DNA of 64,000 nucleotides from Ligustrum vulgare. Taxonomy: Eukaryota; Streptophyta; Magnoliopsida; Lamiales; Oleaceae. Shown one piece after another: positions 1 to 64,000 of the stretch (positions are counted from its first letter, which is position 1; every line of letters begins with the position of its first letter). The notes below the pieces were generated by a model. The model was not told where the DNA came from, did no database searches, and saw only the letters and a list, made by a program, of their open reading frames with translations. Location: assembly GCA_963555705.1 (NCBI GenBank), contig OY743171.1:18351352-18415351 (forward strand), read 5' to 3'. Made by a program: the position numbers and the translations under genes.

Positions 1-589
1 ATCCTTTTTACCGAATAAAGAATTCAGCTTATAGTATAGTGAAATGACAGTTTTTATGATTTTTATTGATATCAGATTACTTATTACCCTTATGCTTGAA
101 TTATATCATTTAGAATCAAGAATGAATGGTTTTATAATTCCAGTACATTCAATAATAAAGGTAAATATCATAATATAAATTTCTGTAAAGTTATAATCAA
201 GTAAATAAGATTTATAGGTTATATGTATAAATGACAAAAATATACTTATGTTCGAACTCTCCATTCACTGAGTTTGTAAACTTATATCTTATCATTTTTC
301 TATTTTAGGACGCATTGAGTTTTGAGTAATCTTTTGAAAGATAATGCAGTGAACAGAACCGGAGCCACATGACGTAGTAGTTTGTAGGATTCCATTCATT
401 AAACAAGTCCATGTTATTCATGGATCACTTGTCGAGTATTTTGAATCACATGTGACATTTCATAGTTGATGGACTTGTGGCCCTTTTAATGGGTTCAAAT
501 GTATTCGGGTTATTTTTGTAAATGATACTAAACAAGTTGCTGCATTTTATTTTGTTTATGCCTATTTTGGGACAAGTGGGTCCCAATTG

Positions 590-634
<45 letters not shown>

Positions 635-1040
635 GTTTTGTTGGGGGAGTTTATTGCTTTTCAGGTTGGTTTAGTCAAAGTTATAAGGAAACTTTATCAA
701 TTTTTTTTTTTAGAAATTCTTACGGTCAGAAACAGATCAAATTGCCTTGGTGGTAGATTTGGTATCTAACTAACGTCCATCATCGGCACACATCAAGTGC
801 CAAGTCCGAAAGGGTGATTCGGGACTGGTTGTGACAACTAACCTCCAAAGCAGACAGCAGCCTCTAGCAAAATAAGTATTGAACGGTATAGCTATCTGGA
901 GTTAATCTCATATCAAACATTGTATTCTTCAACTACAAAGCTTCATCAACAACCCCTCCGATTTTCATTTAAATCACAAAATTACATTTTAACAAAATCA
1001 CACTTTCAAAAACGAGAAAATCAGGCAAACAAAAATTTTA
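1..1040. other. Intergenic AT-rich DNA, no gene recognised
   Basis: No convincing coding region is seen. A (TA)n microsatellite lies at about 593-630, and the short frame across it is only simple repeat. The stretch 300-520 is less AT-rich and could hold exons of a gene running off the left edge, but nothing identifies it. Confidence 0.5.
593..630. repeat. (TA)n microsatellite
   Basis: Uninterrupted alternating TA of nearly 40 bases. Confidence 0.9.
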
Positions 1041-1046
1041 TTTACC

Positions 1047-1330
1047 TCGGAGTTGAAGACTGTTTCCTGCCGCGACTCCACTTTCCTGTGGAGTCGTCAA
1101 TCGGACTGCTAATTCCGAACTTGGAAGCCTAGATACTGGAGCAGTGGCGCCAAGAGGAAGGAGCGGAAGCTGCGGAACTGGCCTGGTAACCTGCAATCTT
1201 CGGACCTGCTTGCAGCTGTGATCGTGACTTGACCTGAACAATTTCCGAGGAGGCCAAAGGGGGAGACTGGAGAAGAGACGAGAGTGGAGTAGGGTTTGGC
1301 TATTGGAGGGTTTTGGGGGGAGAATGTTGC
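1047..1330 (-). other. Possible 5' exon of a minus-strand gene
   Basis: This roughly 280-bp island is much richer in GC than its surroundings. Read on the minus strand it has a CT-rich start near 1300 and ends in CTCCGAG followed by GTAAAT at 1046, a good plant splice donor. One minus frame is open through the whole segment, but I recognise no protein family. It could be a 5' UTR exon or a targeting-peptide exon of a gene continuing past the left edge of the window. Function unknown. Confidence 0.3.
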
Positions 1331-2038
1331 AACCGGTGGGGGGAGAAATGGAAGACAAATCTATATCTATATATCTATATAACCTATATAATATATTAAG
1401 GTTGTTAAGCTTCACCATATTTCAATGTCACTTTCCCGTTCAAAATGAGATACTTTATTTATTTTTTTCTTCTTTTCTTTCTTAATTCTTTTTTCCCATT
1501 TTCCCGTGCTACCCCTTCAAATTCTGCAGAGATCCTTTATATTTTTTTTTTTCAATTCTTTTTTCTTTTCCTATAGAGCCCCATTAATTCAATTATTGTG
1601 ATCATTAAATTGCCAGCTATCATCTATATCTATATCTATATAATATATAAAAGCAGCTGAGTCAACTCCAGTCAACTTTACTGTTTCCCTCCAAAACTCT
1701 TGTAATATGTGCAGATTTTATTTATTTATTTTTTTTTTTTCAATTTTTGGGGATTTCAATATTTATCATGTGCACACTACTTATATCCCCCATCTAATAA
1801 TCAACTTCAAAACTCACTTCAAAAATAGTTGGACCTTCAATATTTATTTATTATTTTCAAAAGTGGATATTACACCCTCTCCTACTTTTAAATATTCAAA
1901 TTCAAATATAAGATCAAATATGTATAATTTCAATTTTCAGGTTGTAATAAAAATTTTAACAATTAATTAATTAATTTAATTAATTCATCAATCACATTTC
2001 AATCTCACACCACACAACATTACTTCAAACCCTAATCT

Positions 2039-2120
2039 CTCTATCTCTCTCTCTCTCTTCATCTCTCTTCAATTTACACCATTTCCAGTAAACCTCAGCC
2101 ACTCCCCCCCCCCCCCCCGA
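2039..2120. repeat. (CT)n tract and poly-C run
   Basis: CT-rich microsatellite from about 2039 to 2062, and a run of about 15 C near 2105-2119. Both lie at the head of the low-complexity block. Confidence 0.8.
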
Positions 2121-2990
2121 CACCACCACTACCTCAGCCACCTCCACCCCGAGGCCACACTCTCATCTCCGCCGGATCCAGCCTCTTCTTCAACGTCACC
2201 AGCAGACCACTGTGGTAGAGGTGATTTCAAGGTAAGCACCGCTGCTATTACCTCGAGGAGGCGACGTCGCTGCTGCTTCGATCTTGCAGCGGTGTCGTCG
2301 CATCGATCTGAGCGTGAATAGTAGGATAGGAATGGGATGTGGATGTGGCTTGTGGAAAAGGAACAGAGGATGTTGAGAAAGTGGTGGAGGTCGCGGTGGC
2401 AGAAGCGGCGATGATATTAACTTGGCACCGTGGCAGCTGTGGTGGTTACAGTGGTGCTGAGACACGGTTGACTACAGGTGGTGATGTGGTTCGGGCTTCA
2501 TTTTTTTTTCTTTTTGCCCCTTGGTCGGGGCCGGTTGTGTTGAGGTAGGGTCGCTTGATGACTAACGGCGATTGCATGATCTGTGTGTGATGGTTGCTTT
2601 GTCACCTGTGCAGATAGCCAGAAATGTGTGTGGTGATGTGTGGATCTGGACGATGTAGATGGGTTTGTGGCGGTGGCTGCAGTGAAGTGGGTGGTGGTGA
2701 TGCAGGCAGGTGGTCGGTCGTGGAGCGGTAGATGATTGTGGTTGAGCTATAGCTGTGATTGGGGTGGGGGAGGCGGAGTTGAGGCGGTGGTGGCTGCGGT
2801 TTGGTGGTGTCGCAGTGCCGGCGGAAAGTGGCGGTGATAGTGGTGAGGAAGGGAGTGAGATTTTGGTTATTCGAATTTGAAGATGGGATGCTGGCGGCAA
2901 TCGTGGTGGAGGCGGCTGACGAAAACGCCAATGGTGGTGGCACGGTGTTGAATGTAATGGTGAGATGCCCGTGCTGGTGATGGTTTGGAG
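2100..2990. repeat. GGTGG/CCACC low-complexity block
   Basis: About 0.9 kb dominated by GGTGGT, GTGGAG and related triplets. Several frames are open on both strands only because stop codons are rare in such DNA. The block sits directly upstream of the TGTGACC array. A mirror-image pairing occurs at 27.8-30 kb, so the two probably travel together as one repeat family. Confidence 0.6.
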
Positions 2991-3004
2991 TTGTAAAGTG
3001 AGGG

Positions 3005-3420
3005 CGGTGTGGGTTGGGGTTGTGACTTTGAAATATAAATGTGACCTACAATTTTTTTCTTGTGACCTCGAAAATATATAACTGTGACCTTAAAAATGGG
3101 GTGGTAGGTTGTGATCGGGAAAAATGATGGTTGTGATCTACAATTTTTTTCTTGTGACCTCGAAAATGAATAATTGTGACCTTAAAAATGGTGGTTGGTA
3201 GGTTGTGATCGAAAAAAATGATGATTGTGACCTACAATTTTTCTTGTGACCTTGAAAATGAATAATTGTGACCTTAAAAATGGTGGTTTGAAGATTGTGA
3301 CCTAAAAATAAATTCAATTTGTGACCTAATATTTCGATAATTTGTGACCATAAAATCATTCGTGACCTAAAAAATTTGTGTTTTGTGACTTCAAATATAT
3401 AGTATTGTGACCTTAATACA
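3005..3420 (+). repeat. TGTGACC array with three ~94-bp units
   Basis: The motif TGTGACC(T) recurs about every 20-45 bp. Three longer units of roughly 94 bp start near 3041, 3131 and 3226. Each reads gtgacctacaa, cttgtgacc, ttgtgacct and ggttgtgatc in that order. Motif arrays of this kind resemble subterminal transposase-binding repeats of DNA transposons; that role is an inference. Confidence 0.75.
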
Positions 3421-4647
3421 TATAATTAATAAAATATTTTAATTATTTAATTTAATTAATTGATTATAAATATAACCTGATTTTTGAAATCTTATATGTT
3501 TCGCCTTAATTTTGAAATTGACATTTAAAAACACCTTATTTATGTACGATTCCCTTTTCAAAATCGCTAACGTCTACTTACATTCTTCAATATTTGTTGT
3601 GTTTACATGACTTCTATTTCCCGCCGTCTAATTACACTAGAAAGCCAGTTATTTTCTTCTTTTATTTCTTTTTCGCTTTTTCAGAATTTGTTTCATTTTT
3701 TCCCCATTTTTCAAAATTTGTTGATTCATTTTTGTTTTCTATATCCTTTTTTTTTTTTTTTCCATTTTCCTATATACAACCTCTTTTATTTCTGTTATAT
3801 ATAATTATTATGAAGATATACACAATAATAAAAGATTCAATTAAAGGGTTATTTCTTTGAAAAAATATGTACTGTTTAACATGACCGCTCCACTCCACCT
3901 TCTATTTATCACGTTTTATGATTCAAAATTTCTGGTGCGATGATAATGCTTATTAGTTATTAATATTACAAACCAATTGAAAATAAAAAATAGTAAATTA
4001 TTTTTTGAAAAAGTAAAAAAGATTGGCATTACTCTTTTCTTCAAGACCTGTGATATTTTGAGTCGTTGAACATATATTTGAGTTTCTAACAAAAAAGAAA
4101 AAATATTAAAACAATAATATTGTAGAGAAAGCTTCGAAAACAATATAGAATGCAAAATTATTTTAGACTAATAAGAGGATTTGTTAATAATCTATTTATA
4201 TTATGTTCTAGATTTCTCTGTTGGGGTTGCAATGTGTTAACTAATGTTGGGCTATTTAGAATAGTTTTGGGTTTAATAGATATGTTAATGATTTCGACCG
4301 TTGAGTGAAGAAAAAACATATTATTCATGTGTCAGCATATATATTTGATGAAATTGTATATCACATTGTATAAAAAATAATAAAAATAAGAAACTAGAAT
4401 TTTTTTTTTTTTAAAATTTGCTTTTACCGAGAAGTTATTTTTTATTTTTTATGATATAAGAACGATAATTTGTTTGGTTTTATTATTTATGTTTGGCTTT
4501 TTTGTGTCAAAACCTCTCTTTTCATAAAAAAAAAATGTGTTCTTCTAACGTTTTCAAACTTACAAATAAATATTTGTGTTCATTTATACAAATCCAAAGT
4601 AAAATTTTCAGTTAAAAATTATGTTGAAATTTTATTACTAGATATTA
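3421..4647. other. AT-rich Helitron interior, no gene
   Basis: Very AT-rich DNA inside the candidate Helitron. Open frames here are short and biased to F, I, K and N, as expected by chance. Nothing recognisable is seen. Confidence 0.5.
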
Positions 4648-4807
4648 CTCTCTCTATCTTATAAAGATAGTCCACTATTTCTTTTTTGTCCGTCTCAAAA
4701 AGATAATCTACTTTATTTTTTAAGAGTGAAATTAATATTTTATATTCCATTTTGTCCTTAATCTGTGTGAAAATGAGTAGAGGACTATATTTATGGGACG
4801 GAGTGAG
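4648..4807. mobile_element. Stowaway-type MITE (Tc1/mariner)
   Basis: A 160-bp element between TA dinucleotides (4646-4647 and 4808-4809). The right end reads GGGACGGAGTGAG-TA, close to the inverted Stowaway end CTCCCTCCGTCCC. The left end CTCTCTCTATCTTATAAAG is a decayed version. Internal text such as 'tttgtccgtctcaaaaagat' is typical of the family. It has no coding capacity, and TA is the expected Tc1/mariner target duplication. Confidence 0.75.
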
Positions 4808-5546
4808 TACTAAATTATAAATCACATCATACATATAGTTTTTTTTATATATATAAATAATCTTATTTTTAGTTATTTAGTACATCTAAAAATTGGAGCT
4901 CTTTTTTATAGCGTATTATTAAATTATTAAATCTTTTTATAGATAATTACATTTAATACGTAATTAATTTCTTATAATAATTGTGATATTTTATTGGTCT
5001 TAATTTTATGGATAAATTTGGCTCAGTCATACAAATCCAATGTCAAATTCTTAATTAAAATTATATTTAAAATATATACTCATTCGTATTTCTATAAATC
5101 ACGTTATATTGAAGTTTTTATAACTAAATCCTATTTTTAAGTTATTTATTACATATACATATTAAAGTTCTTTCCTATATTGCATTATTTATCAAAATTA
5201 TTTCAATGACAAAACTTGAAGATCATATTCTATAAGATCAAATTCTATCTGACAGTAATGCAGGATACAAGTTCTTTATTTCAAGGATATCGTTGAGCCA
5301 TTCGAATTTTAGGATACTTATTAGATTTAAAAAAAAAAAACAATTTTTATTGATGGTGTCGTATGACATGACTATCAATAAGAGTCAGACATAATCATTT
5401 TCACATGTATGACTTCTTCCTAAAAGGTTGATGTTTATACATGAAACTAATAAATGATGAACTTATCTCTTATTTGTGAATGTTATTTATTTTGTTTAAG
5501 AATTCATTTAATTTCGAATAGGATTATTTTTATTTAGAAGTTTCTT

Positions 5547-5575
5547 CCCGTGCATCGCACGAGATGATTCACTAG
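5547..5575 (+). mobile_element. Helitron 3' terminus (copy 1)
   Basis: CCCGTGC-ATC-GCACGAG hairpin followed by atgattca and CTAG, then T. The same end, with a perfect stem, is found at 11421-11448. Confidence 0.65.
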
Positions 5576-5860
5576 TTTATATAATTATGTCATCTATCTA
5601 ATTCACTTAAGCTAATTTTGCATTCCTTTTTCTACTAAACAATTACTTCAAGATCGTCATAATAAAAGGTAGATGACCACGTTTAGCCTTTTCAAGGACA
5701 TCAACAAGAAACTTATGGATTGATGTTTGAAGGTCTGGCTCTAGAATCTGATAAGTTTGAAACCATTCTAGAGTCCGTCTTTATAGATGAAGCAGTAGGT
5801 TAAATGTAATTTTTTTTAAAAAAGATTTTTAGCCTTGTGTTCTTTTTTTTTTTTTTTATA

Positions 5861-8800
5861 TAGTTTGGTCATAAACCTGACTGGTCTTCATCATCTTCAC
5901 ATGAGGATTTGAGTGGCCGGTCTTCATCAACAATCAACGAAGAACATATGTCGAGGCATAATGCATGTTGATTTTAAAAGATCAAACAAAAGGAGACATT
6001 CGGAATACATCAAAACAAGAATATGCAACAATCACATCCATCCACAAATAGGTATGTTAGCAGGTAATAGTATATTTTTTTCATTTTGCATTTCAATTAT
6101 TTAGCTTTCTTATCCAACTAACTTTATTTTATCTATTTTTCTCTATAAAAAAAAACTTTATTTTATCTATTTTAACATGAAATACTAATTTAATCAAAGC
6201 ATCTAATAGATGATATATCATGGTTTTTTTTGAGGTCTGGACCAGTATTAATATTTTATTTCATGTTCTTCCTCTTATCAACTACTATTTCTGACATTTA
6301 TTTTTCTGTTACTACTAAGTATGCAAGCATCATTTAAAACTTATGTTTTTTAAAGTATTAGAAGATTTAGGTCTTAGAAATTTTATTTTCTTAAAATATT
6401 TGATTAATCTATTTTATAAAAACTACATTACATCCACCATATTTTGATGTTACTTTAATTAAAGTGTTGTTAATTTTGGTGGGGTATAATAAAATTATAG
6501 TTTGGTCATAAACATGACTGGTCTTCATCATCTTCACATGAGGATTTGAGTGGCCGGTCTTCATCAACAATCAACGAAGAACATATGTCGAGGCATAATG
6601 CATGTTGATTTTAAAAGATCAAACAAAAGGAGACATTCGGAATACATCAAAACAAGAATATGCAACAATCACATCCATCCACAAATAGGTATGTTAGCAG
6701 GTAATAGTATATTTTTTTCATTTTGCATTTCAATTAATTAGCTTTCTTATCCAACTAACTTTATTTTATCTATTTTTCTCTATAAAAAAAAACTTTATTT
6801 TATCTATTTTAACATGAAATACTAATTTAATCAAAGCATCTAATAGATGATATATCATGGTTTTTTTTGAGGTCTGGACCAGTATTAATATTTTATTTCA
6901 TGTTCTTCCTCTTATCAACTACTATTTCTGACATTTATTTTTCTGTTACTACTAAGTATGCAAGCATCATTTAAAACTTATGTTTTTTAAAGTATTAGAA
7001 GATTTAGGTCTTAGAAATTTTATTTTCTTAAAATATTTGATTAATCTATTTTATAAAAACTACATTACATCCACCATATTTTGATGTTACTTTAATTAAA
7101 GTGTTGTTAATTTTGGTGGGGTATAATAAAATTATAGTTTGGTCATAAACATGACTGGTCTTCATCATCTTCACATGAGGATTTGAGTGGCCGGTCTTCA
7201 TCAACAATCAACGAAGAACATATGTCGAGGCATAATGCATGTTGATTTTAAAAGATCAAACAAAAGGAGACATTCGGAATACATCAAAACAAGAATATGC
7301 AACAATCACATCCATCCACAAATAGGTATGTTAGCAGGTAATAGTATATTTTTTTCATTTTGCATTTCAATTAATTAGCTTTCTTATCCAACTAACTTTA
7401 TTTTATCTATTTTTCTCTATAAAAAAAAACTTTATTTTATCTATTTTAACATGAAATACTAATTTAATCAAAGCATCTAATAGATGATATATCATGGTTT
7501 TTTTTGAGGTCTGGACCAGTATTAATATTTTATTTCATGTTCTTCCTCTTATCAACTACTATTTCTGACATTTATTTTTCTGTTACTACTAAGTATGCAA
7601 GCATCATTTAAAACTTATGTTTTTTAAAGTATTAGAAGATTTAGGTCTTAGAAATTTTATTTTCTTAAAATATTTGATTAATCTATTTTATAAAAACTAC
7701 ATTACATCCACCATATTTTGATGTTACTTTAATTAAAGTGTTGTTAATTTTGGTGGGGTATAATAAAATTATAGTTTGGTCATAAACATGACTGGTCTTC
7801 ATCATCTTCACATGAGGATTTGAGTGGCCGGTCTTCATCAACAATCAACGAAGAACATATGTCGAGGCATAATGCATGTTGATTTTAAAAGATCAAACAA
7901 AAGGAGACATTCGGAATACATCAAAACAAGAATATGCAACAATCACATCCATCCACAAATAGGTATGTTAGCAGGTAATAGTATATTTTTTTCATTTTGC
8001 ATTTCAATTAATTAGCTTTCTTATCCAACTAACTTTATTTTATTTATTTTTCTCTATAAAAAAAAACTTTATTTTATCTATTTTAACATGAAATACTAAT
8101 TTAATCAAAGCATCTAATAGATGATATATCATGGTTTTTTTTGAGGTCTGGACCAGTATTAATATTTTATTTCATGTTCTTCCTCTTATCAACTACTATT
8201 TCTGACATTTATTTTTCTGTTACTACTAAGTATGCAAGCATCATTTAAAACTTATGTTTTTTAAAGTATTAGAAGATTTAGGTCTTAGAAATTTTATTTT
8301 CTTAAAATATTTGATTAATCTATTTTATAAAAACTACATTACATCCACCATATTTTGATGTTACTTTAATTAAAGTGTTGTTAATTTTGGTGGGGTATAA
8401 TAAAATTATAGTTTGGTCATAAACATGACTGGTCTTCATCATCTTCACATGAGGATTTGAGTGGCCGGTCTTCATCAACAATCAACGAAGAACATATGTC
8501 GAGGCATAATGCATGTTGATTTTAAAAGATCAAACAAAAGGAGACATTCGGAATACATCAAAACAAGAATATGCAACAATCACATCCATCCACAAATAGG
8601 TATGTTAGCAGGTAATAGTATATTTTTTTCATTTTGCATTTCAATTATTTAGCTTTCTTATCCAACTAACTTTATTTTATCTATTTCTCTCTAAAAAAAA
8701 AAAAAAATTATTTTATCTATTTTAACATGAAATACTAATTTAATCAAAGCACATAATAGATGATATATCATGGTTTTTTTTGAGGTCTGGACCAGTATTA

Positions 8801-9047
8801 ATATTTTATTTCATGTTCTTCCTCTTATCAACTACTATTTCTGACATTTATTTTTCTGTTACTACTAAGTATGCAAGCATCATTTAAAACTTATGTTTTT
8901 TAAAGTATTAGAAGATTTAGGTCTTAGAAATTTTATTTTCTTAAAATATTTGATTAATCTATTTTATAAAAACTACATTACATCCACCATATTTTGATGT
9001 TACTTTAATTAAAGTGTTGTTAATTTTGGTGGGGTATAATAAAATTA
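5861..9047 (+). repeat. Tandem array: five 637-bp units
   Basis: Five head-to-tail copies start at 5861, 6498, 7135, 7772 and 8409. The central copies are nearly identical; the outer ones differ mainly in A-runs, a terminal ATTATT/ATTAAT change and a few substitutions. Each unit contains an exon-like segment: 'attatag' or 'atatag' as a possible acceptor, about 185 bp of less AT-rich sequence, then ACAAATAG followed by GTATGT, a strong donor context. The remaining ~440 bp is intron-like AT-rich DNA. No protein family is recognised. High copy identity means recent amplification or ongoing homogenisation. Confidence 0.95.
5866..6050 (+). other. Exon-like segment of the 637-bp unit (first of five)
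   Basis: From the possible acceptor, one frame reads a serine-rich stretch with W-S-S-S-S-S and H-E-D-L-S-G-R-S-S-S for about 36 codons before a TGA. Another frame is open for 63 codons across all five copies, starting from GTG. Neither resembles a family I know. The equal open length in all copies reflects their near identity, not independent selection. It could be a captured exon from a host gene that was then amplified. Confidence 0.35.
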
Positions 9048-9159
9048 TTTTGTATCGGTGCCCTTCCTTTATATTTCGTTTGTGCAAAAAATTTCACCCA
9101 AAGATGCTCTTTCCAGCAGAAACGTGTTTGAAGATATAAAGTAAATATAAGCGAAAATT

Positions 9160-9620
9160 ATGCTATATAATATTTTGTAATATATTTATATATTATGAAT
9201 TATTTTTCTTGGATGAGATATAATACTTTTTTTCATTCTTTATTTTAATTCTTTAGCATTTTTTTTCCAACTCACCTTATGTAATGATACATTTTTTTCA
9301 TTCTTTAGCGTTTTGTTTTTCATCCAATATAACTTATTTAATTATCTATTTTAACACGTAATAATAATTTAATCACATCACCAAATAAATGATATCTCAC
9401 TTATATAGTTTCTTTACTTTGAGGAAGTCTGGACGAATAATAATACTTTATTTATTTTTCTTTTTCTTAGGTGATTTTCTTACATTTTTTCTCTTACTAT
9501 AAAGTATGCAAACATCCTATGAAAATTTCATTTTTTTAAAATATTAGAAGATTTAGGTCTTAAACATGTCTTTTTTTAATAAAAAAAAAATTGATTAATC
9601 TATGTGCTACCAACTATGTT
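9160..9620 (+). repeat. Diverged partial copy of the 637-bp unit
   Basis: Downstream of the array, the intron-like part of the unit is seen again in diverged form. Shared landmarks in the same order are the 'ttagc' block, 'ccaact', 'atctattttaaca', 'taatttaatca', 'gaggaagtctgga' (gaggtctgga in the units), 'agtatgcaa' and 'tattagaagatttaggtctta'. The exon-like part is missing. It looks like an older remnant of the same repeat. Confidence 0.6.
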
Positions 9621-10822
9621 ACGTTAAACAATTGTCGTTGTTTTGTAATAAGGTGTATGTATTCAAATGCAAAATTATATCACTATTAGTAACAATATTG
9701 AAAAATGGGTTCTACATTTTGAACTTTCAAAAAATTAAAAATATTTAAAAAATTAGTTTTAATTGTTAAAGAGATTTAAATTAGTGGTCCGCTAGCTTAA
9801 GAAATATTCAGGAAACTTTCAAGCAAATATATACCAATATTCAAATCATTATCGGGCAAAATTAGGACACATTAAATTATGAGCAGCAGACAAAAAAATG
9901 TTAGATCTGTGAACATAACAAACATGAAAGGAGATATATACGATAAACGGAACCTTTTATCTAAGTTTCTTCCCGGTTGCTTTGCCTTTGATTTGTGCCC
10001 GCCTGTTGAGTTGTCTTCAATGGCTTCCTGAAGTTTTTGACAGATCTAAATATATAGATCTCTCATGTTTATATTCCATTCTCAAAATAAAAACTAAAGT
10101 GAAATTTATTTTACAAACAAAAATATATATTAATATTACAAACTGGTAATTTTCTAAAACTGTGATTTAACATTGTACATAAATCATCAAATAAAAATAA
10201 GTGTTTTCATTAAATGGCGCGTTCCGTCTGTTCCAAACGGGTTTATCCGTTCAAGCCTCGACCTGAGCACAATGTTCAAAAAGCATATGTATTAGCATAT
10301 TTAATGAATAATACTTTGGAAACATTGAAAAAACTTAAGTCTCAAGATGGGAGAAGAGAGACATATATCTGTAAGCTGCAGCCAAAATGAAGCACCGAAC
10401 TCCACTTGTGCAGCATGGATCCGATTTAAGACATGCTTTCTAGCTGGTTTGTTTAGAAGGATGATATTTTATATTTTTATTAGACCGTGCTACACACACA
10501 AATGTGAGTCATTTCCCGTTGATTTATAATATCGTTAGTGGTATGGCCTATAATGTTGTGTTGTATTGTCCCTATCTATTGGGCCTATATATTGAGCCAA
10601 TTTTATAAATTTTGCATATGCTAGCTTATTCAATTTAATAAGAGATATTGAAAATTTTGAAATTATAAAAATTTGATAAATCTCATAATTTAAATTATCA
10701 TATATAAAATTGAAATTTAAAATGGTAAAAAAAAAAATTAAATCTGATATCGTAAAAAAAAAAAAATTGAACTAAGCAAAGTAAATAGCATAAAGATTCA
10801 AAATCTAAATATTCGTGATTTG

Positions 10823-10882
<60 letters not shown>

Positions 10883-10984
10883 TTTCTTCTTTTTTTGAAA
10901 TTTGAAATCAATATTAAATTTTTGATTTTGATTTTTGTAAGAATTTTGTTTTCCGCATTTGTGTTAGTGTGGTGTTTGTTTTGA
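9621..10984. other. Intergenic AT-rich DNA
   Basis: No gene recognised. A (TA)n microsatellite lies at about 10826-10880. Two copies of short A-runs precede it. Confidence 0.5.
10826..10880. repeat. (TA)n microsatellite
   Basis: About 55 bases of alternating AT. The minus-strand frame across it (poly I-Y) is not a gene. Confidence 0.9.
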
Positions 10985-11448
10985 AAGGTCAAATTTTATC
11001 TGACAATAATACAGATCATAAATTTTTTTATTCCAAGAATGTCATTCAGCCCGTTGAATACTTGGATATTTGTAAAATTTCAAAGACATTTACATTGATA
11101 TTGTCCTATATGCCATGACCATCAATAAGAGTCCGGGACAATTACATTTGCATGTAGGACTTCTTCTTAAAAGGTTGGTGCTCACTTTATGTTGCAATTT
11201 CAAGGATGATAAGTCATTCGGAATTGAAGATGTTAATTTGCGATAAGGATGAAATATCAACAAATTCAACAACAAATGTTGTGTACAAAAAAGTTTTTCA
11301 AAATTTATAGTAACACAAAACCAACATTTCACGATGTGGTCTTTTATTTTTTAATGTTATGTATTCTGTCCCAATAGTTATTTGACGTCGTGTCATGGTT
11401 TCTTTATTCAGATTTAACTTCCCGTGCATCGCACGGGTGATTCACTAG
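10985..11448 (+). mobile_element. Helitron 3' region (copy 2)
   Basis: The perfect hairpin CCCGTGCATCGCACGGG (11421-11437) is followed by tgattca and CTAG (11445-11448), then T. The preceding ~430 bp align with 5215-5575: shared landmarks are 'tctgaca.taat.cag', 'catgac.atcaataagagtc', 'aggacttcttc.taaaaggttg' and 'cccgtgcatcgcacg'. The 5' end of this copy was not found; the 637-bp tandem array lies between the two 3' ends and may be its cargo. Confidence 0.55.
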
Positions 11449-12240
11449 TATGTATAGATAATAATGGATTTTGGGTTGGTCCTTCTTTATGAGCCCCATT
11501 ATTTCTCATTTTTTTTAACAAATTTTTTATATAGTAATTAATTTCAACTATTCAAAAAAATTAAGTTCACAATTTTTTTACTTTTCAAATCACTTTTTAA
11601 TCATTAAATTTTCATAATTCAAATTTTAACTTGAAATAATGAGGCTCAAACAAGGGCTTAATTTTACGTGGGTTTTGATCGAAGAGAGACCGAGCTAATT
11701 TGTATTGTGGGCCAAGCTACTCTTATCTTTTTGGGAAAAATACATAACACATGTTATAGATTCATATATCAAAATTAAGGAACAACTTAAAATCATTCAA
11801 TATTCAGGTCCTAGTATATATATATATAAATCTATAGCAACAGAAATTATGGAAAAAAAATTCCTGTAATCACGGCATCAGTTACACGATTGTTCCCATA
11901 TTATCTTGGATTTTCCATTTATACAATTGTTACCATACTATCCCGGATTATTCAATTAACATATCAGTGGGACGTATTGAGTAATCGATCTGACGTAAAT
12001 CCCAATGACCAAGATACCGAAGTCGAGGTCATAATAACCTTATGCAGTGAATCTAGTCACATTGATGAACTACAATTTTCACGTTTGAAATTATACATTA
12101 CGAACAAGACATCGAGATTTGATAAGTTTAGCCTCAGTTTAACGTGTTTTTGTATTTTAAGCTCACGTAAAAAAATTTTAATCTGGGCATTTATTGTAAA
12201 ATGGTAAACAAAGCATCAGTAACCAGTATATCAATAGTTC
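11449..12240. other. Intergenic DNA
   Basis: No gene recognised. Open frames at 11890-12207 and 12201-12383 lack family resemblance and run into the TGTGACC array. Confidence 0.45.
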
Positions 12241-14620
12241 ATTTAACAGATTATGTATGTCACCAGTATTCAGCAAGTTTGTGTCCTATGCACATGCATG
12301 TGACCTGGTATACTAAACCTGAAGTATTGATGTTAAATGTAATCAACTCATATTGTTATACACCGTCAATTAGACAATTTTGACATCTTGCCATTGGTGT
12401 GACCTAAAATAATTATGTTTGAATTTTCTATATGGGAACTACAATAAACATTTGAAAAGTCAGAATGTGACAATTGTTCATTCATTTGATAATTGTGGAT
12501 TGGAGAGTTACAATAAATGCCAAAATATTTTCAAAATGTTTTATGCTTGGCATGAAATGTTTATATTGTGACCTGAAACATTGATTACTAAACAAATGAC
12601 TTAGAGTACTCATCATGTGACCTGGGCATCTATAGTTAAATGGTACACAGACTAGAAGTGAGTAATAGGGCAAAATGTGATTTAGTAGATAATATATGTG
12701 ACCTCTTGACATGTGTATGACCTAAAACAAGGAAACATGAATTACTGAACAAATGACTTAGAATATTCATTCATGTGACATGAGCATTTAAAGTAACATG
12801 GTACACAGAGCAGCATGAAGTTATAGGGCAAAAGGTCATTTAAGGTCATTTAATGGGTAACATATGTGACCTTTTGCCATGAGTGTGACCTGGGATAAGG
12901 AAGTATTAGTGTTGGATTAGGGGAACAACAATGAAAAGCAAAAATCATCAGAATATGACCTGAAACATTGAATATTGAAGAAATATCCATGATTATTGAT
13001 CATGTGACATAGATGTGTGAATTATATAACTTTAAAGCAATAGGTGCCTATTTATTAATAAAAATGACCTGGAGACAACATACGAAGCATGAGTCGTGTG
13101 GTATCTGACATTAATAATAAACATTAAATACATGTTTGCGTCCAATAGATAACTCTACTGACAAAATATCATATGGTTATTTACATATAGAAAAATCCAT
13201 GTAAACAATGGAGCTGCTAATGCCACAAAAATAATGTATCTCAGGCTCAACAAGCATTTTGTGAATTGACTACACGTAAATTTGCATATCTCTGACAATA
13301 TCTCATTTTGATCATCGTTAAGTTTAGATCTGAAATTGGTCAGAGAGTTCTTCGTACTATTTGATGTAATCTTCTCAGGAAACCATTCCTCCTGCAGGAT
13401 AATAAAATTCCAACCCTACAAAAAACATGGAAATTGTATATGATAATGAAGTCAGAAACATATAGATATTCTGAAGTCACAAACATGTGGGTATGATGAA
13501 GTCAATGTACTATCATAAGTTGAGACCACATGATCATGTTTCACTTTCACATTACAAAGGCTTATAAGTAATGGAGGGTCGCAAAATAATCACAATTTGA
13601 TCACTTGGTGTCACTGAATAATCACAATTTGAGCACCTCATTACAATTTGGGGGTCATATTTTCATTGTTTCCTCAACTCACACCAACAGAATAGTTGTA
13701 AATCAGAAACACCCAGGTAACAAAAAGCAAAATGCATAAATCATGCAACATGATGTCACATTGAAATTAGACCTCTTGTCTTTATGATATCACAATTATT
13801 GATTTTTCCATAAAAACCTCAGCAACACAAGTCCTAGCTGATATATATTCTTTAGGTCACACTTAAGTCACAGAAAGGGAATTATTAAAGACATATACAT
13901 TCTTAGGTCACAGTTAATTTGATTTTGGTTCTCAATATAATTATAACTCTTTCCAATTTGAGGTCACACTATTCATTTTTTCCATGGAAACCCCTCAACA
14001 CAAGTCTTAACTGAAATAGATTCTTTAAATCACATAAAAACTCAAAGCTTGATTCACATATTGATTTGGGGTCACAAAAAAGTCATATCTCTTGTGAATT
14101 TGAGGTCACATTATTCATGTTTTACACATAAACCCCAACAGTACATTCATTTCAATTCATGAAAAATTAAGTCACAAAAAGGAAATTATTAAACGTATAT
14201 ACATTCTTAGGTCACAGTGAAGTCTAAAATCATATAGATTGGTTAGGACACATAAATACCAAACTTTGATTCACATTTTGATTTTGGCTCACAATGTAAT
14301 CATAAATCTTGCAAACTTGAGATCACATTATTCATTTTTTCCACATAAACCATTGTAATATAATCATTAAAAACCATAAAACACTTGGATCACATGAAGG
14401 AAATTATTAAAACGCTTATTTTATGCCAGATTGCGCGCAATATTAAGTCCATTCCTAGGTCACAGGAAATTCTTAACTCATATGATAGCTTAGGTCACAA
14501 TTGAAACTCAAAGTTCGATTTGTAATCTAGGTCACAAAAGGGAAAATAATTAAAATCTAATGTTAATCAAGAATACCAGTAATCATATATGGATTATTCG
14601 GTCACAAGTCTCTCGACGCA
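12240..14620. repeat. Mirror-symmetric array of TGTGACC / GGTCACA motifs
   Basis: In the left arm (about 12250-13080) the motif reads TGTGACCT or ATGACCTG roughly ten times, for example near 12299, 12399, 12568, 12615, 12696, 12864 and 12881. In the right arm (about 13600-14610) it is inverted, AGGTCACA, with a dozen copies near 13855, 13903, 13960, 14070, 14101, 14207, 14457, 14492, 14529 and 14601. The centre, 13080-13600, is largely free of it. This suggests a DNA element whose two subterminal regions carry the same binding motif in opposite orientation. No transposase is seen inside. Confidence 0.65.
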
Positions 14621-17600
14621 TTACATATTTGAACATACCGCTCGTGTTTTGGATTTTCGATGACTTCCACGTTCCATTGCACCCAGTTCCTGAATTTATT
14701 TTGTGTCGATGGGTCACTTCCTTTTCCAGTTGGTAGTCCTCTTTTCGGACATTTCAGCAACTACTCTCTTCGACTTCAACCAAGGTGCGGTGTAAATGGT
14801 GTATTAGTCCTCAGCAGAAGCGTGATGATGCAAGGTTTCATGTATGTTCGGTTTCAGTTAGTGGAATGAATTAGATTATGATCATTGCCAGAAATTTATG
14901 GATGTTGATTTGTGTTTATTTATTTCGAATAATTTATTTCTACCGTTATAAAAGAAAATGACGCTAGTTACTTGATTTACATGTATTTTTTATAATATAT
15001 TTTTATTTGTGTAATAAGTATTAAAATCATATTCACAACCTAAATTTTGAATATATATAAGTTTGTTCTTATTCTTGAATTCAAAACTCAAATAACAGGA
15101 TTCCATGTAATTTTCACTATCTTTTTTCTTTTTTGGTTATCTGCCCCATAACAGTAGCCCAGTACTAGCCCCATTTAAATCCGCCCATGTGACCACCAAG
15201 CCCAGTAGATAAATTTCAGTCACCAACTTCAATGGTTTCTACGATTCAAATTATCCACTTACAACTGCTATGCCAAGAAAACAATGAGTCCTTCCGCAAG
15301 GTATCTATCATGACAATTACATCAATTTCAAAATATTGGAAATTAAATTAATCATTCTGCTGGTCAAGCATTCATGGTATGAGGATATGTTTTGGAATTT
15401 AACGTCAATTTCCTCTCTATGTAACCCGCGAAAACTTTTGATGTTTAATAAATAATTGAGCAAACAAGAAAATAAAATAATACAAAATTTCAGATCGTCA
15501 AAATCTTTCATTATATAATAAAGTGTTGCAATTAGGGTCCGTTTGATAGTAATGTGGAATTTGAGCTGGAAGAAAACGAATTCCAAATAATTGAAATTGA
15601 ATTTCTAGGAACTTATTCTTGGAAATTGAAAACTTAATATGTTTGATTAGATTAATTTTCAAATATTGAAAAAAAGTGAGAAATTTTCAAGTTTTATTGT
15701 TTGATTAAACTTATTAAATTAGCATGTCTCAAACTTAAGATCTCTCCTTCAAGCTTGAGACTTTAACCTTTGTTTCTCATCTTCACTTAATATTGTAAAC
15801 TTCTCAGCAAGAGGCACCACAGAAGACTAAGCATCCTTCTTCAGTTCCAGACAAATAATTTCACAATATAGAAATTGTATCTAGCTTCTAAGAAGATAGC
15901 TGGAATAGTCTTTCTAAAAAAATAAGGGGTGGATTTTGGATCCTATCATTGTCCCTTTCATTGTTTGCACAATTTTATCGTGTGCGTGTGCGTGTGCGTG
16001 TGCTGTGAACATCCCTCCCACCCTATTGCCTTACACATGCTCATGCAAATGAGTGTCAATCAGAATATCGTCCATTGATTGGGTCCAGCGCAAGTGCAAC
16101 TCTTTCTTCACCTTTGAAGGCACAGTTCTCCTGAAATGAATGGTTTCACAAGAAGAAAAAATATGCTTCCAGTCTTATTATTTTCAAGGCCAATTTAGAA
16201 AAAATGTAATTGCTAAATATTAAATTGACAAAATTTGCTTGAGAGGTAAATCAAGAAACTAAAACAAATTGGAACAATTAAACAAATGGTAATTATATTA
16301 CCACCTCAATAATTATTTTCTACCCCACATTATAAATGCACAACAAACAAAGTATAATTTTGATAAATACACTATAATAAATGTACAAATGTACCCCTTA
16401 TTTAATTTTTTTTTTTTTAAAAAAAAAGAGAAACAAATGTACACCACAAATATATCAACTTCAAATTAACTCTCATTTCTCCTCCTCCCTCTCCCACCAC
16501 CATCACTCCTCCACCCCATCACCATTATCTATGTCTTTTAACATGTTCATTCTCAGAATTTGATTACATTTTTATAACAATTTTAGCCTTTGATTATGGA
16601 GATTCCTTTTTCTTTATTTTTACATTCCTATCCTCTACACACAGTCACCTTCGTACCCTTTCACTCTCTCTTTCTCCTGGTGGTAACAACCCACCCGTCA
16701 GCCAACAAGAATTGATTTCTGGCCAATTCGCCGGTTCCACCTCACTCTCCCTCACCCTTACCATCCTTACAACCTTGATGTTTGGGAATCTTTTGAAACA
16801 TTTCTCAAGCCACGGCTATGGCTTACTCATGCCTGTGCCTATCCAATTTTGGATTTTCAAAAAACCGTCTCAATGACGTTCTTTATCCTTTACCTCCAAA
16901 AATCAATTTATATAAATAAGAAAGATTGATTATAAAATAATGGTATAATGTGAGTTCTGGTTGAATAAAGAAGGTTAAGTTTTTTGTTTGGGGCATATGA
17001 AGTTCTGTTAAGTGTTAATCATCGACTAAGATTATGGAAGCAGTCCCAAATATGATTGTAAGTTAAATTTAGTGATGATTGTAATGTAGGTAAAAATTAG
17101 CAAGAGAAAATTAAAAGGTTATTTATGCTGTTTTATTAATGTCTGTTTTTTTAAATTAGGAAATTACTAAAAATTGTGGTGTAGAAAACAATTTTCATGG
17201 CGACAATATAGTCACCCTTAAACAAACTTGAAGTCATGGGAACAACCAAAAGCAACAATAACCATCATCACCATACTTGCTTTCAAGCTATATACTCATA
17301 AGATTCACAGTAAGGATTTAGGTGATGGAATGAATTACCGCCTTTCAATTTCCTCATTTGACCTATACATTTGCTCAAGACTAGCCATTGCATTTCCTCA
17401 AACACCTAGCATACATTACTTCCCCTCCTCTCAGCTATGCACCTTATGTCTGCTAATTATAGGAAAAAAATAATTCTTGACATAGTTACAAACTTGCAAT
17501 CATGGGAACAACCAAAAACAACTATAAGCATCATTACCATACTTGCTTTCAAGTTTCAAGCCATATACTCACAAGATTCACGATAATGATTTAGTACTAC

Positions 17601-18114
17601 AAGAATTTTCTGGTAGCCGTCTTACCCCCAGGCTCTGTAATGACTATTCTCCTCCACAACCAAGTTGTCCAGCACCTTCGCCACTGAGTTAGACTGAGTC
17701 GGCTTGGATAAGTCGATCTAGATGAATCTCTTCACCTCCGACGATTTAATTAATATTCAATGAAGGCTTCATCTTCCCTCCTGCTCAATATTTGCGCCTT
17801 TGATGTAGCGTCGGTCTATAACTGGAGCATTTAAGAGATAATCAGAAATCAAAACTAAAGAGTTAGATTGAGAGCTCGAAACTGATGAGTTTATCCTTCT
17901 CGTACTGCTACATATTTCGATTTCAGCAACAAACAGAAGCTCTCTTGGATAAAACTCTCCGAGAAAGTGCATTCTAATATGTTCAATTGCTGAAAGTTTT
18001 TGTTGCATTCATAAATACCATTAATATTTTGAATAAAATCAGGAACCGTTTGGGGGAGGGGACGAGAATCTCTCCAGTCTGGTGTTAATATCGGGGGAAC
18101 TTTAAAAATACACA
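14621..18114. other. Intergenic DNA with a short duplication
   Basis: No gene recognised. A (GTGTGC)n tract lies near 15980-16003. A block starting 'gggtccgtttga' at about 15537 looks like the end of a MITE, but I could not pair it with an inverted end. The sequence at 17226-17325 is repeated at 17492-17597. Confidence 0.45.
17226..17597 (+). repeat. Direct duplication, ~100 bp at ~266-bp spacing
   Basis: The segment from 'catgggaacaaccaaaa' through 'catacttgctttcaag' to 'agattcac' occurs at about 17226-17325 and again, with a few changes and a small insertion, at 17492-17597. Confidence 0.7.
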
Positions 18115-18679
18115 AGCCAATCATGGGTTAATTCAAAATACTCTAACTTTTCAAAAACTAATCACAATATTCATTTTTCTTTAAAATGATGTGTATATCC
18201 TTAATAACCATATTTCTCTTATACACTTCATTTATTTCATATTTATATTAAAACGAAAACAATACAATTATCACTTTTCATTATTCTCTCGTATTTTCAT
18301 CTGTTTGTGCTCAATACACAGATAAATTATTCTCTCATTTTTATCTGTTTGTGCTAAAAATAATTCGCAAAAAATATACAAACCTCAATTAAAAGATTTC
18401 ATTCGCTACTTCTTATCGGTAAGTTGATTTAGCAATATTTATTATACTGTATTTAATTTTGTTCGTGTTGTGTTCAACTTATTCAACAGATCTATAATTT
18501 CGATAACCAAAAATTAACGAAAAATTCATATATTTTTAATTTTTTAGTTAATAATAATTATAGATCTATAATTATGTAGACTAAAAATGAAAATTAATAT
18601 GGTGAAGTGTGATTTTTATCAGTTTAGTAACAAAATCGAAAAAATTGAACATTAGAGTGGAAAAAAAGTGTCTATCAAT

Positions 18680-18714
18680 GGTCCGGCCGGACCATTGCAC
18701 GGTCCGGCCGGACC
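18680..18714. repeat. Two GGTCCGGCCGGACC palindromes, left end
   Basis: A perfect 14-bp palindrome at 18680-18693 and again at 18701-18714; a third copy sits at 19181-19194 on the inner edge of the terminal repeat. Related copies mark the right end (27182-27195 and 27227-27240). Confidence 0.9.
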
Positions 18715-19174
18715 AATTTCAAAAATAATTATTCTAAATTATTTTTTTACATTATAAATAAATTATAAAATTATAAATAGTTTTTTTATTCTTAATATTA
18801 TTTATCATTTATTACAAAAATAATTTCATTACTAAATATAATTAGAATTAACAAATGGCTAACTATGATTTCATAATTGTAACAAAAATTTAATAATTTC
18901 ACAATGTTGAAAAATGTAATTATAATGTCATAATTTGTTAATAATAATTACAAATAAGATATGTAATTATAATTTCATAATTTCTTAATAAAAATGAATT
19001 AATAATTTCATAATAATTAGAAATAAAATATGTAATTATAATTTCATAATGCAAATAAGAAATTTATTAATAATATCAAAATAAATATAATTATAATAAT
19101 TAAATAATGTTTAATTTTCCTACTTGTTTATTTACGTGCGGTAGTCTAAAATGTAGAATGGTTAAATATTGCGG
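18715..19174 (+). repeat. MULE left long terminal inverted repeat
   Basis: About 460 bp that pair in reverse complement with 25321-25970. The inner edge, from 'cctacttgttta' to 'gttaaatattgcgg', matches the start of the right repeat at 25321 nearly perfectly. Compared with the right copy it lacks an internal block of roughly 165 bp. Confidence 0.85.
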
Positions 19175-19301
19175 ATGCATGGTCCGGCCGGACCGAGGCT
19201 CCCGCCCGACAACGATTTTTTTTACAATTATTTTTTATCAGTTACTCTGATTTTTCTTAACTTGTTGTTTTGAAATTTTATTAATTTTAATTAATGCAGA
19301 T

Positions 19302-21494
19302 ATGGCTTTCATACCAGTTTCTTATTTTGGTGAATTCGTAGTTGATGAAAATCTGCGATGGTCATGGAAATATACAAGTGATCAAAACATTTCTATAATT
19401 TTGTTAACTCCAGGTATGTCATTTACAGACATGTACAGCAAACTACAAGATCAACTCGAAGTTGATCCATCTGAATATGATATGAAATTTGGATTTCTAT
19501 ATAACTCTAATTCTACTGTTGCATTGTCACCCTTGTTTGTTACTTCTGATGTGCAAATTACGTGGTTAATTGAGACGAATAAAAAGGAAACTATTCCTCT
19601 CTGTGTAACTTTAGTACGAAAGGATACCCCCGATAATCAGAATTGAAGAATTCGATGGTGGAGATCAGAATGTGAATGATATTTGGAACACATTAGAAAT
19701 AGCTCGTGATGATGATGATATTATTCCTGATATAGTTGTTATACTCCATGATCCTCTTATCACCAATAGATGTCACAATGTAGTCGGAGACAATCAGGAG
19801 GACATTCCATTTACAAACAATGACCTGATTAATTTATCCAGACGTCAACATGAGCACTTCGAGAACTCACAGGCTGGGCCAAGTTCACGATCGACTAATT
19901 GTTCACGTGTGGTTCCAGATGATGAAGATTTGGAAGTCCAGCAATTATTTAATACCAAGCAAGATCTCCAAGAAGTGGTGTACAGTATTGCACTTAAGTA
20001 CAATTTCGAGTTTAAAGTGAAGAAGTCATACAGGAGTACCTACACAATTGTCTATGTAGATGATAATTGTAGTTGGCGTCTGCGAGCAACGAGGATGGAC
20101 ACAAATCAATTCTTCGTAGTTCGTAAGTATGCACGAGAGCATACTTGTCAAGTGGGCATTCGTCGAAATGATCACAGACAAGCGCGTTCATGGTTTATAG
20201 GACGACAGATAATGCATAAGTTTGATGACCCAAGGACTATTTACAGATCCAGAGACATCATTAACGATGTGCAGAGAGATTTTGGGGTGATCATGAGCTA
20301 CCAGAAGGCATGGAAGGCTAGAGAATGTGAGTTAGATGATTTAATGGGTTCACCCGAGGAAAGTTATGCGAAATTAGCCAGGTATTGTCATAACATGTCG
20401 AGAACTAATCCTGGTTCGACATTCTTTATTGAGGCTGACGACGACAATCGCTTCAAGTATACCCTCTTGCGTTCGGCATAGTGGATAGCGAAAATGATCT
20501 AGCGATGAATTGGTTTTTCTCAAAGTTGAGGGAAGTAATTGAAGATGTCCATGACCTTACTTTTATAACTGATCGGGGAAATTCTATCATAAATGGTATA
20601 GCTGAAGTTTTTCCCGAGGCACACCATGGTTATTGTATGTACCATATACAAGGAAATTTGAAGACGGCGTACCGTGGTACTGGGATGGTTTCCTTGTTTA
20701 AGAGAGCGGCAGAGGCTTACACTTTTGAAGATTATAATAAGTTCATGATCGAAATAGATAACAAGAGTAAGAAAGCCTCGGAGTACATAATAGATAAATT
20801 GAGGATTCAACATTGGGCACGGTGTCAATTTCCAAGATGTCGATACAATATGATGACATCAAATAATGTGGAGTCTTTGAATGCATTATTTAAGAAGGAT
20901 CGAGAGTTACCAATTCTGGCAATGATTGAGAACATTAGGGAGAAGTAACAGGTTTGATTTCACGATAGACGCGAGGAATCTCAATCATGCACATCTTATC
21001 TCACCCCTGCCACGGAAACCAAACTCTTAAAGACATTAGACCTGGCTAGAAGGTTGGGCGTGGAGCCACTGGATCAGTTTAGATTCAATGTTGTATGCAG
21101 ACGTAATATTAGTTATGTTGTGGACTTGAATGACAACACGTGCACGTGTAGACAGTTTCAGCTTGAGCGCTTTCCATGCTCTCATGCAGTTGCAGTTGCT
21201 AGACATATGGGCTTTTCACCACAGTCATTATCAACTGAGTACTATATCACTGCTTTGTGGAGAGAAGCATATGCTGAAACTATATTTCCTCTACCAAATG
21301 AGGCTGAGTGGGAACTTCCCGAACACTTGCTCCCGCTTGATAATTTACTGCCACCGAATGTCCGAAGACGTACTCCTAGACGTGTACGTACGTTTAGAAT
21401 ACCATCTACTGGAGAGTTTCCCAGACCGCGAAAGTGCGGCGCAGTCGGTCATACTCGCCAAACTTGTACTAGTCAGATTCTCTTGAATAATTAA
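19302..21494 (+). pseudogene. Mutator-like transposase, broken
   Basis: The reading frame begins at ATG 19302 just after a possible acceptor (aatgcag). The first block (19302-19646) is a typical MULE N-terminal region. The second (19672-20480) holds the MuDR-type DNA-binding region with C-S-W-R-L-R-A. The third (20481-20948) has the central part of the DDE domain, including F-I-T-D-R and N-N-V-E-S-L. The fourth (21054-21494) has the SWIM zinc finger (C-T-C ... C-S-H, about 21139-21185) and a decayed zinc knuckle. Blocks are separated by frameshifts or stops. At the junction near 20460 the text runs from the F-K-Y position straight to P-L-A-F-G, so the segment with the first catalytic Asp (D-G-T-F) is deleted. 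Confidence 0.9.
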
Positions 21495-23084
21495 TTTTAT
21501 CACTATTAAAACTTTTACTGTAATTGTAGTGTTTTTGATAATAAATTATCTTATTTTGTCTGTGTTAATAAAGTTCGTGAATTGCTTATTATAGGATGAA
21601 AGATGATAAATGTTTCTTGGGGAAAAAAAAAAGATATTTTAGGGTTTAGGGTTTAGTTTTCTATTTTAGGGTTTATATATATATATATACTATTTTTTTG
21701 TTCCAAAAAATATATTGTTATCAGTACTTGTGAGAAAATTTATTCGACTAAAGAAATTGACAAATAAAAATTATAATAAAGAAATTGACAGTAATAAAGA
21801 AATTGACAAATAAATATATATACACAATTACATATAAAAACTATATTTTTACATTTCTAAATCTTATGGATCACAATTGTAGGTAAATAAATCCGTAGCC
21901 AACTTTATCCTCCATTTCTGTATATGTTCTTGATTGATCATCTTGACATCTCGTCCGATGCTCAAGAACTCAATATATTTTATTGCAAAAATCCCGCAAT
22001 CTCAACTGTAAGTTAAAAAAAAATTAGTGAAATAAATGAACATAGTTAAGAATTTAATTAAATACTAGAATACGAGTATAAGTAAATTTACCTGACACCT
22101 TGTTTGGAAATCCCCTTGATCCTCTCAATGGCTAGTACATCATCGACATGAATTTTAGCACGCTTAGCCATTAGAGGAACAATGAATACCAAGGGCATCA
22201 GAGTTTCTTGGAGCTGGGTCTCTGTGAAACAACCATGTTCGGAGTCGTACACATACATTTTCGATTCGGCGAACATGACCTCAACAGAAATGATGTGCGA
22301 GTTCGCGATCAACGGAATATAGATGTGTGTACAACCCGTCCACAACTGGCCACACACGGGCTCTGCCCCTACCACGTAGTCCAACATGTAATTTGGCAAC
22401 ACGTACGAGGCAGGGTTGTTTTCGAACATTGAGTACTCAATGTCGACAGCGTTTTTAAAGCCGCAACACAAGATCACTCGCCCGGGAAAGCCGAACGATT
22501 TCGGGTACCTACTAGCCCGATCGCGCAGCAACTCCATCGCAAGATCAACATGTTACAACATAAAATATAAGCGAATTAAATATTATTTAATTAGCAAATA
22601 ATATAGTGAGTTCACATAATTACGATTATGCACTCACATCGTCGGCAAGCCAAGCTCCGCTCTGAGGACTATTGCGAACCAATCTTTGGCATCCGATATT
22701 GTTGTCTTCCCAATGGCGAAGCGAAACCTGAATGAATAAATAATTAGAGATTCATATACAATCATTTTAACAGTTAAGAAATAAATAAACAAAATCATAA
22801 GAAACTTACTTCGACTTAACTTGAGAGTACCACATATCGAACACCTTTTGCTTCGCCGGATCGACTTCACGGAATAAGTTAACATAAGTGCCGTCCACGA
22901 ATGTCCTCTTCTTCGCCTCGGCCATGAAGGGAGAAAGAACATGCTGTGAGGGTTGTCTTGTCCTCTTACTTATAATCTGCTCCTTCACCTCGACAGTACG
23001 TTTCTGTCCCCTCTTCTCGACTATCTCCGTCAGCCGCTTAGTCGACTCATCCTCCGGCACCTCCGACACCTGAGGCACCTCCTC

Positions 23085-23250
23085 CTCCGCCTCCCGAGGC
23101 ACCTCCTCCTCCGCCCCCCGAGGCCCCTCCTCCTCCTCCTCCTCCTCCTCCTCTCGAGGTACCTCCACCTCCACTCGAGGCACCTCCTCCTCCGCCCCCC
23201 GAGGCACCTCCTCCTCCGCCGCCCCCCGAGGCACCTCCTCCTCCATCCGA
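23085..23250 (-). repeat. E-E-V-P-R coding minisatellite
   Basis: Repeated CCTCCTCC/CGAGGCA triplets encode many E-E-E-V-P-R-G/E units on the minus strand. The plus-strand frames over it are shadows. Confidence 0.8.
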
Positions 23251-23644
23251 GGCACCCCCTCAGTCACATCCCCAGCGACCCAAGTCAGCACCCTGTAAAA
23301 ATCCTGCTCCGTCATCCGAGCTATCATATCATCCAGCTCATCATGCTCTGGCATCATATCTGATACTCCATGCACACCTCGGAGCTCATCCCTAAGGGCG
23401 TCGACTTTACCTCCGAGGGCGTCGACCTTCACTTCGAGGGCGTCGACCTTACCTCAGAGCTCATCCCCAAGAGCATGCATCTCATCACGAATGACCCCCA
23501 CCAGACGCTCAAACAAATCATCAATGTGAGGTAATGGGCGCTGAAAACAAAAATGACAATTGATTATTTAACTCAAATATTATAACATATAAATGTCATC
23601 ATTAAAATACTATAGTTTATTGAAAACTGAATCAATGAACATAC

Positions 23645-24165
23645 CGGGGGAGTAGGGGAGCGTAAAGGTCCGCGAGATGCCCTCGGTGAATGAGATCTCA
23701 TGAGCGGCGGGGACATGTCTCGTACTGGACTGCGTTGATCCTAGATATAACAAAAGTGGAAATTAAATGTCGAATATTGTTTATTTAAGATTTTACAAAA
23801 TTCTTGACAGAATCTCCCCTTAAAATTGAATTTAATCACCCTATAAAGGGACATCAAAATGTCATAATAAAGCAAAAACATTCAACCACTCAACCACGAC
23901 AATTCAAAACACCAACCACAACTCAATAATACTCCCATATCACCGACTACTCCGAAAATAATTCTCAACTCATAAACATATCAAATTCAAATTATAAACT
24001 CCAAATAATATAATAGGAAATAAACTAACCCCAGTAAAATATTATATCTTATTGAATCCATGAACATACCGCGGGAGTGGAGGAGCGTAAAGGTCCGCGA
24101 GATGCCCCCGGTGAATGAGATCTCATGAGCGGAGGAGACATGTCTCGTACTGAATTACGTTGATC
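23645..24165 (-). repeat. Duplicated 96-bp exon in the ULP1 gene
   Basis: Two copies, 24165-24070 and 23740-23645, each begin after CTAG, carry D-Q-R ... V-R-D-M-S-P-P-L-M-R-S and end at a GTATGTTC donor. Flanking intron sequence on both sides is also partly shared. Equal length and frame mean that adding or losing one copy keeps the frame. Confidence 0.8.
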
Positions 24166-25320
24166 CTAGATATAACAAAAGTGGAGATTAATTATTTAAC
24201 CCAAAAGGTAAATAACAATCTAAAATTACATTACATACCAGTGCACACATGTAGTCCTGCTCCTCCTCTACGGTCGAAGCCGTCAACGCATGAAGGATTT
24301 CGAGCTAATATATTAACATTCAAACAATTTATAAATCATGTGTCAAATATTATATTACATTAATAATAATTTCTAAACGCTCACCTCAGGATCATCTAGG
24401 ATAGCCGAAAGCTGCCTAGAACTTAGCGCCTCCGTTGCTCTCCAATTTAACATCCGAGGAAATCGCGTCCCCGCCTTAATTGCCCACCTGTCACCTAAGG
24501 CGGGAATAACCTCATACGCCCATATCTATGAAACTTACAATTATTATGATGATGAAAAACATAATAAACTAATTCAAAATGAAAAGTTTAAAATTATTAC
24601 CTGCAGAGCAAAAGGGAAGTCGTACGCATCATACTTCCGAGGGCCCTTCTCCGCCTTGGGCATAGAATGAGTTTTATTAAATATCTTAACGGTATCGACA
24701 TAAATTTTATTACCCCATGGATAGTTGTTGAAAGCTTCAATATCATCAACAAGTTCCAAAGGGTATAACTCGATACCATTCTTTGCTTGCTTGCCCTTCA
24801 CGAAGCTCTCCAGAATATAGACCATGCATAATTTCAATTTATCCAACATATTGAAACAAGTCTTTAAAGTATTCCAGAGCTCCCCCCTGTAAATGGTCCT
24901 TTGTTCTTCGAAGTATTTCAGATGAAGCCTCGATTTTGAGAGTAATTCGGGCGTTGGGTCCGTTTGGCCATCACACTTTAATCCCGTGATGAGGGAAAAC
25001 TCAAATGTCGAGAATGTGACTATCTTGTCATCCCCGAAGCAAAAACTATATACACCACCGTCTACTGGCTTCAGAAGTCGAAGTACCAAAGAATCTATAA
25101 TCTGAGGTGCAAACTGCATCGTGGTCAATTCTTTGAATCGCCATAGGAATGATCGCTTCAAGATATCTTGATGACACTCATCAAGAGTCTTTAGAACTGC
25201 GTCGAAGTCATATTCCATGTACTGGGAAACTTTAGCTAGAAACCCTCTCAGTTCAAGACCAATCGCATACTCCATCCTACAATAATTTCAAATGTTAAAA
25301 TCAAAGTTCAAAAACGTATG

Positions 25321-25970
25321 CCGCAATATTTAACCATTCTACATTGTAGACTACCGCACGTAAATGAACAAGTAGGAAAATTAAACATTACAGGAAAAAC
25401 TTTATTATTATTATTTTTTATTATTATGGTTTATATATAAACAATATTAATTATTATTGTATTATTATTTTTTTATTAAAGTTGTTTAATTATAATTATT
25501 AATGTTATGAAACTATTATATATATTTTTACATTTATGAAATTATAGTTCATATTTATTATTTCTAATTATTATGAAAAATATTAATAATTTTTTATCAA
25601 CAATATTTAATTATTATAATTATATTTATTTTGATATTATTAATAAATTTCTTATTTGCATTATGAAATTATAATTAGATATCTTATTTCTAATTATTAT
25701 GAAATTATTAATTCATTTTTATTAAGAAATTATGAAATTGTAATTACATATCTTATTTGTAATTATTATTAACAAATTATGACATTATAATTACATTTTC
25801 CAACATTGTGAAATTATTAAATTTTTATTACAATTATGAAATCATAGTTAGCCATTTGTTAATTCTAATTATATTTAGTAATGAAATTATTTTTGTAATA
25901 AATGATAAATAATATCAAGAATAAAAAAATTATTTAGAATTTTATAATTTATTTATAATGTAAAAAAAGA
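25321..25970 (-). repeat. MULE right long terminal inverted repeat
   Basis: Reverse-complement partner of 18715-19174, including the inner edge 'ccgcaatatttaaccattct'. It is followed directly by two further copies of its outer 578 bp. Confidence 0.85.
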
Positions 25971-27126
25971 TGTAGTCAAAAAATTTATTATTATTATTTT
26001 TATTATTATGGTTTATATATAAAAAATATTAATTATTATTGTATTTTTTTTATTGAAGTTGTGTAATTATAATTATTAATGTTATGAAACTATTATATAT
26101 ATTTTTACATTTATGAAATTATAGTCCATATTTATTATTTCTAATTATTATGAAAAATATTAATAATTTTTTTATCAACATTATTTAATTATTATAATTA
26201 CACTTATTTTGATATTATTAATAAATTTCTTATTTGCATTATGAAATTATAATTACATATCTTATTTCTAATTATTTTGAAATTATTAATTCATTTTTAT
26301 TAAGAAATTATGAAATTATAATTACATATCTTATTTGTAATTATTATTAACAAATTATGACATTATAATTACATTTTCCAACATTGTGAAATTATTAAAT
26401 TTTTGTTACAATTATGAAATCATAGTTAGCCATTTGTTAATTCTAATTATATTAAGTAATGAAATTATTTTTGTAATAAATGATAAATAATATTAAGAAT
26501 AAAATAATTATTTAGAATTTTAAAATTTATTTATAATGTAAAAAAAGATGTAGTCAAAAAATTTATTATTATTATTTTTATTATTATGGTTTATATATAA
26601 AAAATATTAATTATTATTGTATTTTTTTTATTGAAGTTGTGTAATTATAATTATTAATGTTATGAAACTATTATATATATTTTTACATTTATGAAATTAT
26701 AGTCCATATTTATTATTTCTAATTATTATGAAAAATATTAATAATTTTTTTATCAACATTATTTAATTATTATAATTACACTTATTTTGATATTATTAAT
26801 AAATTTCTTATTTGCATTATGAAATTATAATTACATATCTTATTTCTAATTATTTTGAAATTATTAATTCATTTTTATTAAGAAATTATGAAATTATAAT
26901 TACATATCTTATTTGTAATTATTATTAACAAATTATGACATTATAATTACATTTTCCAACATTGTGAAATTATTAAATTTTTGTTACAATTATGAAATCA
27001 TAGTTAGCCATTTGTTAATTCTAATTATATTAAGTAATGAAATTATTTTTGTAATAAATGATAAATAATATTAAGAATAAAATAATTATTTAGAATTTTA
27101 AAACTTATTTATAATGTAAAAAAAGA
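25393..27126. repeat. Three tandem 578-bp units of the MULE right end
   Basis: The phrase 'gatgtagt' closes each unit, at about 25971, 26549 and 27127, giving a period of 578 bp. Units two and three are almost identical; the first, which belongs to the terminal repeat itself, is more diverged. The left end of the element has only one copy. Confidence 0.9.
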
Positions 27127-27245
27127 TGTAGTAAGAACAGTCCGGCTGAACCAATTTCAAAATTGGTCCAGCCGCAAAAATGGTCCGGTCGGACCAATTT
27201 TGAAAACGGCGGACCAATTTGGAAATGGTCCGACCGGACCATTAG

Positions 27246-27770
27246 TTCATCTTCTTCGCAAGCTCCAACAATGGCGGATCAAGAAAAATGCTTCTATGAA
27301 CCCAAACTCGATTTACATAAGAAAAATTTCAAACTTCAAGTTATAAATCTAGGAATCAAAGCTAAAAATGTAATCTAACCTTGTCTAATGTTTGATTCTT
27401 GAACAACTCGGAGTCTTCTTCTTCTTCTTTTGGACGGACCGAACTCTAGAAATGGTGAGGAGGCCGGACTCTTTTGAATAAGTATAAGGATATTTTAGAC
27501 TTTGTCAATAATAAACCAATTTCGCTTTTTCTTTTTAACTTACAAATGGGTCAAAGGGTATTTTGAAAAATGGATCGGAGGATCCGGCTATTGGCTACTA
27601 ATTCCTCTATTAATATCTTTTAATTTAAATGTTTTAATTTTTTAATAAGAATTCTATATATCCAATTTTTTTCTTTAATATCTCTATAAATCCATATATA
27701 TTATAATATGGTGTATTATTTAGTCTTAAATGTTTAAGTAGGTATTGGATCTAATTAAATTATAAAATAG
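27246..27770. other. Right flank of the MULE, no gene recognised
   Basis: A short open frame at 27271-27375 begins with M-A-D-Q-E-K but matches nothing I know. It may be the outer part of the MULE if the true end is near 27600. Confidence 0.35.
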
Positions 27771-29340
27771 TATGATCACGACTTAATTTTCTGTCACAAA
27801 TAATAAATTTATAGGTCATGGCTTATTTTCGGTCACAAATTATCAAATTATTCAGTCACAAATTACAAATATTAAAGGTCATGACTTATTTCTCGGTCAC
27901 AAATATGGCTCAGGACTATTTTCTAGATCACAAATAATTGGTTGTGACTTATTTTTGGTCACAAATTAAAAGTTTATAGTTCACGACTTATTTTCAGTCA
28001 CAAATTACAAATTTATAAGTCACAACTTTTTTTTTTTTAAGCAATACCACTAGTGCGTCTTATTTTATATCATAAAATGCAAAAATACAAATAAAAGGAG
28101 GGGGGCATAGACCTGGCCTCCAACGAATGTAAAAAACGACAATGGGAATAGCAAGTGAAACTAAAAGCAGTAAATATAATGAAGAATAAGTGTGATCATG
28201 GGCACTCTCGGGGACGCTCATGGGCACTCTCGGGGATGGACCCTCATGTGTGTCATGGACCTGGTCATTCGCCTGCTCTAGTACATGTCCTGATCATAGT
28301 AATCTGAGTAGTCCTCTGTGTACTCTGGGTCACTAACTGGTGAAGGATGACGTCTGGGAAGTGGAACCTCTCTGATGGCAAGAGGATCACCCAACCATGT
28401 ACCATGGGTAGGTCGGAATGCAGGTGCCTCTGATCTCAAGATAGGGCCCGTGTGTGATGTGGCTGATCTAGTGACTGAGGGAACCTGTGGTGTAGGTGCT
28501 CCAGATGAAGATGATGTAACTGATGGTAAATCTGCCTCAGTATTCTGCATGCAGTCTCCCAAACCCATCCCATCAATGTTGCCCTGGATCTGTGCCTTCA
28601 CCTTATCCTGTCTCAGGGTAGGAGAAGGAGTGGATGAAGGTGTGGAAGACTGAGTACTAGAGGGCTTGGCAGATGGGGATTCTCCAAAGAGCTTGAGGAC
28701 CAAGTCTTCAATGTCAAACCTCAAGGAGGATGTGATCTTCATGTGGTGTTTTTCCTTGAAGTGGTCTAACAAAAGCTGCTTAGCCTTGGAGTGCTCTGAA
28801 CCTAACTCTGTCAGTATACCCTGGGCAAGAAGCTGTGGACCCGTCCCTGCTGACCCATGAGATGACTGTGTTGTCCCTGCAGAAGGTGGGGAGCTGATGT
28901 GTGTAGCTATGGGTGGTGCCTCTATAGCAGGTGTTGGAGTAGAAGAGATGAAGCTACAACTTATTTTTCGATCATAAATTATGAAAATAAGGGTAAAAAA
29001 TATTTTTTGGGTCACAAATTTTATAGGTCATGGAGTCTTTGTCGGTCACAAATTCTAAAAATTATGCTTACCATTTATTTATTAGTTCACAACTTATTTC
29101 TCGATCATAAATCTCAAATTTTGTATGTTACAACTTTCTCTCGATCACAAATCTCGAATTAATTTATCACAATTTAATGGATTATGTGTCACAATTTATT
29201 TTTTGGCCACAAATCATAGGTTCAATAGGTCACAATCTTTTTCACGAGCACAAATGTAAGTCACAATTATAGATTTAATCACATTCTCAAATTTTTTAGG
29301 TTAGAAAATAAGTCACAATCATGATAATCGGTTACAATAC
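27770..29340 (-). repeat. GGTCACA array, interrupted by a retrocopy
   Basis: GGTCACAAATT-like motifs recur about every 25-40 bp at 27790-28026 and again at 28963-29330. The gap is an inserted retroposed sequence. The array is the same motif family as at 3005-3420, in opposite orientation, and like it adjoins a CCACC block (29340-29960). Confidence 0.75.
28029..28955 (-). mobile_element. 5'-truncated retrocopy of an unidentified mRNA
   Basis: The insert splits the GGTCACA array. A 12-T run (28027-28038) marks a poly(A) tail on the minus strand, and ACAACTT occurs on both sides (28022-28028 and 28956-28962), fitting a target-site duplication. On the minus strand one frame is open from the 5' junction to a stop at 28278 (about 225 codons within the insert), with P/S/T-rich ends, a central charged segment and a D-Y-Y-D-Q-D-M-Y tail. 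I do not recognise the parent gene; a transposon ORF is possible. LINE-type reverse transcription is the likely mechanism. Confidence 0.65.
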
Positions 29341-29970
29341 TATACCACCACCACCACCCCACCTAACCCCATTCCATTGCGCCACCACCTCCACCGTCGT
29401 CAACACCACTGCCAACACCCGTACCGACCACTTCCAACAACACCACCACCGATATCCCACCTCACTGTCGCTGCCACCAAACCTCAAACCACCACCACTA
29501 TCGGCCACCTCTCCACTTATTATTCACCTCCAACCCATCGTCGCCGCCACCTCCTACACACCACCATCTGCCTCCTCCTCTGTACCACCGTGCAGCAACG
29601 AGCATAGCTCCACCAAAACTGTATCTCCATAATCGCACCACCGCCTAAAAAATGCACCATCTCACATATTGCCTCAAATTGCAACACCACCGCACCACCA
29701 TATCCAAAATGCAACACCCATAGACTCGCCTCCAAAATGAGCGACAAACAACTGCATCACCTCTACCACCACTCCACCAATCTCCACCACCACCGAAGAA
29801 TTTCTCAAACCCACAGTCACCGCACCACTACCTCACAGCTTGAAAACCACACCACTCCCACAACCTCACAACACCACCACCACTGCGTGCGACCTCAGCA
29901 AGCAGATCAAAGCCACAACACATCCACCGAACTTTCTAGAGTGGCAGCAATAGAGGTGGTGCAATTGATG
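29340..29970. repeat. CCACC low-complexity block
   Basis: Over 600 bp rich in CCACCA and CACCAC triplets. Open frames on both strands are by-products. Read on the minus strand the order is GGTGG block then TGTGACC array, the same order as at 2100-3420. Confidence 0.6.
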
Positions 29971-30741
29971 AAGATGTAGATTGAGAGGTCCGATTGATTT
30001 AAGGTTTAGAGAAGAATTGTGGTTGTGTTTACATTTCGGGATTTATTAATTTTAGTCAATAATATATTGTTTTAATATTTAAAAGTTGACCTGATTTTTG
30101 AACAAATAAGTTGCAAACTTAATTTTTGAATTGATAAGTTACAAACTTTGTTTGAATGTAATTTCCTCATATGAATTTCAGAATCCACTTAAAATTATAA
30201 CAATTACATGTTCGTCAGGCACATTCACGGTACCAGGTTACTTGGTCTTTGTTTGGCCCACATTATAATTTAACCCATTTTTCTTTCTCTTTCTTTCAAC
30301 CATACATTTTTCTCTCTTACTTCTTAACCATGCATTATTCAAAAATCACTATTCCAAAATTCATTTTTTCCAAAAAAAAAAAAAAACTCATATTAATGAG
30401 GATCAAACAAGGCTTAAAATGCAGAAGGAAGAAAGGTTGACAATGAAGCAATACAATAGAGACGACTGACCTTCTTGAGCAATTTTCCAGAGCTTGCACT
30501 TGCTCAATGATGCCAACTTCAAGCTCTCAAAAACAGAGCGAAAATTCAAGATTTAAAACAAGCAAACAAGGAAAAGGAAGTGAGATTTACAGAAATTTAC
30601 ATTCAGAAATAAGGGAACAGTAGGAACTATCTACAAACTGCTAAAATCCCTGCATAATAATTGAGTAACAAGCACATAATAACCAGAAAATTAAAGTTCC
30701 ATAAATATCAAGTAATGCTCGTCCTTGATGAGAATTACAAG
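29971..30741. other. Intergenic DNA / 3' flank of the glutaredoxin gene
   Basis: At 30085 the phrase 'gacctgatttttgaa' matches 'acctgatttttgaaat' at about 3475, just past the other TGTGACC array, and may be a shared element end. The 3' part (about 30450-30741) is probably 3' UTR of the minus-strand gene. Confidence 0.4.
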
Positions 30742-31755
30742 TCAATGACAACAGACAGTGCAACGAATCAAACCATTCTCGTTGCACTTAGAACACCTCA
30801 TCAATTCCCCTTGTTCGTCTTCGTAAACCTTCCGGCTCCCATTGCAATCCGGGCATGGTATAAACCTTGCATCCCCACAACTCTTGCAAACAAACCCCAA
30901 ATCCATTAGTGGGAAACCTTCCACAAGCTTAGCCAATTCTCCTGATTCATTAAGTTGCTTAATTTCCTCTGCACCACCAATGTATTTCTCATTGATAAAA
31001 ACCTCTGGCAAGGTTGTTGCCTTCCCTTTTAAAGCATCCTTCAACTCTTTTCTGTAAGAAAACTGCATAGAAAGATCCCTTTCATCTACACGCACGCTAA
31101 AGCTCCTTAAAATTGACCGAACCGCGCAACAATCTTCAAAAGTCTTCCTAATTCCCCTCACAGTAGTATAGTACAACACAATTCTATCCTCAGCACCCGA
31201 TAAAGAACACGAATCAGTGGTACTGGACACCGGAGAACTCACATGATTGGACTCCAAAGCTTCAATTTTTGTTTGTCCATGTTGATGTTGTCTTTTTGCT
31301 AGCAATGATTCCTCGGATAAGTGCCTCCTCAACGGCTTAGATTCTCTGTGCTCCACAAACTCATAGGATTTCACTACCTCGGTCGCGTCCATCTCTGTAT
31401 TGCGGGGTTTTTTGGGGGAGTCAACGATGTGGAAATAATCATCATAAAGGTCAAGGCCTCCCATTAGTTCCCAAGTGTAGATAACTGAGTCTGGGGATAA
31501 AGGGCCCTTGGATTTCTCAAGATCTTGTTGGGTGAAATTGATATTTGGGGAGTCGATTAGCACAATCGAATCGTAGGTGGTGGAGGTGAGGGGAACAAAG
31601 TGATCGGGATCCCCTATGCGTAATGGTGGGTGGTGGACTAAAGTGGTAGACAAAGAAAGAGTTCTTGAAACGGGGGTTGAGGAAGAAGAAGAACTTGATG
31701 AGGGATTTTGTTGCTGACTGGTGACTGTATGAGGACGAGAAGCTGAGTTACCCAT
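30742..31755 (-). CDS. Glutaredoxin-domain protein with cysteine-rich C-terminus
   Basis: Intronless, 337 residues, belonging to the plant At5g39865-like glutaredoxin-family proteins. The start chosen is the M-G-N-S-A-S methionine at 31755, because M-G-N-x-x-S is an N-myristoylation context typical of the family; upstream in-frame codons are basic and CT-rich, like 5' UTR. A serine-rich N-terminus is followed by a glutaredoxin fold at about 190-283, with R-G-I-R-K-T-F-E-D-C-C where CPYC-type enzymes have their active site, then T-L-P (cis-Pro) and Y-I-G-G. The last 50 residues (290-336) hold four C-x-x-C pairs, probably zinc-binding. Role in plants is unclear; membrane association is inferred from the N-terminus. 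The frame is intact, so this is a likely functional gene. Confidence 0.93.
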   Translation of the reverse strand: MGNSASRPHTVTSQQQNPSSSSSSSSTPVSRTLSLSTTLVHHPPLRIGDPDHFVPLTSTTYDSIVLIDSPNINFTQQDLEKSKGPLSPDSVIYTWELMGGLDLYDDYFHIVDSPKKPRNTEMDATEVVKSYEFVEHRESKPLRRHLSEESLLAKRQHQHGQTKIEALESNHVSSPVSSTTDSCSLSGAEDRIVLYYTTVRGIRKTFEDCCAVRSILRSFSVRVDERDLSMQFSYRKELKDALKGKATTLPEVFINEKYIGGAEEIKQLNESGELAKLVEGFPLMDLGFVCKSCGDARFIPCPDCNGSRKVYEDEQGELMRCSKCNENGLIRCTVCCH

Positions 31756-32140
31756 GAGGATTGGGAATTGATAAGAAAATGAAAATTGATCCCTTTCCTT
31801 CTCCTTTTTTCTTTTCTTTCTTCCTCTTCTTCTTCTTCTTCTTACAAAGATGGGAACTTTAATGGTCCAATGATCTGTGTTTTTCCTAGGGTTTTTTGCA
31901 TCGATTTGGTGGGATACCATGAAAATGACAAAGTGAAATTAGCCTTTTATGAAAAAATAGTTAAAAATTTTATCAACTCATAAAAATAGTCTTATACATT
32001 AAAAATTACCAAAAATACCCTTAAATATCATATTTCAACTAAGCTTATTAAAATTTAGAAAAGTTACAATCTAGTCCTTAAAACTTTGTATTTATACTAA
32101 TTTTGTTTATATGATTTTATTTGATTTTTGTTCGCTTATA
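31756..32140. promoter_or_regulatory. 5' flank of the glutaredoxin gene
   Basis: CT/TTC-rich 5' UTR-like sequence on the minus strand (31800-31850), then about 250 bp of AT-rich DNA before the viral insertion begins. No TATA box is assigned. Confidence 0.4.
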
Positions 32141-32157
32141 GTAGCACCAATCTCAAT

Positions 32158-32169
32158 TGGTATCAGAAC
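32158..32169 (+). promoter_or_regulatory. tRNA-Met primer-binding site of the virus
   Basis: TGGTATCAGAAC, one mismatch from the usual caulimovirid TGGTATCAGAGC. It lies at the very left edge of the viral sequence. Confidence 0.8.
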
Positions 32170-32256
32170 TATATAGCAGATTTAAAAGATAAATATTATA
32201 TAACAAAAAATAAAAATAAAAATAAATATATAATATATACATCAAGATTTATAATT

Positions 32257-32436
32257 ATGCATACATTAGTACTACCCAATAATTATAAAATAGAAATATT
32301 GAGAACTATAAAAGATTTAGACAAAGATATAAGAAGATATATTTATGATCTAATAAATTTCGATATAATAAAGGAAGATTTTATCATAAACGAAATATTA
32401 AATTTAATCCACAAAGATATACTAGAAGAATTATAG
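32257..32436 (+). CDS. Small viral ORF after the primer site
   Basis: An intact 59-codon frame rich in I, L, K and D, likely helical. It lies between the primer site and the coat-protein region. No family recognised; short ORFs in this place occur in several caulimovirids. Confidence 0.4.
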   Translation: MHTLVLPNNYKIEILRTIKDLDKDIRRYIYDLINFDIIKEDFIINEILNLIHKDILEEL

Positions 32437-32451
32437 AAAGATTATATAAAT

Positions 32452-34344
32452 GGATTATCATAGAGCAGATCCTCAATTAACTATATATCTAAACATAGAA
32501 ACATATGAAAAATTAGATTTAATAATAGAATAAAGAATAAATTTAATGGATCAAATAAGAGAAGAAAGAAATATAAAACGACAAGAAAAATTAAAATTAA
32601 AATTATTAAAGAAAAAAAAGAATATTATAATAGAATTTTGAAGCAATTACCGAAAATACAAATGATTTTAGAGGATAAAGAAAAAAACTAGAAAAGAAAA
32701 ATATGATGAAACAAAAACATTGAAAGATTATCTAAAATATTATAGAATATATTATAGAAAATTAATGTTTGAATCAATAGAAGAATATTGTGAATATCAA
32801 ATAATGAATTATAAAGAAGCAAAATATGAAACAGAACTTATTTTAGAAATTGAACATAACAAAGGAAGAAATTAATGACAGAATTTCCAGAAATAAAATT
32901 TAAAAAACAAATAATAGAAAATGTAAGACTTCAAGTTGGGTTTTATCAAATAAAATGAGCTAATACAAATATGGTTCAACCATTAAGCTCATGGGGAGAA
33001 TTAGATGGATTTCTCAATATGCAATTAAATTGGATAAGTGCATTTTTATGGCAAACATATAAAAATATAAATTTACAAGATAAATTAGCGATTGAAGAAT
33101 TACAACAATAAAAAATACAATATATAAATATCAAAGAAAAATTACAAAATATTCAAAATAAACTAACAATACAATTTGAAGAATTAAAAGAAATGATAGG
33201 AGAAGTTAAAAATATAGATGAAGAAATCTTAAAAGAATTTCAAAGAAAATTAGGAGAATTAATTAATCAAGATAAAATTGGAATAATTATAGAAAAAATA
33301 GACAAGTTAAATGAGAAAATATGAAAGAATGAAAATGAAAGAATCATATCAATAGAAGAAAGAATCAAAAAATTAAAAATAAAAATAGATGATATGTATG
33401 ACAGACAATTTAAGGTACAAAAAACTCAGACTATTAAACAAAGAGTATAAAATGTCGATAAGTGAATATATTGAATATCTAAAAATATTAATAAAATCAT
33501 TAATAAGTGATGTTCAAGAAGTAAAAATGAATTAAAAGAAGTGAGAAATGATATAAATATACTAAAACTAGAGATTAGAGAATTCAAAGAAAATAATAAA
33601 AGCAAAGATAAGAAAATAGACAAAAAACTCATAAAAAAAAGAAATACTTAGAATAAAAAAGAAATGATTTGAACAAGAAAATATTATAATAGAAGCAAAA
33701 AGTATGGATAATGAATTTAGAAAAAAATATATTACCAAAAATACTAGAAGAAGAATTAGAATTACAAAAATTCATAGAAAAAACTTTGGGTAAACTAAAA
33801 GTTGAAGAAAAAACTGAAGAAGAACAAGATAAAAATGAATGAAGAATTAGATTTGCTTATAGAAAATTTCGACCAATTGAACTTAGAAAATTTTAATGAA
33901 TACCAAGTTTTAATGAATACTGGAGGAGCACCTAGCCCAACTCCAATAGGAACTTCCAAACAAGAAATACGAGATTCAGATGAAAGTTATGCACCTTTAT
34001 ATAGTAAACCACATAGAGAATATTATGATAGAATCAGAGATAGACAACCACCTAAAGGGAATAAATATAAAAATAGAAAGTTTAAAAAATTTAAAAACTT
34101 TAGGAAAAGATATATAAAACCTAAGAGAAGATATTACAAAAGAAGATATAATCCAAATAAAAAAAGAAAAATAAAACTTATAAGAAAGACAAAAGTCAAT
34201 GCAAATGTTGGAATTGTGGAGAAATGGGGAATATAAGCCCTGATTGTAACAAAAAGAAAGTTAAAATATTACAAAAATAATATCTAGAAATAGAAAGTGA
34301 ACTAAGTGAAATATCTGATATTGAAGAATACTATGATCAAGATG
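32452..34344 (+). pseudogene. Caulimovirid coat-protein gene, broken
   Basis: A long A-rich region coding in pieces. The first half is K/E/I-rich and coiled-coil-like, with many stops. The segment 33832-34230 is an acidic stretch followed by a very basic one (K-N-R-K-F-K-K-F and R-R-Y-Y-K-R-R-Y), typical of coat-protein nucleic-acid binding. The zinc knuckle C-W-N-C-G-E-M-G-N follows at 34206-34247 but in another frame, so a frameshift lies just before it. The histidine of the C-x2-C-x4-H-x4-C box is replaced by Asn (34230-34232). The gene's end is cut by the Athila insertion; its last codons and stop TAG (46764-46766) lie beyond it. Confidence 0.75.
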
Positions 34345-34349
34345 TCTAT
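34345..34349 (+). repeat. Target-site duplication TCTAT (left)
   Basis: Identical to 46717-46721 on the far side of the Athila element. Confidence 0.95.
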
Positions 34350-35772
34350 TGATGCGTGTCATTATACACCAAAATAATAAATAAATATCTTACTCGCAAA
34401 TTATCAGATTTAATTGTAATAGCGGAAGTAAGAATCGATCCCACAAGAAACGGGAACTAATTTAGTGCCGTGTCAATCAGAATAGATGGGGGGTTTTTGA
34501 GTTCAAATATTGCAATTAACTTGAAAATAAAAGGAAAACATAAATTAGATAGAATATAACTCAAGAATTGACAAATCCTAGTTCTCGGGTTCAGTTGTAT
34601 TTTATCACAATGTTATCACCTTCCAAGTAACGCGAGTTCAATTTCCTCTTTGATTTATCACCCGTAAATAGTTAATAAGCTTTAACTATTCATATTCTCC
34701 CTTTATTGCATTTAATTAGAATAAGCTCTCTAATCAAACATTAGCCATTGAATAACCTAAAACAAGCTCTTTAGATTTAAGACAACAAATATATAATGGT
34801 TGAGAAGAATTAGGGTGAATTAGATTATCAATCACACAAGCTCGTGACAATTAACCTAGGTTGGAATTCTTTATGAAAATATTAAATTTCCACTTGCTAC
34901 CACGATTTGAACAAAAAGACAATTACGGATCCAATCATTCAAAATAGCAAATCTCAGTACAACAAATTAAATGATAAGGCCTTAATCAAATGAATCAAAT
35001 GCATTGATTGAATTAAAAACGCATAAGAATCCAACAAATCAAAGTAAAGAATTTAGAACTACGTTACTAGTTTGGAAAAGTGATAAATAAAGGAATTAAA
35101 ATACAACGTCCCCTTTGAACTAGGTAGAGAACTTAGCCGCTTAAAGCCATGAAGAGTTCTGGAATTTTCTTTCTTGATTCACCTTCTCGAATTGCTTAAT
35201 TCTTCTTCCAATTCTTCAAGCAAACCGCTCCTCTTTCAACAATTATTTCACACTTTTTTCTGTCATGAAATTCCCTTTTTATAGCCTTAATTTCGTGTCC
35301 TAGCTTTGGGCTCAAGAAATCCCAAAATTATGGAAAGATTTAAAATATGGAAATTTTTGACTAGAAAGTTACGGCCGTAACACGGTTTCTGCATATTTTC
35401 CTTAAATTGAGGTTACGGCCGTGACATATCCATTTACGGCTGTAATTGTGTTTCTGCACATTTTCACCATTGAAGGTTACAGCCGTAGAGATATGTCTTA
35501 CGGCCGTAAACCCCTTTCTGCTGATTTTTTCTTTATTCAACAATCACTCTTACGGCCGTAACCCTTTTGCATTGCGGCCGTAAATATATTGCACCCAAGG
35601 TCCTCAAACTTCAATTTTACGTGCATTTTGGTCTTTTTTCCTTCTTTTCTTTTCCTTTATGATCCTATACCACATAAAATATAAGATGCATTAATAATAC
35701 TTAGATAGACTCACATTATTGCTAATTCAAGGATATAAGTGCATAAAATAAACATTAATATAGCACTTATCA
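34350..35772 (-). repeat. Athila 3' LTR
   Basis: 1423 bp. It has several TTACGGCCGTAA-like palindromes at 35370-35585. It lacks one 21-bp unit of that block present in the other LTR. Confidence 0.97.
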
Positions 35773-35785
35773 AACCCCCCCACAC
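35773..35785 (-). promoter_or_regulatory. Polypurine tract of the Athila element
   Basis: On the minus strand GTGTGGGGGGGTT abuts the 3' LTR; this is the expected plus-strand primer. Confidence 0.85.
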
Positions 35786-37731
35786 TTGAACCATTGTTCG
35801 TCCTCGAACAAAGATAGACAGAGAAAAGAATAGGACCCAAATAACAGATTACAATATTGAGACTTGAGGTTGCAACCCACTTTTCTTTAACAAAAATGTT
35901 CCATTGCACAACCGGATTGTGTTAGTGTGTGCTAAAGATGCAACGCCCTCTATTTCTCATCCCAATCATGACTCGTTATGGCTTATTCCCTTTCACCTCT
36001 CGTGTTCACTCGCATCCCAACCATTTATGAGTGACTACGAGGAAAATAGTTTCGCCCAACTCTAGAGGAAATCGGTCGCGTAAACCGAGTTGTTCATGAT
36101 GTGAATTCAGTCAACACAGTATCCCCGACCACATTCATAGAACAAACCCTAGACCAAACAATTCAAGCCACTCATAAGTATATGTAATGGGTTTTAACAC
36201 CCTCACAAGATATTTCTCTCTTCATACAAAGTGTATAAGGGTTTGAATTTTCGCTCAGGTCTCTGCATGGATAAGTCAGTACCACAGATTGCCTAACTGT
36301 CATAACCGGAGCCAACAATAACACAAGTGCAAAGCGAAGGTCTTTATTTGGTTGTAACGGGGCTTCAGGTCAGGCAGGGAGAAAGGATATATTTAGGCTG
36401 AGTCGAGAAGGAATTTCGCAAACCAAGTCAATTCACAATGACATTACTTCCTTCACCCCTTAATATGAACTTCATTGTTTCCCGCTACCCAACTTTGTTC
36501 ACACTTGAATCTCTTCTTTTCTTTTCTTTTCTTTTTTTTTTCGAGTACAGACTGCAATTTTTTTTTTTTAAGCAGTCACCAATTGGCACAAGATAGAATT
36601 ACATTTCCATGAATTCAGTCCATTACTCACCCGTCACCCAACACAAGATAACCATTTCAACTTCTTAGACTTAGACCACAGCACAATCCTCAATCCACAA
36701 AAGCTTGCGAATCCCTTCTCTATGGGTTCAAAACGGAGACAATGCGAAAGAAAGGGTATTCGTGGCTTGTAGCGTGGCATAAAAAAATTCAAAGAAAGGC
36801 TAAGGCTCAAAAGGGCTTCGGTTCATGTAGCAAGGTAGGCTCTTTTAGCAAGTCAAATTGGGCTTAACCTATTGCTTTCGCTATAATTTGCACTTAAGTT
36901 AAGAAGCTACACAGCTTGCACAGGAAAGCACATCCAAGCATAACCCAACCATGCAGGACACACATCAAAGAATTACGAGCTCACGAGTATTAAAAACAGT
37001 TCTTAGGCTCGAAAGCTCACAAATTATGGTTTTCATGTGTTTTCCCATCCAATTATGAGTTATAGGTCATTGGTTGATCTTCATTCCGTCTCTAAATCCA
37101 TTGGTCGATGATAGTGGTTAAAAGTATTCAAACCATGACTATTCACAAAAGTATAATAATTTCCGTTGGAATTGGGACGCTCGGGGTTATATATGAAAGG
37201 ATAATGTGTCTATTTCTATTTGGGTTGGCTAGGTTTGTAGACATTTGACAATTTAACCTATCAGCTTTTTTCTGGACGGAATCATCTCTATGTGCTCAAT
37301 TTATATCCAATTATGCAATGATTTTTCAAAAAAAAAAAAAAAAAAAAGAACCAAAAGTGGGCTGCATCCTATCAAAGTATAGTTTACGCCCTAAGTGGCA
37401 TAGATAGGGGATAAAAGTGGAGAACAAAACTAACAAAGATGTCATGACTCAAAATAAATTTTAACGATTCGATTACAGAAAGAAAATAAAAAAAAAACAA
37501 TAAGCTAGTAATCAATTCAATTCCCCCCACACCTAGACAACACAATGTCCTCATTGAAAAGCAAAACAATAAAAAGGGGAAAAAGAAAAGAAACTCCCTC
37601 GGTCTAATGTGGTGGTTGATCGTCACGGGGTCTCTGCAACTGTCGAATCTCCTCTCGAAGGGATCTCTGCTCCTCCAACATAAGTTGTTGATCTTCTTGC
37701 ATGGCATTCAGCTGGGTTTGGAAGGCTTGCA
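35786..37731 (-). other. Athila internal non-coding region
   Basis: About 1.9 kb between the 3' ORF and the polypurine tract, without a supported gene. It contains poly-A/T runs (36528-36570, 37327-37347). Non-coding spacers here are normal for Athila elements. Confidence 0.6.
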
Positions 37732-38685
37732 TCATTTCCAGCATCTGCAGTTCAAAAGGAGTAGGATTAGGGGGCTGTTGTGGCGCTTCCCGTGCTGCGG
37801 GCTCCTGGCGCCTCGATCGTCATCGGATTCCCCTGAATCATCGTCCCCGCGACCCCGCTTCGCGATGATCTTCCTGCGAGCATTTTCCAAACTCGCCTTC
37901 GTGAGGCAATTCCCATGCCCCAAAGTGTCGTCACTCACTGCAGCGGGAACTCGTTGAGCCCGGCATAAGGCGGTAATCAAACATGGGAAAGGCATGCCTC
38001 GCTTCTGTGGCATCAAGCTGGCGTAGGTGGATATCGTATCATAGATGTGCTGTCCCAAGTCAAATTTGATTCCCTTGGTGATGGCATAGTAGACTCGGAG
38101 GTAGCGAATAGACACCGTATTGAGGCTACTGGATGGGAATAGACTCCCCGACCCCCACTGATGCAGGTACCAGGCATCCCTCTGTAGATCCCGATTCTTG
38201 TAGTGCGGATGAATGACATTCAGGGAGTCATGGAGTTTAGGTTTCAAAGCCCAACGGAGCACCTCCTGGTCCGGGAAGAAAACACCTGAATTGGATGACA
38301 TAGGAACGGCGCCAGTGCTATTTAACCCCAAATAGTTTTCCACCACTTCCTTATCAAACTTGATTCTTTTCCCTGCTATCCTGGTGTGGTGATAATCAAG
38401 GGATCCCTCGTCACCAATTTCTTTGTTGAATTGGGTGTAGAATTTGAATACTAACGGGGGATTCCCAAAAGGGAGAGCACTCGCGAATTTCACCCAACCG
38501 AACTCTACGAAGCAGGCCCAAAACTATCGAGGAGCAATGACTATGTCAGCGCTCCGTCATTCTTGAAAATCATCCGGGAGGAAGAGCCGTTCCTTAATGC
38601 ACAACTTAGATTGACTCTTCTCCTGGCGGGGCTCAGATGAGGATTCCTCCGCCACTTGCTTCCCTTTCTTTGTCGGTGGAGCCAT
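37732..38685 (-). pseudogene. Athila 3' ORF (putative plant transposon protein)
   Basis: Starts at M-A-P-P-T-K-K (38685), a basic and serine-rich start usual for this ORF. The main domain covers about 38493-37840, with N-Y-L-G-L, W-A-L-K-P, W-Y-L-H-Q-W-G and the S-I-R-Y-L-R-V-Y-Y-A-I region. Two in-frame stops, TGA at 38559-38557 and TAG at 38526-38524, separate the N-terminus from the domain. The ORF lies downstream of pol, where Athila elements carry an env-like or accessory gene; its function is not known. Confidence 0.7.
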
Positions 38686-39519
38686 GAAAATCCTGTAGAT
38701 AAAGGAATGAATTAGTCGAGCGGGAGAATAATTTAAAAGAAAATGTGCGCAAGTAAGTAGTGCGTGATGGTTAAATAATGGCATAAGCTCAAGGTTTCGA
38801 ACATGTTTTCTTAGATGGCACAATTCAAATGCAAGGGGAGTGCGAGGTCCGTCAAATCCATGTGACAATTCCCATTATGAGAAACCAAAACAAAGAAGTA
38901 GAGTCACAACCTAGGCTAATGTGGAGTCAAAAATTGGAGCCGAGAACCTAATTAACCATTAAGATATATATAGAGCAATGAGGAATTTGCATTTGACCCT
39001 ATGAATGCATCAAGTTCAAACTCCAATCTTTCCCTTCAAATGAACTCCTATCATGACATCAAGACACTTATACTAGCAAAATAGGGAGATTGGAGTCGAA
39101 GTTTTAAGGAAACAAACACCCCATAGTCTCCTAGACATTTTATCGAACACGTGGAGTGCGACTAGGTAACGATGCCATGGTAGGGAAATAAATAAAATCC
39201 AAGTGCCCCAAATCACAAACACATAATCATCAATGCATATTCAATCATTAGAAAGGAAATTTCGAGAACCCAATGTAAAATGAAACAAAACTCACGCCAA
39301 AAAGAGGAAAGGGGGAGGAAAGGCAAACCGTTCAAACCCGGTGGAGAGGACTTGGCATGATGGATGATTGCAATGAGACTTCCTAGTGAACGAAAATATG
39401 GTGTGGATTGGAAGAATATGCGTGAGAGAGTTGTGGGTGAATGGCGGAGAAGAAAGGAAGAGTGAGCGATTATGCGTGAAGGTAGCCGTTTAAAAGTTTG
39501 AAATAGGGCAGACTTACGA

Positions 39520-39660
39520 CCGTAAGTAACATTCTGAAAAAAAATTCAAAGATACAATTACGGCCGTAAAAATGTAATCACGGCCGTAATAAGGCCTCTG
39601 GATAAAAACGCTGGGATTGAGTTACGGCCGTAAAAGGTCAACTTACGGCCGTAACAAGGC
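39520..39660. repeat. TTACGGCCGTAA palindromes in the internal region
   Basis: Five copies or near copies of the 12-bp palindrome occur in about 140 bp. The same palindrome is clustered in both LTRs. Confidence 0.85.
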
Positions 39661-39833
39661 CACTGATTTTTTTTTTTTTTAATAGGTGAATGAAATGACG
39701 AGACAAACTAAAATTAACCAAAAATGAAAATACGAAAATAAAGAGTCGAGGAGATAAAGAAACTCCCCTCTCGGGTTGCCTCCCGAGCAGCGCCGCTGTT
39801 TACTATCGTTGGCTCGACTAAGTCCGTGCGGGA

Positions 39834-41130
39834 CTACTGCCCTTTGTTGGTGTTTTCCAGTGCAATCACCTCCAAGTTTTCAGTTTGGAATCCCTCATAA
39901 TACGGCTTGAGACTGTGCCCATTGACCTTGAACTGTTTATCCGTACGCAAGCTCCTAATGTCGACTGCACCATGGGGAGATACATTAGTAACAACAAAAG
40001 GACCTACCCAACGAGAGCGAAGCTTACTTGGGTGCAGTTTGAGCCGGGATTGAAACAGTAGCACCTTCTGGCCCTCACAGAAACTCTTCCGAGATATGCG
40101 TTGATCATGGAATGCTTTAGTTCGATCTTTATAGATCATTGCATTCTCGTAAGCCTCATTCCGTATTTCATCCAATTCCTACAATTGAAGCTTCCTATGG
40201 TCTCCTACTGCTCCCCAATCCATATTACATTGCTTGATGGCCCAATAAGCTTTATGCTCGAGTTCCACCGGTAGGTGGCATGGCTTTCCAAATACCAATC
40301 GGTATGGAGACATACCAATTGGCGTCTTGTAAGCGGTTCGGTAGGCCCATAAAGCATCATCGAGTGGAATGCTCCAATCCTTCCGGTCTGGTCAAATTGT
40401 TTTTTCTAGAATGGACTTCACTTTCCTATTGGAGATTTCTGCCTGCCCGCTAGTTTAGGGGTGGTATGCGGTGGAAACCCGGTGCATCACTCCATATTTT
40501 TTTAACAAGGCTTCGATGGTTCGGTTGCAAAAGTGTGTTCCTCTGTCATTGATCATTGCTCGGGGTATTCCAAACCTACTAAAAATGTTAGCTTTTACAA
40601 AATCTGCAACAACCTTAGCGTCATTAGTACGGGTAGCCTTTGCCTCTACCCATTTCGAAACATAATCAACAGCGAGAAGAATATAATTACAACCAAACGA
40701 CGGGGGAAAGGGTCCCATGAAATCGATGCCCCAAATGTCAAAAATCTCACATACAATAATGGGGTTTTGAGGCATTTGATCTCGTTGGGATAAGTTACCT
40801 GTTCTTTGGCAATTATCGCAAGACTTACAAAAAATGTAAGCATCCTTGAAAAGGGTCGGCCAAAAGAACCCGCTTTCCAATACTTTTTGTGCTGTCCTTC
40901 TAGGTCTAAAATGGCCACCACATGCGTATGAATGGCAAAAGGTAAGGATTGATTGGTGTTCTGATTCCGGCACGCACCTTCTGATGATTTGATCGGGGCA
41001 CCTTTTCCACAGGTACGGGTCATCCCAAATGTAATATTTAGCATCACTTCTCATCTTATGCTTTTGTGCATGCGAAAAACCAGTAGGAATTAGTTTAGAA
41101 GTTATGTAATTTACCAAGTCAGCATACTTG
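39834..41130 (-). pseudogene. Athila integrase, broken
   Basis: Continues from the gag-pol frame after a one-base frameshift in the C-run near 41132. An HHCC zinc region (H-S-Y-A-C-G-G-H ... C-K-S-C-D-N-C) is followed by the first two catalytic aspartates (G-I-D-F-M-G-P and I-N-D-R-G-T). Stops follow: TAA at 40457-40455, TGA near 40391 and TAG near 40178. The C-terminal part, with W-V-G-P-F-V-V, is readable to 39834. Confidence 0.88.
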
Positions 41131-44100
41131 GGGGATTTGCTTTGATAGCAAATAAACCCTCATCTGGGAAGGTTTCACGCAGAGGTAGGTCGTCTTCGGG
41201 CTTCACTACTCGGCTAAGATGGTCGGCAACTACATTTTCGGACCCCGCCTTATCCTTGATCTCCAAGTCAAATTCTTGTAGTAAAAGTATCCAGCGGATG
41301 ATTCTTGGTTTTACATCTTTTTTTACAAACAAGTGTTGTAATGCTGCATGATCTGTAAAAATAATCACTTTAGAACCCAATAAATAAGGACGAAATTTTT
41401 CTAAAGCAAATACCACAGATAGAAGTTCCTTTTCAGTGGTAGTATAGTTGGCTTGGGCCTGATTTAGGGTTCGGGAGGCACAGTAAATCACATGGGCCGC
41501 TCTCCCAACCCGTTGCCCTAGGACTGCTCCCACTGCATAGTCACTGGCATCACACATTATTTCGAATGGAAGATCCCAGTTTGGTGGTTGAATGATCGAG
41601 GGTGTAGTCAGTCGCTCCTTTAGTTGGTCAAAGGCCTTCTTGCACAGCTCGGTGAATTTAAATGGGACATCATTTTGCAACAAATTGCACAGTGGTGATG
41701 CAATTTTGGAATAGTCCTTGATGAACCTGCGATAGAAACCTGCATGCCCAAGAAAAGATCGTATATCCCGCACATTGGCAGGGTAAGGTAATGCAGATAT
41801 GAGGTCCACCTTAGCCTTATCAACTTCTATTCTCTTTTCCGACACTACATGACCTAACACAATTCCCTTATCTACCATAAAATGACATTTTTCCCAATTT
41901 AGGACTAAGTTAGTGTCAATGCATCGTTTCAAAATTAATGATAAATTATCCAAGCACACATCAAAAGAATCACCCCACACACTAAAATCATCCATGAATA
42001 CCTCTATAATTTGTCCTATGTATTCAGAAAAAATGCTCATCATACAACGTTGGAATATTGCGGGAGCATTACACAAGCCGAAGGGCATGCGTCTATATGC
42101 AAACGTGCCAAATGGACAAGTAAACGTGGTTTTCTCTTGATCTTCTGGAGTTATGGAAATTTGAAAATATCCTAAGAAACCATCTAAAAAACAATAATGG
42201 GAATGACCAACTAATTTTTCTAACATTTGATCCATGAAGGGAAGGGGAAAATGATCCTTTCGAGTGTCAGCGTTTACCTTCCTGTAGTCGATGCATACCC
42301 GATATCCAGTTTGGACCCTAGTTGGTACAAGTTCACCATCTTTGTTTTCTACCACCGTTACTCCGGATTTCTTTGGCACCACTTGGACTGGACTGATCCA
42401 CTTGTTGTCTGAGATTGGGTAAATCATCCCTACTCCTAGCAGCTTCAAAATTTCTTTCTTCACCACGTCCATCATTGCTGGATTTAGCCTCCGCTGGGCT
42501 TGTCTCGATGATTGAGCTCCTTCCTCAAGCAATATTCGACGCATGCAGATTGACGAGCTGATTCCCTTGATATCCGCGATGGCCCAACCAATCGCCTCCT
42601 TGTGCTCCCGAAGGACCCGAACCAGTTTGTCTTCTTCTAGCTTGGTGAGGTTGGATGAAACAATTACGGAAAGTGATTCTTCATCACCAAGAAATTCATA
42701 TTTCAGATGGTCGGGTAGAGATTTCATTTCCACCACTGGGGCTTGCAAAATAGAGGGTAGCAATTTGTTAGGATAGTCTGTCAGTTGAATTGTTTTTACG
42801 GCATACCTGCGTGGTGCGGGTCCCAGTGCAGTAATTCCATCCTGTAATTCCTTGCTTATACCCACGTCGCTGTCATCATCTTGCCTTAGCGACTCCACGA
42901 TAGCTGTTTCTAGCTCGTCCCTGCAATTTAACTTGAAAACTTTCTGCACTGCAGGAGTAATGTCATTAATAGAATAAGCAGCACACACATCATTTGGGTG
43001 TTTCATTGCATCGTAGATATTAAATTGCACTACCTCCCCATTGAATTCCATGGTCAACACCCCTTTTCTTACATCAATTATGGTTTGGGAGGTCCAAAAT
43101 AATGGTCTTCCTAACAATATATGGGTAGAATTAGGGGAGTGATCATCATTCATATCTAGTATGTAAAAGTCTGCCGGAAACACCAACCCCCCTACTTGCA
43201 CTAAAACGTCCTCAACTACCCCGTCTGGATATGCATTGGAACGGTCGGCTAGTTGGATGATAACATCTGTTTTAGTCATTTTTGTAAGATTTAATGCAAT
43301 GTAAGTGGATCTAGGCATTACTTTAATGGATGCTCCTAAGTCTATTAGTGCATGTTTTACCTTGGTGTTACCTATTCGACATGGCACAGTGAACATACAG
43401 GGATCCTTACCTTTTGGAGGCAATTTCCTTTGAAATAAGGCTGAAACGCTTTCCCCCATTCTTACCTTCTCGTTTCCCACCAGTTTCCGTTTGCTAGTGC
43501 ATAAATCCTTTAGAAATTTTGCATACCGGGGGACTTGCTTGATGGCCTCCAATAGTGGGATATTGGTTTCAACCTTTCTAAACATTTCCAACATCTCATT
43601 TTCCTTGCTCTCCTTGTTTGTCTTTGCTAATCTGCTAGGAAAAGGTGGAGTTGTTAACTTAACATTTAAATGGGAGTCAGTTTTTACCTGAAGGTTTTGC
43701 GAAGTGTCGTTTCTCTTCCCGACTCCTTCCTTTTCATCTTCCTCCATTTCAGGTGCAACCGGTTCCAATTGCTGACCCTCAACTTCCGTTCCACTCCGGA
43801 GAATTATGGCGCTCACATTTTTGGGATTCACCTCAGGCTGCGATGGTAGCTTCCCTCCAGATTGTGCCTCCAATCTATTTATGGCAGTGGCCATTTGGCT
43901 CATTTGATTTTCCAGGTTTTGAATGCTTGACTTGGTATCCTGTTGGAATTGCATCGTGTTAGTTGCCAACATCTTAACCATATCTTCAAGAGACATACCT
44001 GAATTTTGAGGTTTTTGTTGATATTGCCCCTGTGGTTGGAAAGTCCCTTGCTGCTGGAATTGTCCTTGTGGCTTGTTTGGGATAAAACCTGGGGGTTTGT

Positions 44101-45103
44101 TATTTCCGTAACTCAGGTTGGGGTGATCTCTCCACCCGGGGTTGTACGTGTTTGAATATGGCATGTATTGTTGCCTTTGGAAAGGGAAGCCTCCAGCAGT
44201 ATTTACCTGTTCATTGTTTTCTTCTTGCAATACCGGACACGTGTCCGTTGGATGTCCAAAGTTCGAACAGATTCCACAGGCTTTGGCTTGTTTATAATTC
44301 CCTACAACAAGTTGCTTAACGAGATTCGTCAGTTCATATAATTGACCTTCAATATTGGAACTACTTACCTCGTTTACTCGGCGGACTTGGGAATCCCTAC
44401 TCGAGTTGAATTGTTGAGTGTTTTCTGGTGTCTTGTCCATTAGCGCACCTCCGCTTGCGGCGTCTATCATACTTATGTCCATTGGTGCCAGACCTTCGTA
44501 GAAATACTGCACCAAGAGTTGCTCACTAATCTGATGATGGGGGCAGCTGGAGATGAGCTTTTTGAAATGCTCACAATACTCATATAATGTTTCATTGTTG
44601 TTTTGGCGCACCCCACATATCTCTTTTCTGATGGTACCAGCTCTCGATGCAGGGAAGTATTTTTCCAAGAAGAGCCTTTTCATGTCGTTCCAAGTAGTAA
44701 CTGTTCCCGACGGTAAACAATAGAGCCAGTCGGTGGCGGCATCCTTCAATGAGAATGGGAAGGCTCTCATTTTTATTTGTTCCTCGGTAATGCCCGTGGG
44801 CCTCATACTGTCGTAAACCACATGAAACTCTTTTAGGTGCCTATATGGATCTTCGTCGGGGTTCCCTCGAAAAGTTGGTAATAAGTGGATGAGCCCAGAT
44901 TTAAGCTCGAAAGTTTTTCCTTCCTCCACTGTTGGAAACGTAATGCACAAGGGCTGCTGAGCTACATCGGGGGTAGCCAGTTGTTTAAGAGTCCTGTTGT
45001 TAGCTGCCATTTGTCGTGCTGCTCTCCTTTGCTGTCGAAAAGTCCTCTCAATTTCTGGGTCAAGATCAAAAATTTCACAATTAGTTGACCGAGTTTTAAG
45101 CAT
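41111..45103 (-). CDS. Athila gag-protease-RT-RNase H polyprotein
   Basis: A single open frame of 1330 codons from M-L-K-T-R-S (45103). In order: gag capsid region with [10 protein letters not shown] and A-A-T-D-W-L-Y; a zinc knuckle [14 protein letters not shown]; an aspartic protease with A-L-I-D-L-G-A-S (D-L-G is usual in Athila); RT with V-C-I-D-Y-R-K-V-N and F-M-D-D; RNase H with M-C-D-A-S-D. The frame runs into a stop at 41111 because of a frameshift before integrase. The frame also extends upstream to 45367 into the LTR, but that part is not gag-like. Confidence 0.95.
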
Positions 45104-45249
45104 ATAAGCAAAGAAGTACAAATAATTATTATATGAATTTTTTATTTTTTTTTGAAAAATTATATAAATAAAGTGAAAATAAAATAAAGGTAAAATAAAT
45201 GCAGAAAAATAAAATTCTAATTGATTAAACACTAAATTGGTTAACCGTT

Positions 45250-45266
45250 CCCCGGCAATGGTGCCA
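45250..45266 (-). promoter_or_regulatory. tRNA-Asp-type primer-binding site
   Basis: TGGCACCATTGCCGGGG on the minus strand, six bases inside the 5' LTR. It matches the 3' end of plant tRNA-Asp except for two changes (TGGCGCCGTTGCCGGGG). Confidence 0.85.
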
Positions 45267-45272
45267 AAAATT

Positions 45273-46716
45273 TGATGCGTGCCGTTATGTACCAAAATAA
45301 TAAATAAATATCTTACTCGCAAATTATCAGATTTAATTGTAATAGCGGAAGTAAGAGTCGATCCCACAAGAAACGGGAACTAATTTAGTGCTGTGTCAAT
45401 CAGAATAGATGGGGGGTTTTTGAGTTCAAATATTGCAATTAACTTGAAAATAAAAGGAAAACGTAAATTAGATAGAATATAACTCAAGAATTGACAAATC
45501 CTAGTTCTCAGGTTCAGTTGTATTTTATCACAATGTTATCACCTTCCAAGTAACGCGAGTTCAATTTCCTCTTTGATTTATCACCCGTAAATAGTTAATA
45601 AGCTTTAACTATTCATATTCTCCCTTTATTGCATTTAATTAGAATAAGCTCTCTAATCAAACATTAGCCATTGAATAACCTAAAACAAGCTCTTTAGATT
45701 TAAGACAACAAATATATAATGGTTGAGAAGAATTAGGGTGAATTAGATTATCAATCACACAAGCTCGTGACAATTAACCTAGGTTGGAATTCTTTATGAA
45801 AATATTAAATTTCCACTTGCTACCACGATTTGAACAAAAAGACAATTACGGATCCAATCATTCAAAATAGCAAATCTCAGTACAACAAATTAAATGATAA
45901 GGCCTTAATCAAATGAATCAAATGCATTGATTGAATTAAAAACGCATAAGAATCCAACAAATCAAAGTAAAGAATGTAGAACTACGTTACTAGTTTGGAA
46001 AAGTGATAAATAAAGGAATTAAAATACAACGTCCCCTTTGAACTAGGTAGAGAACTTAGCCGCTTAAAGCAATGAAGAATTCTGGAATTTTCTTTCTTGA
46101 TTCACCTTCTCGAATTGCTTAATTCTTCTTCTAATTCTTCAAGCAAGCCGCTCCTCTTTCAACAATTATTTCACACTTTTTTCTGTCATGAAATTCCCTT
46201 TTTATAGCTTTAATTTTGTGCCCTAGCTTTGGGCTCAAGAAATCCCAAAATTATGGAAAGATTTAAAATATGGAAATTTTTGACTGGAAAGTTACGGCCG
46301 TGAGTTTTCCTTTACGGCCGTAACACGATTTTTGCATATTTTCCTTAAATTGAGGTTACGGCCGTGACATGTCCATTTACGGCCGTAATTGTGTTTCTGC
46401 CCATTTTTCACCACTGAAGGTTACGGCCATAAAGATATGTCTTACGGCCATAAACCCTTTTCTGGTGATTTTTTCTTGATTCAACAATCACTCTTACGGC
46501 CGTAACCCTTTTGCATTGCGGTCGTAAATATATTGCACCCAAGGTCCTCAAACTTCAATTTTACGTGCATTTTGGTCCTTTTTCCTTCTTTTCTTTTCCT
46601 TTATGATCATATACCACATAAAATATAAGATGCATTAATAATACTTAGATAGAATCACATTATTCCTAATTCAAGGATATAAGTGCATAAAATAAACATT
46701 AATAAAGCACTTATCA
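45273..46716 (-). repeat. Athila 5' LTR
   Basis: 1444 bp, TG...CA ends. Carries the palindrome cluster at about 46290-46530. Confidence 0.97.
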
Positions 46717-46721
46717 TCTAT
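46717..46721 (+). repeat. Target-site duplication TCTAT (right)
   Basis: Matches 34345-34349; viral reading resumes here with an acidic coat-protein tail. Confidence 0.95.
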
Positions 46722-47100
46722 ATAAGTGAAACAGATTCAGAAAGCAATGAATCAGAATCAGAATAGAGAAATAGAAAGAAATAAGAATATAGATAAACAA
46801 GAATATGAATGAATAGAAGGTTATGGATTAAAAGTAACTTTTGATAATAATAAGTTCAGGAAAATGCAAAAATTATCTTTAGATTTGAAAATAGGAAAAT
46901 GGAAAATATTAGATAGAATATGGAGAAGAGAAAGAATAGCAATAAATGAATATCATAAAATTGAAAGAGCAATAAATGTTAGAACTACTCAAGGAACACA
47001 CAAATTAAATCTTTTAACAAAAAATACAGTTACAGAATTATTGACAAAGATCAATAGAAAACAAAGTGAAAAGATCCAATATGTTTATTTAGCAGGTATC

Positions 47101-47105
47101 CAAAT
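47101..47105 (+). repeat. Target-site duplication CAAAT (left)
   Basis: Identical to 49794-49798. Confidence 0.95.
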
Positions 47106-47958
47106 TGTAATACCATTTCTTCGTTTTACGTGCGTTCTTGATTTCGCGTAATTTTTTTATATCGATGGCATTATGAATTATTTATTGTAATTATTATTGT
47201 CAAATGTTTAAATTATTTTGCAGTGGAAGAATTTGGACTCCGTCTCGATCGATGTGCTAATTAAAAAGTTTATAAATTGTTTACGTACAATTCTATGTCT
47301 ATTTTTTATTTTAATTGTTGAACTTGCCAATTTCTATTTTTATTAAATGGTAAGTCACCAAATTTGCATGAATGTGAAATTGGGGAAAGTTTAGTGACAA
47401 TTGAAGAGTAAAAATAAGTTATGGATTTACTTGTGCACGTGGAGAGAAATGAGGGACCAAATTGTAAATTACCAAAAGTTATATCAAAACCTAACCTAAA
47501 CCCTCATTCTCGCCATCCTCTCACCCAACTCTCTATGTCTCGACCTTCCTCTCGCTTCCATCTCTGTCGTCCTGCTCTCCTCCCCCCACATCTGACCGAT
47601 GAGCACCAACGCCGCAGCCACCACCGGTAAACGCCCCTACCCTCTTCCCACGCACGCACGCACTCACCTGCATACAACACACACTCGAAAACATGTTTAT
47701 AATAATGTGTGTATATCTATATATATTATAAATATATGTGAGTTTCAGATGTTGGGGAAGTATAAATCTGAATTTTAATTTCGGATTTTGGAAATGTAAG
47801 ATTTTATTTGTTAGTTAATTGTTGAGGTTAGGTTTTTGGCTTGAAATTTGATTTATTTTCAAATTTGGATAATGTATATGCATATATTTCAGATTTTTCA
47901 AATTTAAGAAATTAAATAACTATTTGTGGTTAAATGTGGAATTCATGAATTGGTAGAT

Positions 47959-48040
<82 letters not shown>

Positions 48041-49793
48041 AATGTATGTAATTTTTGGATTTTTAATGTTGTTTTAAATTGAATTTTTCAAATTAGGAAT
48101 TCAAGTGATGAGGTGGTTTTTAATTCAATTTTAGTGTATAGGTTTGACTTATAGTACTATTTTCAGACTTTCGAAATTTATGAAAATTGTAGTTTAATTA
48201 ACTGTTCGGGTAAAGCTGAATAAATTGTGATTTTTAAATTTACGAATAGTTAGAATACTAATTGGAATTGTCTTTGTGAAATTCAAGTTGTGATGAAGTT
48301 TCCATAGTTTTGACCTTTGTGTAAATTGATAAGTTAGATTTCAATTTTGGCATTTAAGTAAATCTCTTATTCTGAATGTAGTATAATCTGTAATTGACAT
48401 AGTTTAAGATTCCATTTGATTTGAATTGTAAGTCACATGGAAGTCTCATCCTCATTTAGGATTTTTAAATGTGAATTTTGAACTAAAAACATATTTTAAT
48501 AATGAATTGAATTAATTAGGAGAATTGGTATATTGACGTCACGGGCATCTGAGACTCTTCCACTTGCAAATCAAGATAACGGTAAATACTAAGGATGTCA
48601 GGTAAGTAAACTTCACCTTCTCTCAGCATAATTGAATGTTCAATGTGGAATTATTGTTTAATTGACATTCGTGTTAATTAACGAATTTTAATGCTTTTGA
48701 CTTACCATATACAAGTATGTGTATTTAAGGAAATGTTCAAGCATGCACGTTATCAGGTCATTACATCATTAAGCATGCATTGACATCGAAATGGGAAAGT
48801 CAAATGTTTTAATGAAAGGAATGTGTCAAAGTGCAAATTTTGTCAAAAGTTATGTATCCCAAGTTTTTTCAAGAAAGAATGGGTGTACTTCTATGTCTGA
48901 AAGATGCGAGTGGAAAATGGAGTGCGGGGACCGGCGTACCCGAATAAAATGAGCCGCTTTACGGTGAAATAAAGTGAATGACCGTTTTACAGTGGGAAAG
49001 TGAATGTTAAACCGCTTTGTGATGGAAATGTGAATGTTAATCTGGTTCCAAATAAGAATTGCCCACTGTTATCTGATTGACTAGAAGATATACCAAGTGA
49101 GCTCACGATGGAATGATGTAAAAGTTTTGAAATGTTAAGTGAAAGCTTGAAAAGTTTAAAAGTTTTGAAAGGTTAAAGTGAATGGGGATACATATTTCAA
49201 AGTTTAAAGCATTTCATGTCATAAGCATGCATCACTTGTACGAAGTTTCCTTACTGAGCTTTAGCTCACCCCAATCCCTCCCCAATATTTCAGGTGATGA
49301 AAGCTAGATGAGACGAGGAGAGCACTCGGTGACAAACTCAGGCTATACCTACCTTCAATCTTTGAAAATAAAGTTAAATTAGAATTTATTCAAATTTCTC
49401 ATTAATTATTCCTTAATTCATATATTATTGTTAATTGTTTGGTTGAAATTAGCTTTGAATAAGTATGGGTGTAGTATTAGGGGTTAAATTACCTCTTATT
49501 TCATTTGCTAAAGTTTATTTACTTGGAATTATATTGTTGAGGAGTTTGGGACTTATTGAAATGATTTTGATGATGTTTGGGATTGAATGAGTTGAGATGT
49601 GTACTTTAACATGGTTTTGATGTCTCTCTACAGGTTGGCTATGTCCAATTTATAGAGGAGGCTCTGTCGAAATTTTTGTAAAATTGTATAATAGAAAATG
49701 AAAATGTTGAGGTTTTAAATGATTTCTTTTCCGCATTTAAGTAAAGAAAAGTTAACACGCTTAGGTTTAAGATTTTGAACTTGAGGTGTTACA
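47106..49793 (+). mobile_element. Solo LTR, Ty3/gypsy (Tekay/Del-like)
   Basis: 2688 bp beginning TGTAATACC and ending GGTGTTACA, an inverted terminal pair typical of Tekay-type LTRs (TGTAACACC...), with perfect CAAAT duplications. There are no internal retrotransposon genes, so it arose by LTR-LTR recombination. A phrase 'gctttagctcacccc' near 49258 fits LTRs of this kind. It contains a long (AT)n tract. It lies inside the viral movement-protein gene. Confidence 0.92.
47967..48039. repeat. (AT)n microsatellite in the solo LTR
   Basis: More than 70 bases of alternating AT. Confidence 0.95.
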
Positions 49794-49798
49794 CAAAT
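49794..49798 (+). repeat. Target-site duplication CAAAT (right)
   Basis: Copy of 47101-47105; viral sequence resumes after it. Confidence 0.95.
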
Positions 49799-50756
49799 AA
49801 TGTTTAAATCCTTGTTTAGAGAATGGTTAGATTCACATTTGACTGTAAGTTTACAAGATGAAAGAATAATAAATTTAAAAGACAGTCATTTAGGAACAAT
49901 AGAAGGAAATCTAGCATATAAGAAACTAATATTTGCATGTTACCCAAAATATTGTTTATCATTGAAAGACATAGACTTTAATGAAGTTTTAGGACTACAT
50001 TTCAAATTACATAAAGATGATATAATGGAACCAGGAGATAAAATTATGACTATAGAATATAGAGCATTATACACATTTATTAATTCTAATTATGGAAACA
50101 TTTATTCTAAAAAACCATATATTGAAATTCATAAAAAATGCAAAGATTTTGGTAAAGCTGTGGAACCAGATAAATAGATAAGTTTAGTCCTAAGAAACTA
50201 TGAACTTACTATAACAAAAAATAAATCAGAAATTATAGAGTTAAGAGAATAAGAATATTCTAATAATAACATAACATTTGAAGATGACAGATTAATTAGA
50301 AGATCAACAAGTTTACCTAATAGAAAACAATTAGGAGAAACTAGTAATACAAGTGAAATAAAATTTCATAGAAATGCTGGAAATATGAAAATAGAAGGTG
50401 AATATTTCAATGGAAAAGAACATATAAAATGATCAAATATATTAATTGATACAGGAGCTAGTGAATGTCATATAGCTTCAAACAGGAATAAATGATTAAT
50501 ATCTCATAGAACCGATCTGTATAGATATATGAATTTTTATGGACAAATACATATAACTGAACTTGAAGTTAAAGTACCAATAAAAATAGGAGGAATAAAT
50601 CTCTTAGTACCATGTCATGTAGATAATAGTATGGTAAATCCTCATGTATTATTAGAAATGAGCTTCCTAGATGGATTAGAAGATTATAGTATAAAATGTG
50701 AAGGATTATATATAACCCATAATGGTCAAACTATACTATGTAGAAAAGCTGAATAA

Positions 50757-52715
50757 ATGAATAATCAAATAAGTTTTTCATTAGCTATTTATATTCAAGT
50801 TACTATTGTTGAAACAAATATAACAACCTTTGCATTAATAGGCACAAGAAATGATATAACAATATTTAAAAATTTCTTAATAAAATCATGGAATACTGAT
50901 TGGAAAATAAAAATAACAGGAGTTACAGGATAAATTACTCAAATAATTAATAGTGCTGATAAAATCGATATAATACTAGGAAGTAACAAATAGTTGTGAA
51001 CAAAATATATAGTTATAATAAATTAGAATGTGATATATTACTAGGAAGTGACTTTTATACAACAATTTCAATATTATAAACAAAATAATTACATGATAAT
51101 GTTACAAATACCTTGTGGACATTTACTAAAAATACCAAGAGAATTTAGACCTTACAGAATTCAGCCAACACAGTGTGGTGATAAATGGGAGAAAAAATCA
51201 ATTACACAAAATGAAATAAAAAATAAAAGAATAGTGTATAAAAAGTCTTGAAAACAAATATACAAACAAGTATGGAAAAAATCCTTGACCAATTAGAAAA
51301 ATTTGTGGAGAGAATCCATTATCGTTTTAGAAATCACATCATCCAAAAGCTAAAATAGAACTAACAGAAAATATTATTATAAGAGTTAGGCCAATGATGT
51401 ATACCATACAAGATACACAAGAATTCAAGACTCAAATAAAAGAATTGCTTAACCAGAAATTGATCAGGCCTAGTGATGGACCCCATAGTAGTTAAGCTTT
51501 CATGGTAATGAAACATTCCGAACAAAAAAGAGGAAAATCTAGAATGGTAATAAATTATAAAGAATTAAATAAATATACTAAATTTGATAGATACTTTTTA
51601 CCAAATAAAGAGGTACTAATAAATCTTGTAAAAAGAAAACAATATTATTCTAAATTTGATTTTAAATCAGGATTTTGGCAAGTAAAAATGGAAGAAGATA
51701 GTATTTAATATACAACATTTAGTACACTCCAAGGTAAGTATGAATGGATGGTTATGTCATTTGGTTTAAAAAATGCACCACAAATATATCAAAGAAAAAT
51801 GGATAACATATGTAGAAGATTTAACGAATTTTTAATTGTCTATGTTGATGATATATTAATATGTTCTAATATAGAGAAGAACAAAGAAACCATTTAATAA
51901 AATTTATAAATGAATGCAAAAAGAAAGGAATTGTTCTTTAAAAAAATAAAGCTATAATAGAAAAACAAGAAATTGATTTTCTTAGATTAGCAATAGATAA
52001 AAGAGGAATAAAATTACAAACCCATATATCTAAAAAGATAGAAAGTTTTTCAGATAAATTAGAATCTAAAAAATAAATACAAAATTTTTTAGGATGTTTA
52101 AATTATGTAGAATGATTTATTGAGAATCTTTCAAAACAGAGATATAAAATTTAGATTTTACTTAGAAAAACAAATACCAAAGGATTGAGTAATGAGCACA
52201 CAGAAATTGTCAAATCACTTAAGAAAGAATGTAAAAATTTACCAAAATTAAAATTACCAAATGAAAAAGATAATCTAATAGTTAATACTGATGCCTCAGA
52301 TAAATATTGGGCAATATTAAAAACAGATCTTAATGAAATCTGCAGATATTCCAGTGGAACATTTAATCAAGCAGAACTAAATTATACTACTCATGAGAAA
52401 GAACTGTTAGCAATTATCAGAGGAATAAAAAAGTTTTCATTATTTTTATTATCCAAAAAATTCATTGTTGAAACTGATAATCCTCAAGTTGCAGGCTTAG
52501 TAAAAAATAAGTTGCCACCAGAGCCTCAATATAGAAGGCCCCATAGATGGCAAGCCTATTTGACATTTTATAATTTTGATATCGTCCATATTAAAGGTGT
52601 CAATTATTATCTTGCAGATTTTTTAAGCAGGAATATTGAATTTGCAAATGGATATTATCAAAAAATCCTTGATAGGGGCCAAATAGCGAATGAACTTCCT
52701 CGAAGAGGAAGCTGA
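50757..52715 (+). pseudogene. Caulimovirid protease-RT-RNase H gene, broken
   Basis: ATG at 50757 follows the preceding TAA without a gap, in the same frame. A retropepsin-like segment comes first, with A-L-I-G-T-R-N-D-I where an active protease has D-T-G (50841-50849), then I-T-G-V-T-G. RT is readable in pieces from about 51370, with M-V-I-N-Y-K-E-L-N, S-F-G-L-K-N-A-P and an intact Y-V-D-D (51841-51852). RNase H (52185-52715) keeps its acidic residues (N-T-D-A-S, H-E-K-E-L, V-E-T-D-N, L-A-D-F-L-S). Many stops and frameshifts lie between 50930 and 52180. Confidence 0.88.
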
Positions 52716-53754
52716 AGATATAAAACTTGGAATTGAGCAATTTGCAAAGACTCTCCAAGAAAGTTTCAAGCAATTGATGGAAATCTAAAAATTTCATTAC
52801 AATTATACTAAAGAATTGAGCGATAACATAATTGAGATTTAATCTCAGTTTGAATCATTAATTACCAAACAGACTGATACCAAACAGGTTATATCAAAAA
52901 TTCAAACAGGTACATCTTCAAGAAGCAGTGATGGACTAACAATTAAAAGAGATGAACCAAGTTCCAAGAAAGTTGTCATAAATGAAGCTAGTCCTCGAAA
53001 AATAACACTCAATGCCAAAGATGAACATACAAGGGTAGTCAGAATTCGTGCTGAGGAGGAAGATGATTCCCCCTTTTTACCAAAAGAAGACGAATATAAG
53101 ACTACTGTTAAAGTTATATATGAACTCCAAGAATGTGACTGTTATTACATTTATTCTGGAGATCATGTATACCCACGATTGATCGTTACTGAGGGAGGAG
53201 ATCCCGTTAGGACAAAAATGGCAGCAAATTATGGATTTTTGGATCTTATCTACCAAGGGAAAGACTTGAAAGAGATTGAAAATTTTGATGATTTATTAAA
53301 AGGAGAAATTTCAAAATTCGCACAAGGAAGACCTATATATTTAAAATTTTATTCAATCAGTCCTGAAATTGATGGAAGAGTGTATTATCCTGCTGAGCAT
53401 ATTATCACAATTGGATATGTTGCTCGATATTTTCAAATTGAGCTCGGGAAAAATATCAAGCCAGTACCAAATATTACAAAATCATGGTTTAGATCTCGAA
53501 GGGCGTTGGGAATTAAGGTTTTCTACAACATTTCCAAAAACTTGTATGATTAAAAATTCAAATGTATATGCCAGCATAATGGATGGATCCTCCTCACTAA
53601 TGGAGGAAAAGAAAAGTCAACAATCTTGAAAGAATACATCAATAAGTTTGACACTCATCAAATTTATGGAAGCTTTGCTACCTTACAAGAGACGTTATAT
53701 CCAGGAATTGCCCTACGTCCCAACAGAATTGATGAACAGGTGGAAGCTACTTGA
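52690..53754 (+). pseudogene. Viral fourth ORF, transactivator position
   Basis: One frame of about 355 codons with three nonsense codons (two near 52786-52840, one at 53551-53553); it overlaps the end of the RNase H frame. The N-terminus is acidic and glutamine-rich, the middle is S/T/K-rich, and a conserved-looking core lies at 53100-53700 (C-D-C-Y-Y-I-Y, P-I-Y-L-K-F-Y, G-W-I-L-L). Its place after the polymerase is that of the transactivator/viroplasmin gene in caulimoviruses and solendoviruses. The family match itself is not certain by eye. Confidence 0.6.
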
Positions 53755-54123
53755 TAAATCTGCTTTAATGAAACAAGGTAGCACAATGTAGGGGCCATGT
53801 GAAGACTGAAAATAATAGAGGGATAGGTGTCCCTATAATGTAAGGGTCATGTGAAGAAATAAATAATAGAAGACAGGTGTGTCCTTGTAATAATTAATAG
53901 AGGACATGTATGTCCTTATGTAATGAAAAGCTGTAAAATTGTTAGGTCGATGATGTAAGCAGTGATGTAGTTGTGTCCAATGTAACATCATAAATAGAGG
54001 CCTCCGGGCTAGTTGAAAGACCGAACTCACTTGAGCACTCAGTTTGTGAGAAAGCCAAAAAATCTTCTGTCTTTGAAAAAATTCTTATACCAATCTTATG
54101 TCAATCTTCATATTATCAATAAA
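53755..54123 (+). promoter_or_regulatory. Viral pregenomic promoter region
   Basis: Imperfect ~50-60-bp repeats (atgtgaag..aataatagag..aggtgtcc) at 53795-53925, an as-1-like pair at 53951-53970, a TATA-like ATAAATAG at 53990-53997 and AATAAA at 54118-54123. This is the usual caulimovirid layout: promoter after the last ORF and a poly(A) signal shortly downstream of the start site. Confidence 0.7.
53951..53970 (+). promoter_or_regulatory. Decayed as-1-like element
   Basis: TGATGTAAGCAGTGATGTAG. Two TGATG motifs sit 12 bp apart, exactly the spacing of the TGACG pair in the CaMV 35S as-1 site. Each differs from TGACG by one C to T change at a CpG. Confidence 0.6.
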
Positions 54124-54663
54124 ATCTCAACCTACTTATCAAATTATGATGAGTTTCTAAATTCTTGTCTTCTAAATCCTATTTCCAAAAAGAAGATATA
54201 TTATGAAGAAAACTCCCTACACTCTGTCCTAAAATATTTTTCATCTAAAAAGTTATACAGTGAAGGCATATATCCAGGTTTAGCTAATAACCCGTGAAGG
54301 CAGGAGAGCATTGAAGAATTCAGAATTGTCAAATTTAATTATTAAAACAGTCCTTATAAAAATGAATATCATAGCATAATTAAACCTTTATTCATGCATA
54401 AACAGTTTACTAGACCCAATAATGAAATAAAAAAAATTATTTCATGTCTATATGCCATGTTTGTTAGCTATTTTTCCTAAATTAAAGAATTATTAGGAAT
54501 AAAAATTACAAAATCAATCATTTACTTTTGGCTTGATAGTGATAATACTGAAATAAATAATGAATTATATTTAGGATATGTGTTTAGTAGTGATAATGAT
54601 TATGATCCTATAATAAATTATGACATTGATGGAAAAGATGAATTATTCTTTACTAGTTTTTGA
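54013..54663 (+). pseudogene. Unidentified viral reading frame, broken
   Basis: A single frame runs through this stretch, interrupted by TGA (54295-54297), TAA (about 54346) and TAA (about 54477), ending at a TGA near 54661. It includes K-L-Y-S-E-G-I-Y-P-G and Y-F-W-L-D-S-D. Base use is the same A-rich type as the viral genes. No family recognised. The first part overlaps the expected leader of the pregenomic RNA. Confidence 0.45.
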
Positions 54664-54697
54664 AAATCTTAATATCATGAATGAAAGTAATTAAATA

Positions 54698-55054
54698 ATG
54701 AAAAAACCTAGATCTAAGAGAGGTCCATATAAAGTTAAAAAGAATATCAAAAGTAAAAAAAGTATTGAATATGAGAATGAAATTGAAAAAATAGGATATC
54801 AAGAGCAACTCTACGCATCACAAGAGATATTAAAAAGTTTTAAAGAAAGTTTAATAGAAAACTTTGCTAGAGGTACTGTAAGATCTATAATAATACATGA
54901 TATTCAAGATATAATTGATAAATTAGAAAAGAGAAAGAAAAGTATTTCGAAATATAATATACCATTTGAACCAAACATAGATATTATGGCTGACGTAGAT
55001 ATTATCAACTCTCAGGCACTGATAGAGTTTGAAAAATTATTTGAAACTTTATAA
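54698..55054 (+). CDS. Small viral ORF with basic N-terminus
   Basis: An intact frame of 118 codons starting M-K-K-P-R-S-K-R-G-P-Y, which resembles a nuclear-localisation or RNA-binding stretch. The rest is acidic and helical. It overlaps the next frame slightly. No family recognised. Confidence 0.45.
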   Translation: MKKPRSKRGPYKVKKNIKSKKSIEYENEIEKIGYQEQLYASQEILKSFKESLIENFARGTVRSIIIHDIQDIIDKLEKRKKSISKYNIPFEPNIDIMADVDIINSQALIEFEKLFETL

Positions 55055-55076
55055 ATTATTTATCTTTGTGTTTATA

Positions 55077-55517
55077 ATGTCTGGATATACAATTGAAGGA
55101 TTAGACAATTTGTTAGATAGGATAATGGAAAAAATAGATAACATTATATCTCAATTAATAGATATAGATGAATCATCTGAACAATATTATATACTTTTAG
55201 AAAACCACAATCAATATATTATAGATTATTCTGATATATTACAACTTAAAATAGATTTAGAAAATAAAATAGTAACAAACACAGTCCAAACCTAAATACC
55301 AAGATATACAATAGAAGGACTAGATAATCTTTTAGAAAAATTAAAAGATAAAATGGAAGATATTAAATATCAAATGGAAAATGAAAACATATCTTTTGCA
55401 AAATATAATAAACTTTTAGAAAAATACGAACAATATATTGCAGATTATTGTATTTTACTAGATCAAAGAATGAATTTATTCCAGAAAATTTTGTATAATA
55501 ATTTATCAACTCAATAA
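55077..55517 (+). pseudogene. Viral ORF with two tandem related domains
   Basis: Two similar halves of about 73 codons lie in one frame, each opening with Y-T-I-E-G-L-D-N-L-L and containing a Q-Y-I-(I/A)-D-Y motif. A TAA (55293-55295) separates them. Both halves look helical and coiled-coil-like. The internal duplication is within a viral gene; its function is unknown. Confidence 0.5.
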
Positions 55518-55520
55518 TCT

Positions 55521-55904
55521 ATGAATACTTCACAAACATCAACATCTAATAACTGTGATCATAAACTATATTTAAATGATAAAGAAATTTCATTTTTATT
55601 AGTTATTGTTGAAAAATCTAAAAATATACAGTCTGTTAGACAATCTAAACTAAAAGAAATATACGAAGATATTGATTATGCTATCTTAAATAGAATATAA
55701 TTTAATTCTGTTGAAACATCAAATAATATAAATACAGTTCATAAAATTATAGAAGAATACGAAGATATAGAAGAAGAAGTTTCAGGAGGAATAACATTAG
55801 GATATATAATTAACAAAAATCATCTCAAATTTTTTGAAAAATTATCACAATATAGAACATTTTTAGAAGAACTTAAAAGATTAAAAAGTATTGAATTAAA
55901 TTAA
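55521..55904 (+). pseudogene. Last viral small ORF
   Basis: 127 codons with one internal TAA (55698-55700). Acidic, with I-I-E-E-Y-E-D-I-E-E-E. It ends the viral sequence on the right. No family recognised. Confidence 0.4.
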
Positions 55905-55905
55905 T

Positions 55906-56702
55906 CAAATTAAATTTATAGACATAACTTGCAAAGTTAATAATCAACTTCATTAAGGATAATTTAGACAATTTGCAAAAGATGGAATTACATGATTTGT
56001 ATGGATAAAACCATAAAATCCCCCAATTTATTGTAACCTAGTAGCCAGCAGTAGCGTGACTGCGTGAGTAGCGTTTGAGAGTGAAGAAGTTCTGAAGAAC
56101 CGTAAAGTCCGTGGATCCGTCACCGTGCGTCAGGCGTGATTTGTGAACGACAACAGGTTCGATTCTTGACATTCGACGACCCCGCAAATGCAATAGAAAT
56201 CTTCTTTCATGTTCGATTTTGTGGTTTATTCTAGTTCGATTTTTGGGTTTTTTATTCACTTACATATTTGTAATTTTATTGAAATTGTTTTGTAACTTCA
56301 TCAGTCAGCAATGGAATTTGGGTTCTAAAGCAGCAAATTGTTTTGTAATTTCACGTTAATGGAACATAACTAACTAATTGCTGATCAAACATTTTTCACG
56401 AAAAAAACTACAAACTGAGATATTAACTAGGCAAAAAAGGAAAAAATAGATTTAATGGATTAATGAAAATCTTTTTTTGTAACTTCAGTCTTCTGTTAAC
56501 GTTAATGTAATTTTTGTAACTTCAGTCTTCTGTTAACTTAGATTTTGTGGTTCACGTATATATGCTTTGTGGTATATAGTTGGACAAATCATTTGAAAAC
56601 TTGATATATTTGAAAGCGTAAATATCTTTGTAGCAGGGATGCATCTATGCCATTGCATTATTAACGTTCCTTAATTATCTATGTTAGGGAGCTATTATAG
56701 TC
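55906..56702 (+). promoter_or_regulatory. 5' flank of the IRE1-like gene
   Basis: GC content rises at 56040-56200, as expected for a 5' UTR or promoter-proximal region. A direct repeat of 'gtaacttcagtcttctgttaa' type occurs twice near 56478 and 56515. No TATA box or start site is assigned, and an upstream non-coding exon is possible. Confidence 0.4.
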
Positions 56703-59700
56703 ATGTCTCTTCGCAAATTTCAACATCAGTTTCCAGTTGTCAAGAATCTGACTGTGGGCCAAGAGAAACCCCGAAAAGAACCTCTTGGAGCTGGAGAGGA
56801 CGAGAATAAAACTAGAGACAAAATGCATGAAGTTGGAAAGGATGTTTCAAACAACGAGAATAAAGGAGATGTAACTGATCCCTCTGGAGCTGGAGAGGAT
56901 GAGAAGAAAATTAGAGACAAAATAGATGAAGTTGGAAAGGATGTTTCAAACAATGAGAATAAGGGAGATGTAACCGATCCCTTTGGAGCTGGAGAGGATG
57001 AGAAGAAAACTAGAGAGAAAATACATGAAGCTGGAGAGGATATTTCAAACAACGAGAATAAGGGAGACATAACTGATAGCAATGTATACAATGAAATATT
57101 GTTTTCTTGTCTGAATTTTTTCCATGAAAACAAATTAACAAGAACTCTTCACACGTAAGTTCTTTACTATTCTATTTCAAATATAATTTTCTTGCATAAT
57201 CATTAGTTAATTGCATTTTAACTACTCTTTACTAATCAAATTAAGATTTGTTTTATAATAGTTATTATATATATTTCTTTGTTTAATTTGTCAATTAATG
57301 ATTTAATGCTTTGTGATAATTTAGATTGGAACAAGAAGCTCATATCTTCTTCAATCAGAACCACGTTGATGACATGATAAAGGAAGGAAAATGGGACGAG
57401 TCATTATGTTACTTGTCTGCATTTTCAGGGATTGATGATGATAGTTGGGTGGAAATCCTCCATCAAGTTGCACTCCAGAAGTTCAAAGAGTTTGTTCTCA
57501 TCGCATTGAATTAATATCAATTTAGTACTAATATATTAATATGGATTGTTCCTCATGAATTTCAATTCGCAACTGCAGGAGTCACGAGTTAATACGAAAA
57601 CCTAATGATATCAGTGCAAACTGTGATCCCTTAAAATTTGATGACGCCAGGTCAGAGAATAATTGATTAATTTGCGATTATTATTATTATTATTAATTAT
57701 GGGAATAATGCTTATTTGATAAATGATAGTAGGGGTATGTTGCGTGCTAAAATTAAGAAGATGGTGGAGAAAAGCGAAAAATTTCGTGATAAGATGAAAT
57801 TCCCGAAGATAAAAAGATTATACGAACTTTTTAGTGAGAAGAGGTTGATTTCTTCGCAATATGTAATTTCAGCATTTTCTTTGAGTTTAAGATAAATCGC
57901 AATTTTCATTTGCCCTATTAATTTTTCCCCAGCGCTGGTAATGAAGATCCAACCATAGTATTGTCACCAATACAGTAAGTTTTGCTACTTATTATCCATT
58001 TTACCCCATGTTTTATTTAATAACTAGTTAATAATACGTGTATTATAGGTGGTTGTATAACAATTGTAACGACCCATAATTTTTCCTTTTGAATTTTTAA
58101 ATACGTGTCGTAAAATAATATTTTATAAAAGATATTTGTCCTTGCGTTTACAAAAGATTAATAAATACTTAATAACAAGCACTAATTCGTTATTTTGAAA
58201 TTCACAGTCATATTCTTTTGATTATACCACTAGAAACTCGTTGCAAAACTCCAACTCATCGAACCTCAATTAACTGAAAAGGGGAATATCATAGACAATG
58301 AGATAAAATCTCAACAAGTGAGCCACATAAGTAATAATTCATATTTAGACCTCGGCAATCATGAAGTACATAAAGGAGACGAGAATTCAAAGCCGAACTC
58401 AAGTGGCCATAATTCTCGTGAAAACATAAGGTCATAATGTACGTAAGGATACACGAGAATTATAAATCGAACTTGGGTGAACATAATTCTCTTGCGTAGC
58501 GCTACCGAACTCCAATCCACTTATATCATATTCATAACTTGAATTCCATAATTCAAAAATTGAAAGTACAATTCGTATGACTAAACTTACCTTGATAATT
58601 AGGAGAGAATCCTAGTAAATACGTATATGAGAATTTAACTTCTTCAACAAAGTGATAATTTGTGTGTATTATGATAACCTATTTATATTAATAGATGTAT
58701 ATACATGGTGAGTTGGGAACAAATTAAAAATGAAAATCTTCTTAATTGTCATTGCCGTATGAAAATTACTTAATTTTAAGTTACCCACTTGAAATTCCCA
58801 TCATTTTCCCCTATTTGTTGGTTGCCACCTGCCAACCCTTAGACGCCAAGTGATGGGTGGGATAACGGCTGGTTGGTTAAATTAGTGGGCAACTTAAATT
58901 TCCACATTATAACAATGAAGATTTTTTTTTTTTTTAATTAAATAAAAATAGTTTAAGCGAAATTCGATTTTACCCTTAAATTAAAATGATGGGAAGAAAC
59001 ATGCAGTAGTCAGAAGCACAAATTTTCTTATTCGAGTATGTTCCTTGAACCTTTTATAAATATATAGTTTAAATTAAAAGTATTGATTAATTTTTTAAAT
59101 CTAAATATCGTTGACAAATGTGGGTTTTTAAGAATATTTGAAATTTAATTGTTAGGTATCCCCCTCAAAGTGAGCATGTTATAGACAACTCTCAAGACGT
59201 TATTGACAATGACATTCATGAAGTGGTTAACAAGTTTACGATTTTCAAGAAAGAACTTGGTTTTGGATACTCAACTATTGTCCGTGAAGGACGTTTTGAT
59301 GGTCGTCCAGTGGCAATCAAATGTCTTCTCATTCATTTTAGTGAGCTTGTGACAACAGAGGTTGAATGTCTTATTAAGTCTGACTCACATCAAAATATAG
59401 TTCAGTATTATGGAAAAGATTCAGATCATAATTTTCACTACCTTGCCCTGGAGAAGTGTTCCTTTTCTTTATATGATTTGATCACGAATAAAGTAACCTT
59501 TGAAAATGATGAGGAGTACACGCTGTGGAATAAAGAATATCCATCTCCATGCCTTTTAAGCATAATGAGGTTTGTATTTTAGCTGTCATATTAGTGCATT
59601 TTTTTTTTTATTTGTATGCGACTTAAGAAATTAATCAATTACAGGCAAATAGTCAGTGGACTACAACATTTGCGCTCTCTTGGTATTGTACATCGTGATT

Positions 59701-60742
59701 TGAAGCCTACAAATATAATGATAAAGAAAGAGAAATCATTATGTGCAAAACTATCTGATATGGGCATTTGTAAGCAAATACCAAGAGGCTTATCAAGTGT
59801 GGAAAACAACTTCAGTGGTGAGTACACTAATGTTGTGTTGTAGTTGTGTTAAGTCTAGTCCTATAATAGAGGAAATTAGTCTAATTGAACATTATTAAGA
59901 TTTAGGAACTTAAGAAATGTTAATGTTGCATTCTATTGTCTTCTATGCAGGTAGGGGGACATTAGGTTGGCAAGCACCTGAATTGTCTACCATCGATGGT
60001 GTAAGGCGAAATGTAGATTTGTTTAGTCTGGGTTGTGTTTTCTTCTTTTGCCTTGCTAGGGGTGCATGCCTCTTTAATGTTGGTGATGAAATTGAACACA
60101 CGACTATGGGACTTGGGGAAAGATTTTTCATGATAAGTCACATGCCAGCAGCTGTTGATCTTATCGAACGGCTCATAAGTTCCATGCCAGATCATAGGTA
60201 ACACCTATTGCTATCTTGTCTTGCTTGTTATATTTTTTTTTCTTTCTTTCTTTCCTTTTTATTTTTATTTTTTTATTGTGCCCGTTGTGTTATTTTATAG
60301 ACCGAAGATTGAGGAGGTTATTAAGCATCCTATGTTGTGGGATGCTACCACTCGACTTGCATTCATTCGAGATGCAAGTGATCGGATCGAACAAGCGGGT
60401 TCGGGATCTACACTAGAGACGAGAATAGAAGCTTCAAGAAAAACTATTTTTCGGAATGGATGGGATTTAATGATGGACAAGAACTTAATAGTTGAGATCA
60501 GCAAGAGGAGGCCGTTTAATTACAGGAGTGTGTCTCACTTGGTGAGAGCTTTGAGGAACACTTCGGTCCACTATAATGAACTGCCAAATGATGTGAAGGA
60601 AAACTTTGGAAGTAACTATCCTGAAGGATTGGATAACTACTTCACTGAAAAATTTCCACATCTTCTTTTTGAAGTTTATAAAGTCATCTGCGAGTTTTGT
60701 GCAGGAGAAGAAGTCTTTGAGATGTATATATATGAATCGTGA
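56703..60742 (+). CDS. IRE1-like kinase/KEN ribonuclease with TOPLESS-like N-terminus
   Basis: Proposed exons: 56703-57154, 57325-57489, 57579-57650, 57733-57843, 57933-57974, 59156-59569, 59645-59817, 59951-60197, 60301-60742. The spliced frame is 705 residues and all phases agree; most donors are canonical, but exon 4 uses the weaker AG|GTTGAT. Residues 29-124: three 33-residue repeats. About 127-262: LisH/CTLH-like, with L-E-Q-E-A-H-I-F-F-N, W-D-E-S-L-C-Y-L-S-A-F and F-R-D-K-M-K-F-P, as in the N-terminal domain of TOPLESS. About 308-575: kinase with K336 in V-A-I-K, H-R-D-L-K at 435-439 and D-M-G at 457. About 576-705: KEN domain with R644, N645 and H649. No signal peptide or membrane segment. 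IRE1 normally splices bZIP mRNA at the ER; this protein should be soluble. Intact, so probably functional. Confidence 0.85.
56787..57080 (+). repeat. Three 99-bp coding repeats
   Basis: Units at 56787-56885, 56886-56984 and 56985-57080 encode G-A-G-E-D-E-x-K ... S-N-N-E-N-K-G-D, acidic and probably disordered. In-frame length. Confidence 0.95.
58065..58907. mobile_element. 843-bp insertion in intron 5, 9-bp direct repeats
   Basis: TATAACAAT occurs immediately on both sides (58056-58064 and 58908-58916). The insert starts TGTAACGACCC and ends TTTCCACAT; on the minus strand it ends GGGTCGTTACA, as LTRs do, but the other end does not give a matching TG with a 5-bp duplication. A 9-bp duplication is the MULE size, yet no inverted ends are seen. 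It could be a solo LTR with altered ends or a non-TIR MULE. It accounts for most of the long intron. Confidence 0.6.
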
Positions 60743-60969
60743 CGAACAACAACATTATTGGACACTCCCATTTTTTTTTAGAACTCTTAGTCGAGATGGT
60801 GGCAACATTGAGATGTTATATAACTTTTGGTAATGCCTTCGTCGAATTAAAAATCGTGATGAACAACAACATTATTGGACACTCCCATTTTTTTTTTAGA
60901 ACTCTTAGTCGAGATGGTGGCAACATTGAGATGTTATATAACTTTTTGTAATGCCTTCGTCGAATTTTA
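60736..60969 (+). repeat. 117-bp tandem duplication at the gene's 3' end
   Basis: Two nearly identical units start at 60736 and 60853. The first spans the stop codon of the IRE1-like gene, so the second looks like 3' UTR. A poly-T run follows at about 60971-60995. Confidence 0.9.
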
Positions 60970-60995
60970 ATTATTTTTTTTTTTTTTTTTTTTTG

Positions 60996-63498
60996 CGCCT
61001 TATAATGGACCATTTGATATAAATTTACAATAATATGGTTATTCATGATAGATTAGTTTGTTAAAATTCCAACCTTAAGAATTGTTGTTATGTTTCATTT
61101 CCAAAATATTATTTCCATCCCATCCTATAATTATTCATTTACTAAGATTTTAATGTTTTCAAAATTGAAATGTTGTCTATACAGCTATTAGGTGAGAGTT
61201 AAATGTTTTCGAAGAATTAATACTCCTCTTCATGGCTCATCAAATCAATTGTCGAATAAGTGGATGGTTGCTGTTAGTTAATGAAATAGTGTTTCTACGG
61301 GTTCGGTGGTGAGTTCAACTGTTCTAAAAGTATGGAAAGAAATTTTGAGGTTTCTCATAGTGTCATTGACCTCAATTCATTGGAGAAAAGCTGAAATGGA
61401 AATGTTCAAAATATTATGGGTCACTTTAATTAGTTGTTTGTTGTGTGCAGAAATGAAATTTTGAAAACTGTGAAGATTTTTAAATAATATTTTCATCCAG
61501 ATATTTTCTTATATTACAGTATATTCGTGCTTCCGTGTTTAGGCAATCGCTCTTGCTCTTTTGTTTGGTCTCCTTGGATTTTGTTCTTTCCTCCTCCTAG
61601 AAGAAATAGGTTACTATTTCAATGATTGAGGCAAAATTTGCAGCTTTGTTGCTATAATGCCCCCAAGTCGCATATTATTCAAATTAAGATAGAGAAGAAT
61701 CGACTTGGGGGATTTATTTAATGCAAATTTTAGAAGACATTTAAAGACTTTTTTAATGGAGTTAATTGGATTTTTATTGACTTTCAAGGACTTGTATAGA
61801 TTTTCAAAGGCTTCATTTCATAAACTTTCATAGACTTTAAAAAAAAAAATTTACGAACTTTTATTTTTTCCATTAAAAACTTAAATATTAATAGATTAAT
61901 TTTCCAATGACATAAATATTAATTGTCAATAATAATTATATGTCATGTGAATAAAAGAAATGCGGCTCGAGGGATAAATAGTTCGAGGACCGAGAAACAT
62001 ATGTTACTAAAAAGTGGGGAAAAATAAAATTCGCGCCCGATACCGATTAAAAAATTTGTACTATATTCATAATTGCACTACATTACTAGTGAAAGTCTCA
62101 TACTTCGTACGATAATCGTCTTACAGTCTTACAGTCGAGTTTATTAGCGTCATTCCAATATAATTTTCAAATATCCAATAAGTTTACCTAGACATATTCA
62201 TGACTATCGTAGAAATTTAGAGCTTCAATCATATACCCCTAAAAGTGCAAAGAATAGCAAGAACACAATAAACATTTTTCATAGTTCACGACGATAGAGA
62301 AATAACACGCAAATGTAAAAGTGCGAAGACCTTATAACATTTTTATTTTTGGAATGGAAGACCATAAATCATTATTTGAGAAGTGTCTTGATAGTAGACT
62401 TCACGATGAGCTTGTTCAAATTAGTGTAAGACTGTCGACATCCAACAAACATGACAGGTGATCCCGATATGTATGCCATTGAGAATGCAGCTTCCAACTA
62501 CACCACCATCAACCCATATCGTGATAGAGATTCCAAAATATAAGTGAAATGATGTTGAAATCATAAAGTACTCAGATAAGACTGTCTTGGTCGACTAAGC
62601 AAAGAAATTTAGCTTATAAATATAAACATCCAACGAACATGACACGTGATCACGATATGTATACCATTGAGAATGCAGCTTCCAACTACACCACCATCAA
62701 CCCATATCGTGATAGAGATTCCAAAAATAGTTTAGCTTATAAATATAAATAGTTTTTAACTTGTAAATAAAGAGATCCCTATGCAGCTACTACTTTAACA
62801 AGGAAAGGAAAATAAATGACGAAGGACCATACCTTATCATCAATAGTTCTCATAATATGAATTTAGTAGGAGATCAAGAATCTTCTCCTTTATTTGGATG
62901 TGAGAGATGAAATTTACTTCTAGAACATGGATGACAACCAGTTGAATGATCTACGTGCCTTATGATTAGGTTTTGGGGGCGAGGCAACAGTAGATAGAAA
63001 AACAATGAATATACAACAAAACAGTCTTAGAAAATGATTTTGGCTAAGCTTAAAAGTTCAATAATTGGTGAATAAGTTTGATTTGAATACATAATTTAAA
63101 ATAGTTTGATTTATTAGTGAAAGGTGAAACAAGTGGTAATATATCCAAACATGTTATTCTGAAAATTAACTTCTAGTTTTCCTATGCTTAAACCAATATC
63201 CAATGTCTTCTAACATGAATAAGAAACATGAATGAAAATATACTCTGCTTTCTCTAACATATGGTGGGTAGTGGTCCAAGAACCCGCTCCATCATTGCAA
63301 GGTGCTCCAGATTCTCGTGTTTGGAACAATACTTTTCTCTGGCATCATGGCAGACAACAAATGTGAATTAAGAGCCAAAAGTTAGGCACTCAAAGAAAGG
63401 CAAGTCTCAGTCCAGATTTATGAATTGAGTCAAATGACAGGTGCGAATATGAAAAGGAATAATTGGATACTTAAAGCAATTGTTTGCTTCATAAGAAC

Positions 63499-63532
<34 letters not shown>

Positions 63533-64000
63533 ACTTATCGTCAGTTTGCATAGGACTACATGTAATTGCTTTCATCTAGTCAATTTTTTTTGCCCAACAA
63601 TCATCCAAATTAACAAATTCTAAAGAAGCACATAAAAAAAAGCAAGCTTCGGTACACATGCCTCAATGACATGCATACTATATTAAAATCATAATCAAGT
63701 TTCGATTCCCAACTCTTATAACTTCCTTGAAATTCCATTCCATTGGATTCTACACTTTGAGAAGTATTTATTGAAGAGTCTTTCTTAATCAAGGGAACCT
63801 TAATCAAGCAAAGAATAATCCAATCATCCCCCAAAGTCCGAAATATGAGCAGAAAATAGAAATCGAGTGAAGCAATTTGAAGAAAGTGAATAAAATGTTT
63901 TAAAAAAGCCATTTGGCAACTTCTGAAGAAGCTCGTAACAGAACCGAATTGAGTATATGTATGAATTTGAATAAACAATCATTTTTCAAAGTCCCATATA
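60996..64000. other. Intergenic DNA, no gene recognised
   Basis: AT-rich. Holds the 188-bp-spaced duplication at 62442-62730 and a poly-A run at about 63501-63528. A minus-strand frame of 122 codons at 63610-63978 has no family resemblance and may be chance. Confidence 0.5.
62442..62730 (+). repeat. Direct duplication with 188-bp offset
   Basis: About 95 bp from 'ccaac.aacatgaca' to 'gatagagattccaaaa' occurs at 62442 and 62630, with only a few differences. Confidence 0.85.

Follow-up and report, generated by a model that had tools for sequence, protein, structure and literature searches.

The window analysed here, a 64,000-nucleotide stretch of the Ligustrum vulgare genome (C4:18351352-18415351), contains on its forward strand a gene of nine exons (56703..60742), which we call copy A. 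Spliced translation gave 705 codons plus a stop, in phase and with GT-AG borders at all eight junctions, including 57154/57325, 57843/57933 and 57974/59156, so that the exon structure proposed in the preliminary description of this DNA was borne out. Exon 1 (56703..57154) carries the start codon, three charged repeats of 33 residues, encoded by a 99-bp in-frame tandem repeat present three times (56786..57082; GAGEDE.KTRDK...NNENKGD), and the first part of a LisH motif. Exon 2 (57325..57489), the counterpart of TOPLESS (TPL) exon 2, encodes the LisH end and part of a CTLH (LEQEAHIFFN...). Exon 3 (57579..57650) is taken to represent the 5' portion of TPL exon 4, and exon 4 (57733..57843) corresponds to TPL helix 8 and linker (FRDKMKFP); the motifs LEQEAHIFFN and FRDKMKFP had been pointed out before, and both are present. 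Intron 4 (57844..57932), whose 5' part shares homology with the fourth intron of C18 TPL-like loci, leads to a 42-nt linker exon, exon 5 (57933..57974), and intron 5 (57975..59155; 1181 bp) is the site of the join. On the far side of it lie exon 6 (59156..59569; linker and kinase N-lobe), exon 7 (59645..59817; kinase catalytic loop HRDLKPTN and DMG), exon 8 (59951..60197; kinase C-lobe, GWQAPE) and exon 9 (60301..60742; KEN ribonuclease), all on the forward strand. The exon 7/8 junction 59817/59951 is GT-AG, and 59818/59952 codes for an identical protein.

The predicted protein is ordered as three charged 33-residue repeats (28-126), a TOPLESS-type LisH/CTLH (127 to about 265), a short linker, a kinase and a KEN domain. 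Pfam placed Pkinase at 312-570 (E 4.6e-35) and the KEN ribonuclease, Ribonuc_2-5A, at 577-701 (E 1.9e-31). A phmmer search against solved structures matched residues 127-258 to the TPL structure 5nqs (E 4.8e-18) and the C-terminal part to the yeast Ire1 kinase-KEN structure 3fbv (E 1.7e-72), which confirmed the earlier view of a TOPLESS N-terminal likeness ahead of an IRE1-type kinase and KEN. The Pfam check suggested with that view held for the kinase and ribonuclease halves, and for the head the models LisH_TPL (18.6 bits against a cut-off of 30.7) and TPR1-like_2nd (19.8 against 27 bits) stayed below their curated cut-offs (E ~0.001); the TOPLESS-type LisH and CTLH are assigned on the 5nqs match. 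The first residues of the protein are non-hydrophobic. The highest hydrophobic peak, at 500-518, was rejected as a membrane span, as it lies inside the kinase C-lobe. Neither WD40 nor ankyrin repeats appeared among the 10 families in the Pfam scan of the protein up to E 1.

We searched the plant's own assembly (1.385 Gb, 51 contigs) for relatives of both halves. KEN matches comprised at least six rows at no fewer than five places: C10, C11, the window gene and two more on C4. The C10 (46.19 Mb) and C11 (60.73 Mb) loci are canonical IRE1 genes, whose large kinase-bearing exons also encode, upstream of the kinase, some 330-370 residues that include a hydrophobic span; we take this part as lumenal plus transmembrane by its position, Pfam naming only the kinase there. 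With these large exons as the queries, no counterpart of the lumenal and membrane part was found in window positions 55000-62000, and a remnant of it in intron 5, looked for with the same two exons, was likewise not found. The IRE1-family order of kinase then KEN is thus present and no lumenal sensor with its membrane span was found in that range with these queries, in agreement with the earlier proposal that a LisH/CTLH piece stands in their place.

Copy A keeps the catalytic Lys, HRD, DMG and APE of the kinase, and its glycine loop is one residue short. For the ribonuclease of yeast Ire1, the available text of PMC3149027 proposes H1061 and Y1043 as the catalytic pair, with R1056 and N1057 holding the phosphate, and gives the Y1043F mutant as approximately 10-fold slower with oligomerisation unchanged. 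In the 3fbv alignment, H1061, Y1043, R1056 and N1057 correspond to H649, F631, R644 and N645 of copy A, leaving the KEN catalytic set incomplete: Arg, Asn and His are kept and Tyr is replaced by Phe. The position equivalent to 631 is Tyr in two sister copies on C4 (B and C) and in both canonical IRE1 genes, which suggests that the RNase was probably complete in the ancestor and that in copy A it has probably been weakened by the Tyr-to-Phe change.

The TOPLESS-type head is at best 39% identical to TPL over the whole of exon 2. The accessible part of PMC8203292 reports the TPL LisH to be sufficient for dimerisation, with F15 among the paired residues, and describes a second interface made by K102, T116, Q117 and E122 in helices 6-7. 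F15 aligns with F139 of copy A in the 5nqs alignment, and copy B has Tyr there. All four positions of the second interface (102, 116, 117 and 122) fall in TPL exon 3 when numbered on the own-genome TPL, in which residue 122 is Asp. Comparison of exons and introns with the own-genome TPL-type loci revealed no clear counterpart of this exon (helices 6-7) in the fusion gene, and a complete CRA with the tetramer interface was not found. Helix 8, described in the portions available of PMC8203292 and PMC13251949 as a Mediator-contact and EAR-pocket element of TPL, is kept in part, and deletion of TPL residues 25-91 abolished binding of an EAR protein according to the accessible text of PMC7446885. 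A stretch matching TPL 25-91 is present in the fusion protein, with S, E and H at the positions aligned to 67, 71 and 74. These replace R67, K71 and F74 of TPL, which we take to be EAR contacts. With the LisH kept, exon 3 unmatched and positions 67, 71 and 74 replaced, the expected outcome is a LisH dimer without TPL-type EAR binding. Of the oligomerising module proposed previously, a LisH dimer is therefore plausible (F15 = F139) and a TPL-type tetramer is not supported; nor is the accompanying suggestion of EAR or partner binding in TPL fashion, such binding being unlikely because the exon without a clear counterpart takes all four tetramer positions with it.

These features also bear on whether the product could be a nuclear RNase that oligomerises, binds EAR motifs and is recruited by repressors. 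The kept CTLH part and helix 8, the latter lying in the EAR pocket in the portion available of PMC13251949, would suit such an enzyme, but the tetramer positions of PMC8203292 (likewise available in part) have no clear home in the gene. The presumed EAR contacts are replaced as well, and only four short basic clusters were found in the protein; we regard this reading as very unlikely.

A second question was whether the two halves belong together at all. A chance or misassembled gene model was rejected, given the homology and the existence of copies B and C. Two adjacent genes merged in error, one TPL-like, short and ending after exon 5, the other IRE1-like, could account for the length of intron 5, and read-through of the exon 5 donor meets an immediate stop, so that a short protein is possible. 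Against this, exon 6 offers no start codon ahead of the kinase: its first in-frame Met is exon residue 137, at the end of the N-lobe, and the kinase therefore needs an upstream exon. The donor of exon 5 matches the phase of the exon 6 acceptor, both sites are conserved in copies B and C, and A, B and C all have TPL exons first, then kinase, then KEN, the latter two copies having been read into the kinase-KEN part. Wherever an exon end is still present in B and C, the splice dinucleotide covered by the alignment is conserved; the acceptor of exon 3 is only partly visible there, since one mismatch clips the local alignment. Two separate genes are accordingly very unlikely. As judged from the DNA, the structure is that of one gene, a true TPL/IRE1 chimera, and its transcription is predicted.

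Introns and divergence point to the parents within the host genome. The kinase half is 42-44% identical to the C10 and C11 IRE1 proteins and is closer to C10 (dS 0.89, dN 0.49) than to C11 (dS 1.70, dN 0.56); the kinase-KEN part has three introns, all placed as in canonical IRE1 (C10). In the own-genome TPL gene L036, one phase 2 intron immediately precedes LEQE and others follow KYLEALDR, exon 3 and LINQ. Three of the four introns in the N-terminal half (1, 2 and 4) occupy TPL-like places in phase 2, corresponding to the first, second and last of these L036 introns, the exon 2 donor lying about four codons earlier than in TPL, and intron 3 is extra. In our reading, exons 3 and 4 jointly represent TPL exon 4, apparently split by a new 82-bp intron, and the junction GCCAG/GGGT is common to exon 3 and the TPL-like locus L047. 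A shortened TPL exon 3 as the source of exon 3 is the less likely reading and was replaced by this one.

Two TPL-like loci on C18, L047 and L048 (43.49 and 43.53 Mb), resemble the fusion gene at the DNA level into introns 1 and 4. The stretch across the boundary of intron 1 and exon 2 was 78% identical over 55 columns and 79% over 70 columns to these loci, and intron 4 was 77% identical to L048 over 69 columns, giving 77-79% over 55-70 columns for the two introns (E 7e-6 to 1e-9); the stretch from exon 4 into intron 4 was 68% identical to L047 over 192 columns. For L036, a typical TPL gene, intron similarity to the fusion amounted to a few bases at most. At the protein level, the best match to exon 1 and, by a narrow margin, to exon 4 came from the C18 loci, and that to exon 2 from typical TPL genes, so that the case for a C18 origin comes mainly from the introns. 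An origin by intron-mediated joining of TPL-like 5' exons to IRE1 kinase-KEN exons is well supported by these sequence comparisons.

The N-half exons occur at six places on C4: copy A in the window, B at 17.887, C at 17.693, D at 17.910, E at 17.830 and F at 17.758 Mb. Copy A is the only one seen with an open frame, the other five being damaged. Copy B carries an additional, inverted piece of the kinase exons, and gaps break the frame of its exons 8 and 9. Copy C has gaps of 259 bp (the end of exon 1 and intron 1, across the LisH), 48 bp (exon 8) and 4 bp (shortly before exon 9 ends), and E and F, which are 99.3-99.4% identical to C over 3.2 kb, have its exon 1 deletion in common. In copy D, exon 3 has lost 1 bp, and the match to exon 1 is found some 6 kb away. 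No KEN matches at D, E or F were among the matches listed in the genome search. Repeat content in intron 5 differs between copies; insertion of one neat element with a target-site duplication was not upheld, because the copy C stretch resembles several nested repeats, and we claim variable repeat content only. The preliminary description did not extend to the other five N-half copies on the chromosome, to the Phe in place of the catalytic Tyr or to the neutral-looking change among copies described below.

We counted substitutions among the copies to assess constraint. Between A, B and C, 45/60 classified exon differences were nonsynonymous against 0.767 expected without selection (binomial P 0.76), with copy B exon 8 compared over its first 102 nt only and edge sites clipped by the local alignment; one such clipped nonsynonymous difference, at 57580, lies outside the 60. 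Of the differences of A from B and C together, 21/25 were nonsynonymous (P 0.48), and of the changes private to B or C, 19/30 (P 0.087). Including copy D in the comparison of exons 2-4 left six of the seven A-only codons unique to A, codon 179 being the exception. From these neutral-looking counts, no purifying selection at the amino-acid level is visible after the copies diverged. On the older fusion branch, the kinase-KEN part has accumulated, by a rough estimate in which dS was halved and dN obtained by three points, about 487 substitutions, from which about 18.7 stops would be expected if it were unconstrained; copy A has none. The dN of this branch was 0.40, more than four times that of C10 (0.09), with dN/dS of about 0.9 versus 0.2 for C10.

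These counts bear on a rival reading, decay: the chimera may once have worked and now be decaying in all copies, with A open only because little time has passed. The neutral-looking substitutions, the damage in the five other copies (exons 8 and 9 of B, the 259-bp LisH deletion of C, E and F, and the 1-bp exon 3 deletion of D) and the Phe at the catalytic Tyr all fit this reading, and with about 4% of changes stop-giving, the chance that A shows no stop over its 25 recent changes is 0.36 without selection. However, every splice site of A is canonical, and none of the eight indels separating A from both B and C is coding (P 0.0035; 0/6, P 0.014, without two of ambiguous length), versus 9/14 of those private to B or C (Fisher P 0.0055). 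The indels were sorted by hand, one B gap overlapping the 48-bp gap of C was left out, and several lie in homopolymers, which favours non-coding ones; the contrast is suggestive. Decay in all copies is a serious contender, somewhat short of an even chance.

We favour, at about an even balance of belief, a soluble, LisH-dimerised IRE1-type RNase chimera that is young, weakened and possibly decaying. The 5' exons of a TPL-like gene, nearest by intron sequence to the C18 loci, would have been joined through introns to IRE1 kinase-KEN exons, with loss of TPL exon 3 from the chimera. The protein would be soluble, and its LisH may pair two chains and bring two kinase-KEN units together without an ER signal; pairing could then lead to kinase activation and to stem-loop or RIDD-like RNA cleavage. 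With the TPL-type tetramer and EAR pocket gone, the protein would not be steered by EAR proteins in the manner of TPL. In copy A, the RNase is probably weakened by the Tyr-to-Phe change, the gene appears young and weakly constrained, and its present function is doubtful. We infer this mechanism from the gene and its relatives. A bolder version, in which a sensor-swapped soluble IRE1 with LisH-set pairing uncouples RNA decay from the ER, and a local cluster changes fast like conflict or gametophyte genes with its RNase tuned at the catalytic Tyr, is rather unlikely.

IRE1 activation is normally set by the lumenal sensor or the membrane. A natural swap of this sensor for a LisH would show which part of IRE1 activation is dimerisation alone and, if true, would provide a natural soluble plant IRE1 to set beside IRE1C. 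It would likewise exemplify exon shuffling joining two unrelated signalling families, and the natural Tyr-to-Phe in A, not in its sisters B and C, offers a ready test of RNase tuning. A published fusion of TOPLESS or LisH with IRE1 or KEN was not found in the full-text literature; subscription papers and protein databases lay outside that search, and other plants may therefore carry annotated members.

Compared with known systems, the fusion shares with TOPLESS/TPR proteins (5nqs) the LisH, the CTLH part, the helix 8 region and intron places, whereas those proteins have WD40 propellers and exon 3 (helices 6-7), and the fusion has no WD40 and no clear exon 3. Plant IRE1 of the IRE1A/B type (C10, C11) is alike in the kinase-KEN part, its three introns and most catalytic residues; ahead of the kinase it has a long part with a hydrophobic span, where the fusion has a TPL-type head instead. 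Arabidopsis IRE1C, in the available text of the sources, has no lumenal sensor and is more diversified between Arabidopsis species than IRE1A/B (PMC6788458), and keeps a transmembrane span and an ER location (PMC6883098); a LisH/CTLH head is not mentioned for it in the accessible parts of the same two papers. The Brassicaceae IRE1C thus resembles the fusion in its absent sensor, but differs in its membrane span and ER location. Since the fusion has neither the lumenal and membrane features of IRE1 nor the CRA and WD40 of TPL, we file it in neither family. RNase L is a soluble enzyme with a KEN domain, switched on by dimerisation via an N-terminal part that is non-lumenal, comprises ankyrin repeats and responds to the 2-5A ligand. 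The likeness proposed for the fusion is that of a soluble KEN enzyme with non-lumenal N-terminal dimerisation, the difference being a LisH in place of the ankyrin repeats and 2-5A. Among these systems, the fusion would work most like an IRE1 with its sensor swapped.

Three of the further copies of the N-terminal half of the chimeric TOPLESS-IRE1 gene on the same contig, copies C, E and F (G000:C4:17.69-17.83 Mb), were 99.3-99.4% identical to one another across 3.2 kb and lay 65-72 kb apart. This identity and spacing indicate a recent segmental triplication, and the sequences point to a progenitor copy that had been broken beforehand.

A short way past the stop codon of the chimeric gene, two 78-nt copies, 99% alike and spaced by 118 bp, occupied 60771-60966 of the window. 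At this site, copies C and B, the latter another N-half copy, lacked 110-120 bp. On the 5' side, an RT RNase H domain was detected on the plus strand at 52155-52712 (Pfam RT_RNaseH), from which AT-rich plus-strand open frames ran on as far as 55904, close to the start of the flank common to the gene copies (56024). The two of these later frames that were scanned gave no Pfam match. Our guess is that this domain and the frames after it are possibly the remains of an integrated pararetrovirus.

Elsewhere in the window, direct repeats with 96-97% identity, 10.9 kb apart, were found at 34349-46704, enclosing a 1422-aa minus-strand frame of Ty3-type gag-pol appearance by eye; together, the repeats and this visually judged frame identify a predicted LTR retrotransposon. 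An Rfam match to snoR71, only just above the cut-off, fell inside it (44529-44635). Tandem arrays comprised five copies of a 637-bp unit (5859-8976; identity 96-100%) and three of a 578-bp unit (25460-27124; 96-97%). A frame for a MULE transposase (20439-20945) had an inverted 370-bp copy of the 578-bp-unit sequence (18742-19111; identity 97-98%) roughly 1.3 kb away. A minus-strand open frame of 398 aa at 30745-31938 carried Glutaredoxin and GRXCR1-2_C domains.

On C18, the loci sharing intron sequence with the chimeric gene, L047 (43.49 Mb) and L048 (43.53 Mb), were TPL-like genes that have diverged. TPL exon 3, which holds four tetramer-interface positions, was barely recognisable in L048, despite which WD40-like frames, judged by eye, came after it. 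The two loci perhaps represent a corepressor branch in the course of losing its tetramer interface.
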